Origin: Mesocentrotus franciscanus
Lineage: Eukaryota; Echinodermata; Echinoidea; Camarodonta; Strongylocentrotidae
Length of the DNA stretch: 64,000 nucleotides
Assembly (NCBI GenBank): GCA_037976565.1
Contig: CP137686.1
Location: forward strand, 3,452,019 to 3,516,018
Direction of reading: 5' to 3'
A model generated the notes under the pieces. The model ran no database searches, had not been told where the DNA came from, and saw nothing but the letters and a program-made list of their open reading frames with translations. Below, piece by piece: positions 1 to 64,000 of the stretch; position 1 is the stretch's first letter, and each line of letters begins with the position of its first letter. Both the position numbers and the translations under genes were made by a program.

Positions 1-292
1 AACAAATTAAAAGAAGATTATAATGATCTTACCATTTAATAGAGCTGGCACAAATTGATGACGTGGAATAGACCAACTCAAAACAAATTGCTTACTTCAT
101 GCATGCATAATTTTATGTTCACTTTCCACTGATCAGTGCTGGTAGTATGTATACTTTCGACTTTTGAGTGTGAGGGGTGTTTGTGTACAATTGTGTGGGT
201 TCTTCAAAGCTTCTCAGAGACTCATGAATACTAGTGAAAGGGGAATGTTTACCTAACTCGTTCTTGCGTGTGTCGTATTATTTCTTCGGAGT
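1..292. other. No recognisable feature
   Basis: AT-rich sequence without a plausible coding exon or clear repeat. It lies left of the first foldback element. Confidence 0.5.
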
Positions 293-447
293 CGGGCTAA
301 CTCGGACTTCGGGCGAACTCGGCCTCGCTGTAAAAACAGTCAGTTTTAGCAGGTGCAGGGTTAGGTTTAGGGTTAGGGTTAGGGTATAATGACCCCAAAA
401 TTACCGTTTTTACAGCGAGGTTCGCCCGAAGTCCGAGTTAGCCCGGA
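293..447. repeat. Foldback element with telomere-like core
   Basis: The left arm (about 293-338, containing CTAACTCGGACTTCGGGCGA) pairs with the right arm (about 405-447, containing TCGCCCGAAGTCCGAGTTAG). The arms also share a GTAAAAAC/GTTTTTAC boundary. The spacer contains three to four TTAGGG-like units (about 359-385). It looks like a MITE-sized palindrome. The TTAGGG units are too few and too internal to be a chromosome end. Confidence 0.75.
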
Positions 448-605
448 TTCATCTCTTCCCGTTATTCAATCTTGCGTGTTTTTATTCCTTTGACGAGATC
501 CGACTTCATGGAAAAGAACAGCAAAAAGAGTGATCCGACATTTTTCCGGCGACAATATTTATAGGCCATTTTCGTGATTTAATCAAATTTATGCATATGC
601 CTTTG

Positions 606-822
606 TGAAGCGCCTCGATACGAATTATTTCAGTCACCTGTTACGAATAAATGTTTTTCAACAGTAACAATTCAAATTGCATACATTAGTGGTTGCTGTG
701 TAGGACAAACATTATGCTAGCCCTGCCTATAACAACAAGTAATATATGCATTCTGACTATTGAAATACAATTATCCGTAACACTAAGAGGTGACTGAAAT
801 AAGTCGTATCGAGGCACTTAAA
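606..822. mobile_element. MITE-like foldback element
   Basis: The left end reads GAAGCGCCTCGATACGAATT and continues TATTTCAGTCACCTG. The right end is its near-perfect reverse complement, AGGTGACTGAAATAAGTCG followed by TATCGAGGCACTT. The roughly 32-bp inverted ends and the lack of coding capacity fit a non-autonomous DNA transposon. A diverged partial relative lies at about 3905-4064. Confidence 0.7.
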
Positions 823-1606
823 TGGATAGTTGAGTTTTGTTGCAGAGGGCGCTACACAAAATAATTTTGTTGTGAGATAATGAAAAACTGAGTGTCAAAT
901 TAGAAAGAATATACAATTTAAATGACAAAATCATCTTTGATCAAAATCGGTTAAGAGGCGGCTGAAATATCCATAAATATAACCATTTCTGATATTTGTG
1001 GTGGTCCACAAATATTTTGAATTTTGAACCAGCCGTTGAAAAACGAGATAGCGCCTTAAACGTTTTATTCCAGCCAATGCCAATATTGGCTTTTTGTTGG
1101 CTTTTTCGTGTTGGTTATAATACGCACAACCAGCCGGCCCCTGTATTGTCATTATTAATTAATTAAAGAATTAACGGTCACCGTATTTTTCGAAAGTAGA
1201 GCTGAATTAGTATGATCGTATATTCATTCTAAATTCACACATTTTTCGGGTCTAAAATTACCTTCATAGCAATTTTAGGTTCTAAAAAGGCACTAGAAAT
1301 GTCATAAATAAGAATAAGAGCAATAACCATGCACTTTGAAGGCATTTGCGGTCTTAAACAAGAACTCATCTATCCCTTTAAGTATAGATTTTGTTACATT
1401 ACAAAAATAGACCGGTTGACAAACTTATTTAAATTTATGGATTTTTCTTTCCTGGGGACACAATGACGAGTTATTCTATTAACCTGTTAACAATTAATGA
1501 ACTACAATACCCAGAATCCAGTCTGCATTTGTATATACATGTACATTACTTGTTACTATGTCGGGCAAACCTTTGTTTTTAACAAGTATACATACAATTT
1601 TAATAT
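823..1606. other. No recognisable feature
   Basis: AT-rich and non-coding. A short open frame on the minus strand (931-1152) has no recognisable motif and no splice support. Confidence 0.5.
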
Positions 1607-1790
1607 GTTAGTAAACCGGTCTATTGCTCCGGGCTTTATTTCGTCAAAGTAAATAGAGTTATAGTTGTAGTCGGGTTTATGGTTAGGTTTAGGGTAAGGG
1701 TTGGGGTTTATATATTTAGTTTTTGGTACAGTGTTGAAGTTAGGAATTCGATTAGTGTAGGAAATAACTGCTGAGCAATATCGCAGGAGC
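1607..1790. repeat. Dispersed repeat with TTAGGG-like tract
   Basis: The order is: TATTGCTCCGGGCTTTATTT, a TTAGGG-like tract (about 1680-1712), GTGTAGGAAATAACTGC, then GAGCAAT. The same order recurs at 59340-59510. Diverged members occur in the duplicated introns near 13890-14050 and 20040-20180. This is a dispersed non-coding family of unknown class. Confidence 0.5.
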
Positions 1791-2008
1791 ATGCGCCGTA
1801 CAACTTAAAAAGGAAGACGACGTATGAATTTCACAACAGTCTGTGGGGTTCGGGCGTTTGACCTGCGAAAGGCAGTATAATTAATTTACGAAGAAGTGTG
1901 AGGGGGAGGGGTCGGGTGGTCCTGGGCAATAAAAATCCTTTCTGAACTGGGCCGGAATGTATCTGGGCAGCCCTGCGTGCCGTAAAGCCATCGGTCCCTG
2001 GTTGCTTA

Positions 2009-2322
2009 CTTATGCTACGGTCACAAAGGTCCGTACGAACGATAATTTCGTACGAATCTCCCTGTTTTTCCATTGTCTTCCCGAATTTCCATTGTCTGAA
2101 AATCGTTCGTACGGCGTTCGTAGCAATTCGTAATGGCATTTGTGACCGAGGCTTTACAAGCATACACATGCTTTCTTATGCTACGGTCACAAAGGTTCGA
2201 ACGAACGATAATTTCGTACGAATGTCCCTGTTTTTCCATTGTCTTCCCGAATTTCCATTGTCTCAAAATCGTTCGTACGGCGTTCGTAGCAGTTCGTAAT
2301 GGCATTTGTGACCGAGGCTTTA
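2009..2322. mobile_element. Two head-to-tail copies of a foldback MITE
   Basis: Two copies (about 2011-2154 and 2178-2322) share over 90% of bases by eye. Each starts with CTACGGTCACAAAGGT and ends with ATTTGTGACCGAGGCTTTA, so the ends form an inverted repeat (CGGTCACAAA / TTTGTGACCG). Inner inverted blocks GTACGAACGAT and ATCGTTCGTAC extend the foldback. Short open frames here are products of the repeat. Confidence 0.75.
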
Positions 2323-3904
2323 GCAATCAGGTAAAACAAACCAGGGACGTGATAGAGAAGGACTGGAATCAAGCCGCTCTCCTTTGACCCCATGCTCCAC
2401 GCCGCCGAAAAGTTATGCGCTAATCTGCAACTGTAGACCAGGTTGTGAGATAAAAGAGCGCATGAAATTTCAGGATTTAGAATTCCTACATCAGAAAATG
2501 CTATCACAGCAACTGTTCGCTGTCCCTTTCAATGATTTCTCATCCATTGTTGAATGTGTAAAGAGTAGAACAAGCGAACACAAACTTGTGTCATTTCATC
2601 CTTTTTTTAACTTCAAAAATATTTAAAAAAACACGCGAAGACACGCATTAGCAAACTTAATGTTATTAAAAATTGTAAATCATGGATTGAATAACGGGAC
2701 ATTAAAACATGCACAAATTAGCGCATTATCCTAAAATATTGAATTTTTGTCAGGATGTAATTTTTCTTTTACCAACTCTGGCACACAAATTATAGGAAGG
2801 ACGGAGTACTAAATTTGAAAATTTGTTTGATGCACTATTCCCAATACAATCCCCAAATAAAGTTTTTGATTTACACTGAAATTTTGCCGATAACTTAGTA
2901 TTTTGTAATAAATGTAAAACTGGTGCCTGGCTTCCGAAAGTCCCCGCAGTGGAAGCGCGGTTCGGAGCATGGAACTTCAAAGCCAAGTGGAATGTTACAC
3001 ATCCCATTGTTACGCTTTAGAACTCACGAATGCGTTTGAATAAATTACAAGAGTTTCACCTCCTTTCTTTCACCTCCCTGAACAAACCATCAAACCGTAT
3101 ACGTCATTGCATTTCATTCTGCTGTTCAAACCAAAACAACATTTCTTGCATTAATTGCTCCCATATGTTAGACAAATATTTTATACAGCTTTGAGGTCAC
3201 TATAGAACAGCTCATGTCGGTACAGCTTGCATATAATTTTGGGATATTAGAAGGAAAATGGACCATAAAATTCACAGAAGTCCATCGCAGGCTGTGATAA
3301 TTATATAATCTTTATCTGAAGCTTTTGTTTGGGAACATCTCGCGGTTTGCTTGGAGGTGTGAACAATTTGTATACACCTGTCTCACGCTTTCGTCTCGGG
3401 CGACTGCATATTGCTGTTGATACGTTGGGTAACCTCGTACAAAGTGATGTATGTTATGAATTTTTGGTTGATCGTAATGCATACCAGTTTGTATACTGTA
3501 GCTCGTCGAATATTCACAAAAGAATTTCAAAAGTTTAGAAAAAACGAACTGTTGTAGGGTTATACAAATGAATTGCCCGCGCCGATATGTTGCTGTGTCG
3601 GACATATTTCATGCAAGCTTTCTTTGAGATTTAAGTCAATCACCACTGCTTCATATTTGATCGCATTTTAGTTTAATAAATGCCGTCTAGATGGTGTATA
3701 AATTAATCAGAGCCGTATTTTGACTATCATCATAAAGTAAAGGTGAGTGTTTATACCATAACATTTGGGGGTGGTGGGTTGGGGGTAAGGGGTAATATTT
3801 TCCACCCTTCCTCCTGCCTATGTTGACTTTATTAAGTTTGATCCTCGATGTTTAATCTAATTCACTCGACAGAATTGTCATGTTATATCGTGCAGTGAGA
3901 ACAC
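2323..3904. other. No recognisable feature
   Basis: AT-rich intergenic DNA upstream of the sulfotransferase gene. No domain, splice-supported exon or strong repeat was found. It would contain the sulfotransferase promoter, but no TATA or initiator signal stands out. Confidence 0.4.
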
Positions 3905-4064
3905 CCCAGTAACACATTATACATACATGAGTTGTTGGTAGGCGAGGCAAACATTATGGCTTATCCTACCCAACAACACGTAATGTATGCAATTTGCATT
4001 CTGACTATTAAAATACAATTATTCGCAATAGTTGAATGACATAATTTGTATCGAGGCACTTCAA
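3905..4064. repeat. Partial relative of the 606-822 element
   Basis: It shares CATTCTGACTATT, AAATACAATTATCCG-like sequence and the terminal TATCGAGGCACTT with the element at 606-822. The left inverted end is missing, so this is a truncated or diverged copy about 160 bp upstream of the sulfotransferase start codon. Confidence 0.6.
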
Positions 4065-4222
4065 AAGGACACCTGCATTAAATTTGGTTATATTACGAAA
4101 ATGACCTATTTTATTGAAGTTGACTAGGGCTTATTTCTCGAAAATCGTTTGCAATCGTTCCAATTACCAAATTACTCCTCTTTTCGTTTTCATATCACCC
4201 CCATGACTAGAAATCGGACAGG

Positions 4223-5395
4223 ATGTCATTATCCACAATGATTAGACCGAAGACAACCCGCATCACGGCTTTTCGTGTCGCAGCCCTTGTTATTCTCGGC
4301 GGCCTCATTGTGAAATTGGTTCGTCTTGAGACCTATAGCGCGTCCCACATGAAATATTCTCATCATGTAGCAACATTAGGGATTCCTCAAGGGAGGGACG
4401 AATCGGACGATTCCTTTGAATTAGACACGGCTATGAAATCAACCGAGGTAAATCTCCCACTTGATGATGTCATTTACTTGAAACCAACCGAGAAGAGATT
4501 TACCATAGAAGAATTCGTTTCTATCCAGTGTCCTTCGGATGGTGACTTTGGTACCAAAGCCTGGAAGGATCTCGACTGCAGGAAGAGGCTTCCGTCTGTG
4601 TTGGGGATCGGTTTCCAACGTTGTGGCACGACTGCTCTGAAACTGTTCCTCAGCACCCATCCTGCAATCAAACACACCACTCCGTACCAAGAAGCCTTCT
4701 GGAATCAGAATTGGGACGGAGGGGTTGAGTGGTACCTAGAGCAGATACCGGCATCATCCAAATTTCAAGTAACCATGGAAACATCATCAACGTACATCTT
4801 CAACGGAGACTTTGCGAAGAAGATTTCTCACGTCAAACCCGACATGAAGTTGATAGTGCTCGTGTGCGATCCGGTTGATCGTGCCATGTCGGACTTCGTG
4901 CACCTTACCGGCATGGGGTATCCAGAACACTTTGAACAGCGCCCTCAAGATTATGTCAACAACCACCTTCCATACGTGGCAGAGACTTTTGACAAATCAG
5001 TTGTCGATGTCTACAGAGGCGATCCATTAAAGCAAAATTCTCTCCTCGTGCGTGGTCAGTACGACTTGTACCTACGTACGTGGTTGAAGTACTTTCCAAT
5101 GAAAAACTTCCTCATCTTGGATGGCTCATCCTTTAAGGTCCATCCATTACCCATTCTCCGACAAGTAGAGGATTTCCTCGAAATCCTCCAATACTTCGAT
5201 GAGGACAAACTTTATCATGATACCTCCAAGGGCTTCTTCTGCAGAGCTACACCGTCACGTTTGTGTACGACGAAGAGCGTTGGTCGGCGTCATCCTCCAA
5301 TCGATGACGATATCTCCAGAAAGTTGAAGACTTTCTATCGAGAGAACAATAAAGAGTTGGAGCTATTGACTGGACGGAACTTTACTTGGTTTTGA
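4223..5395 (+). CDS. Heparan sulfate 3-O-sulfotransferase-like enzyme
   Basis: A complete 390-residue open frame without introns. Residues 15-33 form one membrane segment after a short basic N-terminus, giving a type II Golgi topology with a lumenal catalytic domain. Residues 128-139 (GIGFQRCGTTAL) match the PAPS 5'-phosphosulfate loop and residues 212-225 (VLVCDPVDRAMSDF) the 3'-phosphate site. The C-terminus has KGFFC (336-340), C348 and GRRHP (354-358), as in HS3ST enzymes, which have a KGFYC...C...KGR-HP arrangement. The expected role is transfer of sulfate from PAPS to glucosamine 3-OH of heparan sulfate. Oddities: the lysine of the usual RKGGT loop is Arg133, and the usual arginine of LRDP is Cys215, so substrate or activity may differ. 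NDST enzymes are the next-closest alternative. The start was chosen as the first in-frame ATG, 14 codons before the membrane segment. Confidence 0.85.
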   Translation: MSLSTMIRPKTTRITAFRVAALVILGGLIVKLVRLETYSASHMKYSHHVATLGIPQGRDESDDSFELDTAMKSTEVNLPLDDVIYLKPTEKRFTIEEFVSIQCPSDGDFGTKAWKDLDCRKRLPSVLGIGFQRCGTTALKLFLSTHPAIKHTTPYQEAFWNQNWDGGVEWYLEQIPASSKFQVTMETSSTYIFNGDFAKKISHVKPDMKLIVLVCDPVDRAMSDFVHLTGMGYPEHFEQRPQDYVNNHLPYVAETFDKSVVDVYRGDPLKQNSLLVRGQYDLYLRTWLKYFPMKNFLILDGSSFKVHPLPILRQVEDFLEILQYFDEDKLYHDTSKGFFCRATPSRLCTTKSVGRRHPPIDDDISRKLKTFYRENNKELELLTGRNFTWF

Positions 5396-6061
5396 GAATC
5401 TAATTATTTCATAACCCTTTATTTCATTCAGATAATGTTAATTTTTCCAACAGACACTTTCATAAAGAAATAGATCATTATTGTAGAAACTGTCCGCTTA
5501 TGCATGCACAGTTTGAAAGGAGTTTTATTTAATGCTGTATACTTCTTAAATGTTTGATCGCAGTTGCAAGATTAGTGTATACATGTTTGAAAACCATGGA
5601 CATTGAAAAGGTTTACCTTAACAGGATTGTACTGTGTTTTTATATATACCTCTGACGCGTTTGATTTACGTTTTTAGTTTAAGATCTCAAAGATTATTTA
5701 GAAAAAGAAAAAATGCCGTATATGAATAAGTTATCTACTTCTGTCAACCAGCTTTATCTAAAAGAAATCGCGACATCACACGAACCAGAGAAAAATGTCT
5801 GTCGACTTTGTCAAAACAATTCATAAGGCAAGTTACACTATATGTATTAGGGAGTCTTCCTGTATTTCCTTCTTTTTCTTGGAAAGGTTTGAACACACCT
5901 CCCCTATACGCGTCTCAGGTAGCACTTGCTTCTTTTGTGTACACTGAGTATTATTTTTCTCTAAAAGATATTAAAAAGGTATATCTCATTAATTCCTTTT
6001 CCATGGCCTATGTAGGCCTACGTTGTAAAACAAGAAACTTTATTTTCTTAACAAAGTGAAA
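5396..6061. other. 3' flank of sulfotransferase gene
   Basis: AT-rich. A CATAAA variant poly(A) hexamer occurs about 65 bp after the stop (near 5460). No second gene is recognisable. Confidence 0.4.
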
Positions 6062-6290
6062 GCAAAGAAGATCGAGATAGAGAAGTAATGGGAAAGGCAA
6101 GACACAAGAATAACTCAATGAGTGTGTGTATAAGAGTGTAGAAGAAAGAGGGGATGGATAGATAAATAGACGGATAGAGATAGAAAGATATAGATATAGA
6201 GATATAGAGAGATATCTAGAGAGAGGAAGAGAGAGAGAGAGAGAGAGAAGGTGACAGATGGAGAGTGAGAGAGAGAGAGAGAGAGAGATC
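6062..6290. repeat. Purine-rich simple repeat (GATA/GA)
   Basis: Imperfect GATAGA and TATAGA runs (about 6135-6220) pass into GA runs (about 6223-6285). Open frames on the opposite strand are Ser/Leu-rich translations of this repeat. Confidence 0.9.
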
Positions 6291-6533
6291 GCGGGGCAAG
6301 ACATTACGAAAGGAAGGAATTATGTGAATCTGAAAAAGCATATCGCTAAAAGTTTCAAAAAATGAACTAAGCGCAATTTCAATAGGCTTGTGCGTCACCT
6401 GCATATTGTAAAGTGGAAACATTACAAGGAAGTATTACGATATCCATGCATGATTTCCGTGGGACATACAGAACTGCCCCTGAGTTGATTTCTCGAAAGT
6501 CTGTGCCATCGTGTTATAAATACTGTCTCCAGG

Positions 6534-6670
6534 GCCCCGTGTTATAAAGAGTTGCGATTAATCAAAATCAATCTCAAGTCCTCCAATCAATCGCAAGATT
6601 GCAGTCGCCTATCTTTTATGTACATAATAATTATAGTTGCGATTGATATCAACTCTTTATAAGACGGGGC
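6534..6670. mobile_element. Small MITE
   Basis: The ends GCCCCGTGTTATAAAGAGTT and AACTCTTTATAAGACGGGGC are inverted with one mismatch. An inner inverted block GTTGCGATT / AATCGCAA-like is present. At 137 bp with no coding capacity it fits a non-autonomous element. Confidence 0.75.
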
Positions 6671-6974
6671 AAGGTATAAAACTTGTATAGAGGCTTTTTT
6701 CATCTTTGATTTGGTTATGATCGAGGACCTCGGATTAGGTGGTGATTGGAAATAATAAATAATTTAAACAGTGATGACTGATGCATTCAAGTTTCAAGCA
6801 GTCAGAAATCCTTGGGTCCATCGGTATGACTAAAATTGAAATAAGTGTGATTTTTTCATGTAATCACAATTTTTACGTATTTTGATATGTACATGCAATG
6901 ATTAGAAAATGAATTAATGAATGACTGACTGACTGATAACTGAATAAATGAAGGATTTAAACAAATCATCATAT
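6671..6974. other. No recognisable feature
   Basis: AT-rich DNA with short local repeats such as GACTGACTGACTGATAA near 6924. No gene is seen. Confidence 0.4.
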
Positions 6975-7250
6975 ATAACAATAAAATTTACAGAAATAAC
7001 TGTAACGAATGGTTTTGCCTTTGGGATCCATGTAAAGCACAGCTTGTAAAACACTCTTCATTGGGACGGAATGTACAGTAAAAGAGCAAAATGTTCTCGA
7101 CCAATCTCTTTCCTACCCTTTCTTAATTGATATACATATAGAGCCAGCAACACGGTTTACCCTAAACTCAACCTATACCGAGGTAAGAAATGTGAACGTT
7201 ATTATTTTTTTCTCTTGTTTTTCTCTCTTAACAGGTACCGTACCATAGTC
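6975..7250 (+). repeat. 5' flank of EPSTI1-like copy A, duplicated at 27.64 kb
   Basis: This segment is clearly homologous to 27640-27870: shared blocks include AACGAATGGTTTT, AAGCACAGCTTGTAAAA and GGAATGTACAGTAAA. Both copies contain a strong splice-acceptor-like tract, TTTTTCTCTCTTAACAG, followed by GTACCGTACCATAG (boundary at 7231/7232 here). This suggests that a 5' untranslated exon begins here in both paralogues. It anchors the left edge of the gene-scale duplication. Confidence 0.6.
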
Positions 7251-7587
7251 GGGTGGCCAACGTAAATACTGGTAGATTTAGTAGATTGAGGTAGGCCTAT
7301 CTACTTGGATACCGCACTGATCATTGTACTCACTCGAATTGTAATAGAGTAATTCATCCTTGTCATTCCAGTATCATACGTACGTCTGTTCAGGTCCGGT
7401 AGCAGTGCAAAAGAGGTGGCAGACTGCCAGACTTCCTTCCCCAGGGCGAAGCCACCGAAGTAGTATGCCGCCCTCTAATGGTGAGGGCAGCTCTCGCAGT
7501 CTGCTAAAAAACTACTACAACACTGTCGATGTCGACACAGCTGGGGAAAACCAATGTTTATTTTGAGATCTTATGACATTTTCAGTC

Positions 7588-8523
7588 ATGAGTTTCTCGT
7601 TTACGCAATACGGTGGGTGCACGTTGCGGTGGGAAATCCCTAACTCACACACAGCAAAGAAATCGGGGAACAAGATCAAGAGAAAGGAGCGTCAAATCGG
7701 GCTAAAAATTCAACATTATCGTCAAAATCGCCAGGAACTGCTCGACCGGGAGGTAAGCGCAACTTAACTTACGGGAGAACAGGCCGGTAGTTATCGTAGG
7801 GCTGGAGCAAAATCTAGTCCACAGCGAGCAGCTACAGCAGGTACATCAATCAACAAACTTCCACCATTGTCAGGCTTTCGGACTTAAAGAATCAACAAAG
7901 TACTTGAACCTCAGAGTGGTGTGAATTCGAAACAGCTATAGCCAAAAGCAAAAACAACGCAACAATTATAGATCTACCTCATCATTCACGGTCCAGGAAG
8001 TAAATTCGGAGGGCATATTATTTCTCACTCAAAACTGTCCACTTCAGGAATAGGAGTTGGTGTCAAAAACCAACCAATCTTTCCAAATAGACCTATCAAA
8101 TCTGAGAATTCAGAGCATCTTCACAGCAGAACAAGTGCCTCGTACTCAAAATCAATCAAACACCTGCACCAACTGCAGTTCTCCAAACTAGAGGAAGCCA
8201 GCAAAGGAGAAGACACCCTATGTGAACAGAACTTCAAATAAATTGGTAGACCAGACGTTAAATAGCAATTAAACAAGTCGACGGTCATCAGGTAGGGGAT
8301 CGGGAAGAGGTTCCAGAGGCAGAGGTTCACCTAGAGGTGGCATGGCGGACAACAACAGATACACCAGCAGTAGCTTGTACGCGGCCAACCCGCCTCGTCA
8401 AGTTGGCCATAGACCTCCAGACGAAGAGGGAGAGGATACTCGTCAAGGACAGGGAGAACCTGGACCATCGCAGGGAAGCTCACAGCAGCCACATCAGCAG
8501 CAGCAGGAGCCACAGGGTGAAAG
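7588..8523 (+). pseudogene. Broken first exon of EPSTI1-like copy A
   Basis: This is the paralogue of gene B exon 1 (36625-37523). The start context TTTTCAGTCATGAGTTTCTC, the RG-rich tract, the SRYTSSSLY-type motif and the GEPGPSQGS motif are all recognisable. The reading frame is interrupted: small insertions near 7600 and 7745, a stop after EVSAT (near 7767) and further indels before 8340 move the homologous protein among frames. The 3' end (8342-8523) is again in an open frame and keeps the donor GAAAG/GTTAGG. The acceptor-side duplication, the intact donor and the frame damage together indicate a decayed exon. Expression as a non-coding leader cannot be excluded. Confidence 0.8.
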
Positions 8524-8978
8524 GTTAGGGTAGTATCTGTTGTGATATGCTTAAGCTGTTTGCCCTAGCTCATACTCATAGGGCATTTCACATAGGTTTC
8601 TCCCCAAGGTATTTCGGCTAATTGGTACGTAACAGGGTAACCTGTTTTGCTAGGCTCTTGAAAAATATCAAAGTACTTAGCCAGTATGTCACTCATAAAG
8701 ATAATAGTGATTTTGAGAAGCCTGTTCTTCAGAGCTTATTAAATACCAATCTGTCCTACCGTAAATTGATAAAAGGAAAGAAAGACATATGCAAAAGCCC
8801 ACAGTAATCTTGGTTTTATTCTTGTATACATGTATGTTTGGTTTTCTATTAACTATGAGCTTTAAATCTTTCCTTACGTTTCCTCAGGAGAAACATTAGT
8901 TTCGTATATTTTCTTCGCCACATGGAAAAGTCATTTTGATTTCATTCCTAATATCAACAACTTGTTTTTCATTTATAG

Positions 8979-9047
8979 CCCTGGAGCTTAATATAGAATG
9001 ATTCAATATCGACCAAATGCTTATAAAAGGAAAACAGCTATTAAGTA
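8979..9047 (+). pseudogene. Broken exon 2 of EPSTI1-like copy A
   Basis: This is homologous to gene B exon 2 (37999-38057), with the same acceptor TTTCATTTATAG and donor GTAAGTCTCTAT. It is ten bases longer than its paralogue and has an in-frame TAA immediately after Pro-Gly-Ala. The conserved core Q-P-N-A-x-K-R is degraded to RPNAYKR. Confidence 0.8.
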
Positions 9048-9106
9048 GTAAGTCTCTATATAAACTAATATTGTTTTCACGAGGAGCTGAGTAGATATAT
9101 AAGAGC

Positions 9107-9640
9107 ATAGGCACCGGAAGTGAGTCGCCCCCCCCCTAAAGGAAAAAGTGGGGGGCGCATTTCGCCCCAAAAAAAGCCCCGAAAAAAATCAGCAGTAAAG
9201 GAGTAAAAATGGTTTGTATTCTTTAACAAAAAAAAATTCCTAAACATATCGCACGCCCGTATATCTATCAATGGAGGATTTTATAATAGCGCTACGCGCA
9301 TATCGTGGAAATATTGTGAGAGGATGGGAAAGCGTGTGTGTTTTTTATTATAGGGGTGAGAAGACATGAGCCCCTGAACACTGGCGTACTGATGGGGCTG
9401 CGGGGCAGTTGCCCCCAAATAAAATTAAATCGTGGTTTATTTCTAATTCGATACCAGTGATTTACAAATGTCGCTGAAATGACATGATTTTCCAAGATTT
9501 TTTTTCAATTTTTGTTGTAAATTATACTTGTTTATGCGTTAGTTGAAAAATTAAAAAATTCCCAAGTTTACAGTCAGGCAAAAAATATGCTTATTTAGAA
9601 GCCTTCATGTCAGGGCCTGCAGAACGCAGGGATCGGGGGA
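9107..9640. repeat. Copy-A-specific repetitive insert
   Basis: Relative to gene B intron 2, the homologous flanks (...GATATATAAGAG and GAGAGGATGGGAAAG) are separated here by about 200 bp. That insert carries GTCGCCCCCCCCC and an inverted GGGGGGCGCATTTCGCCCC. Further repetitive DNA follows up to the minisatellite. No coding content is recognised. Confidence 0.5.
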
Positions 9641-10680
9641 TCGAGCCCCCCTCACCTTTTTGAAAAAAGTATGTTAAAGAGAAAAAGAAAGAAAGAGAGA
9701 AAGAAAGAATGATTGACCTGCCCCCTCCGCCCCCTTGACCCCACCGAGGGCCCTAAGGCGGCCCCCTGGATGCTCATCTGACCGTAATTGAATACATAAA
9801 ACCCCTGAGCTTTAGGGACCCCACCAAGGGCCCTAAGGCGGCCCCCTGGATGCTCATCTGACCGTAATTAAATACTTAAAACCCCTGAGCTTCCGGGGGC
9901 TCTGCCACCTGAACCCCACCAAGGGCCCTAAGGCGGGCCCCTTGATACTCATCTCACCGTAATGAAATACCTAAAACCCCTGAGCTTCCTGGGGTTCTGC
10001 CTCCGGAACCCCACCAAGGGCCCTAAGGCGGGCCCCTGGATGCCCATATGACTGTAATTAAATGCTTAAAAACCCTAAGCTTCATGTGGCTCAGCACCCT
10101 GGACCCCCGCCAATTAGTGACCTGCCAGTGTCACAAAATAATATGGTATCAAAATATGCTCATCTGACCATCATTAAATGTATTAAAACCCCCTAGCTTC
10201 CGTGGCCTCCGTCCCCTGAACCCCACCAAGGGCCCTAAGGCGGGCCCCTTGATACTCATCTGACCGTAATTAAATACTTAAAACCCCTGAGCTTCCGGGG
10301 GCTCTGCCACCTGAACCCCACCAAGGGCCCTAAGGCGGGCCCCTTGATACTCATCTGACCGTAATTAAATACCTAAAACCCCTGAGCTTGGGGCTCTGCC
10401 CCGACCCACCAAGGGCCCTAAGGCGGGCCCCTGAATGCTGATCTGACCATGATCCAATGCCGAAAACCCCCTGAACTTCAGGGGCTCAGCCCCCTGGACC
10501 CCACGCTAATTAGTGACCTGGCAGTGTCACAAATAAAGTATCTAAATATGCTTATCTGACCGTAATTTAAGGCCCAGAACCTCTGAGCTTCCGGGGGCTC
10601 CGCCCCTTGACCCCACGCCAATTTACGCAGTACCCGATCGTTAATACTCCACTTTGAAAAACGTTCCGCGGGGCCTGCAT
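9640..10680. repeat. Minisatellite-bearing repeat, about 80-105 bp unit
   Basis: AAGGGCCCTAAGGCGG-type cores recur seven times (near 9747, 9828, 9921, 10017, 10227, 10324 and 10409). They are separated by CATCTGACCGTAATTAAATAC and AAAACCCCTGAGCTTC blocks. Flanking GGGCCTGCAGAACGC and the inverted-looking CGCGGGGCCTGCATG at the right suggest the array lies inside a mobile element. It occupies the place where earlier exons of copy A would be expected. Confidence 0.75.
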
Positions 10681-10876
10681 GTAACATGTAAGAGTGGTGG
10701 TGATGCAGATTTTTCTTCTGCCCCCCCCCCCAAAAAAAAACGTTTTCGCTCATTACGCCAATGCCCCTGACAGGTGAGCCCCCTGGAATGTTGACCCCCC
10801 CCCATCTCAAACTGCTTCTTGCGCGTCTGTATAAGAGGATCATATTTTTTTCATATCACATTTTGTTTTTTTGTAG

Positions 10877-10929
10877 AACTAATGAGGGATTTTTAAGAAG
10901 GCTAGATGCAAGAATGAAACCTCCACAGA
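10877..10929 (+). CDS. Orphan EPSTI1-like cassette exon 7 (copy 1)
   Basis: This 53-bp exon has acceptor TTTTTTTGTAG and donor A/GTAAGTTACT. It enters in phase 2 and leaves in phase 1 and encodes TNEGFLRRLDARMKPPQ. It is homologous to exon 7 at 17226, 22100 and 45435. No matching exons 4-6 precede it, so it marks an additional cassette whose upstream exons were lost or replaced by the repeat at 9.1-10.7 kb. Being open and spliceable is not proof of use. Confidence 0.7.
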
Positions 10930-11720
10930 GTAAGTTACTACTAGAATAATAATAATACCTGTTTTTTATATAGCGCTTTACCATTAACTGATTAACTGAT
11001 TAAATCTCAGAGTACGATATAATTATGATGGAGATACTTCTATCGAAAATAATATCGCTAGAGATATTCGTTTGTCTCGCAATACTTGAGATACTTCTAT
11101 TTAACATTAATTACTTAAAGAAAAAGAAAAATCAAGTGTCTTTTCTTCCACTATTATTAATACTGATGTTTACCTTATTAAAGAATACCGGTATGAATAT
11201 GGTAAAAAATAACAAGATTATAAAGCCACTGTAACAGGGATATTACGTACAATAAATATTAAGAGTCAGTTTCTCTGTTTACAGGTTTAATACTCAATAT
11301 GAAATCAAATCGTGATTTTGTTTCTTTATCAAAATCTCTTGGAAGAGGTGCATTCACATAATAGTATAATCTTTCGAGCAAACTATCTTCTTATTTTATC
11401 TCACATTCTTTATCCTTATCCTTCACCTTTCCCTTCGCTCTTACCTTTTTTCTTCTTCATGCGATTGGGGAGTACGCCACTGTGCAATGATATTTTTGAT
11501 ATTTGAAAAACGTATTATTAATCAATGAGAATAATTTTGAAATGGTATATGCAGTTGGTCTTGCAAATTTGGTAGTAGAATTGTCTTGTGTGTTGTGATG
11601 AAATGTCATAACGTTAAAATTCTTTACTATGTAAAAATAAATGCAATAACCTATATGTATCATCGTATTCATATTTTAATAGTGTTCTTTTCCTTTCTTT
11701 ATTTCCCCATTTTTTATCAG

Positions 11721-11794
11721 GTGGAAGTAAGTCTAAGGAGGAGGCTAGGCTGGCCCTAGAGAAGCAGCATCGAAACAATAAATATGAAAAGATG
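11721..11794 (+). CDS. EPSTI1-like cassette exon 4, cassette 1 (copy A)
   Basis: A 74-bp exon with acceptor CCCCATTTTTTATCAG and donor GATG/GTAAGAAAA, phase 1 in and 0 out. It encodes GGSKSKEEARLALEKQ followed by HRNNKYEKM. This corresponds to the GGSxSExE...KY stretch of vertebrate EPSTI1, the start of the coiled coil. Exon 7 at 10877 ends in phase 1, so the two join in frame. The preceding intron lacks exon 3, which gene B has. Confidence 0.75.
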
Positions 11795-12057
11795 GTAAGA
11801 AAAATCGATTTACATTCCTAGGTCTCGGGTTTATATTTAATGTTATCGCTGTAGTTTTGAGTGTTAGTAACAAGATTGCATTTCAATAAGAGAGTAATAA
11901 ACAATTATTCTCAAGAGTTTCTTCTATTACCCTAAATATACACATCGCTCGTGCACCTGCTGAAGCCGCCAAGTCTGACCAGGCTACTATTACCCCCTCC
12001 TTTCGTCAGTTAGATTTTGTCGGGGTCAGTGTCTTCTTTGTTGCTTGTTGATAGATT

Positions 12058-12058
<1 letters not shown>

Positions 12059-12114
<56 letters not shown>

Positions 12115-12135
12115 TATTATTATTATTATTATAAT
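12059..12135. repeat. (TAA)n/(ATT)n microsatellite
   Basis: A run of TAA units is followed by ATT units in the intron after cassette-1 exon 4. The paralogous intron has the same microsatellite at about 19364-19443. Confidence 0.95.
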
Positions 12136-12289
12136 ATATTACATTTATCAAGCGCTAATACAATGTTCCGAAGCGCTTAACAAAAATACAAAGTAATGTT
12201 AACCTAAAACAATATTATATATGATACATAATTCTAGTAAGTAACAATTTCCTAATAACAGTTATATAATAATAATCATTATTATTATT

Positions 12290-12560
12290 AATCTTTACAT
12301 AGCGCTCTATAAATTAACAAACGAAATATAATTACATTACGTATTGAACAGATAAGTTTTAATTTACTCTTGAAGATTTCTAAAGTTCGGGACTCACGTA
12401 TTTCATGGGGAAGTTTGTTCCAAAGTTGGGGAGCACAAACAGAAAAGGCACGATCGCCACAGCAGGTGTGGGTGGGAGGGCCTGGGTCTAAATGGAGATG
12501 TGCTGTGGACAATGATCGGAGACGAATAGATGAAGTATGAGATTTAGGAGTGATAGATTT
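12290..12560 (-). mobile_element. LINE 3' fragment (C-terminal ORF2)
   Basis: The minus strand encodes a peptide with RAFSVCAPQLWNKLPHEIR and then TLEIFKSKLK, the signature of the C-terminus of non-LTR retrotransposon ORF2 (W-x-x-LP...F...LK). A decayed copy occupies the same place in the duplicated intron (about 19600-19795), so this insertion predates the cassette duplication. Confidence 0.75.
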
Positions 12561-12562
12561 TG

Positions 12563-13666
12563 ATATATTTGATTTTGATTTGATTTGATTTTCTTCTGTA
12601 TTCATATAAGTACATAGTTTTTCGATAACACTAATAATATTAGTACAATAAGTATTTTTCTGACAATGAATCATAAATAAGCAAATATATCTTACAATTG
12701 TTATTTTCAAAAACGAAATGATAAACTGTCATAAATACTAAACTTCCTCAAAAATTATAAAATCATTTGCGGAAGAAGGACTGTCATTGTAAGCAGATTG
12801 CTTGATAATACGACAGCCCCAGACAAAACTCATGAAATAGATTAGCACATTTATTAAGCAGAACGATTAGGTGATTGAAAATACAAATTTTAATGACGGC
12901 GATATTGATAATGCAGATGAGGATGATGATGAAGATGATGATGAAGATGAAGATGATGATGACGATGATGATAATGATTTGAATGAAAGAAGAGATGACA
13001 TTATGATAAAGACTGAAGAGTTGACACAGAAATTTTACCTTGAATATTCTGATAATAGCACCGTTTTAACTTTGGCCTTAAATGAGTAGAGGGAGCAACA
13101 TGATTTAATAAATTCTGGGAGAGAGTTCCATAGGTCTGGACCATGGTGTCTTATGGATCTATGGGCAATAAGTAATTTTGGGTTAATGACTAGATGAAAA
13201 TTTGAGGAATTACGGGTAGGGTAAGAGTGAATGGCTTTATTTATAGTATAAAAGCTTTGAAATGAAAGAGGGGGCATATTATTTAAATACTTAAACATGA
13301 TCAGTAAACTTTGTAGCGAATTAATGTCGAATACTGTGGAACTCCACATTTGGTAGGCAGGAAATTAAAAAACATCATTATACACTATATATTGTTTTCT
13401 GTTAGATAAATAGCTCTCAAAGACTCAAACCATGACAATGCAACTCCACGAATTCCATAACAGTACATTCTTTCAGTAAAATTTGGTGGTCAAGGGTGTC
13501 ATGGCTTTTGATAAGTCCATAAGTACTCCTATTTCATGTTCTTAATTGGCCATAACATTCGTTATTGTATCATATATACTTGTACTAAAGCTTGGTCGGT
13601 TCAATGTCCTTTTCTGAAACCATATTGATTTTGATTTAGGAAATGAAAAGTATCTAAAAACTTATA
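12563..13666 (-). mobile_element. Second truncated LINE, only in cassette 1
   Basis: On the minus strand, 13349-13035 encodes a LINE C-terminal stretch (HGPDLWNSLPEFIKSC). Upstream, near 13500-13640, is a degraded reverse-transcriptase stretch with an LMDLSKA-like motif. In the paralogous intron, AGATTTTGATATA runs directly into ATATGATAGCTGAAC, so the element is absent there. An acidic, GAT-rich microsatellite (about 12905-12980) is embedded. Confidence 0.65.
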
Positions 13667-14240
13667 TGATAGCTGAACGAGGGTATTAAAAGGAAGCACT
13701 CCTCCATGCACCCCCACTTAATGAAATTGTGTTTAGATAGGTTGAGAGGATAGAGTACTATTAAGTGGCAGGGGGAGAAGCAACTTAGCCTACTTTAATA
13801 CTCCAGCCACAGTATAGCACACTTTTATTGACGGGAGAGAAACATCACGTTTCTAGAAGACAGACTTTCATGAACATGGGTTAAAGTAATGCTCCGGCAA
13901 CATTTGCTTCGAGCTTTATTTCATCAAAGATACTTGTAGATCTTCAGGTTAGTTGTTGCAATTTCGGTTTTTAGTGAGGTAAAGTGTTTGGTCCAGGGAT
14001 GAGGTTAGGATTTTGTTTAGCGTATAGGAACGACAAAAGTGCAATTGTCACCGGACCACGAGTCAAAGAACCAAAATAATGTGACAAAATCTTTGCGTCA
14101 ACAGGTGAACAGTGCAAAGATGCTATTGATGTTCAATGTGATATATCACATTTGTCAGACTTTATCCTGTTGTACATACAGTGATTATTAAAACTTCCAA
14201 CCATGTGGTTTTAGTAATGTTCTTTTTTCCCCCCAAATAG

Positions 14241-14324
14241 CTGAAGAAAAAACAACAGCAGAGAGAAAAGAGGGAGAGAGAAGATAAGAAATATGAAGAA
14301 AAGAAAGCCAGAGCTAGACAAACG
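14241..14324 (+). CDS. EPSTI1-like cassette exon 5, cassette 1
   Basis: An 84-bp exon, phase 0 in and out, with acceptor TTTTTTCCCCCCAAATAG and donor ACG/GTAAGAATT. It encodes 28 highly charged residues starting LKKKQQQREKREREDK and ending KARARQT, a coiled-coil segment. It is homologous to 20372-20455 and 43763-43846. Confidence 0.8.
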
Positions 14325-14617
14325 GTAAGAATTATCAGTTAATTGGAGCTTGACAAGTTTGTTTTTCTACTAAATCCTTGGGCATAAATCATTTATTTGT
14401 AGTTTTTTTCACATTCAGTGTATATTTTTATAGCTCAAGTACAGTTTTGAGGAGCTAAATAAAATTAGAAAGAAACATTTTAAATATATATGCTTATGTT
14501 TTTCTTCTTGTAATGCTTGTATAAAAAAGTATATATATATGTACGAGATCATTTAGCACTCTATCCATGATAGAATTGTAATGTAAATATCTGCAAGGAA
14601 TGCTAGATAACAGCTAT

Positions 14618-14618
14618 A

Positions 14619-14651
<33 letters not shown>

Positions 14652-16085
14652 TTTATTTCCGTATAAAAACATAATAACAATGAGATACGGTGGATTCCCC
14701 ACATTCAGCTTACCCGACATGGGAAAGCTGGTCTTCCGTGGGGTCCGGAACAAGTACATAAACAAAACAAAATATAAACAACAGTAAATAAATTGTCAAA
14801 GAAAAACATTAAATAAACATCAAGTGATCATAACAAGATAAGGAGGGGGACCATGCGCTACAGTTCTGCTATCTTAGATTTGAATATATTAATACTATAG
14901 GGGACGATTTGATATGAGGAGGAAGTGATCTTTTGAGGTAATTTGTTCTAGGTTTGGGTAATTTTATTTTAGCTCCAATTCGGGAAGGGTAGGAATAGGT
15001 TATCAACTCAAATTCATTTCTTTTATATTCAGGGGTTAGATTATTCATAATTTTATACATAAGGGCAAGGGAAGGATGATTTCTTCTTTTTTCCAAGAGT
15101 TGCCAATTAAGAGCATTGTGCATTTCCAAAACAGAGACATGAGATTCAGGTTTTATTTGAAGTATAATACTCCCTGCCATATTTTGTATTTTTTGGAGGC
15201 GATCTGTATATTTCCTGAAAGCTGCACTGGAAATAACATCACCATAATCAAATTACGGAAGGATCAGTGAGCTATATATTAATTTCAGTACCGATTCACT
15301 TACTAGTAGGAATCGCCTTAGTCTTCATAGAAAGCCTACCATTTGACCAATTTTCGTCAACATATTTTCTATATGTAAATTCCAGTTCCAACTAAGACGC
15401 CAAGGTACTTGACATGATGAACTTAATCTATTGAGATGTCATTCAATGAAACTCGGATGACATTCTGTTTAGATATCGAGTGGTTGTTTCCAATGAGCAT
15501 ACAAATTGTTTTTGACAGTTGCCACTTAATTTGTTTTGGCACATCCAGTAATACATATTTTCTAAGTCAGAGTTCAAAGCTAGTTCAATTCTATCTATAG
15601 AAGGATGTGAAAAATATAGAACAGTATCATCAGCATACAACTGAACATGACAGGTTTTGATACATTTTACTAAATCATTGATATATATGATGAAGAGCAG
15701 TGGCCCTAGGAGGGAACCTTGAGGCACACCACACTCAACGGATAATTCGAAAGAAAGTTCTGAATTAATAAGTGTCCTACTGACTCTGTCTGACAGGTTG
15801 CTTTTAAACCATTAACATGGAGTGCCAGAAATTCCTATGCTATTAAGTTTTGTATGAAGAATATCACAATTCACAGTGTCGAAGGCTTTTCTTAAGTCCA
15901 CAAATACAGCCCCCGTATACTCTTTCTTATCAGTTGCGTGGAGCCAGTCATCAGTTACTTTTAGGAGAGTGGTAACAGTTGAGTGACGTGGCCTGAAACC
16001 AGATTGCGCGGATGACAAATAGAAACTCCAGAACTTGCCTTTGGACAACCCGTTTTAGTGTTTTCGATACACACCTTTGTGAATT
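14618..16085 (-). mobile_element. 5'-truncated LINE inserted in cassette 1 intron
   Basis: Minus-strand order: reverse-transcriptase palm part 1 (16048-15812, with VFVDLRKAFDTVNCDIL), palm part 2 (15727-15443, with PQGSLLGPLLF and the YADD catalytic box), then the C-terminal ORF2 part (15180-14869, with LLEKRRNHPSLALMYKI). The 3' end is a (CTA)n tail at about 14618-14650. Frame breaks show it is dead. Cassette 2 has an empty site: AACAGCTAT joins ACACTCCCCTAAG directly. Confidence 0.85.
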
Positions 16086-16441
16086 ACACTCCCCTAGGAT
16101 AGGACCCTTCTACCTTAATGGCTCCCACCACATAAATCACAGCACTGTGCTCGGAGACAGTAGTGTATGTACACACAGTTCTCATAGGCTTTACACGTGT
16201 GTAGTGCAGGTTGCTGATGTTAGAATTTACATCCCAGGATGGGTATCTGCATTATTTTCTACCTCTCGTTTGTTTGATAAATCACTTGAGGAGGAAAAAA
16301 CACTTCACAGCAGTTTAGTATTATCACTATCTTCCTATTCATCATCTAAACCAAAGAAATCTTACAAAAAGATTTGGGGGGGGGGGTTTACCAAAACTTT
16401 ACTTGACCTTTAAATTACGAATATTGACATCGTTTTTTCAG

Positions 16442-16515
16442 GCTGAAGAAAACGAACGAATAAGAAAGGAGAGAGAAGTTAAAGTCTTAAGAGATGTTGC
16501 AGATGAACATGCCAG
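16442..16515 (+). CDS. EPSTI1-like cassette exon 6, cassette 1
   Basis: A 74-bp exon, phase 0 in and 2 out, with acceptor CGTTTTTTCAG and donor CCAG/GTGAGT. It encodes AEENERIRKEREVKVLRD followed by VADEHA, continuing the charged coiled coil. The frame is intact, unlike the gene B counterpart at 44070. Confidence 0.8.
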
Positions 16516-17225
16516 GTGAGTTGCTCCCCCCTCCCCCTCTTCCTCTTTGTGGAAAACAAATAGATGCTTCAATTTTTTGTTTTTAATACCTTACACATTG
16601 TTTGACACCAAGCAAAGAAGCTGTCGACCATTGGTTATTACATGGTGTGAAAAATATTTGTGCTTTGTGGAACCAATGCCTCAATCTCAAAATCAAACCA
16701 TACAATGTGAACAGAACTTCAAATAAAATGATAGTCCAGATATTACAAATTCTTTTTGTATGTTTTGGACAAATTGACACGTTTTTTAACCATTTTAGGG
16801 ACAAGTATATTCTAGAGTTCAAATATTCTAGCCGGAGAAAAGAGAAAATGCTTTAAATTCTGTGATTTCAATGCTTCCGAACTGAAAACAGAGAAGTAAA
16901 GATGCATTATATAAATCTTACTTTTTCTATGCTTCTTCTTATGTTCTTCTCATGTGATGGATAACAGCACATTACAAGATTTCAAATTTGATATTAATTA
17001 ATTATTATTTTTTTTAAATATAAATTTCATTGTTCTCCAATTTATTTGTATTGATGAAAATAAGAAGAAGCCTAAATCACAAATACTGAAGATGTCTTCT
17101 CCCGAAGCAATTAGGGGAACAGCTACAGGGTATTCAGTTCTATTTTCGTTAGAATTTGAGGACATGTTTGTTTGTTTTTATTTTGTCAATCTTATTCTGT
17201 TCATATCACATTTTGTTTTTTGTAG

Positions 17226-17278
17226 AACTAATGATGGATTCTTAAGAAGGTTCGAGGCAGGAATGACACCTCCACAGA
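17226..17278 (+). CDS. EPSTI1-like cassette exon 7, cassette 1
   Basis: A 53-bp exon, phase 2 in and 1 out, encoding TNDGFLRRFEAGMTPPQ. This matches the short conserved VNxAFLDRLQ-type motif that ends the coiled coil in vertebrate EPSTI1. The downstream intron (17330-17670) is homologous to gene B intron 7. Homology stops before a CUE exon is reached, so this copy has no terminal exon. Confidence 0.8.
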
Positions 17279-17679
17279 GTAAGTTACTACTACAATAACA
17301 TAATGATAAAACCTGTTTTTTATCGCGCTTTACCATTCACTGACCAAAGCGCATACAGTATTAATATTACCCAGGCCACTGGATTCAATTACTATTAAGG
17401 TTTGGGTTGCATTACTGCAGGGTCTTTAGGTTAGGTTAAAGGTTAGGGCTAGGTAGAGTGTTAGCATCTTTTTACTACCCATAATTTATACTGGATACAT
17501 GCTTCAACTTATTAACACATTACTTGCTCACCTCGCCTCTCTGCACGGTCTCTCGTTTGCCACAAGTGCGATTTTCACAGAACAATAGGCACCAATTGAC
17601 AGAAGGCTTGCTTTATGCAACACAATGGCTTTGCAAAATTACTCCTTTCTGGTATTGAATAGCTCCATGAATCGCTCTG

Positions 17680-18655
17680 TCTCTTTTCCCGTATGTCTTT
17701 TATCTGTTACACCTATCTCCATTTCTTTTTCTTCTCTGCTGTACACTACATTAAGGACGCAGCTCTGACCAACGCGAAGCATTTTTTGATAATTTTACCG
17801 AAAAATAGGTATTACATGTATCATGGAAATATGAGTTTTTACAGGTAACATCTTTCAATGTCAATTCATGTCATTTCAGTGTATTTATTTGTCCAAGATC
17901 ATTCAACATGGATATTTGGTTAGCTCACATGTAAAATAAAGGCTCAGACAAAGTTTACAAGGAACAGAAATATGATACAAAAACATGGATACATTTTGGT
18001 GATGACGAAATAATAGTCATACATAATAATGATTCGCGTTTGGTTATGACTTCTTTAGTTTCCTTAAATTACGTAATTTAACTGTCTTTATGCATATTTA
18101 TAAATAAAAATGTATTTACCACTATACACATGGAAAAGTAAACTTTTAAACTGAATTGAAGTATAGCGGAATAATTCTGATAAATTTAAAATATAAATAC
18201 TGAATTATATGGGCAATTGATTATCGTGTACCACACCGTAATAATTACTTTCATTCAATATTCATTTTACTCATTTCTTAATAAAACATAATATTAAAGA
18301 AAAAAACAGAAACGCACATAGAAAATTAAGCTTTAAACTGAATTGAAGTATATCGGAATAAATCTGATAGATTGAAAATATAAATAATGAATTATATGGG
18401 CAATTGATTATCGTGTACCACGCCGTAATAATTACTTTCATTCAATATTCATTTTACTCATTTCCTAATAAAACATAATATTAAAGAAAAAAACAGAAAC
18501 GCTGGGTAACAAAACGCATTATATTTGGTTACATGCCATGATTGAATTCGGAGCAATTGTGTTTGTAAATCACTAAGTCCTAAATCTGAGTTACCTCAAT
18601 CTGAGAAACTCCTAGAAAGAAAATAACGGAAAAGTCAATAGAAAGTCAATAAGAT
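17680..18655. repeat. Intron DNA with a 187-bp tandem duplication
   Basis: Sequence at about 18125-18312 repeats at about 18314-18500 with only small differences; shared blocks include CTGAATTGAAGTATA and TGGGCAATTGATTATCG. No exon is recognised between the cassettes here. Confidence 0.8.
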
Positions 18656-19028
18656 CATACGCTAGTAAACAGCTTTTTCCTTATCCTTATCCTTCATCTT
18701 TCCCTCGCTCTGACTTTTTTTCTTCTTCATGCAATTTGGGAGCATGTGCCCCATCCACCTCCCATAGCTTCGCCACTGTGCAATGATATTTTTGATATTT
18801 GAAAAACGTATAAACGAGAATAATTTTGAAATGGTATATGCAGTTGGTCTTGCAATCTTGGTAGTAAAATTGTCTTGTGTTGTAACCGGGGTGGGGGTGG
18901 GGTGATGAAATGTCATAACGTTTAAATTCTTTGCTATGTAAACAAACATACAATATCCTTCTATGTAGCATCGTATTCACATTTAAAAAGTGTTCTTTTC
19001 TCTTTTTATTTCCCCATTTTTTTATCAG

Positions 19029-19102
19029 GTGGAAGTAAGTTTGAGGAGGAGGCTAGGCTGGCGCCAGAGAAGCAGCATCGAACCAAGAAATATGAACAAA
19101 TC
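19029..19102 (+). CDS. EPSTI1-like cassette exon 4, cassette 2
   Basis: A 74-bp exon, phase 1 in and 0 out, encoding GGSKFEEEARLAPEKQ followed by HRTKKYEQI. Acceptor TTTTTTTATCAG and donor ATC/GTAAGAAAA are canonical. Relative to the other copies it has a proline in the predicted helix (LAPEK). Confidence 0.78.
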
Positions 19103-19363
19103 GTAAGAAAAATCGATTTACATTCCTTGGTCTCGGGATATATTTGATGTTATCGCTGTAATTTTGAGTGTTAGTAACAAGATTGCATTTTATAAGAGAG
19201 TAATAAACAATTATTCTCAAGAGTTTCTTCTATTACCCTAAATATACATATCGCTCGTGCATCTGCTGGAGCCGACAAGTTTGGCCAGGCTACTATTACC
19301 CCCTCCTTTCGTCAGTTAGATTTTGTCGGGGTCAGTGTCTTTTTTTGTTGCTTGTTGATAGAT

Positions 19364-19364
19364 T

Positions 19365-19406
<42 letters not shown>

Positions 19407-19445
19407 TATAATAATAACAATAATAATAATAATAATAATAATGAT
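19364..19445. repeat. (TAA)n microsatellite, paralogous copy
   Basis: This is the counterpart of 12059-12135 in the duplicated intron, with independent interruptions (TTATAATAATAACAA). Confidence 0.95.
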
Positions 19446-19599
19446 ATATTACATTTATCAAGCGCTTAATACAATGTTCCGAAGCTCTTAACTAAAATAG
19501 TTAATGTAATGTAATGTTAACCTACAATAATATTATACATGATACATAATTCTAATAACATTTCCTAATAACAATTTCCTAATAATAATAATGATTATT

Positions 19600-19850
19600 A
19601 TTAATCTTTACATAGCACTTTATAAATTAACAAACGTAATATAATTACATTACATATTGAATAATTGAACAGATAAGTTTTAAGTTTACTCTTGAAGGTT
19701 TTTAAAGTTATGGACTTACGTATTTCATGGTTTTCATGATTTTTAGGAGTGATAGATTTTGATATAAATATGATAGCTGAACAAGGGTAAAGGGAGTATT
19801 CCTCCACTCCTACAATCATAATTATATCAAAATCTATCACTCCTAAAAAT
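19600..19850 (-). mobile_element. Decayed LINE 3' fragment, paralogous copy
   Basis: The minus strand retains LKTFKSKLKTYLF, matching the fragment at 12290-12560. A short inverted repeat (TTTAGGAGTGATAGATTTTG near 19741 and its complement near 19825) was created beside it. Confidence 0.65.
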
Positions 19851-20371
19851 CATGAAACCCATGAAATTGTGTTTGGACAAGTTGTGACGAGAGAGTATAC
19901 TTTGTAGTGGCAGGGGAGAAACAACTTAGCCTACTTTAATACTCAAGCCACAGTATAGCACACTTTCATTGACGGGAGAGAAAGATCACGTTTCTGGAAG
20001 ACAGACCGTCTGAAGTTCATGAACATGGGTTAAAGTAATGCTCCGGCAACATTTGCTTCGAGCTTTATTTCTTCAAAGATACTTGTAGACCTTCAGGTTA
20101 GTTGTTGCAATTTCGGTTTTGGTTAGGTAAAGTGTTTGGTCCAAGGTTGAAGCTGAATTAGGAACGAGAAAAGTGCAATTGTCACCTAACCATGAGTCGA
20201 AGGACCAAAATAATATGGCGAAATCTTTGATCAACAGGTCCAGAGTGCAAAGATGCTATTGATGGTCAATGTGATTTTCACATTTGTCAGACTTTATCCT
20301 GTTGAACATGCAGTAATTATTAACTTTTTCAACCATGTGGTTTTAGTTTAGTGTTTTTTTTACCCAAACAG

Positions 20372-20455
20372 GAGAAGAGAGAAAAACAGCGGAGAGAAAA
20401 GAAGGAGAGAGAAGATAAAGAGCTACAAGAAATGAAAGCTAAAGCTAGACAAACA
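20372..20455 (+). CDS. EPSTI1-like cassette exon 5, cassette 2
   Basis: An 84-bp exon, phase 0 in and out, with acceptor TTTTTTTACCCAAACAG and donor ACA/GTAAGAATT. It encodes EKREKQRREKKEREDKEL and ends MKAKARQT. The N-terminal LKK of the other copies has become EKR through indel-free substitutions. Confidence 0.8.
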
Positions 20456-20789
20456 GTAAGAATTATCAGTTGATTGGAGCTTGACAAGTTTGTTTTTCTA
20501 TCGAATTCTTGGGCATAAATCATTTATTTGTAGTTTTTTCACATTCAGTGTATATAGTTTTATAGCTCATGTACAGTCTTGAGGAGCTAAAATGAAATTT
20601 GAAAGAAACATGTAAAATATAATATATGCTTATTTTGTTCTTGTAATGCTTGTATAAAAAAATATAAACATGTATATATATAAGAGATCATTTAGCACTG
20701 TATCAATGATATCCGGTGAATTGCAATGTAAATTTCTGCAAGTAATGCTAGATAACAGCTATACACTCCCCTAAGCTAGGATCCTTCTA

Positions 20790-21014
20790 TACACTCTAAA
20801 AAATCTAGTCAGATTTGAATAGATTACCGTATCAGCTAGAGGGACACTTAGTAGATTTTTAAAATGACTAGATTCTAGTAAAAATGACAAGAATTCTATT
20901 CAAGTATCACTAGAATTCTGGTCATTTTGACTAGAATCTAGTCATTTTAAAATAAAAACTAGTAAGTGTCCCTCTTAATCTATTCAAATCTGACTAGATT
21001 ATTTTTAGAGTTTA
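20790..21014. mobile_element. MITE inserted only in cassette 2
   Basis: The ends TACACTCTAAAAAATCTAGT and CTAGATTATTTTTAGAGTTTA (inverted) enclose a palindromic body with GACTAGATTCTAGT and GACTAGAATCTAGTC. Cassette 1 has an empty site, CCTTCTACC next to AATGGCTCCCACC (near 16108-16130). It was therefore inserted after the cassettes duplicated, probably with a TA target. Confidence 0.85.
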
Positions 21015-21341
21015 TCCCAATGGCTCCCACCACATTAATATCAGACAGTGTGTGTGTAGACTGTAGTGTATGTACACACAGTTCTCATAGGCTTTACACG
21101 TGTGTAGTGCAGGTTGCTGATGTTAGAATTTACATCCCAGGATGGGTATCTGCATTATTTTCTACCTCTCATTTGTTAGATAAATCACTTGAGGAGGAAA
21201 AAAAACTACTTCACAGCAGTTGAGTATTATCACTATCTTCCTATTCATCATCTAAAATCAGAGATGTCTTACAAAAGGATTGGAGGGGGGCTTACCAAAA
21301 CTTTACTTGACCTTTAAATTACAAAGATTTACTTTTTTCAG

Positions 21342-21415
21342 GCTGAAGAAAACGAACGAATAAGAAAGGAGAGAGAAGTTAAAGTCTTAAGAGATAATGC
21401 AGATAAACATGCCAG
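21342..21415 (+). CDS. EPSTI1-like cassette exon 6, cassette 2
   Basis: A 74-bp exon, phase 0 in and 2 out, encoding AEENERIRKEREVKVLRD followed by NADKHA. It differs from cassette 1 exon 6 by only two residues, indicating recent duplication or conversion. Acceptor TTTACTTTTTTCAG and donor CCAG/GTGAGT are intact. Confidence 0.8.
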
Positions 21416-22099
21416 GTGAGTTGCCCCCCTCCCCCTCTTCCTCTTTGTGGAAAACAAATAGATGCTTAAATTTTTTATTTTTAATACCTTACACATTGTT
21501 TGACACCAAGCAAAGAAACTGTTGACCATTGGTTATTACATGTACATGGTGTGAAAAATGTTTGTGCTTTGTGGAACCAATGCCTCAATCTCAAAATCAA
21601 ACCACACAATGTGAACAGAACTTTATATAAAATGATAGTCCAGACATTACAAGTTCTTGTTTTAGGGTTTTGGACAAATTGACACGTTTGTTCAACTATA
21701 TCATTATAGGGACATGTATATTCTTGAGTTCAAATACTCTAGCCGGAGAAAAGAGAAAATGCTTTAAATTCTGTGATTTCAATGCTTCCAAACTGTACAG
21801 AGAATTATAGATGCATTATATAAATCTTTACTTGTCTATGCTTGCCTAGCACATTACAAGATTCCAAATTAAATTTTTTTTTTTTTTTTTTAATTTCATT
21901 GTTCTCCAATTTATTTTTATTGATAAAAATAATTAAAAGACGAAAGCACAAATACAGAAGATGTCTTCTCCTGAAGCAATTAGGGGAGCAGCTACAGGGT
22001 ATTCAGTTCTATTTCGTTAGAATTGGAGGACATGTTTGTGTGTTTTTTTAAAACTTTTGTCAATCTTATTTTTTTCATATCACATTTTGTTTTTTGTAG

Positions 22100-22152
22100 A
22101 ACTAATGAGGGATTCCTAAGAAGGCTAGAGGCAGGTGTGACACTTCCACAGA
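22100..22152 (+). CDS. EPSTI1-like cassette exon 7, cassette 2
   Basis: A 53-bp exon, phase 2 in and 1 out, encoding TNEGFLRRLEAGVTLPQ, with acceptor TTTTGTTTTTTGTAG and donor A/GTAAGTTACT. It is the last recognisable exon of copy A. Its phase-1 end would fit exon 4 (42583) or exon 8 (46045) of gene B. Confidence 0.8.
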
Positions 22153-22179
22153 GTAAGTTACTTCTAAAATAATAATAAC

Positions 22180-22720
22180 GAGACAACGCAAAGCATAGCA
22201 TCCCCTCGCCTGGTACAAATGGCCTAGGCCTATATTTAGCGATTTTTGCATATTCCATGAACTGGGACCTTTGACCTTTGACGTACATACTCAACAAAAT
22301 TACTTAGGTTATTGAATGCAAACCACAATTTCGCTTATATAATTAGGTATTTTTGCATATTTAATGAGCTATGACCTTCGGACCTTTGAGCTACATACTC
22401 CGAAATGGAACTTAGGGTGTATTTTGATACCATGTATCTTCATATCAAATTTCATTAAAATCCGTCAAACATAACTAAAGTTATCGAATGGAAACCAAAT
22501 TTTCGAATAATTAGCTTTTTCCGCATTTTCAATGAGCTATGACCTTTGACCTTTGACCTATATACTCCGAAATCAAGCTAAGGCTGTGTTTTGATACCAT
22601 GTACCTTCATATCAAATTTAATTAAAATCCGTCTAACATTACTAAAGTTCTCGAACGGAAACCACATCTTCATTGTTCAAAGTTTGCCATCAATTATGTT
22701 TTTTTCTTCTCTCGACAGAA
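22180..22720. repeat. Tandem repeat with GACCTTTGACC motifs
   Basis: It begins GACAACGCAAAGCATAGCAT then CCCCTCGCC, and contains about three 140-bp units, each with GCATATTxxATGA, GACCTTTGACCTTTGACC-type, TACATACTCCGAAAT and TTCATATCAAATTTCATTAAAA blocks. The same repeat lies at 44565-45245 in the corresponding place in gene B, so its insertion predates the gene duplication. Perfect TGACCTTTGACCT sites occur at 22540-22552 and 22547-22559. Confidence 0.8.
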
Positions 22721-22813
22721 TGATGATTAGGGGTGCCCGCCCCCCTCCCCACCTATTTCAGCAGCGCCCTCGATTAGTGGCGAATCCACGATTTCTCAGT
22801 GGGGGTGGTAGCC

Positions 22814-22961
22814 AGGGCCTTATTTCATAAAACTTGTTATCAATAACAAGTTCCGATAACTGTTATATAGGCTACTGAAATCGTGGCATTTGATGGGCTG
22901 AGAGCAGATTTGCCATAGAAATTTATTATTTTTAATTGATAACAAGTTTAATGAAACAGGA
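22814..22961. mobile_element. MITE of the TTTCATAAAACTTGTTATC family
   Basis: The left end has TTTCATAAAACTTGTTATC and the right end GATAACAAGTTTAATGAAAC, an inverted pair. A second family member, with better-matching ends, is at 50451-50595. Confidence 0.75.
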
Positions 22962-23159
22962 TCCAGGTTTATGTGGGGAGCACATAGAAAGAAAAACAAG
23001 ATGGTGTGTTCATGTTACGCTTATTAATCATTCTGTGAGGTATAGAGTAGCGATCGAGCGCAAAGTGCATTTTGAAATCTTGAGACATTCTTATACAGTG
23101 ATACTAAGAATGGAATGAAAATCATATAAACACATTTTACTACACTTTCTCACCAAAAA

Positions 23160-25030
23160 AAACATTGTGGGGGCCAAAAATGTGCGGGGGCATCTCCTTG
23201 GCTATGCCGCTACCGTAATATTGAACAGTGAGGACATCGCGAAGTTCAAATCATATAGGAAGCGCCAGAAAGTCATCTCCAAACGACGGAAGCTCGCCGG
23301 TAAGCGGGAGTCCATCCAGGAAGATTTGACGAAAGCAAATCAACTAGACCAGCTTGCACATGTACGAACCACTGAGAAAGTAAAAGCAGCATGGTTACAA
23401 GATGGTCGTATTCTATAGTGACTTACAAAAACAAACAAAAAAGATGATCTTCATAATTTAAGTAATTATAGACCAATCTCAGTTTTACCATTTCTTTCAA
23501 TTTTTTTAGAACGAATTGTATATAATCGTTTGAATACATTTTTATTGGATAATGCAAAATCAAATTCCTGCCAAATAAATATGAATTTACCAAAAATGTA
23601 TCAACTGAAATGGCTCTAATTGATTTTCATGATTAGTATTAGTATCTTCCTTAAGTAATAAATTGCACACTATAGGTCTTTTCTTAGCCTTTGATTCTAT
23701 AGATCACAATATTTTGTTAGATAAATTGAATTACCATGAAATAAGAGGTGTTGCTTACACATGGTTTAAAATTTTTTTGAAAAATCGACACCAAATAGTT
23801 GTATATAACAATGTTTTATCCGACCCAATGCAAGTCACGTGTGGATCGAGTCCCTCAGGGCTCAATTTTAGGTCCTGTTTTATTTTTATTTTACATAAAT
23901 GATTTAAATTATTGTTCAAACATTTTGAAATTTGTCCTTTTTGATGAAGACACCAGACACCAATATCCTCTATTCTTATAAAGATATTAATATTTTGTGT
24001 CAAACTTAAATAATGAATTGCAGCATATATTTGAATAGGCTACATGTAAATCTAATTATATATATTTTCATTGTATGCAAAATATATTTTCAGATGATTC
24101 GTTTATTAATGCATTAAATATAAAGATGAATGATGTTCCAATAAAACGAGTGCAATCAACTAACCCTTTAGGTGTAATTATTGACCGACATTTAACTTGG
24201 AATGCTCATATACTTGCCATTTCAAACAATATTTCACGAAATATTGGTGTCATCAGCAAATTACGTCTAAATACAATGGTTTTTAACGTACTTAATTTAT
24301 TGTGATGTTGTATGGGGCAACACATACCCAACAAGATTGGAACGACTGCTTATATTACAAAAGCGTATAGTAAGAATATTTCTTATGTCTGATTTCAATG
24401 CCCATTCAAAACTATTATTTCAACAACTACAGTTTTTAAATATTTATCAGTTGAATCAATATTGTATATCACTCATGGTTTTTAAACACAAAACTGATAA
24501 ACTGCCGATTAATCTTGCCACTATGATGAAATGTCAAAAATATGTTCATAATTATAATACTAGATATCCTGATAATTTACTTTTAGACACACTGGCCCCA
24601 AAATTTGGAACTCTTTCCCCAGAGATATCCGTGATTCTACTTTCTTTAACTCTTTTAAATCAAAAATTGAAAAATACTTCATCTTTTTTTAAATCAATAA
24701 TAATATATGCATGTTAATACGTCTACTATGTTTTGTACACTGTTTTGTTATTGTTATATCTTTTATAGGCAATTGTTGGATCTTGTATGCATCTTTTAAT
24801 AACAGGGACTGCCTCGAGAGAACCTTACGGTTTTATTTGCAGTTTTGTTTGCAGTTTCCCCAATTCATTTCTATTGATTAACTTTGTATCATAATTCTGG
24901 TATATTTGTAGACATGTTTCCGTTTTGTGTATGTTCTCTGCTTTCTATATTGTATGTAATCTGTATTTTGATACTTTCATAAAATGTGTTTTTTTATGGA
25001 TTTGAATTGAAATAAAAGTTGAAACTTGAA
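23160..25030 (+). mobile_element. Degenerate LINE with ORF1 and RT remnants
   Basis: 23167-23418 encodes a basic segment ending VKAAWLQDGRIL, resembling the end of LINE ORF1 proteins. Reverse-transcriptase pieces follow in several frames: NYRPISVLPF (near 23465), AFDSIDHNILLDKL (near 23690), VPQGSILGPVLFLFYINDL (near 23850), and the C-terminal ORF2 part with RLLILQKRIVRIF (near 24340). The 3' end has AATAAA near 25011. The YADD box reads LFDEDT, so the catalytic aspartate pair is lost. It is a dead CR1/jockey-like element. Confidence 0.8.
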
Positions 25031-25675
25031 AACTTACTTGTATTTTCCTATTCCCATCGTGTGACCATATAATATAGAGTCTATGTAGATTGTAATGATT
25101 ACCTGTGCCATAATGTCGTACATCCGTACATAGAGTCTTGGTAAATATTTTACCTTCATTGAATCGTGATTTCTGCAAAACAAAATGCCATATTATTATT
25201 AATATCAATGTTTATTTCATTTAAAGACATTCGTTTTACTTAAACTTGCGGCGTGGATGGGAGGAATTCATCAAAATGGGGGCGCACAGGTGGATCAAGA
25301 GGGAGTCGCGGGGTTCCGCCTATAGCCCTCCTTTCATTTCCTCTCCCACCCACACCTCTCTCTCTCTCTCTCCCTCCCTCGCTCCCTCTCTCGCTTGTCA
25401 GAGATCTTTGGTGTACACCAATAACCAGTGGTATGTAACTTCCCCCAGCTCAGCACACTTTCTTTCCCTGGTGATGCTACAGCACATAAGCCATGTTAAA
25501 CGGGGACTTCCTAGTCGGCGTAAGTAAATCCCTGCAACAGTAAATATCCCATAAATATTTTACTTACACCATCAGTTGTCCATACCCTCTTACTCGGTCA
25601 AACTTGCCACGATTTAGGCAACACGGCCTTCCACCGACACAGTCTTACTCATCGTATAACTTCCAGAAGTCAGGG
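25031..25675. other. Non-coding with short CT repeat
   Basis: Contains a CT-rich microsatellite at about 25350-25392. No gene or structured element is recognised. Confidence 0.45.
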
Positions 25676-25912
25676 GCGGATCAAGGATTTTCCAAAGGGG
25701 GCGTGAAATATACGAAATTGCGAGCGCGAAGCGCCAAACCTTTACGGTGTGGGTCCGGAAAATGTTGAACCTTAAGATGCTCTATGGCACATTGTGAGGC
25801 ATTTCTGAATGAGTAAACTGAACATATTTTATGTGAATTCTTTTTTCTTTTTCTTTTCTTTTTGAAAGGTAAAAGGAGGCGTTTGCCCCACGCCCCCTGG
25901 ATCCGCCCCTCA
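25676..25912. mobile_element. MITE-like element with GGGGCGGATC ends
   Basis: The left end AGGGGCGGATCAAGG and right end CCTGGATCCGCCCCT are inverted. AAGGGGGCGTG and CACGCCCCCT extend the pairing. The interior carries a GCGAGCGCGAAGCGCC motif seen in several repeats of this window. Confidence 0.7.
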
Positions 25913-25987
25913 ACCCACCTTCCGCATCAAAGCCGCGCTAAATCTAATTTTCATTTTTCGATTGTAAACAAACAACCCTCGTGAAAG

Positions 25988-26144
25988 GTCAGGGGGGCGT
26001 TTCATGAAACAATTAGTCGGTGGTTTTCACCGACTAATATCATTTTCACCGACAATTTTATTGTCACCGACTATTTTCCAGGCCTCTGATTGGTCAAATT
26101 TAGTCGGTGCCGACAGTTGTCGGTGGACAAATGTTGATGAAATG
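25988..26144. mobile_element. MITE with GGGGGGCGTTTCATGAAAC ends
   Basis: The left end GGGGGGCGTTTCATGAAAC is complementary to the right end TTGATGAAATGCCCCCC. The interior holds alternating AGTCGGTG and CACCGACT blocks that form further hairpins. Confidence 0.75.
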
Positions 26145-26217
26145 CCCCCCAGATACTCCGAGTGCCAATTTAAGTGAGAGCATCGATCTACACGGTCAAC
26201 TTTCGCTTCCCACTAGG

Positions 26218-26404
26218 ACCCCGTTTACAGTGAGCAAAAAGGCCGCCGGCCGGGCCGGGCCGAGCCGCGGCCGGCCTAGCATTGTAAACGCGCAAAGGCC
26301 AAATGCGAGGCCAAAGTGGCCGCGCATTTGGCCCTGCTCTGGAGGTAGTCTCGGCCGCGGCCAGGCCGCGGCTCGGCCCGGGCCTTTCTCACTGTAAACG
26401 CACG
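26218..26404. mobile_element. Very GC-rich foldback element
   Basis: The ends CCCGTTTACAGTGAG and CTCACTGTAAACG are inverted, followed inward by GCCGGGCCGGGCCGAGCCGC pairing with GCGGCTCGGCCCGGGC. The central part repeats GTAAACGCGCAAAGGCCAAAT. An AT-rich surround makes it compositionally distinct. Proline- and arginine-rich open frames here are hairpin translations. Confidence 0.8.
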
Positions 26405-27180
26405 CAGGGCCAAATGCAATTTCTGGAAAAAAGGGCACCTACAAATTAAGGGAAATCTCAAGGCGAAAATATACATTTTTTAAGACATTGGTACACATAT
26501 ACCCCTATATTGTGATTAAATTATCCGGGATGATTTTTAATATTGCTTTTCTTTATACATCATACAAGATATTGCTTAAGCATCATACTTTGCAATTGGA
26601 TGTGATAGTCTGAATATTCATTTGCGAGCGAAAAGGAGCACGTGTCAAAGTACAAAGGGTAATTATCAGAGGTGAAAATGGGGAACTTCTCCCACCTGAA
26701 AAGAGGCATTCACCAGGGATGAAAATGAGCACTTAATTATGAGAATGGGAAATGGGAATTTGTCGACGGAAAAGGTGCATCCATCAGAATTTTGATAGGG
26801 GCATTTAGGAAAAGGGGATAAGTCCCTTATTAGAAAGGGAAAAGGGCACGTATCATTGTTAAAAGGGAAATTATCAGAGGTGAAAAGGGCACTTATCGCA
26901 CCTGAAAAGGGGCACTGATCAGATATGAAAAGGGGCATTTATGAGAATGAAAAGGGACACTATTCAAAGGTGTAAAGGCGTATTTATAAGAAGGGGAAGG
27001 GGCTCTTTTTATTACAAAAAATGGGAGCACTTTTCATAAGGAAAAGGAGCACATATGAAAATAAAAGGTGCGCTTATCCGAGTTTAAAAGGGGTAGTTAT
27101 TAATAGGGGAAGGAGCACTTCTTACAAAGGAAAAGGGGCACTTGTCAAAGTAAAGGGGGGGGGGACTCTCAGATTTGAAT
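26405..27180 (+). repeat. GGGGCACTTAT minisatellite element, copy 1
   Basis: A unique head (about 26415-26635, with GAAATCTCAAGGCGAAAATA and ACATTGGTACACATATACC) is followed by about 15 degenerate units of AAAGGGGCACTTATCAGAGG type, 28-36 bp each. Copies with the same head-plus-array structure lie at 31009-31935 (same strand) and 34518-35573 (opposite strand). An array-only relative is at 43341-43694. Confidence 0.8.
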
Positions 27181-27609
27181 AGGGCAATTTTTGAGAAGCG
27201 TGAAGTTTGATGGATATTCGACATTCTTATTCAAAGTGTGAAGTTGGTTGGGTATATTCGACATTCGTATTCGAAGAATGAAATTGGATGGATATTCGAC
27301 ATTCATATTCAAAACTCGTGGGATGTATGATATTCGTGATTAAAATTGCCTGACGGCTTTAGCGGGGCAAGCAGCTAACCCAACGGGTCAAGTACGATCC
27401 GAGCAACCCATTATAGTTACCCTGCCCTGGCTGGCCCATGTGGTTTAAGGGTGTCTAAAACAAGGTTATTCACGGGCGAGTAATTCAAGAATTTCTGAAA
27501 TGTACTACATGAATATATAGGGATATAGAAATAGCCTCACTTTATAGCGTGAAGGGGGCACTTATTATAAGTGAAAAGGTGCACTTTTCGTATGGAAAGG
27601 GGCACTTAC

Positions 27610-27639
<30 letters not shown>
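27181..27639. repeat. Short 43-bp tandem repeat and array remnant
   Basis: Three units of GGATATTCGACATTC-type sequence lie at about 27196-27330. A few more GGGGCACTTA units follow at 27547-27610, then a (TA)n/(GA)n microsatellite at about 27610-27642. Confidence 0.65.
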
Positions 27640-27641
<2 letters not shown>

Positions 27642-27892
27642 TTACAAATCATAACATTTACAGGAATAACCTTAACGAATGGTTTTAGACCCCTGTGAAG
27701 CACAGCTTGTAAAATACTCTGCACTATGATGGAATGTACAGTAAATAGTTGCGACCTATCTCTTCCCTATCCGTTCTTAATTGAAATTTTGAAAAATTGA
27801 AATTGAAATCAACCGAACGTTTTTATTTTTTTCTCTTGTTTTTCTCTCTTAACAGGTACCGTACCATAGTAAACATAAACACAGTCGTCACA
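27640..27892 (+). repeat. Duplicated 5' flank of gene B
   Basis: The counterpart of 6975-7250, with the same acceptor-like CTCTCTTAACAG followed by GTACCGTACCATAG (near 27856). It is now separated from gene B exon 1 by the 8.7-kb transposon that starts at 27902. If an untranslated exon starts here, its continuation was interrupted by that insertion. Confidence 0.6.
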
Positions 27893-27972
27893 GCTAGTTA
27901 GGGTAGAGGATAGTTCCTGGGTCACAGTATTACCTTCCAATTTGACGTCATAGAAATGAATATGTATAAGCA

Positions 27973-28261
27973 CGCGAAAGAAACAAAGGTAGTCTTGGTT
28001 CAAGTTGAAATATTAGCAGGTCAGTACAGAGGACGCCCGAACCGGCCTAACTAGTGAAGCCGGATTCAAGCATGCGAGAGGGGGTTACATCCCATGCATA
28101 CACACACACACGCATACTTTCTGTCGGAAAGAGAAAGTAAGGAGAACAGAGAGGAAGAATTAAAGACAAAGGGAAAGGAAAATGAAAGACAAAAATGGAA
28201 GAAAGAAAATGGAGAGGTGTGTGAGAGACAGGGAGAGAGGGAGAGAGGGAGAAAAAGAAAG

Positions 28262-28269
<8 letters not shown>
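27973..28269. other. Inner left part of the TIR element
   Basis: Subterminal sequence with a CA microsatellite (about 28098-28112) passing into purine-rich DNA. No gene is recognised. Confidence 0.4.
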
Positions 28270-28292
<23 letters not shown>

Positions 28293-29532
28293 AGGAAAAG
28301 ATGGGAAAGAGGAGAGAAAGGGAAAGAAAGAAGAGGTATAAGAAGAAAAAAGGGGGAGAAGAAGGAGATCGGGGGGGGCTGAAGGGGCCTTGCCTCCCAG
28401 GCTGTTGCCTCGACCCCCGCCATCAAAAAAATAAGAGAGAAGGAAGGAAAAGAAAAGGGAAAAGAGGAGATAAAGGGCAGGGAAAAAGAGGAATAAGAAA
28501 AGAAAATAAGGGGTATCAGATGCAATTTTCCGACCTACAAGTTGTGGATCGTGAGGGGCAAAAGGCCCTTGCCTCCCCCCCTCCCGCCCCCGCAAAAAAA
28601 AGATAGAAGGAAGGGAAAGGGAAAGAGGAGAGCTAAAACGGAACAAAAAGAGGAAGAAGAAGAAAAGAAAAGGGTGAAAAGAAGGGGAGATCAGTTGCGA
28701 TTAATCCCGCCAACAACGTGTGGATCGGGGGAGCCGAAAGGCCTTGCCTCCCCCTCCCCCTCCCCAGTGGCGTAACTGGCATACCTCGTCAGGGGGGGGG
28801 GGCAAACGATTTGGACGAGCAAGGGGGGTGTTGGGATGTGGAAGGGGGAAAAGGGGGACTAGGGGTTGTCCCAATAACACAGTAGGGATCTTGTCGATAT
28901 TAATATTTGCGATCGGGCGACTTCATATCTGTGGTCTATTTCGATTTAAAAGAAAAAATTATCATTAAAAAAGTTAAATGTATTGAATTTTGACAAAATC
29001 AGTGGTTAATTTATAACTGGTAATGACAATGTTTCTATTAACGTACTTCTATTATTCCTCATTGAAGAAGCTATTGACATAATTATGTTCCCAATTCTGC
29101 ATATTTGGAGATGTAAAAAAGTGTATTTGACATTGAATTGAATTGTATTGATTTGCATTTGTTTCATTTAATGAATATTCAGAATATGCATCTATTCACT
29201 CAATAAAAATAAATGTAGTAAAGTGAGAAAAAAATGTAACAGTAAAATGATATATCATTAGATATAGGAGAAATCACGCACTAGGAGGGTACATACAGAG
29301 GCTGATCCAGCCGGCGGCGAGGGGGCGATTCGTAAGAAAATATTTAGCGGGATGTGCCCCTGAGAAGCTGAAGAAAATAGAATTTTCAAACTCAATTCGT
29401 GCGATTTGGCGTATAGTTTCCTAGTATCTCAGGTATCACTTGATTGTCAAAACCAGTCAGTACAAGATTAGGACAGCAGTTGGGATGGGCAGACAGCAAT
29501 CACTCTTGCGTCGGGCTTCAGCTAAAAACACC

Positions 29533-29563
<31 letters not shown>

Positions 29564-30870
29564 AGGAAAAGATGGGAAAGAGGAGAGAAAGGGAAAGAAA
29601 GAAGAGGTAAAAACACCTTACAGAGAGAGAGAGAGAGAGAGAGAGAAGGAAAAGATGGGAAAGAGGAGAGAAAGGGAAAGAAAGAAGAGGTATAAGAAGA
29701 AAAAAGGGGGAGAAGAAGGAGATCGGGGCTGAAGGGCCTTGCCTCCCAGGCTGTTGACCCCCGCCATCAAAAAAATAAGAGAGAAGGAAGGAAAAGAAAA
29801 AGGAAAAGAGGAGATAAAGGGCAGGGAAAAAAGAGGAATAAGAAAAGAAAATAAGGGGGTATCAGATGCAATTTTCCGACCTACAAGTTGTGGATCGTGA
29901 GGGGGCAAAGGCCCTTGCCTCCCCTTGCCTCCCCGCCCCGCAAAAAAAAGATAGAAGGAAGGGAAAGGGAAAGAGGAGAGCTAAAACGGAACAAAAAAGA
30001 GGAAGAAGAAGAAAAGAAAAGGGTGAAAAGAAGGGAGATCAGTTGCGATTAATCCCGCCAACAACGTGTGGATCGGGAGCCGAAAGGCCTTGCCTCCCCT
30101 CCCCTCCCCAGTGGCGTAACTGGCATACCTCGTCAGGGGGCAAACGATTTGGACGAGCAAGGGGGTGTTGGGATGTGGAAGGGAAAAGGGGACTAGGGGT
30201 TGTCCCAATAACACAGTAGGGATCTTGTCGATATTAATATTTGCGATCGGGCGACTTCATATCTGTGGTCTATTTCGATTTAAAAGAAAAAATTATCATT
30301 AAAAAGTTAAATGTATTGAATTTTGACAAAATCAGTGGTTAACTTATAACTGGTAATGACAATGTTTCTATTAACGTACTTCTATTATTCCTCTTTGAAG
30401 AAGCTATTGACATAATTATGTTCCCAATTCTGCATATTTGGAGATGTAAAAAAGTGTATTTGACATTGAATTGAATTGTATTGATTTGCATTTGTTTCAT
30501 TTAATGAATATTCAGAATATGCATCTATTCACTCAATAAAAATAAATGTAGTAAAGTGAGAAAAAAATGTAACAGTAAAATGATATATCATTAGATATAG
30601 GAGAAATCACGCACTAGGAGGGTACATACAGAGGCTGATCCAGCCGGCGGCGAGGGGGGCGATTCGTAAGAAAATATTTAGCGGGATGTGCCCCTGAGAA
30701 GCTGAAGAAAAATAGAATTTTCAAACTCAATTCGTGCGATTTGGCGTATAGTTTCCTAGTATCTCAGGTATCACTTGATTGTCAAAACCAGTCAGTACAA
30801 GATTAGGACAGCAGTTGGGATGGGCAGACAGCAATCACTCTTGCGTCGGGCTTCAGCTAAAAACACCTTA
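28270..30870. repeat. Tandem duplication of a 1.25-kb segment
   Basis: Unit 1 (about 28290-29545) and unit 2 (about 29645-30870) are nearly identical; both start in GA repeats and end with CTAAAAACACCTTACA. A small third repeat of the junction lies at 29545-29645. Differences are concentrated in runs of G or C, which are shorter in unit 2 (for example the run before CAAACGATTTGGACG). Long open frames in these units are translations of GA/CT tracts, not genes. Confidence 0.9.
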
Positions 30871-31008
30871 CATCAGGCCCGGGAACGTTTTTCAAAGTGG
30901 GGGGCTAAAGTATTTACGATCAGGTAGAGCGTAGCGAGCGAAGCGAGCGGAGTGTAAATTGGCCCAGGGGTTCAGGCGGAGCCCCGAAATTCAGAGGTTT
31001 TAGCAGGC

Positions 31009-31935
31009 CAGGGGCGGCGGAGCGTCATTCATAGTGGGGAGCACCAACAATAAAGGGCGCTTTCCTGGACAAGGGGCACCTATAAAGGGAAACCTCAAAG
31101 CGAAAATATACAACTTTTTAGACATTGGTATTTACCCCTACATTGTGAGTACATTATCAGGGATGATTTCAATGTTTGTTTCTCTCTTTACATGGTCCAA
31201 GATACTGTTTAAGAAATCATACATGTACTTAGCAGTTGGTTGTGATGGTTAGAATATTTATTTGCGAGCGAACTATCAGAGATTTGTGAGGTCGCAGTGC
31301 AAATAACATCTTATAAAGAGGAAAAAACAATCCTGATGGGGATTAAGCAAAATCTAATCATGAAAGACTGAAAAGATCTTTAATAAGAAATATAATTATA
31401 TCAATTTTAAATACGAGCGAGCGTAGCGAGCCAGACTTGGGTGAAATTAAAGAAGAAAAATTGCTCTTAATTGCTTTAAATTAGGAGCACTTTTTATGGG
31501 GAAAGGAAAAGGGGCACATATCCAAAGGGAAAAGGACACTTACTAGAAAAGAAAAAGAGCACATGTCAAAGTAAAAAGGGGAATTACCAGAGGTGAAAAT
31601 GGGGCACTCCTCACACTTAATAAGGCGCACTTATGATAACGGAAAAAGTGCAATTATCAGAAGGAAAATGATACTAATTAGAAAGGATAAGTTCAAGTTC
31701 ATTTTATTCAAAACCACACAAAACATGATATAATCTTTTACAACAAAAAGACTGGTAATAGTACATTAATCAATTTGATTACATCAAGGGCACGTGTCAA
31801 AATAAAAGGGCAACTATCAGAGATGAAAAGGGGCACTTATTACAAAGTTAAAGGGGCACCTCTCAAATATGAATAAGGGCACTCATCGGAGATTTTTTTA
31901 AAGGGGCTCTTAATAGAAGAAAAAAATCTCACGCA
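31009..31935 (+). repeat. GGGGCACTTAT minisatellite element, copy 2
   Basis: It begins CAGGGGCGGCGGAGCG, followed by the shared head (GGAAACCTCAAAGCGAAAATA, GACATTGGTATTTACC) and the degenerate array to about 31935. A short LINE-like 3' fragment (31687-31790, TTCAAGTTCATTTTATTC) interrupts the array. Confidence 0.8.
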
Positions 31936-32100
31936 CAAATTATGCAAAAGCGGTGAGTAAATGCGTCCCGCAGGACACAACAAAAATTCCCAGGTTAGTA
32001 TATTATCTGTAAAGCGCTTAGAGACATCGTAGATGTATTAAGCGCCATACAAAAGTGGAATATTATTATTATTTCCGGAAGCTGGAGATGAATCGTTTTC
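31936..32100. repeat. SINE tail fragment
   Basis: TCTGTAAAGCGCTTAGAGAC, then TTAAGCGCCATACAAAAGTG, ending in (ATT)n at about 32064-32072. This matches the 3' tails of the tRNA-derived SINEs at 41968 and 63156. Confidence 0.65.
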
Positions 32101-33330
32101 GCATCGTACACTGATTATAATTTTAATGATTTACACATCTATCCAATCTGTCCATAGGCTATAGTGTAACAATAACGACTCATCTGTGACACTAAAACGA
32201 TATGCATGAGACTGATTTTGTTCGGTATAATTTGCATATAATTATGCGCAGATTGAAAAAGAAAATTTTTGACTGACAGTTCGTCTTTTATGCACCTGTA
32301 CAACTGAATGGAGTGTTTTTACCCAGATTCTGATGATAAAAGTTTGTAATTTTCTGAACGAATTAGGCTTTTAAGGACTAATTTTATGAATCCGCAAACT
32401 GCCGAACTCGGAAGCTTTGCCGACATGCTTGACGATGCCTCCGTGTTTTACTTCTCGCATTTGCTATTTTTCTCGCTTTAATGTGGTGTCGCATTTTGCA
32501 CGAAAGTTTTTGCCGGGGCCTTGCCCTTGGTTGGTTTCTTTCTATTTTCTTTAACATACTTTTTCAAAAAAGAGGGGGCGGCTCCCCCGTTGTAACGGCA
32601 TGATGATTTGACAGATGGACCTGGAGCTAACTGAGTCCTGACATACTTTTCAACGTTGTAACTTGTACGCCCTTGTAGAGCGATCATCGGCATTTTGTTT
32701 TAATCTTATAGGGCTAGTTCTGACCTGAAAACGACCCAAATCTCGGAGCATGGCTAGCTTAACCGCGGGGCCTTGGCCTATATACGGATAAGTGAGTGCC
32801 CTGGGTCCACTTCTAACTCGTGTTTTTAGCCCTTCTTTCTTCCCTTTTCCCTTTTCCTTTCCTTTCCTTATTTTTGCTTGCTTGTCAGTCGTCAGGGGGC
32901 AGACCCTGCCCCCCCGTAGGTACGCTACTGCCCCTCCCCCAGCAAACATAAAAGAGAGAGAGAAAGAAGGGAAGGAAAAGGGAAAGAGGAGAGAGAAGGA
33001 AAGCAAAAAAAGAGAAAGAAGAAAGGTAGGGGAGATCAGTTGCGATTTTCCCCGCCAACAAGGTGTAGATCGGGGCTTGTAAGTTCTCTTGACTAATTAC
33101 TAATTACTAACGCATGAAATTTCATTGACGTTTTCTAATTTTAAGAAAGCGTTAATTTTGCCATTCATTATCCAAATTCCAGATCATCAAATGACAGTGT
33201 TACCCTTACTTAAAATATGTGTTTAAACTAGTTAATATACATTGAATATTTGTTCGTAATCCTGTCATGTTCAACTTATTGTGGGCCCGTATTATTACTG
33301 TGCTTCACTGCGAAGTTCTCAGGTCATTAT
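32101..33330. other. Repeat-derived, no gene
   Basis: The part at 32930-33080 is related to the purine-rich unit at 28600-28740: both have GGGGAGATCAGTTGCGATT and CCCGCCAACAA. The rest is AT-rich and unassigned. Confidence 0.45.
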
Positions 33331-33480
33331 TTTGAATTAATTGAAACCAAGTCGATGCGCTAGTGCCCTTTGGTAAGGCATTAATCCTCATTACCAGGTC
33401 CCTCGGAAGACCTTAATCCGTCGGTCCTCTGGTTGCTTACTAACAAGCATTCATGCTTTCTTAGCAGTCAGGTAAAATAA
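33331..33480 (+). repeat. SINE body fragment
   Basis: Shares CTTTGGTAAGGCATTAATCC, ACCAGGTCC and CTGGTTGCTTACTAACAAGC with an inverted copy at 35630-35765. The CTTTGGCAAGACATTAATC stretch of the SINE at 63156 is related, so this is probably a SINE body that has lost its tRNA-like head. Confidence 0.6.
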
Positions 33481-33774
33481 CCACTACTACTATGCTATAC
33501 TATACTATACTGTATTGTTTAGAATGCCTTTTGAGGCATAAGTGTTATTCTTTGTGTGAAGATTCTTGAATGTCATCAGTAATATATATCACGTCATTTC
33601 CCTTTTCAGTAAATTCTCTTAACAAAATTTTGTTTTATACTCACTTCGTTTTAGGCATTGTACCATGATAAAAAAATTATTCATTTATTTATTTATTTCT
33701 TCATTTATTGCAACCAAGACGGCTGGATTGACAACGTATTACTTTAAAATACCAGTATAACTATACGGATTATA

Positions 33775-34180
33775 ATAATAATATAATAATAATAAATTTA
33801 TATAGCGCAGCTTTTGCATTCTGGACTCTTTGTAACCTAGCTATCAGAGAATCAGGCATTCCAAACAGCAACCAATTACAATAATCAAGCTTACTTGTGA
33901 TGAGAGCATGTACAACCAATTTTATACTTTCTTGATCAAAATATTTGCGGATACGTCTGAGATTGTATAAAAGATAATACAATTATGTTGATTTGCATAT
34001 ATTTCTAACATGTGTTTCCATGTTCAAATTAGTATCAAAGTATACTCCTAAATTCCTTGATGTAACAGAGGGTTTCACATTGGAGGATCCAACTATATAC
34101 ACCGTCAATGCTTATTTTTTAAAATCTGTTGTGAAGTTCCGATAACCAAAAATTCACAGTGAGATCGAGGCCACAGTTTC
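33775..34180 (-). mobile_element. LINE fragment (RT C-terminal part)
   Basis: The minus strand encodes IRKYFDQESIKLVVHALITS followed by KLDYCNWLLFGMPDSLIARL and QRVQNA, a hallmark stretch between the reverse-transcriptase palm and the ORF2 C-terminus. It is truncated at both ends. Confidence 0.8.
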
Positions 34181-34429
34181 AATGGGTAATGGTATATATT
34201 AATGTAAAAATTGTTTTAAATATTTGCTTTTGCGTTTTATGTCATGACTTTCTGCAATGAAAACAAAAAGGATCCTAGAAAATTGTCTTAATGTTACTGC
34301 ATTGTCTTAACATAATGCATCTGCAGTATATTTATACAATAAAGACCTATCTTTGAAACGTGATTGTTTGAAGTTCAGCGATATTTTAGGGAGCTGAAGG
34401 AGGGAGATAGAGAAGGGGAGAGGAACGGA

Positions 34430-34452
34430 GAGAGTGTGAGAGAAGGAAGAGA

Positions 34453-34486
<34 letters not shown>

Positions 34487-34500
34487 ACAGAGAAAGAGAA
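34430..34500. repeat. (GA)n microsatellite
   Basis: Purine run with continuous GA from about 34455 to 34483, within the large TIR element. Confidence 0.95.
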
Positions 34501-34517
34501 AGAAGGGGCATGGGGCG

Positions 34518-35573
34518 CAGTGCCCTTTCCTTCTGATAAGTGAACCTTTTCATCTTTGATGAGTGCCCCTTCTCACCTCTCATAAGTGCCCTCTTTTATT
34601 TTGACACGTGCCCCTTGTCTTTCTAATAAGTACCCTTTTCCTTCTGATAAATGCCCCTTTTCATTTTTATAAGAGCCACATCCCTTTCTCTTAAATGCCC
34701 CTTCTCACGTCTGATAAATGCCTCTATTAAATCTTATTTGTGCCCCTTTCCATTCTCACAAGTGCCCCTATTCATCTCAGGTGAATTTACCTTTTCAGGT
34801 ACAAGAAATGCCTATTACCACCTCTGTTAAGTGCCCCTTCACCTCTTATATTTGCCTGTTTTCAAATCGGAAAGGTGTTCCGTTTATTTTGACGGTTTTA
34901 GGTGCCTCTTTTCATCTCCAGTGAGTGCCCTTATAACCATTTGAGAGGAACCCCCTTTTTATCTACTATAAGTGCCCCTTTTATTTTGACACGCGCCCCT
35001 ATCATTTCTAATTAGTTCCATTTTCCTTCTGATAATTACCCCCTTTCTTTTGTAATAAGTGCCCCTTTTCCGTTCTCATAAGTGCCTTTTTCATCTCTGG
35101 TGAGTGTCCCTTATCAGGTGCGAGTAGTGTCCCATTTTCACCTCCAAAAATTCCGTTTTTTTTACTTAGACACGTGCTCCTTTTCTTTTCTAATAAGTGT
35201 CCTTTTAACTTTGGATATGTGTTCCCTTTTCCCTTCACCATAAAATGGTAAGGATTGTTTTTCCTCTTTATAAGATGTCATTTTTCGCGGCCTCACAAAT
35301 CTAAAAATTTCGCTTCGCTCGCTCGCTCGCTCGCTCGCAAATAATTATTCAGACCATCACACCCAACTGCAAAGTATGATGCTTAAGCAGTATATTGGAC
35401 CATGTAAAGAGAGAAACAAACAATGAAATTATTCCTGATTATCTAATCACAATGGGAATATAAGGGCCTACCAATGTCTAAACTTGTATATATTCGCTTT
35501 GAGATTTCCCTTTTTGTGTGTGTGCCTCGCCCCCCCACACACACTTTGAAAGCTAGACGCTCCGCCGCCCCTG
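34518..35573 (-). repeat. GGGGCACTTAT minisatellite element, copy 3 (inverted)
   Basis: It is inverted relative to copies 1 and 2: the array of AAGTGCCCCTTTTC units (about 34520-35240) precedes the complement of the shared head, and it ends CGCTCCGCCGCCCCTG. A (CGCT)n run (35314-35338) corresponds to the GCGAGCGAAGCGAGC motif. Together with copy 2 it forms an interrupted inverted repeat inside the large transposon. Confidence 0.8.
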
Positions 35574-35629
35574 ATGGAGGAAGAGACAGAGAGAAAAAGG
35601 TTGGTTGGTTGGTTTGTTGGTTTGTTTTA

Positions 35630-35765
35630 CCCGAGTGCTTATAAGGCATTCGTATGCTTGTAAGTTAGCAACCGGCAACCAGGGGACCGACGGCTTTAAG
35701 TCCTCTCCGAGGACTTGGTCATGAGGATTAATGCCTAATTACCAAATGGCACTATAGCGCATCGA
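35630..35765 (-). repeat. SINE body fragment (inverted)
   Basis: The inverted counterpart of 33331-33480, with GGATTAATGCCTAATTACCA and GCAACCAGGGGACCGACGG. Confidence 0.6.
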
Positions 35766-36170
35766 ATTCAATTCAATTCAATTTTATTTCATTCAGTTAA
35801 AAAGACATTTCATATAACAATCAGATATATAACATAAAACACACATTAAGAACATATTAGATAAGGACATAAAATAAACTGAATAGGTTGCAACCTGAAA
35901 GAAAACATAATTCTTATATAAAGGTTGACACTTTTTTATAATAAAAAATATGAAATATATTCGCTACTAAACATTATACAATACACAAATCAAGACAACA
36001 AACAAACATACAAACAAACAAATAAAATATGTCTTGAATTCAAATGATTACTGCAATTTACCCAAAAGAAATGTCTTATACCAACGTTTAAATTGGTTTC
36101 GAACGATCTTTCGAACGATCTTTTCAGGCACATATGGTCAACCATGGCTTTAATCAATTCGAAGCCTGAT
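35764..36170 (-). mobile_element. LINE 3' end
   Basis: It starts on the plus strand with (AATTC)n and TTTTATTTCATTCAG, the complement of a LINE 3' terminus with a short tandem tail. No protein remnant is clear. Classification rests on the tail and A/T-rich 3'-UTR-like content. Confidence 0.5.
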
Positions 36171-36624
36171 TATATACTGATTTCTATTTATTTTATTTCT
36201 TGTTATGTCAGCCCCCCCCCTCCCAAGAATTAAACCAACACATATTTCTGGTCTAAATATGAACACGTTTTCATTTTGGCATGTCACACGAAAGCATATG
36301 AAAATCAACTGGATCCTTTTAGAACCTGAATAGTAAAGACAATAAACAATGACAGAAATAGGGCAGCCCCCCACAGAAATAGGGCAGCCCCCACAGAAAT
36401 AGTGCAGCCTCCCCGCCTCCCCCGCCGACTACGAATGTTTGTTACTGACCCGGCAGCAGAAGCAACTTGAACAAAGACTACGTTCACAGCCTGCGCTTGC
36501 TTATACATATTCATTTCTATGACGTCAAATTGGAAGGTAATACTGTGACCCAGGAACTATCCTCTACCGCTAGTTAGCTGGGGAAAACCAATGTCTATTT
36601 TTAGATCTTTTGACATTTTCAGTC

Positions 36625-37523
36625 ATGAGTTTCTCGTATACGGTGGGTGGGAAGTCCCTAACTCACACACAGCAAGGAAATCGGGGACAAGATCAAGAGA
36701 AAGGAGCGTCAAAGCGAGCTAAAAATTCAACATTATCGTCAACAAAATCGGCAGGAACTGCTCGACGGGGAGGTAAGCGCAACTTAGCGGGAGAGCAGCC
36801 CGGTAGTACTACTACTACTACTACTAGTACTAGTCGTAGGGCTGGAGAAAAATCTAGTCCACAGCGAGCAGCAGGTATATCAATCAACAATTTGAACAAA
36901 CCTCAACAAACTTCCACCATTGTCACGCTGTCAGACTTAAAGAATCAACAAAGTAAACCTCAGAGTCAGAGTGGTGTCGATTCGAAACCAGCCAAAGGCA
37001 AAAACAACGCAGCGATAGATTTACCTCATCATTCAGGTCCCGGAAGAAAATTAGGAGGGCAGATTAATATTACTAGTTCTGAATCAAAACTGTCCGCTGC
37101 TAGAAGAGGAGATGGTGTCAGAAACCAACCAATCTCTCCAAATAGACCTATCAAATCTGAGAATTCAGAGCATCTTCACAGCAGAACAAGTGCCTCAAAT
37201 TCAAACTCAAAATCAAATCACAAACCCAATGTGAACAGAACTTCAAGTAAATTGATAGACCAGACATTAAATAGCAATAAGACTTCTTCAAGTCAACGAT
37301 CACCAGGTAGGGGAAGAGGTTCCAGAGGCAGAGGTTCACCAAGAGGCAGCATGGCATACAACAGCAGATACACCAGCAGTAGCTTGTACTCGGCCAACCC
37401 TCGTCAAGTTGGCCAAAGACCTCGAGACGAAGAGGGAGAGGATACTCGTCAACAGCAGGGAGAACCTGGACCATCGCAGGGAAGCCCACAGCAGCCACAG
37501 CAGCAGCAGCCACAGGGTGAAAG
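36625..37523 (+). CDS. Gene B exon 1: RG- and Gln-rich N-terminus
   Basis: This exon encodes 299 residues plus two bases. The start is the ATG of GTCATGAGTTTC; an upstream in-frame TTG at 36610 is not a plausible start. Residues about 225-245 contain SPGRGRGSRGRGSPRGS, a possible RNA- or methyltransferase-binding tract, and a Gln/Pro-rich run follows. The donor GAAAG/GTTAGG was chosen because only it gives phase 2, matching exon 2. An internal GGAG/GTAAGC (36771-36774) is a potential alternative donor. The N-terminal part has no recognisable fold. Confidence 0.75.
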
Positions 37524-38113
37524 GTTAGGGGTAGTATCTGTTGTGATATTCTTAAGTTGTTTGCCCTCAAATGGCATTTCCCATAGGTTTCTCCCCAAGG
37601 TATTTCGGGCTTCGTACATAACGGGTTAACATGTTTTGCTTGGCTCTTGAAGAATATCAAAATACTTGGCCATTATGTCACTCATAAAGACAATAGTGAT
37701 TTTGAGAAACCTGTTCTTCAGACTCTGAGCTTATTAAATACCAATCTGTCCTACCGTAAAGTGATAAAAGGGAAGGATGACATACTGTATAATGCAAAAC
37801 CCCACAGTAATCTTGGTTTTGTTCATGTACAGTGTAATAATGATGTATACATGTATATTTTGGTTTTCTATTTATACAAGCTTTAAATCCTTCCTTTGTT
37901 TCCTCAGGAGAAACATTAGATTCGTTCATTTTCTTCTCCTCATGGAAAAGTAATTTTGATTTCATTCCTAATATCAATAACTTGTTTTTCATTTATAGCC
38001 CTGGAGCTTTTAGAGTGATTCAACCAAATGCATCTAAGAGACAACAGCTGTTAAATAGTAAGTCTCTATTCAAATATTGTTTTCAAGAGGAGTTGAGTAG
38101 AGATATAAGAGGA

Positions 38114-38154
<41 letters not shown>

Positions 38155-41100
38155 GGAAGAATGATGTAGAAAGAAATTGATTAATAATTGTAATGTCAAA
38201 ACAAAAGTAGTTGATATTGGGATACTGGCTATAAAGGTGAATTAAAAAAAAAAATTAAAAATGAAACAATGTGCAACTGTATTATAGTATTGCAATGACA
38301 GTGGGGGCACCAGTCTTTAGTGTACTAGATTTTCTTTTTTTTTAAATCTTTTTTTTATAGTCATGGCACCCTTTTCTCAATTGAATTTGTCATGGAACGG
38401 TCTTTTACGACTTAAGTGAGAATATTCATTTCCATTATACAATAATCAATAAGATCCTAAATAAAGGAATAACGATCAAGGAAACGTATGCGCTAGTAAA
38501 CAGTTAACAGTTTTGGCAGGTAGTTTATTTTTATTTTTTTTAATTTCTTATTAAATCTCAGAGTACCATAATATTATGGAGATGCTCTTTTCATCTTTAT
38601 GCCTATTGTACTGATCCTATTTAACATTAATTAGTTAAATAAAAAGAAAAATCAAGTGTCTTTTCTTCCCCAATTATCGATACTAATGTTTTACCTTGTT
38701 AAAAGAGCGTGAATATGGTAAAGAATAGCAAGATAACAAGATTATATAGCCACTGTAACGGATATTTACAAACAATAAACATTAAGAGTCAGTTTCTGTT
38801 TACATGTTTAATACTCAATATAAAATCAAATAGTGATTTTTCTTTATCATAATCTGTTGTAAGAGGGGCATCTATATATTAATACGCAAAATCGTCGCGG
38901 GGGGTAAAAACGGTTCACGAAAAACATCTTTCCTCGACCGCGCCCCCCTTCGCCGTGGCGCGGGAACGGCGACACAATTATACGAGGCATGTCTCCGTAC
39001 CCGCGTGCCACGTCGACCCCGGTCGCCGTCGATGTCGTTAAAGGTGGTTTCGGGGTCCCGGGAGGACGAGCGGACGAGCACGGCCGTCGTTGTCCGTGCA
39101 AGAAGGCGACGAACCCGCGAGATAGGCAGCAAGGCGTGCACCCGCCCTCTGTCTAATCAAGGAGATACACTTTTAAGAGACGATCCACTCTATAATGTGT
39201 TGTAGCAGATACACGCTGCAACAGAGCGGGCCTACCCGTGTTAGGCATCTTGCTTATGATATGCTTTGTAGGCACTTTACGGGCATGCCAGAGAAATACA
39301 CAGCATACGACAATCCACTCAAGTCATGTGGCGTAGCAAGTACAAGGCGCAACGGGTTGGGCCTGTCCGTGTTAGGCATCTTGCTATATATAGGCCTTTG
39401 CAGCAGCCAAACTGACGAGAACGTATTATGTTGGTTCTACGCCCAGGCCACACACACACACAGTTGAGACAATTCGTGCGACAGCTGCGATATATTGGCA
39501 CAAATCGCGTAAAATCTTTACTTTGAAAATATTTATACATATTCTGTGAACCATGTCAACATAATCATAGTCCAAGCTTCTGCTTTATTGGTCTTTTCAT
39601 GAAAACTACATTAAAATCACAACAACAATAACGCAAATAGATTTAAATTATCGAGACCAACTGACGAGAAGGTAAATTCAGCGAGCTCACGTAATATCAA
39701 ATGCCTCCGCACGGGCAACTCCAGCGGTGCCAGTCACGGCGCTCACGCCATGCAATTTACTGTACCCTGTGCGGTAACTGCAGCACTCTACTGCTGTACC
39801 TGTTATACTGGCTGTATAGCGTGTCTTTAGACTCTTCAATGTTTCGTGTTTGAGCCGTGCATTGAATTGTTGTTTTCTTTTATTTCTTTATTGAATGTGA
39901 TGTGAATGTGAGTACGGTACATGCTATTACAGAAGTGTCCAAGGAATGATAGGCCTACAGGTGGAAGGGATATAAAACAATTATACAATGACTCATTCTC
40001 GGAACAAGCTAAAACTATTCGCACTCGGGAACATCAATGGTGTTCTCTAGCTCTCGACCCGCCATGGCCCTAGGGATAATACGATTTGATGTTCCTTCGA
40101 TGCGAATAGTTTTAGCTAGATCCTCGAGTCCCTTCGAGTGTCATTTTATATTTGTATATTATTTTCATTGTAGGACTAAATTAACTTAGCAATGTGTGAA
40201 AATAACCAAAATGATAGTGGGAGTGAAGTGCATGAGAACAATATTCGTAGGCCTATCAGGGGCGTCAATCCATTATCTTGGGGGGACGGGTGGACACGTC
40301 CCCCCCCCCCACAAATTTTCAGGTGGTGAAATGTCCCCCCACGATTTGGGGTTAAAATCTTTCCTTTTTTCTTTCTTTCTCTGTTGACTTCGCACGGGAG
40401 GGGGGGGGGAACTTTATTCAAACAAGGATTGATAGTCGAGAACGGTACTACGAAACGTCTTCTTTCTCTAAAAATTTAATGAAACAGGGATTAAGAGTCG
40501 AGAACGGTACAATTAACGAATCGTCTTCGTTCTCTAATATTTTAATGAAACGTCACAGCTTCCGCTACGCACGAGAGGGTGGAAACTGAATTCAGACAAG
40601 GATTAAGAGTCCAGAAGTCGGTAGAACGAATCGTCTTCTTTCTCTAATAATTTAATGAAACGTCAAAGCTTCCGCTACGCGAGAGGGTGGAAACTGAATT
40701 CAGACAAGGATTAAGAGTCCAGAACGGTAGAACGAATCGTCTTCTTTCTCTAATAATTTAATGAAACGTCAAAACTTACGCGCGCGGAGGTGGGAAACTG
40801 AATTCAGACAAAGATTAAGAGTCGAGAACGGTACAACCAATCGTCTTCTTTCTCTAAAAATGTAATGAAACGTCAAAGATAAAAAAAGACAATATGAACC
40901 GGTCACCAATGAAAGTACATGCCGTGAAACAGCATAACTAGAGAGAGAGTGACATGTAATTGTGTCCCCCCATGCTCAAACTCGGATTATAATGACGCCC
41001 TTGATTCGTATACATAACGAGAGTGAGGATCCGGGAAAGAGATAGTGAGAATAATAGGAACGAAGTGACGACAATTATCGTAAATAACGAAAGTGAAAAC

Positions 41101-44100
41101 GAAGGTAAAGTCTAAAATATCTGCATCAATTTTTATTACAAATTATTGATTTCACTGTTTTCTTCCAGTTTTCAAGTTTTATTACATAATTCAGATAAAA
41201 ATTTTAAAAAATTCAAAACGATACATGATGGGACAGCAAACAAAAGGTTGGTATTCTAACGAGTAAAATATTAATGAAAAGAAGAAGAAAAATTATAAAA
41301 TAATAAAAAGTAGGCCTATACAATGAAGAAAAATGATATCATCTAGCACAGAAATATCTTCTTTTTTTAATATAATAAAAATTATAATTAAAAAATTATT
41401 ATAAAAAAATCAAAAAAATCAACAACAAAAAAATCGATAGCACATATCTATTTTAAAGTATTTACAACCCCCTCCCACCCTCCCTAGAATCCTGTGGATT
41501 TTCCACGGGCCCTGCTAGTATATACATTAATAGTAAAACTTTTGAAGAGCATTTTTTGAGCAAACTTTCTTCTTATTTTATCTCACATTCTTTTTTTCTT
41601 TTCCTTTTTCTTTCCCTCACTCTGAAATTTTTGTTTCTCATGCAATTGGGGGAAACGTGCTGGTCTTGCAAGTTTGGTAGTAAAATTGTCTTGTGTTGTG
41701 ACCAGGGAAGGGGGGTGGGGGTGGTGACTAAATGTCATATTGTTAAAATTCTTGCTATGGAATGAAAGGGAGGGATTTGATTTATTCTGACTAATGGTTT
41801 AATACCTTGTTGTTTTTTTTTAAACCAGGGTCTTCACAAGAGATGAAGGCTCTTGAAGATTATAGGGCTGCCAAGAAACCAACTACTATACACGGAGAAG
41901 CTCGTTGTGCAGGTAGGCCTGCAGTACATTTCCCATCATCCACAAGTTCATACAGACTTCATACAGAGGTGTTGTGGTCGAGTTGTTTAAGCACTTGACT
42001 TGAAGTTCAAAGGTCGTGGGTTTGTTCCCCGACACGGCACTAGTGTCTTTCAACAAGGTTTTAATCTATATTTGCCACTCCATACCCAGGAGAGAAATGG
42101 GGACCTGGTAGGATGACGAAAGCCTTTGTGTTAGTAATTGCAATATGCCCTCATGGTGACCATATAGTAGGAATACTCCCCAGGGAGTGGAGATGGTGTA
42201 AATTGTGTGTGAATGAATCCGATGACCAGGTAATAATATCTATAAAGCGCTTAGTGAAGGTATTTTGTGTTAAGCGCTATATAAATCCAGACTATTATTC
42301 AGCTCATTCAAACCGTACTTCAGCAAGATGAAAAGATATTCAAGCTCTTGCCTTTTGCTTTGGGAATTTTATCCTGGGATTTTCACAAAAAATGCATTCT
42401 CGCTTGATTATTTCCACATGTATACAAATTTTTGCACAAACAGTTGAATATTGCTTTAGTCTGTAATTTCACCCTTTTTTTTAATTGCATGTAAACAAAA
42501 AGGCAATACCTTCTATGTAGCATCGTATACACATTTTAAAAGTGTTCTTTTCCTTTCTTTATTTCCCCATTTCTTTTATCAGGTGGAAGTAAGTCTGAGG
42601 AGGAGGCTAGGCTGGCCCAAGAGAAGCAGCATCAAACCAAGAAATATGAACAGATCGTAAGAAAAATTGATTTATATGCCATGGTCTCAGTTTTTATGCC
42701 TCCGCTACAAGTAGCCGGAGGCATTATGTTTTCGGGTTGTCCGTCCATCTGTTCATACGTCCCGTTCTCGCGTTATCTCAAGAACCGATTGAAGGATTCC
42801 CACCAAACTTAAGTCATGTATGTATCTTGCAGAGTCAATGAACTGATTAGATTTTGGGGTCATGAGGTCCAAGGTCACAGGGCTCATTATGTATGCAAAA
42901 ACAGCTTGTGATCACACTATCATTAGAACCGAAGGAGGGATTACCATCATACTCAAGACATGTATGTATCTTGCAGAGCCAATGAACTGGTTAGATTTTA
43001 GGGTCATGAGGTCAAAGGTCAAAAGTCATGGGTTCATTATGTATGCAAAAATATCTTGTGATCGCATCATCATTAGAACCGATATACAGATTACCATCAA
43101 ACTCAAGACAACTATATGTATCTTGCAGAGCTAATGAACTGTTTAGATTTTAGGGTCATGAGGCAAAGATCAAAGGTCATGGGGCTTATTATGTATGCCT
43201 ATAAATAGCTTGTGAACGCATTATCATTAGAACCGACAGGTGGTGGATTACTATCAAACTCAGGACATGTATTTTTCTTGCAGAGCCATGTATATGAAAA
43301 ATAGCTTGTAATCACGATATTCTGAGAACCTGTCAATGGATGCCCCCCACTTTTTCAAGTACCCCAAAAGTGCCCCTTTTACATAGGAAAATTGCCCATT
43401 TTACTTTGGCAAGTGCCCCTATTACTTTGTAAAAGTGCCCCTTCCCCTTTTCACCTCTGATAAGTGCCCCTTTTCCTTATGATAAGTGCCCCCATTAAAA
43501 AAGAGCCCTCCCCCTTTTCATAAATGCCCCTTCTCACCTCTGGTAAATGGCCTTTTTCAGGTACCAGAAGTTACTCCTTTTCACTTCAAATAAGTGCCCC
43601 TTCACCTCCGATAAATGCATCTATTAAAATCTGATCGGGTCATACGAGTGCCCTTTTTGAACCCCCCACTTTGGATGTCGCTCTGCCGCCCCTGATGCAG
43701 TGATTATTAAATCCTCCAACCATGCATGTGGTTTTAGTAATGTTCTTTTTTTCCCCAAACAGCTGAAGAAAGAACAACAGCGGAGAGAAAAGAGGGAGAG
43801 AGAAGATAAGGAGTTTCAAGAAAAGAAAGCCAAAGCTAGACAAACGGTAAGAATTATCAGTTGATTGGAGCTTGACAAGTTTGTTTTTCTATCAAATCCT
43901 TAATAGCGATCTTAGTCTTTGTGAAACACTCCCCATGATGGGTATCTGCATTATTTTCTACCTCTCATTTGTTTGATAAATCACTTGAGAAGGAAAAAAA
44001 ATATTTCTCAGCATTATAGTATTATCACTATCTTTACATGAAGATTTACATTTTTTTTTTTTTTTTCAGGCTGAAGAAAACGCACGAAAAAAAAGGAGAG

Positions 44101-46184
44101 AGAAGATAACTTCTTAAGAGATGAACATGCCACGTGAGTTGCTATCCACCCCTCTCCCTCCCCCTCTTACTCTTTGTGGAAAACAAATAGATGCTACAAG
44201 TATATTTGTGCTTTGTGGAACCAGTCCCTCAAACTCAAAATCAAATCACACACACATGTGAACAGAACTTCAAATAAATTGGTAGTCCAAACATTAAAAC
44301 TTCCTTTTGTAGGGTTTTACAAATTGACACGTTTTTTCAACTACACTGTATATCATTTTAGGGAAGTTTTGTTACAAAGTTTTGTTGAAGATGCACTTGT
44401 TTTCAGGAGCTTTTGAATATTTATTTTTATTTTTTATTGTGTGTCTGTAAATTAGCACACTGTTTAGGAGTTTTGATTTTCATCACAGCGCAGTAGAGTA
44501 TATTTAATTATTAGCTGTGCTATATAAATTGATCTAATTATTACTATTATTATAAAAATAACAAGTCAACGCAAAGCGTAGCATCCCCTCGCCGGGTACA
44601 ATTGGCCTATATTTAGCCATTTTTGCATATTCAATGAACTGTGACCTTTAACCTTAATGTACATACTCAACAACATTACTTACTTCATTGAATGAAAACC
44701 ACATTTTTGCATATATAATTAGGTATTTTCGCATATTTAATTTATTTATTATTTTATTTACCTTTGACCTACATACTCTGAAATCGGACTTCGGCTGTAT
44801 TTTGATACCATGTTCCTTCATATCTAATTTCATTGAAATCCGTCAAACATTACTAAAGTTATAGAACGGAAACCACATTTTGGATACATAATTAGCTATT
44901 TTTGCATATTTACCGGTAATGAGCTTTGACCTTTGACCTACATACTCTGAAATCGAACTTAGGCTGTGTTTTGATACCATGTACCTTCATATCAAATTTT
45001 GCATATACAATTAGGTATTTTTGCATATTCAATGAGCTATGACCTTTGACCTTTGACCTACACACTCGGAAATCAAACTTAGCCTGTGTTTTGATACCAT
45101 GCACCTTCATATCAAATTTCATTTAAATCCCTCAAACGTTACTAAAGTTATCGAACGGAAACCAGATTTGATACGGAAAGACGGACGGAAGGACGGACGG
45201 CAGCATTACTATATCCCCTCCGACTTCGTGTGCGAGGGGATAATAAGAAGCCAAAATACTGAAGATGTCCGGTCCTGAAGCAATTGGGGGAGCAGCTACA
45301 GAGAATTCAGGTCTATTTCTCATTCATGGACCATGTATCTCCTTATTGAGGACATACATTGTACATGTATTTGTTTGTTTGTTTTTATTTTTGTCAATCT
45401 TATTTTCTTCATATCACATTTTGTTTTTTTGTAGAACTAATGAGGGATTCCTAAGGAGATTTGAGGCAGGGGTGAGTCGGGTGACACTTCCACAGAGTAA
45501 GTTACTACTACATTAGTAATAATAATGATAATAATACCAGTTTCTTATATAGCGCTTTACCATTAACTGACCTAAGCGCATACAGTATTAGTATTACCCT
45601 GGGCACTGGATTCAATTACTATTAAGGTTCGGGTTGCATTACTGGTCTTTAGGTTAGGTTAAAGGTTAGGGCTAGGTAGAGTGTTAGCATCTTCTTATTT
45701 TCCAAAATTTGTACTGGATAAATGCTTATTAACTTATTAACACATCAGTTGCTCCCCTCGCCTCTCTGCACAGTCTCTCGTTTGCCACAAGTGCAATTTT
45801 GCACAAAACAAGAAGGCTTGCTTTATGCAACACAATGGCTTTGCAAAATTACCCCTTTCTGGTATTGTTTAGCTCCATGATATCCCTTTTTATACCGGTA
45901 TAGATTAATCTTGCACTAGAATCAGTTAACTAAATTTGAAGGCATTGGTATGTCTGTCCCACGATAAATACAATGTAGCACACAGGGAGATTATTTGTAC
46001 GGCATATAAAGAGTTATTCTTTGTACTTACATCTGTCCCGCTAGGTGAAACATCCGTCTCACAAAGTCCAGAACTCCGGCAGCTGCTGGAGATGTTCCCT
46101 AATAAGAAACCTTTCAAGCTTCAAAAACTTCTTGACAACAACAATAACAATGTGGCGGAGGTTGCCGATCTACTCATGGATTGA
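36625..46184 (+). CDS. EPSTI1-like coiled-coil protein with C-terminal CUE domain (gene B, 8 exons)
   Basis: Coding exons: 36625-37523, 37999-38057, 41829-41912, 42583-42656, 43763-43846, 44070-44133, 45435-45496 and 46045-46184, TGA stop. All boundaries are GT-AG and phases agree throughout (2,1,1,0,0,2,1), except for one missing base in exon 6. The product is about 488 residues: a basic Ser/Gln-rich N-terminus with an RG tract, a conserved QPNAxKRQ motif, a charged coiled coil, a TNEGFLRRFEAG motif and a CUE-like end (MFP...LL). The core from QPN to GFLRRF follows the order of vertebrate EPSTI1 (IAPN..RR, GGSxSE, KY, FLDRL). EPSTI1 is known as an interferon-induced, poorly understood adaptor; a CUE domain suggests ubiquitin binding here. 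Large introns hold a Helitron, a SINE and tandem repeats. The frameshift makes it either a very young pseudogene or an assembly error. Confidence 0.75.
37999..38057 (+). CDS. Gene B exon 2: QPNASKRQ motif
   Basis: 59 bp, phase 2 in and 1 out. It encodes PGAFRVIQPNASKRQQLLN, comparable to the LIAPNxxRRNEIQ stretch that opens the conserved part of EPSTI1. Acceptor TTTTTCATTTATAG, donor AATA/GTAAGT. Confidence 0.8.
38118..38160. repeat. (GA)n microsatellite in intron 2
   Basis: An uninterrupted GA run beside GAGGATGGGAAAG, the position where copy A carries its insert at 9107-9320. Confidence 0.95.
38885..39165. other. GC-rich block inside the Helitron
   Basis: About 60% GC or more with many CpG dinucleotides, sharply distinct from the AT-rich surroundings. 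Overlapping open frames exist on both strands (for example 39141-38872), but none has a recognisable domain or splice frame. It may be captured host or foreign DNA, or simply the Helitron's own GC-rich 5' region. Confidence 0.5.
40256..41010. mobile_element. Nested element with 110-bp tandem repeats
   Basis: The ends TCAGGGGCGTCAATCCATTA and GGATTATAATGACGCCCTTG are inverted. The interior (about 40425-40880) has four units of about 110 bp containing ACAAGGATTAAGAGTC, CGAATCGTCTTC, TTTAATGAAACGTCAAAG and GAGAGGGTGGAAACTG. Like other elements here it couples short TIRs to a minisatellite. Confidence 0.8.
41829..41912 (+). CDS. Gene B exon 3
   Basis: 84 bp, phase 1 in and out. It encodes SSQEMKALEDYRAAKKP followed by TTIHGEARCA, matching the EQELANLEKWKEQ-like helix and following basic strand of EPSTI1. 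Acceptor GTTTTTTTTTAAACCAG, donor GCAG/GTAGGC. Both cassettes of copy A lack this exon. Confidence 0.8.
41968..42300 (+). mobile_element. tRNA-derived SINE in intron 3
   Basis: The head has an A-box-like TGGTCGAGTTGTTTAAGC and a decayed B box GGTTTGTTCCCC, followed by CGGCACTAGTGTCTTTCAAC. A roughly 200-bp body follows, and the tail is AAGCGCTTAGTGAAGG...TTAAGCGCTATATAAATCC ending in ATTATT. It is the same family as the SINE at 63156. Confidence 0.8.
42583..42656 (+). CDS. Gene B exon 4 (coiled coil)
   Basis: 74 bp, phase 1 in and 0 out. It encodes GGSKSEEEARLAQEKQ followed by HQTKKYEQI. This copy is closest to the EPSTI1 pattern GGSxSExExRxxQ...KY. Homologous exons: 11721 and 19029. Confidence 0.85.
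42690..43325. repeat. 150-bp tandem repeat with hairpin head, intron 4
   Basis: The head TATGCCTCCGCTACAAG / TAGCCGGAGGCATTATG is a hairpin. Four units of about 150 bp follow, with ATGTATCTTGCAGAG, CAATGAACTG, TTAGATTTTAGGGTCATGAG and TGTGATCGCATCATCATTAG blocks. A perfect AGGTCAAAGGTCA site lies at 43009-43021. The structure parallels the repeat at 44565. Confidence 0.8.
43341..43694 (-). repeat. GGGGCACTTAT minisatellite element, copy 4
   Basis: About nine units of AAGTGCCCCTTTTC type, ending GCTCTGCCGCCCCTGATG. It lacks the unique head. Located in intron 4, just upstream of exon 5. Confidence 0.75.
43763..43846 (+). CDS. Gene B exon 5 (coiled coil)
   Basis: 84 bp, phase 0 in and out, encoding LKKEQQRREKREREDK and then EFQEKKAKARQT. 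Acceptor TTTTTTTCCCCAAACAG, donor ACG/GTAAGAATT. Confidence 0.85.
44070..44133 (+). CDS. Gene B exon 6, frameshifted at an A8 run
   Basis: 64 bp as read here, with acceptor TTTTTTTTTTTTTTTTCAG and donor CCAC/GTGAGT. Translated in phase 0 it gives AEENARKKRREKITS and then a stop. Compared with the intact paralogous exons (16442, 21342) it lacks one base at the run CGAAAAAAAAGG (44085-44092), and has a separate nine-base, frame-neutral deletion near 44124. With 65 bp the phase would be 2, exactly what exon 7 needs. Real mutation or homopolymer miscount cannot be decided from one sequence. Confidence 0.75.
44565..45245. repeat. GACCTTTGACC tandem repeat, intron 6
   Basis: It starts CAACGCAAAGCGTAGCATCC and ends with the hairpin ATCCCCTCCGACTTCGTGTG then CGAGGGGAT, preceded by a GACGGACGG run. 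About four units of about 140 bp. It is the paralogue of 22180-22720, which lacks the right end. Perfect TGACCTTTGACCT sites: 44927-44939, 45040-45052 and 45047-45059. Confidence 0.8.
45435..45496 (+). CDS. Gene B exon 7
   Basis: 62 bp, phase 2 in and 1 out. It encodes TNEGFLRRFEAGVSRVTLPQ. It is nine bases longer than the paralogous exons because GGTGAGTCG was inserted. That insertion created an internal donor consensus GGG/GTGAGT, which could cause alternative splicing. Main donor A/GTAAGTTACT. Confidence 0.8.
46045..46184 (+). CDS. Gene B exon 8: CUE-like terminal domain
   Basis: 140 bp, phase 1 in, ending in TGA. The last 35 residues contain LRQLLEMFPNKKPFKLQKLL, then five asparagines, VAEVADLLMD. 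The MFP motif and the terminal Leu-Leu are the ubiquitin-contacting hallmarks of CUE domains. I do not recall a CUE domain in the mammalian EPSTI1 isoform I compared, so this may be an ancestral or lineage-specific addition. Acceptor CATCTGTCCCGCTAG. Confidence 0.8.
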
Positions 46185-46265
46185 AGATGACCCAAGACGA
46201 TGAATGCCCGTATTGCACCTCTTCCAGGAGATTGAATTCAAGATTTGAAAGTGAGAAACGTCCCC

Positions 46266-46271
46266 AATAAA
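46266..46271 (+). promoter_or_regulatory. Poly(A) signal candidate, gene B
   Basis: AATAAA lies 82 bp after the stop codon of exon 8. It is the first canonical hexamer downstream. Confidence 0.6.
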
Positions 46272-47167
46272 GAAAATGGCTACATGAGACTGGCAATGTC
46301 CGTCTCCTGGAACTTCTGAAAAGTTATCTGAACCCCACAAGACAATTATGTCAGGTTTCCTAGTCCTACTGAAAAGTTATCTGAACCCCATGAGACTGTT
46401 ATGTCAGTTTCCTGGTCCTTCTGACAATTTTTCAGAGGGTTCATGAGACAAATATTGTATGTTTTGTGTGTTGTTGGTCTCGTGGTTCGCGTAGGACACA
46501 TGTAGTTTGGTAAGCTGCTTGGATGATCCAGGATCTGCTCTTGCGACAGTAGGTCCAGATTTATTTTCCTATTAAGAGATATAGGGTTAAGGACAGGGTT
46601 GCAGTTGGGTTTTAGATTGGTTGCAGTATTTTTCTGCGACCAATTGATAATTGTGCCTTCCAGAAAAAGGGTAAGGATACTCTGGCGAGGGCATGTTTTG
46701 GTATTCGCTGTACAAGAATCAAGACAGTACTAGACAGTTTTGCACTTGTATTTAAGTACTTGAAAATGTACAAATAATGTATTTCCAATTTTTCCATGTC
46801 AGTGTGTATGATTATCCCCTTGAAGTGTGATACAGCAGGGCCTATAGTAAATGTACAATCAAACCTGTCTTTAAAGGCCACCCAAGGGAAACAAGAAAAC
46901 TGGCCACTGTAGGCAGGTGTCCTTTCTAGATAGGTTCTACAACTCATATTTCTTCCTAGAGAGAAACAATCAAGACCATTATAGACAGTTGGCCTTTATA
47001 GAGAGGTGGCCTTTAAGACTGGTTTGACTGTATATATGTATATACCTGTATGTGTGTGTGTATTCAGATACTGACAATCTTGTCTCATTATATAGCCATG
47101 AATCATTTTTAGCAGTGTCTTAAAGCAAGTTTTCATGTTCTCTGTTTTATGCACCAGCTTCAATTAC
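46272..47167. other. 3' flank of gene B, no gene seen
   Basis: Short imperfect repeats (GAAAAGTTATCTGAACCCCA twice near 46318 and 46372). The sequence GGCCACCCAAGGGAAACAAG...GGCCTTTATAGAGAGG near 46876-46990 looks like a dispersed repeat. No coding exon. Confidence 0.45.
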
Positions 47168-47260
47168 AAAAATAGTTTGTTTTTAGGACTTCAAGGTGAC
47201 CTAAATCCATTTTGAAAATGGATTTAGGTCACCTTGAAGTCCTAAAAACAAACTATTTTT
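47168..47260. repeat. Perfect 93-bp palindrome
   Basis: Two 46-bp arms are exact reverse complements around a single central G. The left arm starts AAAAATAGTTTGTTTTTAGG and ends CTAAATCCATTTT. There is no obvious terminal-repeat hallmark or coding capacity. It would form a near-loopless hairpin. Confidence 0.95.
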
Positions 47261-47324
47261 TAATTTGATACCCTCTCTAATCCTGTTTGTGATATTTAAT
47301 GTACATTGTTTTGATATTCAGGCA

Positions 47325-47405
47325 TAATAATTGAGCGCCAAGAGTGTCAAGTTTGACAGACATAAGCACTATACAAGAACCCACTATTATTACTTTTATT
47401 ATTAT
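47325..47405 (+). mobile_element. SINE tail fragment
   Basis: TTGAGCGCCAAGAGTGTCAA, then GACAGACATAAGCACTATAC, then AAGAACCCACTATTATTA. It matches the 3' end of the SINE at 63156; the tRNA-like head is missing. Confidence 0.75.
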
Positions 47406-47617
47406 AAGCGTACATGGTGGGGGAGGGGGGCTGCAGCCCCGCAAGAATTTTATATTGAATCGGTTGTAACTGATATTGGGCAACTGTTGGCTGATAGTAT
47501 ACGTCCTAATTCTGTTTCACTTTGGTAAATGTATTGCTGAATGTTCCAAATATGGTTCATATCAATTATAGTATTCTGTTTTGCCAACTCATATTATGAT
47601 GTAACATTCCTATATAC

Positions 47618-47912
47618 CTGGGGGGTGTTTCACAAAGACTAAGATCGACTTTAAGTTGGACTTAAGTATGGCGGGCCATTCATGCCATTGGTTGCTATCA
47701 CCATTGGTCTCTAAATTATAATCTTTAGATAATATTTTTCCTTCAATAATGAACTATCAAAAAATGTAAACTCTGTAGATTTGAGACCACAATTTGTACG
47801 TCCCTTGAAAGACAAATGCCAGTAAATGATGAGAGCAAACAATGTCATGAACGGCCTGCTATACTTAAGTCCAACTTAAAGTTGATCTTAGTCTTTGTGA
47901 AACACCCCCCAG
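47618..47912. mobile_element. MITE with CTGGGGGGTGTTTCACAAAG ends
   Basis: The left 45 bp (CTGGGGGGTGTTTCACAAAG, then ACTAAGATCGACTTTAAG) is the reverse complement of the right end. 295 bp, no coding capacity. A fragment of the right end (GATCTTAGTCTTTGTGAAAC) lies in gene B intron 5 near 43909. Confidence 0.85.
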
Positions 47913-48654
47913 TACATGTACAGTTAACAACTAAATTAGTCATACCCTTACCAAGTTCTGTAATTTTTCAAGTATGTGATAAAGCCATTTGTCCCAATTT
48001 ATGTTTCTTGAAAAAGTGACACATTACAGCTTAAATATCTAAAAGTATTCAACAATTAATGGCCCTAATTTGACCAGTCCACCTTTCATTCTTGACTTAG
48101 GAAAATCACAAAGAACATCAAATTTACAAGGGGTATGAAAAATTTAGATGTTAACTGTATGTACTTACAAAATGCCTTGGAAAATATTTGCACTTTACCT
48201 CCAGCTACTATTCCACAGTGCATACAAGGAATACATCCTACCAGGTACCCACTTTCTTCACCTGGGTTGAGAGTGGCAAATGTACCTGGTTGCTTATTAA
48301 ATACATGTAGTACACCAATGAACATTGAAACAATGAATTTAAAATCTTGGAAAGTTTAGTAAGAACATGTAAAACAATGAATTTTCAAGGTTTCCCACTA
48401 ATTCAATAATTTCGGTGATCATTCCAAGAAAGAATTGGGAAGTGCGTCTCCTTTTTTTTCTTCAGTCTTCATTCTATGTTGTCTAATGAAAAGCAGCTGG
48501 TATTTTCCACTCCAAATTTTATGAGCCACTTGGTACTTTCATCTTCTTTCCATTGTTTAGCCCCTTCGAAGCCATTTGATCATGTTTGTGTAATTATTAT
48601 TAGTTGCTTTCTTGTACTTCATGAAAACCATAATCATGTTTGTAAATCTTGGTC
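47913..48654. other. No recognisable feature
   Basis: AT-rich intergenic DNA. The segment 48190-48310 (CATCCTACCAGGTACCCACT) resembles a decayed repeat found with SINE bodies. No gene. Confidence 0.45.
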
Positions 48655-49700
48655 TTTGGGGCTGGGTTTGTCATTGTTTCAGTACTTCAAAAGAACTGAA
48701 AACAATGTAAATCACTGCATATATTAGTTTCTAGTACTCTAAGCAAACTATTGATTCCTGTTTACCTGTACAGTAGGCTACTTGTAAAATCTTGAAAATC
48801 GCACCCAAATATCTGTATTCTACGCACTTTATTGATTCTGTTTTAAGATACTTCAGTATTTTAAAAGAATTGAAAAGAATGTAAATCACGGCACTTGATG
48901 TCTGTATTCTAACCTTTTTTTTCTCAGAAAATTACTGATTCCTTTTTATATATATATCAGTACTTCAAAAGAACTGAAAATGATATACATGTAAGTCACA
49001 GGATATGCTGTCTGTACTCTGTTAAAGCATAGTATTGAATCCTGTTTACACATCCATATGTACATGTATTTGTACTTCAAAAGATTTGAAAATAACATAA
49101 CTCAAATGGTTCTATTTTTATTTTAAGCAAAGTACTGATTTCCTTTTTAGATATATCAGTTCTTCAACATATCTGAAAATATTGTAAATCACATCATTTT
49201 TTATCTGTATTCTAAGCAAACTATTGATTGCTTTTTTTAGATTTCAGTAATCCAACAGAATTGAAAAGAGTGTAAATCGCACCAAATTATCTATATTCTA
49301 CGCAATTTATTGATTCCGTTTTAGATATACCAGTACTTCAAAAGAACTGAAAAGAATGTAAATCGCAGCATAATTCTGTCTGTATTCCAAGCAAAGTACT
49401 AAATCATTTTGAGATATATCAGTACTTCAGAAGAACTGAAAAGAATGTAAATCACAGCATATGCTGTCTGTATCCTGTTTACACATCCATATGTACATGT
49501 ATGTTTTTTTGTATTCTAAGCAAAGTACTGATTTCCTTTTTAGATATCTCAGTACTTCAAAAGAACTGACAAGAATGTAAATCACATCATATGTTATCTG
49601 CATTTCAAGCAAACTATTGCTTCTTTTTTTATTCTTTTAGATTTCAGTACATTAAAAGAACTGAAAATGATGTAAGTAAAAAACATGCGTTTTGTTTCTT
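48655..49700. repeat. Minisatellite, 90-115-bp unit, about ten copies
   Basis: CAGTACTTCAAAAGAACTGA, GAATGTAAATCACAGCAT, CTGTATTCTAAGCAAA and CTATTGATTCCTTTTTAGAT recur in this order, near 48680, 48850, 48960, 49070, 49155, 49243, 49330, 49420, 49550 and 49645. Units diverge from one another and have no open frame. Confidence 0.85.
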
Positions 49701-49839
49701 AGCAAACGATCGACTCCTTTTTCATACATGTTGTACTGTATATGTTGCTACAATAGTTTATGTAGCATGAATTTATTTTGAAAAGGTAGAGCTTCACAGG
49801 TTAAAGGGTCAGATAACCAGGACCCCTATATTCATAAAA

Positions 49840-50245
49840 CCTTACTAAGCCTAGCTGCCCGTGTTGTCAACTATGTACTAAAGCCTATGGGTGGTATTCT
49901 CGAAAGCGGACTAACTTTAGTCCATGGTTTAATCCTCCGACTAAGTATGGAATGCCAAGTGTCCATATGAATATGTTTTTGAATACCCCGGTAATTTAAT
50001 CTGTCACTAAATTAAAATAAAATTTAATAACATAATTAATAAACAACAATATAATTATGAAATAACTATGTTATCATGGTAATTTAGGGACATATCATAT
50101 TATTCATAAATATATTCATATGGACACTTGGCATTCCATACTTAGTCGGAGGATTAAACCATAGACTAAAGTTAGTCCGCTTTCGAGAATACCACCCTAT
50201 GTAATTAGTTGACAACTAGCTTAGTAATTAGTTTTATGAACATGG
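49840..50245. mobile_element. MITE nested inside another foldback element
   Basis: The inner element 49889-50197 has ends GGGTGGTATTCTCGAAAGCG and its complement, with arms of about 90 bp and a 3-bp TAT duplication. It splits an outer inverted repeat: ATTCATAAAACCTTACTAAG / TTAGTAATTAGTTTTATGAA, plus TTGTCAACTA / TAGTTGACAA. Confidence 0.8.
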
Positions 50246-50450
50246 GCGCTGGTGACATAACTAGTAAAATGCAATATGTTTAAGTTATTTCTCTTATGAA
50301 AATATGAAATTAAAAATGTTTGTAAATAATTATAGTCTCTCGATCGCCTGTAACACCTCAGTCAGACCGCCAAACAGACTCCAAATTGACTGACTCTTGG
50401 TCATTCATCATCATCATAGGAATTCGTGTGCGGGGTGTTGCCAATCTGGA

Positions 50451-50595
50451 CCCTGTTTCATAAAACTCGTTATCAATAACAATTTATGCCCAAATTCTAT
50501 GACAGATTAGCTCTCAGCCAATCAGATGCCACTATTTCAGTAGCTTATAACAGTTATTGTAACTTGTTATTGATATCAAGTTTTATGAAACAGGG
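50451..50595. mobile_element. MITE with CCCTGTTTCATAAAACTCGT ends
   Basis: The ends CCCTGTTTCATAAAACTCGT and TTTTATGAAACAGGG are inverted, with TTATCAATAACA and TGTTATTGATA inside. Same family as 22814-22961. Confidence 0.85.
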
Positions 50596-50828
50596 GCCCC
50601 GTATCGGTCTAGTTGGTGTGACTGAGGTATTATGTTTTCAAAATGTTTCCTTTTAAAAAATACTTACGTAAAGAATTCGAACATCCCTTAACCGAGATGT
50701 ATAATATTATGAGGAAATCAAAGAATGTTGTATACTTGTAGGTAATGTTGCAATAAATGAACAAACGAAATAAAGTCACTATCGGTATGCTTTAATTTCA
50801 CTAATTTGTTTGGGTGTCTAAAGAGAGT

Positions 50829-51147
50829 GGGTGGTATTCTCATAAGTTAAGCCGGGACTAAGTCCAGACTAAACAAGAATTTTAGTTCACACTTCTATGG
50901 AATGCTAGGTTTTATCTTCCTCCTTCAATATTCATGACAAAGATAATCTACCAAAGACTTTATAAAAAATGGTTCATACTCATTATCTTTTTCTTCCCAT
51001 TTCATTGCAAAATTAATATTTTGGACACTTTTTATTGCAGGATTAAAATAATCTGTACAGGGTAAATGAGTTGGCAACAGGCACTCCATAAAAGTGTGAA
51101 CTAGTTAAGCCAGGCTTAACTTAGTACGCGCTATCGGAATACCACCC
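50829..51147. mobile_element. MITE with GGGTGGTATTCTC ends
   Basis: The ends GGGTGGTATTCTCATAAGTT and GGAATACCACCC are inverted. A 3-bp AGT duplication flanks the element (50826-50828 and 51148-51150). It shares terminal bases with the element at 49889, but the interior is different. Confidence 0.8.
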
Positions 51148-51409
51148 AGTAAGTTTAATTTTTTCTTAAATTGTGATAGTAGCTAGTGTATCAGTATGTG
51201 TGTTATTGTGCGTGGGGGAGTTACAATGAGATTTGTGGAATTCATAACACTTACAGTGCCGACAAGTTGACAAACGTTTATGAGACAACTTTTCTCTGGT
51301 TCCTTTTTCATTGTTCACCTTGATATGGAAACTATCTCTCTCGGCTCTTCCCTAATCTTCTCATCTTGTTCTTCTATTTTCTATCTCTTTCTTCTCTATA
51401 CCACTCTTC

Positions 51410-51474
51410 TCTGTTTCTGCTTCCCCCTACCCCTTCTTTCTCTCTCTCTCCCTCGCCCTCCCACCCTCTCTCCC

Positions 51475-51505
<31 letters not shown>

Positions 51506-51560
51506 CCTCCCACCCTCTCTCCTCTCTCTCTCCCTCTCCCTCTCTCCATCTCCATCTTTA
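51410..51560. repeat. CT-rich microsatellite
   Basis: Pyrimidine-only tract with TCTC runs, leading into the next minisatellite. Translations give Ser/Leu/Pro-rich open frames that are not genes. Confidence 0.95.
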
Positions 51561-52450
51561 ATACCTTTCTACCTCTATTACTATCCTACCTCTCCTACCA
51601 TTCTACCTGTCCTACCATTCCACCTCTCCTACCATTCTCCCTATCCTACCATGATTCTACCTCTCCTACCATTCTACCTCTCGATCCTACCATGATTCTA
51701 CCTCTCCTACCATTCTACCTCTCCTACCATCGCTACCTCTCCTCCCATTCTCCCTATCCTACCATTCCACCTCTCCTACCATTCTACCTCTCCTACCATT
51801 CTCCCTCACCTACCATTCTACCTCTCGATCCTACCATGATTCTACCTCTCCTAGCTACCATTTTAGTGCATCTCCATTCCTCCTCTCCTACCATTCTCCC
51901 TCTCCTACCATTCTACCTCTCCTACCATTTTCCCTCTCCTACCATTCCACCTCTCCTACTATATTCCACCTCTCCTACCATTCTACGTCTCCTACCATTC
52001 TCCCTCTCCTACAATTCGATCTACCTCTCCTACCATTCCACCTCTCCTACCATTCTCCCTCTCCTATATACCTAGCTCTTCTATACCATTCTCCCTCTCC
52101 TACCATATTCTACCTCTCCTACCATTCTACCTCTCCTACCATTCTCCCTCTCCTACAATTCTACCTCTCCTACCATTCTACCTCTCCTACCATTCTCCCT
52201 CTCCTACAATTCTACCTCTCCTACCATTCCACCTCTCCTACCATTCTCCCTCTCCTATAGCTAGCTCTTCTATACCATTCTCCCTCTCCTACCATTCTCG
52301 GCCCTCTCCTACCATTCTACCTCTCCTACAATTCTACCTCTCTCTACGTTCTTCCTCTTGAGTCCTACCATTCCACGTACCTCTCTTTAATACAATTCTA
52401 CCTCTCCTACCATTCTATGATTTTTCTATCTCTACATTCTTTCTCTATCT
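51560..52450. repeat. 17-bp minisatellite array
   Basis: Around 45-50 units of CTACCATTCTACCTCTC and its variant CTACCATTCTCCCTCTC. Higher-order patterns are visible: pairs or triplets of units recur, with occasional ATGATTCTAC insertions. The 127-residue open frame at 51692-52075 is a by-product. Confidence 0.95.
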
Positions 52451-52639
52451 AACTCTACTCCCTATATATGGATGGGGGGCATGTCTGTGATCGTTTTAAG
52501 AAGTTACTTGTCCCTTCTTTGTGGAGAAAAAGAATATTACATGTTTTCAGGGATTGATAATTTTGAAGGGATGAGAATGAGTGAATATGGAAGTATAAGT
52601 CTAATAGAGAAAGAGCAAGTATAATATACGCTGCTTAAC

Positions 52640-53100
52640 TTCTTTTTATAATCGAAATGCCCGCCCCGCCCCGATTTTACGTACGCCATGCACACACGCG
52701 CACAGTAAAGCAACCTATACAACGTTAACGTCGCTCTCGCCGAGATCTTAGGCCGAAGCAGAATCATAACATTTCTAACGTTTTTATTCGATTGCTCGTC
52801 ATTTATAGATCTTTTTGGTTGTACAGTATATTGAATTTATCATATCATCGGTAAGTATCTAATTTATTGAATTTTACCGTACAGAAATGTTTGGTTTCAG
52901 ATGATTCGGTCGTGATGATGTGTATAATTGTTGAGCCGACCGATCGTAGTGCTAACGTGAGGCATAACACCCCGGCTGCGGCACCGGACTAGTAAGCCCA
53001 AGCACTGTATGATACATAGCTGCAGCTGGGATTAAGTTGCCTGTCGCGATTGTCGAGTGTCGACTGTCATGTCAGCTGTCTGTTTGTGCAAAGTGTGAGT
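52640..53100 (+). promoter_or_regulatory. CpG-rich segment, possible 5' end of PARG-like gene
   Basis: Relative to its surroundings this stretch is enriched in CG (for example ACGTTAACGTCGCTCTCGCC near 52721 and CCGACCGATCGTAG near 52936). It contains a donor-like AAAGT/GTGAGTGT near 53092. It could be the promoter and an untranslated first exon of the gene whose first coding exon is at 59755. The link is inference from position only. Confidence 0.3.
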
Positions 53101-55792
53101 GTGACTATTAGATCTAGATCTATGTTCTTTACCTGAAAATGACTTACATATCCAGATTGTTCCCTTTGTATTGATGATCACTTTAATTCAATGAAATAAG
53201 CCACCAATAATTGAATGTTCAAATAGAATCTATGTACACACTTGACTTGAATAAATCTAAACGAGGCGATGTACCATTGTATGCCATGAACCACTACAAT
53301 GAGCAGTTGAATTTAATGTTACCCGAGAATGCCTACAAAATACTAATGCAGAGATAATTACGTGTAGGGCCTAGGGAGAGAGAGAAAGAGAGAGGGGGAG
53401 GGGGAGGTGTGCCGGGAAGGAAAGGCAATTTCCATATGGCATGCTGCATTTCTGGCTGTTGCAAATCAGGTTAAGGCTTATGCAATGATTCTAAAAACAC
53501 AAACAAATTATTGAAATTAAACAAAACAGTATTAATCTAATCTACTGACTTGAAATAATAGTTAATACTGTGAAGGAAATGTTTCTTTAAAAATTGGGAC
53601 AAAGAAAGTTTAATAGTAGGTCCTCTAAAAACTGTGCAGCCTTGTTTTAACTTGCACTTCTCACATTTTACTGTACATAGTTAGGCCTACATACTCTTTA
53701 ACTTCACTGTTGGCCATGGACTGCATGTGCACCCCATCCCAGTATAGCTGTCAGAGTGAGCTGCAAAAAGGATTAATACTTCAATGTTCAAGGTCTATCA
53801 AATGAAATATACATGTACAAAGAGAGCTGAAGAATTGAAAAAAGAAATCGCAAATTAAAAGATCAAGCGCAAATTTTCACATTGGATTAGAAGTGCTTCT
53901 GCTCCGGATTTAATTAACTGTCTAAGACTAGGACCAAATACAAAACAATGTAGACCATAATACCATAAGAAGGAAGGATGTAGGGGGGATGCAGGTCAAC
54001 TTTAACGAGCATACATGTAAGCCTAAGCTCTTTCTGTGCATCCATTAAACATGTGAAAAATAGAAGAAGAAACTCTGAAGAAAAACACATACATGTACCT
54101 GTACAAATATTTTGTAAGTAAAATAATGTACGAGTTGTACACAAGATCGTGTTGCTATATACACCATAGGCTATATTATATACTCCAATAGCATATCGGT
54201 GTTCATTTTTATTTGCACATAAAATTGATAAAAATTTTGAAAATGACATTAATTTTGCCCAAAAAATTATTCATGAGATTATTTGCACACTGATATTAAA
54301 GCTAAACAGTAAATTCACATTTCCATTCTGTACTGATTGAAACATCATTGAAGTAAAATACTCTTGACTTTAAGAGTTCTCCTTGGAGGCATCGTCAGAA
54401 TGTTGATATACTGTAGTGGAAATTTATCATTGCCACCTACTGTACATGTACATGTAAAGTACAAGCTTGAAGTACAAGTCCTTGCCATGATCTTGAGACC
54501 CATATATACATGTACTGTCAGTATTCAATGCTAGTTCCTAACTTCATGGTACATTGTATATCCCAATTTTATGTGTACATGTAGTGTCCAAGATAAAATA
54601 TATGATGACCTTTCTGAAATTTGCTATTGTAAAGATTCACATTTTTCTATTTTTTTATTTTTCTCTCAAAGATTTGTTTTTCTTTTTTTTCTTCATTTTT
54701 TCATTTTTTCATTTTTTCATTTTTTCATTTTTTTTTTTTTTTTTTGGGCGTGGTAAAGAGCAAAATGAAGTATTAAATTAGAAGTGATAAAAAAGTACAG
54801 TGCTTAGCAAATGCTGGGAGAAAGGAACTCAAAGGAATAGACAACTTTTCCATAAATTATTCACCTTTAAACAGATTATGTTAGTAACCAAATCCGCATG
54901 GATTTGCTTTCTTCATAATAATGCACCAAGATATATGCACAGAGAATTTATCTACAGAGCCTGTACAGTACATGTAGGCAATGTCTGAACAAATCCTCTA
55001 TTGCAAATGGTTGGTTCTTGTTTTAAACCCATGGGGAATATTATATGTATGAGTACTCGGTTATCAACAAGCTAACAGATCACTCCTCATCGATGTCTGT
55101 ACCCACTTCGTGACTGTCAAAAAACTTGTAAGCCATGCACACAGTGAGAGCTTGTAATCCTTCGGCTCTAAACTGTCATGCATAGCATCTATGGTTGGGT
55201 TCACACCACAGTCAGATAACTTAAAGTTAAGGTCGTGGTTTTAACCCATTGAATACAGGAAACGGGGGGATCCTGTATTAAGCCTATGGGAATGAGAGAT
55301 TCCAGTATTCAAAGGGTTGAACATCAAAGTCATATTGAAATTAGGGACTGTTAGGGATGCACTCGTGTTTACGAAGTTAACTTGAAGTGACAAACCACGA
55401 TAGATCTTTAAGGTTAGCATTCAAGTTTAATACGAGCAGCGGAGGGTCATCACTCGAAGTTACATGTAAGTGCTGTGCGAACGCAATTAAATTTGCGCTT
55501 GTAGTTAAAATGAATGCTTTACCAGCTTGTAGTTTAAAACTTGTTGTTTCGATCTTGTGTGAACCCTCGTCATTGTTAATAGTGGATTGTCATTTGTTAC
55601 TTTGAGTTTGAGGGTATTGCAGACGTAAATGTTTAAAACTATGATGGATCCGTGCTAACATATAATCTGTGGCTTCCATCTCATGTTTTTTTAAAGGTTA
55701 TTTTGAGTGCAGACAATTTAATGTAAGTGCAAAGAAACCTTTTAAAAGGAATCCCATCGCGATTGCCATGGAGATGAGGTTATGAACCCTCA
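53101..55792. other. No gene seen
   Basis: AT-rich with many TACATGTA motifs, a GA-rich patch (53371-53405) and a poly(T)/TTTTTCA microsatellite at about 54640-54745. No exon with domain or phase support. Confidence 0.5.
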
Positions 55793-56633
55793 TTATAGAG
55801 TACCGAAGCTGTGACGTCATAAAAATCTATTTTTGGAATTTCTCAATTATTTCTTCATTTTCCCAAAGACCACCAAAAATAATGTCCAAATGTCGAAAAC
55901 CAATTGAATAGGTTAAGTATTGGCTGAGATATGGCCATCTGAATAAAAAGATTGCCTATGGGAACTCAGTGTTATATTGCTCTGGGCCGGTATTCAATTC
56001 AATACTCAGAATAAGTAAGAAATTTACTAAGTAAATGGCTAAGCTAAGAAGTTTACTTATGTCGTATTCAAATCGCATTTTAGACTTTTACTTACCTTAG
56101 ACAAAATCTAAGTAAAATACTTTCTGATAAGCATTGTGACATCACACGGTCAATCAAAAGTAATGCGCAATTGCGTCGCAATAAATGCGCTAATATAATT
56201 GTGCGCAGGTTATAATACTGCGTAAGAAAACCATATGCCTGCCAATCAAGGCCTCCAAATAATTGGCTTAAGTCTGGTAGGGAGCTGTCTTAAATTTAGG
56301 GTAAAATACTTAGCCAAAAGTTTGAATTGAATACCAAAATTGGCTTAGTATTTTATCTCAGCCAAATACTAAGTAAAAAGCTTAAATTTTGTACTTAAGT
56401 ATTGAATTGAATACGGGCCCAGGCTCCTAATGTTATGAACCAGAGCAATATAACACTGAGTTCCCATAGGCAATCTTTTTATTCAGATGGTCATATCTCA
56501 GCCAATACTTAAACATATTCAATTGGTTTTCGACATTTGGACATTATTTTTGGTGGTCTTTCGGAAAATGAAGAAAAAATTGAGAAATTCCAAAAATAGA
56601 TTTTTGATGACGTCACACTTCACCACTCTATAA
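55793..56633. mobile_element. Long foldback element with a second MITE at its centre
   Basis: The outer arms (about 55793-55983 and 56430-56633) are inverted copies of about 190 bp with few mismatches; TTGCCTATGGGAACTCAGTG appears in one and its complement in the other. The centre holds a second inverted-repeat element at 55984-56420 with ends GGGCCGGTATTCAATTCAAT and ATTGAATTGAATACGGGCCC. Confidence 0.85.
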
Positions 56634-58084
56634 GGTAGCTTAGCAGAATGTTGTGGCAGATAAAGACGCGTCCGGAACGCAAATGCATATTTATTGAAAA
56701 TCATAATTTTAACCCATAAGTACATGTAGAACCACATCGTTAGGAAATGGAGCTGGTACATGTAAATTCCATCTCGATCAGGCCTAATTTTAGGTATAAT
56801 TTCATTCAGATTTATGTCAAAAAAGATTTGCACATTTGAAAATCTCAATAAGGTTAAAAAATGTGGTAAAAACACTAATTGAAAACTTTCGTAAAATTAT
56901 TAGCAAAATAACAAACATTTTTCTTGTGAAATTTGAATTTTGCAATTGGCAGTATTTTTTTCACCCCATTTGTTGTGTTCAAAACTCAAGAGAAAACCAC
57001 AGAGTCTTTTGATCTGAAATTTTGCACTTTCAAAAACTCATCTTGCTGCTACAGATACATTTTGAGATAAGTTTTTGAGGGCTTGCAAATCCCTGATAGG
57101 GGCTTTAATTAACAAACATCACTAACTATTACGCATTTTGCGTTCCGGACGCGTCTCTTCGTGCCTGGTAAGCTTGCTTCTAGCTAAAGAAATGCAAAGT
57201 GAGAAATGTATCCTATGGATTTATCAGTGACTGATGGAATATTTATGATCAGTTACCACATGTAATTCAATGCCTGGGACTTGGGTGAGGTTATTACATG
57301 ACATGGTTTCTTGCGCAAGTCATTTGCACATGCAGCGAGTGTTCAATTTGACAAGTAAAGAACAAAAGAAGCCTTATATAGAATTTTAAAAAAAATTGTT
57401 TTACTTTGTCTCTGAAGAATGACTTGTTAATAGTGCTCGCAAAATGCAGGCCTACATGTACCTGTACATTCAGGAATTCCTATGAATACTGGTATGCTTT
57501 GTTAATGCTGTGTAATTCAGTGGCAGATTTGAGGGGGTACATCTCCTAGACAAGCAAAATAAAGGGTGGGGTGAGTTATCAAGTACTTATATAAGTGTAG
57601 GGCGGTATGGACACATTTCATGCTTTAAAAAATAAAAATAAAGGAAGCGGGGATGCAAGTACATAAATATCAGATGGATAATTTAGAATGGCAAGAGCCC
57701 CCTGCCCCCCCCCCCAAGTTGGTCTGTCACGTGTTAGTAACATGTATCTTGTAAATAATTAAATAATTTATTGTAATTTCTAACTTCCTTTCTTTAGCCT
57801 TCGGTTTCACTCTCTCTCTCTCTCTACTGATCCCATTATGTCTTTCTGCCTCTTTGAGGCTCTCTTTTGTCTTTCCTTTTACTTGTTTTCCCTGTCAAAT
57901 TTTGATGTTCTGTTGTCAAGAAGTGTGAAGTCTCATGTCTGTGTTCACATATGTATATCATTATTGTTTTGGGGTCTTTTATTTCTCAAAAGATTCGCAA
58001 AGAAATTAAGTTTCACCTGAGGATACTTTTTGCAAATTTTATGAGTGCTCCAAAAGTTTCATGCCACAAAATAATTTGTTTTGA
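56634..58084. other. No gene seen
   Basis: AT-rich. The sequence GACGCGTCCGGAACGC at 56666 and its inverse GCGTTCCGGACGCGTC at about 57140 suggest a further inverted-repeat element spanning about 56640-57170. The rest is unassigned, with a CT run near 57809-57826. Confidence 0.5.
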
Positions 58085-58860
58085 TGAAGTGTCAACAGAG
58101 CTTTTTAATTATTGTGTCTCCTCTGTTAAAATTTAAAAAGAAAAATCAAAACATTTTTGTATTTCTGTTAACATTTGATATAAACAGATACAAATATGTA
58201 CAGTATGTATTAAAAACAAAGAGTTTTAATTTGAAGGAGTTTGAACAGATGCATGTGAAACAGAGTTTTCATTCTAATAAATGTGAACAGAGCTTTTTAA
58301 TAAGCATGAAGTACTACATGTACATGTATATTTGGTCTTTGGAGTACTGGTATTTAGTTTGAAGAGATCAAACAAGAGGTCTAACCTGAAAGAGTGTGAA
58401 CAAAGCTTTTAGATAAACACATATTTTGTTTGTCTTTTTAGCAGTTATACATGTAGTATATTTGACATGTCTATATACAGTAGTATGCCAGGTAAAACAA
58501 GAGGTTTAATTTTGAGGAGTGTGAACATAGCTTTTTAATAAACAAGAAGTAAGATTTTCTTTTTAGAATTTAGTATGAACAGAGAAAACAATACATGTAG
58601 GTCTAATTTGAATGAGTGTGAACAGAGCTTTTTGATAAACACAAATGTTATTAGTCTATAATGAACAGGTAAAACAAGAGGTTTGATTTGGAGGAGTGTG
58701 AACAGCACTCTTTAATAAGCATGAATTATTTTTGCCTTTTTAGTATTAAGTATTAACAGATAACAGATAACAGATATTAAGAGTTGTTTGGGGGAAGAAG
58801 TGTGAACAGAGCTTTTTAATAAAATGTGGACACGCACGTTTGTCTGTTTAGTATGCACAG
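58085..58860. repeat. Tandem repeat with GTGTGAACAGAGCTTTTTAATAA core
   Basis: Seven core copies (near 58090, 58282, 58397, 58521, 58618, 58697 and 58800), spaced 80-190 bp. Linkers contain AACAAGAGGTTTAATTTG and TTGTCTTTTTAG. No coding frame spans the array. Confidence 0.8.
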
Positions 58861-59339
58861 GTGATGGCCAAGCCCGTCCCTTGTGATATCCAATCCCCAG
58901 CATCCTGTGGGAAGAAATCTCCATGCATGCGGAATTCATGGTTTTAGGAAAATTTCTAAGTAGTCAATATCTTCATGTCCTGTATGCACGATTATGCACT
59001 GCAGATTGCACAGTGCACATTGTTTGCTTCGTAGGGTAGTTGGAGGCATGGTGAAGGTCTGTCAGTATGTCTACCGGTACATGTATAATGTTTTATTGGG
59101 ATTCGTTGAAAGAAAATGTACTTTGTAATACTAACAAGATTTCACTTGTTCATACAGTGTACATGTAGGTTGAGTTTTTGATTGATTGGTCTTTTTTGTA
59201 TCTTGAAATTCAATACTTACCGGTACATATACACTAACACAATATACATGTATTAGTACATACTGCATTTAGCAGCCAGGGGACCTACAGCTATGTTTGT
59301 CCTATTGAAAGGACTTGGTAATTACGGATCCTGCTCAAA
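58861..59339. other. No recognisable feature
   Basis: AT-rich with scattered GTACATGTA motifs. No exon is supported. Confidence 0.45.
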
Positions 59340-59520
59340 CACCCTTGCTCCAGCAACAATTGCTCCAGGAATTATTTCAACAAAGATGAAGGGTTGGGGT
59401 GCAATTGGTTTTTCAGTTAGGTTTAGGATTAGGGTTAGGGTTGTACATGTACATTGTAGGTAGGAATTAGGTTTGTGTAGGATATTAACTGCAGAGCAAT
59501 GATGCTATTAAATGCATACA
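59340..59520. repeat. Dispersed repeat with TTAGGG-like tract
   Basis: The relative of 1607-1790: TTGCTCCAGGAATTATTTC, GTTAGGTTTAGGATTAGGG, and GTGTAGGATATTAACTGCAG in the same order. It sits about 240 bp upstream of the PARG-like exon. Confidence 0.55.
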
Positions 59521-59754
59521 TGTGTCAAACTGTTCAGATTTTAGTATACTGACATTTGCCTTATCACTTGTGTTACAACTTGCTTTCAAATAATGCACAT
59601 CTGGTAGAGATCACAGATCAAATTCTTTGGATGAAATTTATTACATATAACTGAACTTGGCCCTATGGTTCTTACAGTATGTCTTCAGAATTATGTTGTG
59701 TTCACATGACAATGTAGAAGTTACTTGTATTTCTTGTTTATGTTTTCGTTGCAG

Positions 59755-59775
59755 ATGGAAAATGTTGATCAGTAG
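59755..59775 (+). CDS. Six-codon upstream ORF
   Basis: The exon opens with ATG immediately after the acceptor (TCGTTGCAG/ATGG) and reads MENVDQ then stop, 87 bp before the likely main start. It could dampen translation of the PARG-like product, if the leader exon is included in the mRNA. Confidence 0.35.
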   Translation: MENVDQ

Positions 59776-59862
59776 AAGATATCTGTGCAAAGAAACCAGT
59801 CTGTAAGCAGAACTCAAGACATCGCACTCCACCCCATTGTCCCTCATCTTCACTCCATCACC

Positions 59863-60247
59863 ATGGTAACGGAGAAAGGATCTCAGCATCCTTCCCTCCA
59901 CAGGGATCCAAGCAGGGATCCGGTGGTCCTTCCCTGTGACCTGGGGACATGGCCCCTGGTCCAGGGAGCCCTCACCAGGATGCGCAGGGTCTCCAACTTG
60001 TCCGAAGCCATGCCCATCCTGGACCACGTCTACGACCTCATCCACGGCGGCACCGAGTCAGCGGACACTCGGAGGACCATGGCAGCAACGGTCATGGCAG
60101 GATTGGTCCATTTCCTGGAGGACATTGCAACGCAGGAGGAGAGGATACTGTTCTATGATCAGACCCTGCCCATGATTGTGGACCTTGCTTTGGCTCTTGG
60201 AGACCTGAAGCCGAAGGAGGGCTTCTTCTACAGTGTCCAACAAATAG
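59863..60247 (+). CDS. PARG-like protein, first coding exon (partial gene)
   Basis: The exon runs from acceptor TTTTCGTTGCAG (59755) to donor ATAG/GTATGT (60247), phase 1. The start is the ATG of ATCACCATGG at 59863, the best Kozak context; upstream in-frame codons reach a stop at 59773. It encodes 128 residues, with VVLPCDLGTWPLVQGAL near residue 23 and FYDQTLPMIVDLALALGDL near residue 100. This matches the N-terminal helical part of poly(ADP-ribose) glycohydrolases (PC...W..I..AL; ...LP.MV.LAL.LP). PARG hydrolyses poly(ADP-ribose) chains. The macrodomain-type catalytic exons must lie beyond the window. An insertion relative to mammalian PARG (IHGGTESADTRRTM) is notable. Confidence 0.7.
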
Positions 60248-63155
60248 GTATGTCTTTGACTTTAACCTTCATATCAAACATGATTTGAAGTTTTCTTTTG
60301 TTTGATTTTTCGACATACTGCAGACAAATTTGTTTCTTTGGACCATAATTTACATGTACAGTGTATATCTTAGGGAGAGAATAATTATCTGTATCATCAA
60401 TGAAAAGTTGTCATACTTCATGTCTTTCACATGTTGTGTAATGTGCATTCTCTTGATAAATGTGGCAAACGTAAGACTGACGTACATGTACATGTACATG
60501 TGTAATTTACAAAACGCATTTTAGCTGTGGCCTTTTGAATACCGGTACCTAAGAGTGCAAGCTGTCTTGGCTGAAGTCTACTGGAAATTATGGATATTCC
60601 ATAGTCTACATCGTATCATAAAGATCTAGAAGAGGACCGTTTCAATTTGAATGGGCAATATTCTTGACCAAGCCTGCTCTAAAAATGTACTTCTTCAGAT
60701 TTAAACAGTCCTCTAGATTCTAAATGTAGAAGCTCTTTAGATTGAGAAGCTTAATTCCCCTAAGTAGCCTCTTGTACTTATTGTGCAAGTACAATGTACA
60801 ATTGTACATGTAGTTATTGTGCAAGTGTGTTTGTAAGCAACAATATTGACTGGTAGAGTAGAGTAGGTAGTGTGAGCTGCCATGTAATTGACATCCAATG
60901 CGCACTGTGATACTGTACAAAGGAAAGTTCACAATGAGAGCCAGGTCTATGGTAATCCTATTCAGGCATTTCTGTCTATTGTGTTTAGTTCCTTGAAAGA
61001 GTCCAAATATTGACTGCCTTATTTGTTTGGAAAAACACACACACTTATTGAATATTTGTGGAGTCTGAACAGAGAACAACAAGTACAAACAAGATGCATG
61101 CGTTTATTTTCAAGATGAAATAGTACTAAAGCCCTGAGATTAAATACATTCTGAAAAATGTGGGCCTGCCCAAATGAAAGGATATATAGATCTACATGTA
61201 GCTTCTCTTACCAACTGATGAATTGTTATATGTGCCCAATAAGAAATGTTCTGATTATGTTGAATTGAAAGTCAAAATATTGATTCCCCCCTCTCTCACA
61301 CACCTGATATGTTTTGGTTGTATACAATGGGGGGCAGGATAGATGCAGATCGATTCAATGAGGAATTCAGTTCACGGTGTACATGTATACGGTAGTGAAA
61401 TCAGATATCTGGCCTCAAAGGCAAAGGCAAAGGCAAGGCAGCCCTGATGATGTTGGTGCATTTGATACCAAGCCAGAAACATGTGAATGAATCTGTATTG
61501 AATGATAATTGAGATCCAATCCAATCCAAACTGGGAATTTGCCAATATCTAGTTGCCTAATCAAGAACACTGATACATTGTGTGTAAGACTAAAAAGCTA
61601 CTGGGAATACAGACAAATCTGATATTTCTGATGCCTTGCAGTAATGTACGATTTACTGTCAGCATCTATGTTACACAATGTAGGTTTTTGTTCATTATAG
61701 TCGAGACAAGCCTTGATAATCATAGCACATTTATGAACAAACTTAGACAAATTTGCATGAAGCATATTGATTGTATGAGACACTGGATAGAAAAGTACAT
61801 GTACAAAATTATTAGGTATAACACTTGTATTGTCAGTGATGTTACATGCAGGTTTTGACATTAAAAAGTCAAGCCCTGAATATCATAGTACGTACAGGTA
61901 GTGCACAAAGCCACAAATATTTGCATGGATCTGTATTGATTGATTGTGCAAATGGATGAAAACCAATCTCAGGTGTCATGCTCTGCGTAAGTTACATTAT
62001 ATTTTTTTATAGTTTTTTTTACACTAAGCCCTGAAACTCGTATCACATTTAGCCAACAAAAATAAAAGTTTTGTTGTTTGTGTTTGATGTTGTTGTTGTT
62101 ATATTTTGGCATTTGTTTGTTTTTCTTTTGCTTTTTTATTTGTATTGTTGTTGTTATTTACTTTTGTTCATGGAATGCTAAGAACAATGTACACTGTACA
62201 TGTAAAGCCATCTTGAGAAGTTCTGGTACAATATACACAAAGATTTACAACTACACACAAAGCCATTAAATGGAAAATATGCGAACTCCTTTTCTGATGG
62301 ATACAGGATGGAAACGGATCATGATGAGCTTGATCATGATTGATGCATGATTTACTATCAGTGATATTGGTTCTTTGACATTAGAAGGCAAACCCCGGTA
62401 ATCTATGACACATAAATTATTCATGACGCCATTATCTGCATTTTGAATGTCAAGGGTGATGTCCTCACAACAGATGAAATTCATGTACTGCACGTCGTCA
62501 TTGTTGTCATCACATCTCCACTATAGTCTAGGGCATGATATACATGTAGTCTGCAGGCAGAGACTCTCACTTGACACTTAACTCTGTCAGTCATTAGATT
62601 GGAGGCACAAACCCCTTATCGGTCGCTGTTTGAACAGTGTCTGCACTGTGAGACTAAGCTGACAGCATACTGCATAGGCTCTGTACTGTAGCTGCTCCAG
62701 ACACAGCCAGAGACAGACAGAGCTACATGTAGGCTCTGCGCAAGGCTTTGAGGAACTGTGGTACAGTGTCAAATGAGAGACTGTGCCTGCAGACAAATAG
62801 TCAGTCACTTTTAATAGTAAGGAGCAGCTACATGTACAGTACAAAATCTTCTGACTAGGGTCTGTGTACATGTATAGTCTTCTTTTTCAGACCCTCTGTT
62901 GTGCAATTATACAACTGACAAGGCTTTATGCCTGTAAACTAGGCATTACTCCTCAGTACACTAAAGGCTATCCATACATGTACTTTGTAGGCCAATGTTA
63001 TGATTTTATAGAATGGTAATTTTTTCAACATTAGGTGAAAAGGGAGATAAATTTGAAGAAAAATAGAAACCTTATGGATTTTTTTTGTAATGAAAGAAAG
63101 AATTGAGGGTGCATCATTCCTTTGTTTTAGTTTTTAATTAAAAAAAAACTCTATA
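60248..63155 (+). other. Intron of PARG-like gene
   Basis: No second coding exon is recognisable; the expected HSxxLSQ stretch was not found. The DNA is AT-rich with many TACATGTA motifs and several similar TTGATTG...CATG segments (61450-62350), suggesting old repeats. Confidence 0.5.
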
Positions 63156-63395
63156 GGGGTGTCGTGGTCGAGTGGATACGTCTCCAGACTGAGGATCGCG
63201 TGGCTCACGGTTCGAGTCCCGCCGCGGCACTAATGTCCTTTGGCAAGACATTAATCTGGCAGGAATTAATTCCTTGAAATGCTAGAGCGCCATAATGGCA
63301 GCCATACTAAAGCTGGTAATAATGTGGAGCGCCAGGAGTGTCAAGTCTGACAGACATGAGCGCTATACAAGAACCCACTATTATTATTATTAAAG
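63156..63395 (+). mobile_element. tRNA-derived SINE, well-preserved promoter
   Basis: The head GGGGTGTCGTGGTCGAGTGG contains the A box and GGTTCGAGTCC at 63209-63219 is a perfect B box. The head ends GCCGCGGCAC, followed by TAATGTCCTTTGGCAAGACA, a short body, GCGCCAGGAGTGTCAAGTCT, and the tail CCCACTATTATTATTATTA. It is in the same orientation as the host intron. Confidence 0.85.
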
Positions 63396-64000
63396 TTCTT
63401 ATTCACTCAGATGTTCCTACATTCATCAATGGTCATGGTGTCCATTGTGTGGATGTCTTTACAGTATACGTTGGTCATGTACAGTTGTTAACCTTGTGCT
63501 AAACTAAAGCTACTATTTTTTTTTTTAATTGAGCATTGGATGAAACAGAATCTAGGCATCATTTTACAAAACTGTTGAAAGTTCATGTTTGCTGACATCC
63601 CGTTGAAACAAGTTTCTTTCAATACACACATTCAGTGGGATGTCAGCAAACTTGTACTTCTGGTGATTTTGTGAGATGCTCTCCTGAACTCCACAGAATC
63701 ACATAGGTGAAGTCATCATGAATTTTTTTAGTTCTTTCAAAAATATGATTTTAGTCGATGTGTTTGAATTATAGATATTGAAGATGTATCTGGATGCATA
63801 GTGGTGTGGTGGTTCAATCACTTGAGAGGTTGTTCAATCACTTCTGATGACTATGTGAGATGCTGTTCTGAACCTAAACCTAAGACCATTCAGAACCATA
63901 TTGCTTTTCAAAACACATACCAACATTTTGTAACAAAAGAGCATATAAACAACATATCTATAAAGATACACATATGATCAATGTATAGCAAAGGCATTCA
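63396..64000 (+). other. Intron sequence with small inverted repeat
   Basis: TTTGCTGACATCCC (63588) pairs with GGGATGTCAGCAAA (63637), forming an imperfect hairpin. A further diverged repeat (GGTGGTTCAATCACTTGAGA) follows near 63810. No exon is recognised before the window ends. Confidence 0.55.

What the first reader, a model, noticed from the sequence alone, without database searches (positions are those of the whole stretch)
10877..22152. Iterated four-exon coiled-coil cassette with symmetric 1-1 phases
Exons 4-7 of an EPSTI1-like gene (74, 84, 74 and 53 bp) occur twice in full (11721-17278 and 19029-22152), once more in gene B, and once as an orphan exon 7. Every copy-A exon is open and has canonical splice sites. 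The cassette enters and leaves in phase 1, so each added copy extends the protein in frame by about 95 residues. This is a ready-made route to variable coiled-coil length.
Basis: partly seen in the sequence, partly recalled or inferred. Interest (0 to 1): 0.8.

Follow-up and report, generated by a model that had tools for sequence, protein, structure and literature searches.

The report
Repeated helix exons in urchin EPSTI1
A sea-urchin relative of the human immune-linked gene EPSTI1 has a neighbouring partial copy in which a four-exon block coding for one long protein helix occurs twice in a row, all still readable, so the animal may make a longer version of the protein, although nobody has yet shown that it does.

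Summary
Exons of 74, 84, 74 and 53 nt occur twice in full (A1, A2), once in altered form in gene B, and once as a lone exon 7; all nine copy-A exons are open, with AG/GT splice sites, and each full cassette has phase 1 at both ends (285 nt, 95 aa). Gene B is the EPSTI1 ortholog: one cassette plus a C-terminal CUE (ubiquitin-binding-type) domain; in this assembly its exon 6 is one base out of frame at an A8 run. Gene A is a partial tandem duplicate: the front of exon 1 is decayed, exon 2 has a stop, exon 3 is missing, and no CUE exon or 3' end of its own was found. Its exon 1 tail is still open and joins the lone exon 7 and both cassettes in frame (268 aa). A predicted Strongylocentrotus purpuratus protein shows the same order: exon 1 tail, exon 7, exon 4, exon 5. 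The A cassettes have diverged from outgroups about as much as the canonical gene. However, dN/dS is 0.65 (0.32 to 1.58), and the exon indel deficit is not significant once low-complexity sequence is excluded. A used two-cassette EPSTI1 variant is the best reading; expression and the 3' end are unproven.

The parts
7590..8272 (+). Gene A, decayed front of exon 1: 18 internal indels against gene B, 12 of them not multiples of 3; in-frame TAA at 8270-8272
8273..8523 (+). Gene A, exon 1 tail, still open (internal ATG at 8342, 60 codons + 2 nt, leaves phase 2, donor GTTAGG as in gene B); 4 of 4 indels against gene B are multiples of 3
8979..9047 (+). Gene A, exon 2 remnant with an in-frame TAA
10877..10929 (+). 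Lone exon 7 (53 nt, phase 2 in, 1 out)
   Evidence: same order and LDARM residues in S. purpuratus P0003
11721..11794 (+). Cassette A1 exon 4
14241..14324 (+). Cassette A1 exon 5
16442..16515 (+). Cassette A1 exon 6
17226..17278 (+). Cassette A1 exon 7
19029..19102 (+). Cassette A2 exon 4
20372..20455 (+). Cassette A2 exon 5
21342..21415 (+). Cassette A2 exon 6
22100..22152 (+). Cassette A2 exon 7 (leaves phase 1; no CUE exon homologue seen before gene B)
36625..37523 (+). Gene B exon 1 (899 nt, open from ATG)
   Evidence: aligns with Lytechinus P0008/P0009 N-termini
37999..38057 (+). Gene B exon 2
41829..41912 (+). Gene B exon 3 (absent from gene A)
42583..42656 (+). Gene B exon 4
43763..43846 (+). 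Gene B exon 5
44070..44133 (+). Gene B exon 6, 64 nt, frameshifted at the A8 run 44087-44094
   Evidence: S. purpuratus P0001 is in frame here
45435..45496 (+). Gene B exon 7 (62 nt, +9 in frame)
46045..46184 (+). Gene B terminal exon 8, CUE domain; the only match found in the genome by DNA

Best explanation
The locus holds a sea-urchin EPSTI1 gene (B: disordered N-terminal exon 1, one helical cassette of exons 4-7, CUE domain) and, upstream in the same orientation, a partial tandem copy (A) that still codes. Shown: gene A reads in frame from an internal ATG in exon 1 (8342) through the lone exon 7 and two full cassettes, because exon 1 and exon 6 leave in the same phase and exon 7 turns phase 2 into phase 1. 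Inferred: gene A is transcribed and spliced this way, giving an EPSTI1 variant with a short N-terminus and two ~80-residue helices in series. Inferred, weaker: having no recognisable 3' end of its own, it either stops just inside intron 7 (six added residues) or splices in frame, 24 kb on, to gene B's CUE exon, giving two cassettes plus CUE. The array arose by tandem duplication of a block running from intron 2 to intron 7, followed by loss of exons 3-6 from the first unit.
For: Ten exons of gene A join in frame, 805 nt and 268 aa, without a stop. S. purpuratus predicted protein P0003 (XP_011670050.1) has exon 1 tail, exon 7, exon 4, exon 5 in that order. It shares with A and not with B the residues NPPRQVGHRPP in exon 1, and its exon 7 matches the lone exon 7 best (15 of 17; the five others compared 7 to 13 of 17). 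Frame is kept where needed: in exon 1, frame-breaking indels stop before the TAA, and the 4 indels after it are all multiples of 3 (4.4 frame-breaking ones expected, P(0) 0.012; 4 of 4 against 6 of 18, Fisher 0.029). Chance of no stop in A1 and A2 after 18+19 random substitutions: 0.036 (intron spectrum) or 0.089 (uniform); with the lone exon 7, 0.024 or 0.070. From three outgroup proteins, A1 and A2 differ at 29-41 and 31-42 of 91 positions, B at 31-37 and S. purpuratus B at 31-39; 0 of 12 relative-rate tests is significant. All 18 splice dinucleotides of the nine cassette exons are canonical.
Against: No transcript was seen. dN/dS between A1 and A2 is 0.65 with bootstrap 0.32-1.58, so neutrality is not rejected. 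Exon substitutions (37/285) are no rarer than in the immediate flanks (42/412). The apparent indel deficit in exons (about 8 expected; none real) shrinks to 0 against 1.5 expected (P 0.22) once low-complexity context is excluded. Private residues fall on outgroup-invariant positions as often as chance (A1 4 of 6, A2 4 of 8). P0003's exons 4-5 are nearer to the B-type copies (9 and 10 differences of 52) than to A1 or A2 (17 and 16), and its exon 1 tail is as close to B (40/48) as to A (41/49). P0003 is listed only under eukprot and metaclust, not ncbi/nr, so the prediction may have been withdrawn. Gene A lacks exon 3, a sound exon 2, the front of exon 1 and any recognised 3' end.
Confidence: 0.55

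Rival explanations
1. Gene A is an unprocessed pseudogene. The cassettes are relics young enough not to have gathered stops, and only gene B is used.
For: Front of exon 1, exon 2 and exon 3 are lost or broken and no 3' end was found; substitutions in exons match the flanks; dN/dS interval includes 1; indel depletion is not significant after the low-complexity control.
Against: The same gene A order is open in S. purpuratus; frame preserved from the TAA onward in exon 1; protein divergence from outgroups similar to that of the canonical gene; no stop, no indel and no lost splice dinucleotide together are unlikely under neutrality by my rough product (about 0.001 to 0.003, and an estimate of my own, 0.17, for splice sites).
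Confidence: 0.33
2. A and B are one transcription unit with two promoters: the A exons are alternative upstream exons of gene B, spliced from A2 exon 7 to B exon 3, 4 or 8. (This is a special case of the best explanation, not exclusive of it.)
For: Gene A has no recognised 3' end; exon 7 leaves in phase 1 and B exons 3, 4 and 8 are used in phase 1; A2 exon 7 to B exon 8 gives a 314-aa open protein ending in the CUE domain.
Against: The splice to exon 8 would span 24 kb and skip gene B's other exons; the B exon 3 or exon 4 routes run into the exon 6 frameshift in this assembly. No junction evidence.
Confidence: 0.2
3. The gene B frameshift is real and gene B is the dying copy, with gene A taking over.
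For: Exon 6 of B is one base short of the S. purpuratus frame.
Against: The missing base lies in an A8 run, a typical site of sequencing error or of an allelic variant (general knowledge). The 299 codons of exon 1 are open, exons 2-5 and 8 are open and match orthologs. Gene A cannot supply exons 2-3 or a CUE domain.
Confidence: 0.08

Closest known systems
EPSTI1 (epithelial-stromal interaction protein 1), vertebrates
   Same: Human EPSTI1 may also hold two helical units (internal alignment score 80, 0 of 2000 shuffles as high, but rotated controls reached 80).
   Different: The urchin orthologs end in a CUE domain; human P0004 has no Pfam-A hit at E up to 1 in the copy used.
One-cassette EPSTI1 orthologs (Lytechinus P0008, P0009; unnamed P0010; S. 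purpuratus P0001)
   Same: Same order as gene B; CUE above the curated cut-off in each.
   Different: They have one cassette; gene A has two plus a lone exon 7 and no CUE.
S. purpuratus XP_011670050.1 (P0003, LOC105441031)
   Same: Exon 1 tail, exon 7, exon 4, exon 5 in order, starting at the same internal Met as gene A.
   Different: The model ends just after exon 5, so its cassette number is unknown; its exons 4-5 are closer to B-type copies than to A1 or A2.
Tandem duplication of symmetric (phase-matched) exons, a general route to repeat proteins (recalled)
   Same: Phase 1-1 block, in-frame addition of 95 aa per copy.
   Different: Here a four-exon block is copied, and the entry point is a different exon (exon 1 to exon 7) made possible by a shared phase 2.

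Membership tests
EPSTI1 family | Pfam family shared with vertebrate EPSTI1 (PF28372) | tested here: met
   Precomputed for primate P0004-P0007 and for orthologs P0001, P0002, P0008-P0010. Gene B is 82% identical to P0001 over 33% of its length and 49% to P0008 over its full length. The model is not in the Pfam copy I could run, so genes A and B themselves were not scored; P0003 carries no precomputed domain.
EPSTI1 family | Helical, charged central region | tested here: met
   Model of ortholog P0008: one helix 337-416, ten-residue blocks 341-410 at pLDDT 84-96; genes A and B themselves not folded.
EPSTI1 family | Binding to VCP and role in STAT1 turnover | not testable with these tools
   Reported for mouse Epsti1 in PMC11234217 (abstract and passages seen).
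CUE-domain proteins (gene B only) | Score above the Pfam cut-off for PF02845 | tested here: met
   B exon 8 alone 21.7 bits against cut-off 21.1; P0001 27.5, P0002 23.1; P0008 22.2, P0009 22.5, P0010 22.4. A 187-aa gene B piece scored 17.6, below the cut-off.
CUE-domain proteins (gene A) | Own CUE exon | tested here: not met
   No exon 8 homologue seen between 22152 and 36000; one match in the genome by DNA.
Tandem in-frame exon duplication in use | Exon 7 to exon 4 junction in transcripts | tested here: inconclusive
   Junction present in S. purpuratus predicted protein P0003; no transcript data for this genome.
Pseudogene | Disabling changes in the coding exons | tested here: inconclusive
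   Present in front of exon 1 and in exon 2, exon 3 absent; none in exon 1 tail, lone exon 7, A1, A2.

The most novel reading that the evidence does not exclude
Gene A and gene B form one alternatively promoted EPSTI1 unit. The upstream promoter yields a two-cassette form whose last exon 7 splices 24 kb on to the CUE exon of gene B, so the animal makes EPSTI1 proteins whose helical spacer between the N-terminus and a ubiquitin-binding CUE domain is one or two units long, and cassette number varies between species or individuals.
Probability: 0.18. Interest if true: 0.6.

Novelty: new variant of a known kind. Interest (0 to 1): 0.36.

Why it matters
EPSTI1 is an interferon-linked gene whose molecular function has rarely been investigated; a mouse study proposes it as a cofactor of the segregase VCP in removing ubiquitinated STAT1 (PMC11234217, abstract and passages seen). 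A ubiquitin-binding-type CUE domain on the urchin orthologs fits that idea, and no paper in the library held both 'EPSTI1' and 'CUE domain'. If the multi-cassette form is made, the locus is a compact natural test of what changing helix length does in this family, and shows how a shared exon phase lets a broken duplicate start again from a different exon.

Tried and rejected
Considered and dropped. (1) Positive selection on the cassettes: exons differ more between A1 and A2 (13%) than the alignable introns on average (6.7%; 7.9% over a larger set), but the immediate flanks of exons 4 and 5 are about as divergent (14/126 and 19/119) and dS is raised too (0.199), so patchy gene conversion is as good an explanation. 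(2) Indel depletion as proof of coding use: P 0.0004 at first, P 0.22 after excluding low-complexity context. (3) Programmed frameshifting at the A8 run of gene B: thought of, not tested; sequencing error or a null allele is simpler. (4) Further copies in the genome: the exon 4 region gave 3 places and the CUE exon 1. Searches with the exon 1, exon 5 and exon 7 regions and with a protein did not complete ('machine busy or cannot be reached'): 27 unanswered calls in all (3, 13, 15, 18, 21, 23, 26, 29, 33, 35, 38, 43, 46, 49, 53, 56, 58, 61, 63, 64, 65, 69, 71, 73, 75, 76, 78; one search was the exon 4 query, answered when repeated). More distant copies, and stray copies of exons 1, 5 or 7, are therefore not excluded. 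(5) Literature: 'EPSTI1' with 'sea urchin' 0 papers, LOC105441031 0 papers, 'EPSTI1' with 'CUE domain' 0 papers; some searches were read as listings only (one search lists an Aplysia paper, PMC8195618, that mentions EPSTI1, which I did not open). (6) The human internal repeat: the shuffle control supports it, the rotation control (maximum 80, equal to the observed score) does not separate it, and urchin cassettes match the second human half only weakly (55, 11 and 0 of 1000 shuffles as high for P0010, P0008 and A1). (7) One script failed and was corrected.
Full report
What is there. The window is G000:C21:3452019-3516018 of a 773 Mb assembly in 21 contigs. Its gene B is closest to Strongylocentrotus purpuratus (82% identity to P0001, over a third of its length) and further from Lytechinus (49% and 47% over the whole length), so I take it to be a sea urchin near Strongylocentrotus (inference). 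Gene B (36625-46184, eight exons) encodes an EPSTI1-family protein. Exon 1 (899 nt) codes for a long low-complexity N-terminus; exons 2 and 3 follow; exons 4-7 are the cassette; exon 8 is a CUE domain.

Family. A profile search returned full-length orthologs of the same layout, P0008 (L. pictus, 469 aa), P0009 (L. variegatus, 508 aa) and P0010 (468 aa, unnamed source), beside human and three other primate EPSTI1; nine proteins passed E 0.01 out of 7985 candidates scored. The independent evidence is the precomputed Pfam family PF28372.1, shared by the four primate EPSTI1 and by P0001, P0002, P0008, P0009 and P0010; that model is not in the Pfam copy I could run. The CUE domain passes the Pfam cut-off in five of five orthologs scanned that reach the C-terminus (P0001, P0002, P0008, P0009, P0010) and in B exon 8 on its own, though a longer gene B piece falls below it (17.6 against 21.1); it is not found in human P0004. 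Three of the four solved chains listed for P0001 are CUE proteins (yeast Cue2, SMARCAD1), weakly (E 0.05 to 0.3).

The cassette as a protein. In the model of P0008 (alignment of 5, mean pLDDT 54 because the N-terminus is disordered) residues 337-416 form one continuous helix, with the ten-residue blocks from 341 to 410 at pLDDT 84-96, followed by a short linker and three C-terminal helices at 432-468. One cassette is therefore roughly one 80-residue charged helix ending in a conserved FLRRL-type motif. Human EPSTI1 may hold two such units in series: alignment score 80 between the two parts, 0 of 2000 shuffles as high, best shuffle 70; but rotations of the second part, which keep most of its order, also reached 80, and urchin cassettes match the second part only weakly. 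I treat it as suggestive.

Anatomy of gene A. Against gene B, gene A keeps the exon 1 and exon 2 region (7539-9111 with 36576-38117, 79%), then a 95-bp tandem repeat stretch, then the lone exon 7 and two full cassettes. Both cassettes lack exon 3 and seem to share the same deletion before exon 4. No homologue of the CUE exon was seen between A2 and gene B, and that exon has one match in the genome. Homology of A1 with gene B ends at 17670, equivalent to 45880, about 165 nt before exon 8, so the duplicated block stopped short of the CUE exon. I infer tandem duplication of a block from intron 2 to intron 7, with most of the first unit later lost.

Why the lone exon 7 makes sense. Exon 1 leaves in phase 2, as does exon 6, and exon 7 enters in phase 2 and leaves in phase 1, which is what exon 4 needs. 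So exon 1 can splice to the lone exon 7, then to A1 and A2, in frame. Exon 1 itself is broken in its front part, with an in-frame TAA at 8270-8272, but open from 8273, with an ATG at 8342. The ten exons make 805 nt and 268 aa with no stop. The S. purpuratus predicted protein XP_011670050.1 (P0003) starts at the matching Met and runs exon 1 tail, exon 7, exon 4, exon 5. In exon 1 it shares NPPRQVGHRPP with gene A where gene B has NP-RQVGQRPR, and its exon 7 matches the lone exon 7 at 15 of 17 residues against 13, 12 and 11 for A1, A2 and B, 13 for S. purpuratus B and 7 for L. pictus. Overall identity of its exon 1 tail does not separate A (41/49) from B (40/48), and its exons 4-5 are nearer to B-type copies (10 and 9 differences of 52) than to A1 or A2 (17 and 16). 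I take the order plus these shared residues to mean that gene A predates the split of the two species. P0003 is listed under eukprot and metaclust only, so the prediction may not be in current annotation.

Is it under selection? For use: after the TAA, 4 of 4 exon 1 indels are multiples of 3, against 6 of 18 internal ones before it (after dropping two end artefacts; Fisher 0.029; 4.4 frame-breaking ones expected, P(0) 0.012). No stops in A1 and A2 has a chance of 0.036-0.089 under random substitution, or 0.024-0.070 with the lone exon 7. All splice dinucleotides of the nine cassette exons are intact. Divergence from three outgroups is similar to that of the canonical gene: 29, 29, 41 (A1) and 34, 31, 42 (A2) of 91 against 33, 31, 37 (B) and 33, 31, 39 (S. 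purpuratus B), with no significant difference in 12 of 12 relative-rate comparisons (p 0.29 to 1; numbers are small). Against or neutral: dN/dS 0.65, bootstrap 0.32-1.58; exons not slower than flanks, 37/285 against 42/412; private residues fall on invariant positions as often as expected; indel deficit 0 against 1.5 expected after excluding low-complexity context. On balance I put the used-gene reading at 0.55 and the relic reading at 0.33.

Gene B's frameshift. Exon 6 is 9 nt shorter than in A, matching the three residues fewer in the S. purpuratus, Lytechinus and P0010 proteins, and one nucleotide short of the S. purpuratus frame at an A8 run, 44087-44094. The other gene B exons are open. 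Homopolymer error or a segregating allele is the simplest reading; raw reads would settle it.

The 3' end. If A2 exon 7 is not spliced on, the frame ends six residues into the intron; if it is spliced to gene B exon 8, 24 kb on, a 314-aa protein with two cassettes and a CUE domain results. The phases allow it; nothing else supports it yet.

Novelty. Duplication of phase-matched exons is a known kind of event (recalled; one search was read as a listing only). This is a new instance, with an unusual entry exon, in a family for which no urchin description was found in the library. The genome-wide copy count rests on two answered searches; the others did not complete.

Noticed in passing
44087-44094: A8 run in gene B exon 6 where the assembly is one base short of the S. 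purpuratus reading frame, cutting off exon 7 and the CUE domain.
   Followed up: partly
46045-46184: Sea-urchin EPSTI1 orthologs carry a C-terminal CUE domain not found in human EPSTI1; no paper in the library held both terms.
   Followed up: partly
16681-16745, 21585-21649, 44229-44298: A 65-70 bp fragment of exon 1 coding sequence (37201-37271) lies in the intron between exons 6 and 7 of all three cassettes, at 84-90% identity. Origin unexplained.
   Followed up: partly
27902-28007 and 36463-36568: Inverted pair (91%) around an ~8.5 kb stretch that separates gene B exon 1 from sequence (27651-27870) matching the region just upstream of gene A (6981-7249): a possible insertion in gene B's promoter side.
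   Followed up: no
9724-10616: Tandem array of a ~95-bp unit between gene A exon 1 and the lone exon 7, where exons 3-6 were lost.
   Followed up: no
4223-5395: Open reading frame of 390 codons in one piece with a sulfotransferase domain (PF00685, E 3.9e-15).
   Followed up: partly
28231-30872: 1.3 kb tandem duplication, 95.5% identical.
   Followed up: no
51518-52300: 17-bp-period minisatellite, 36 register copies of the reference block (end approximate).
   Followed up: no
23200-25000: Looks by eye like debris of a reverse-transcriptase element; not tested.
   Followed up: no
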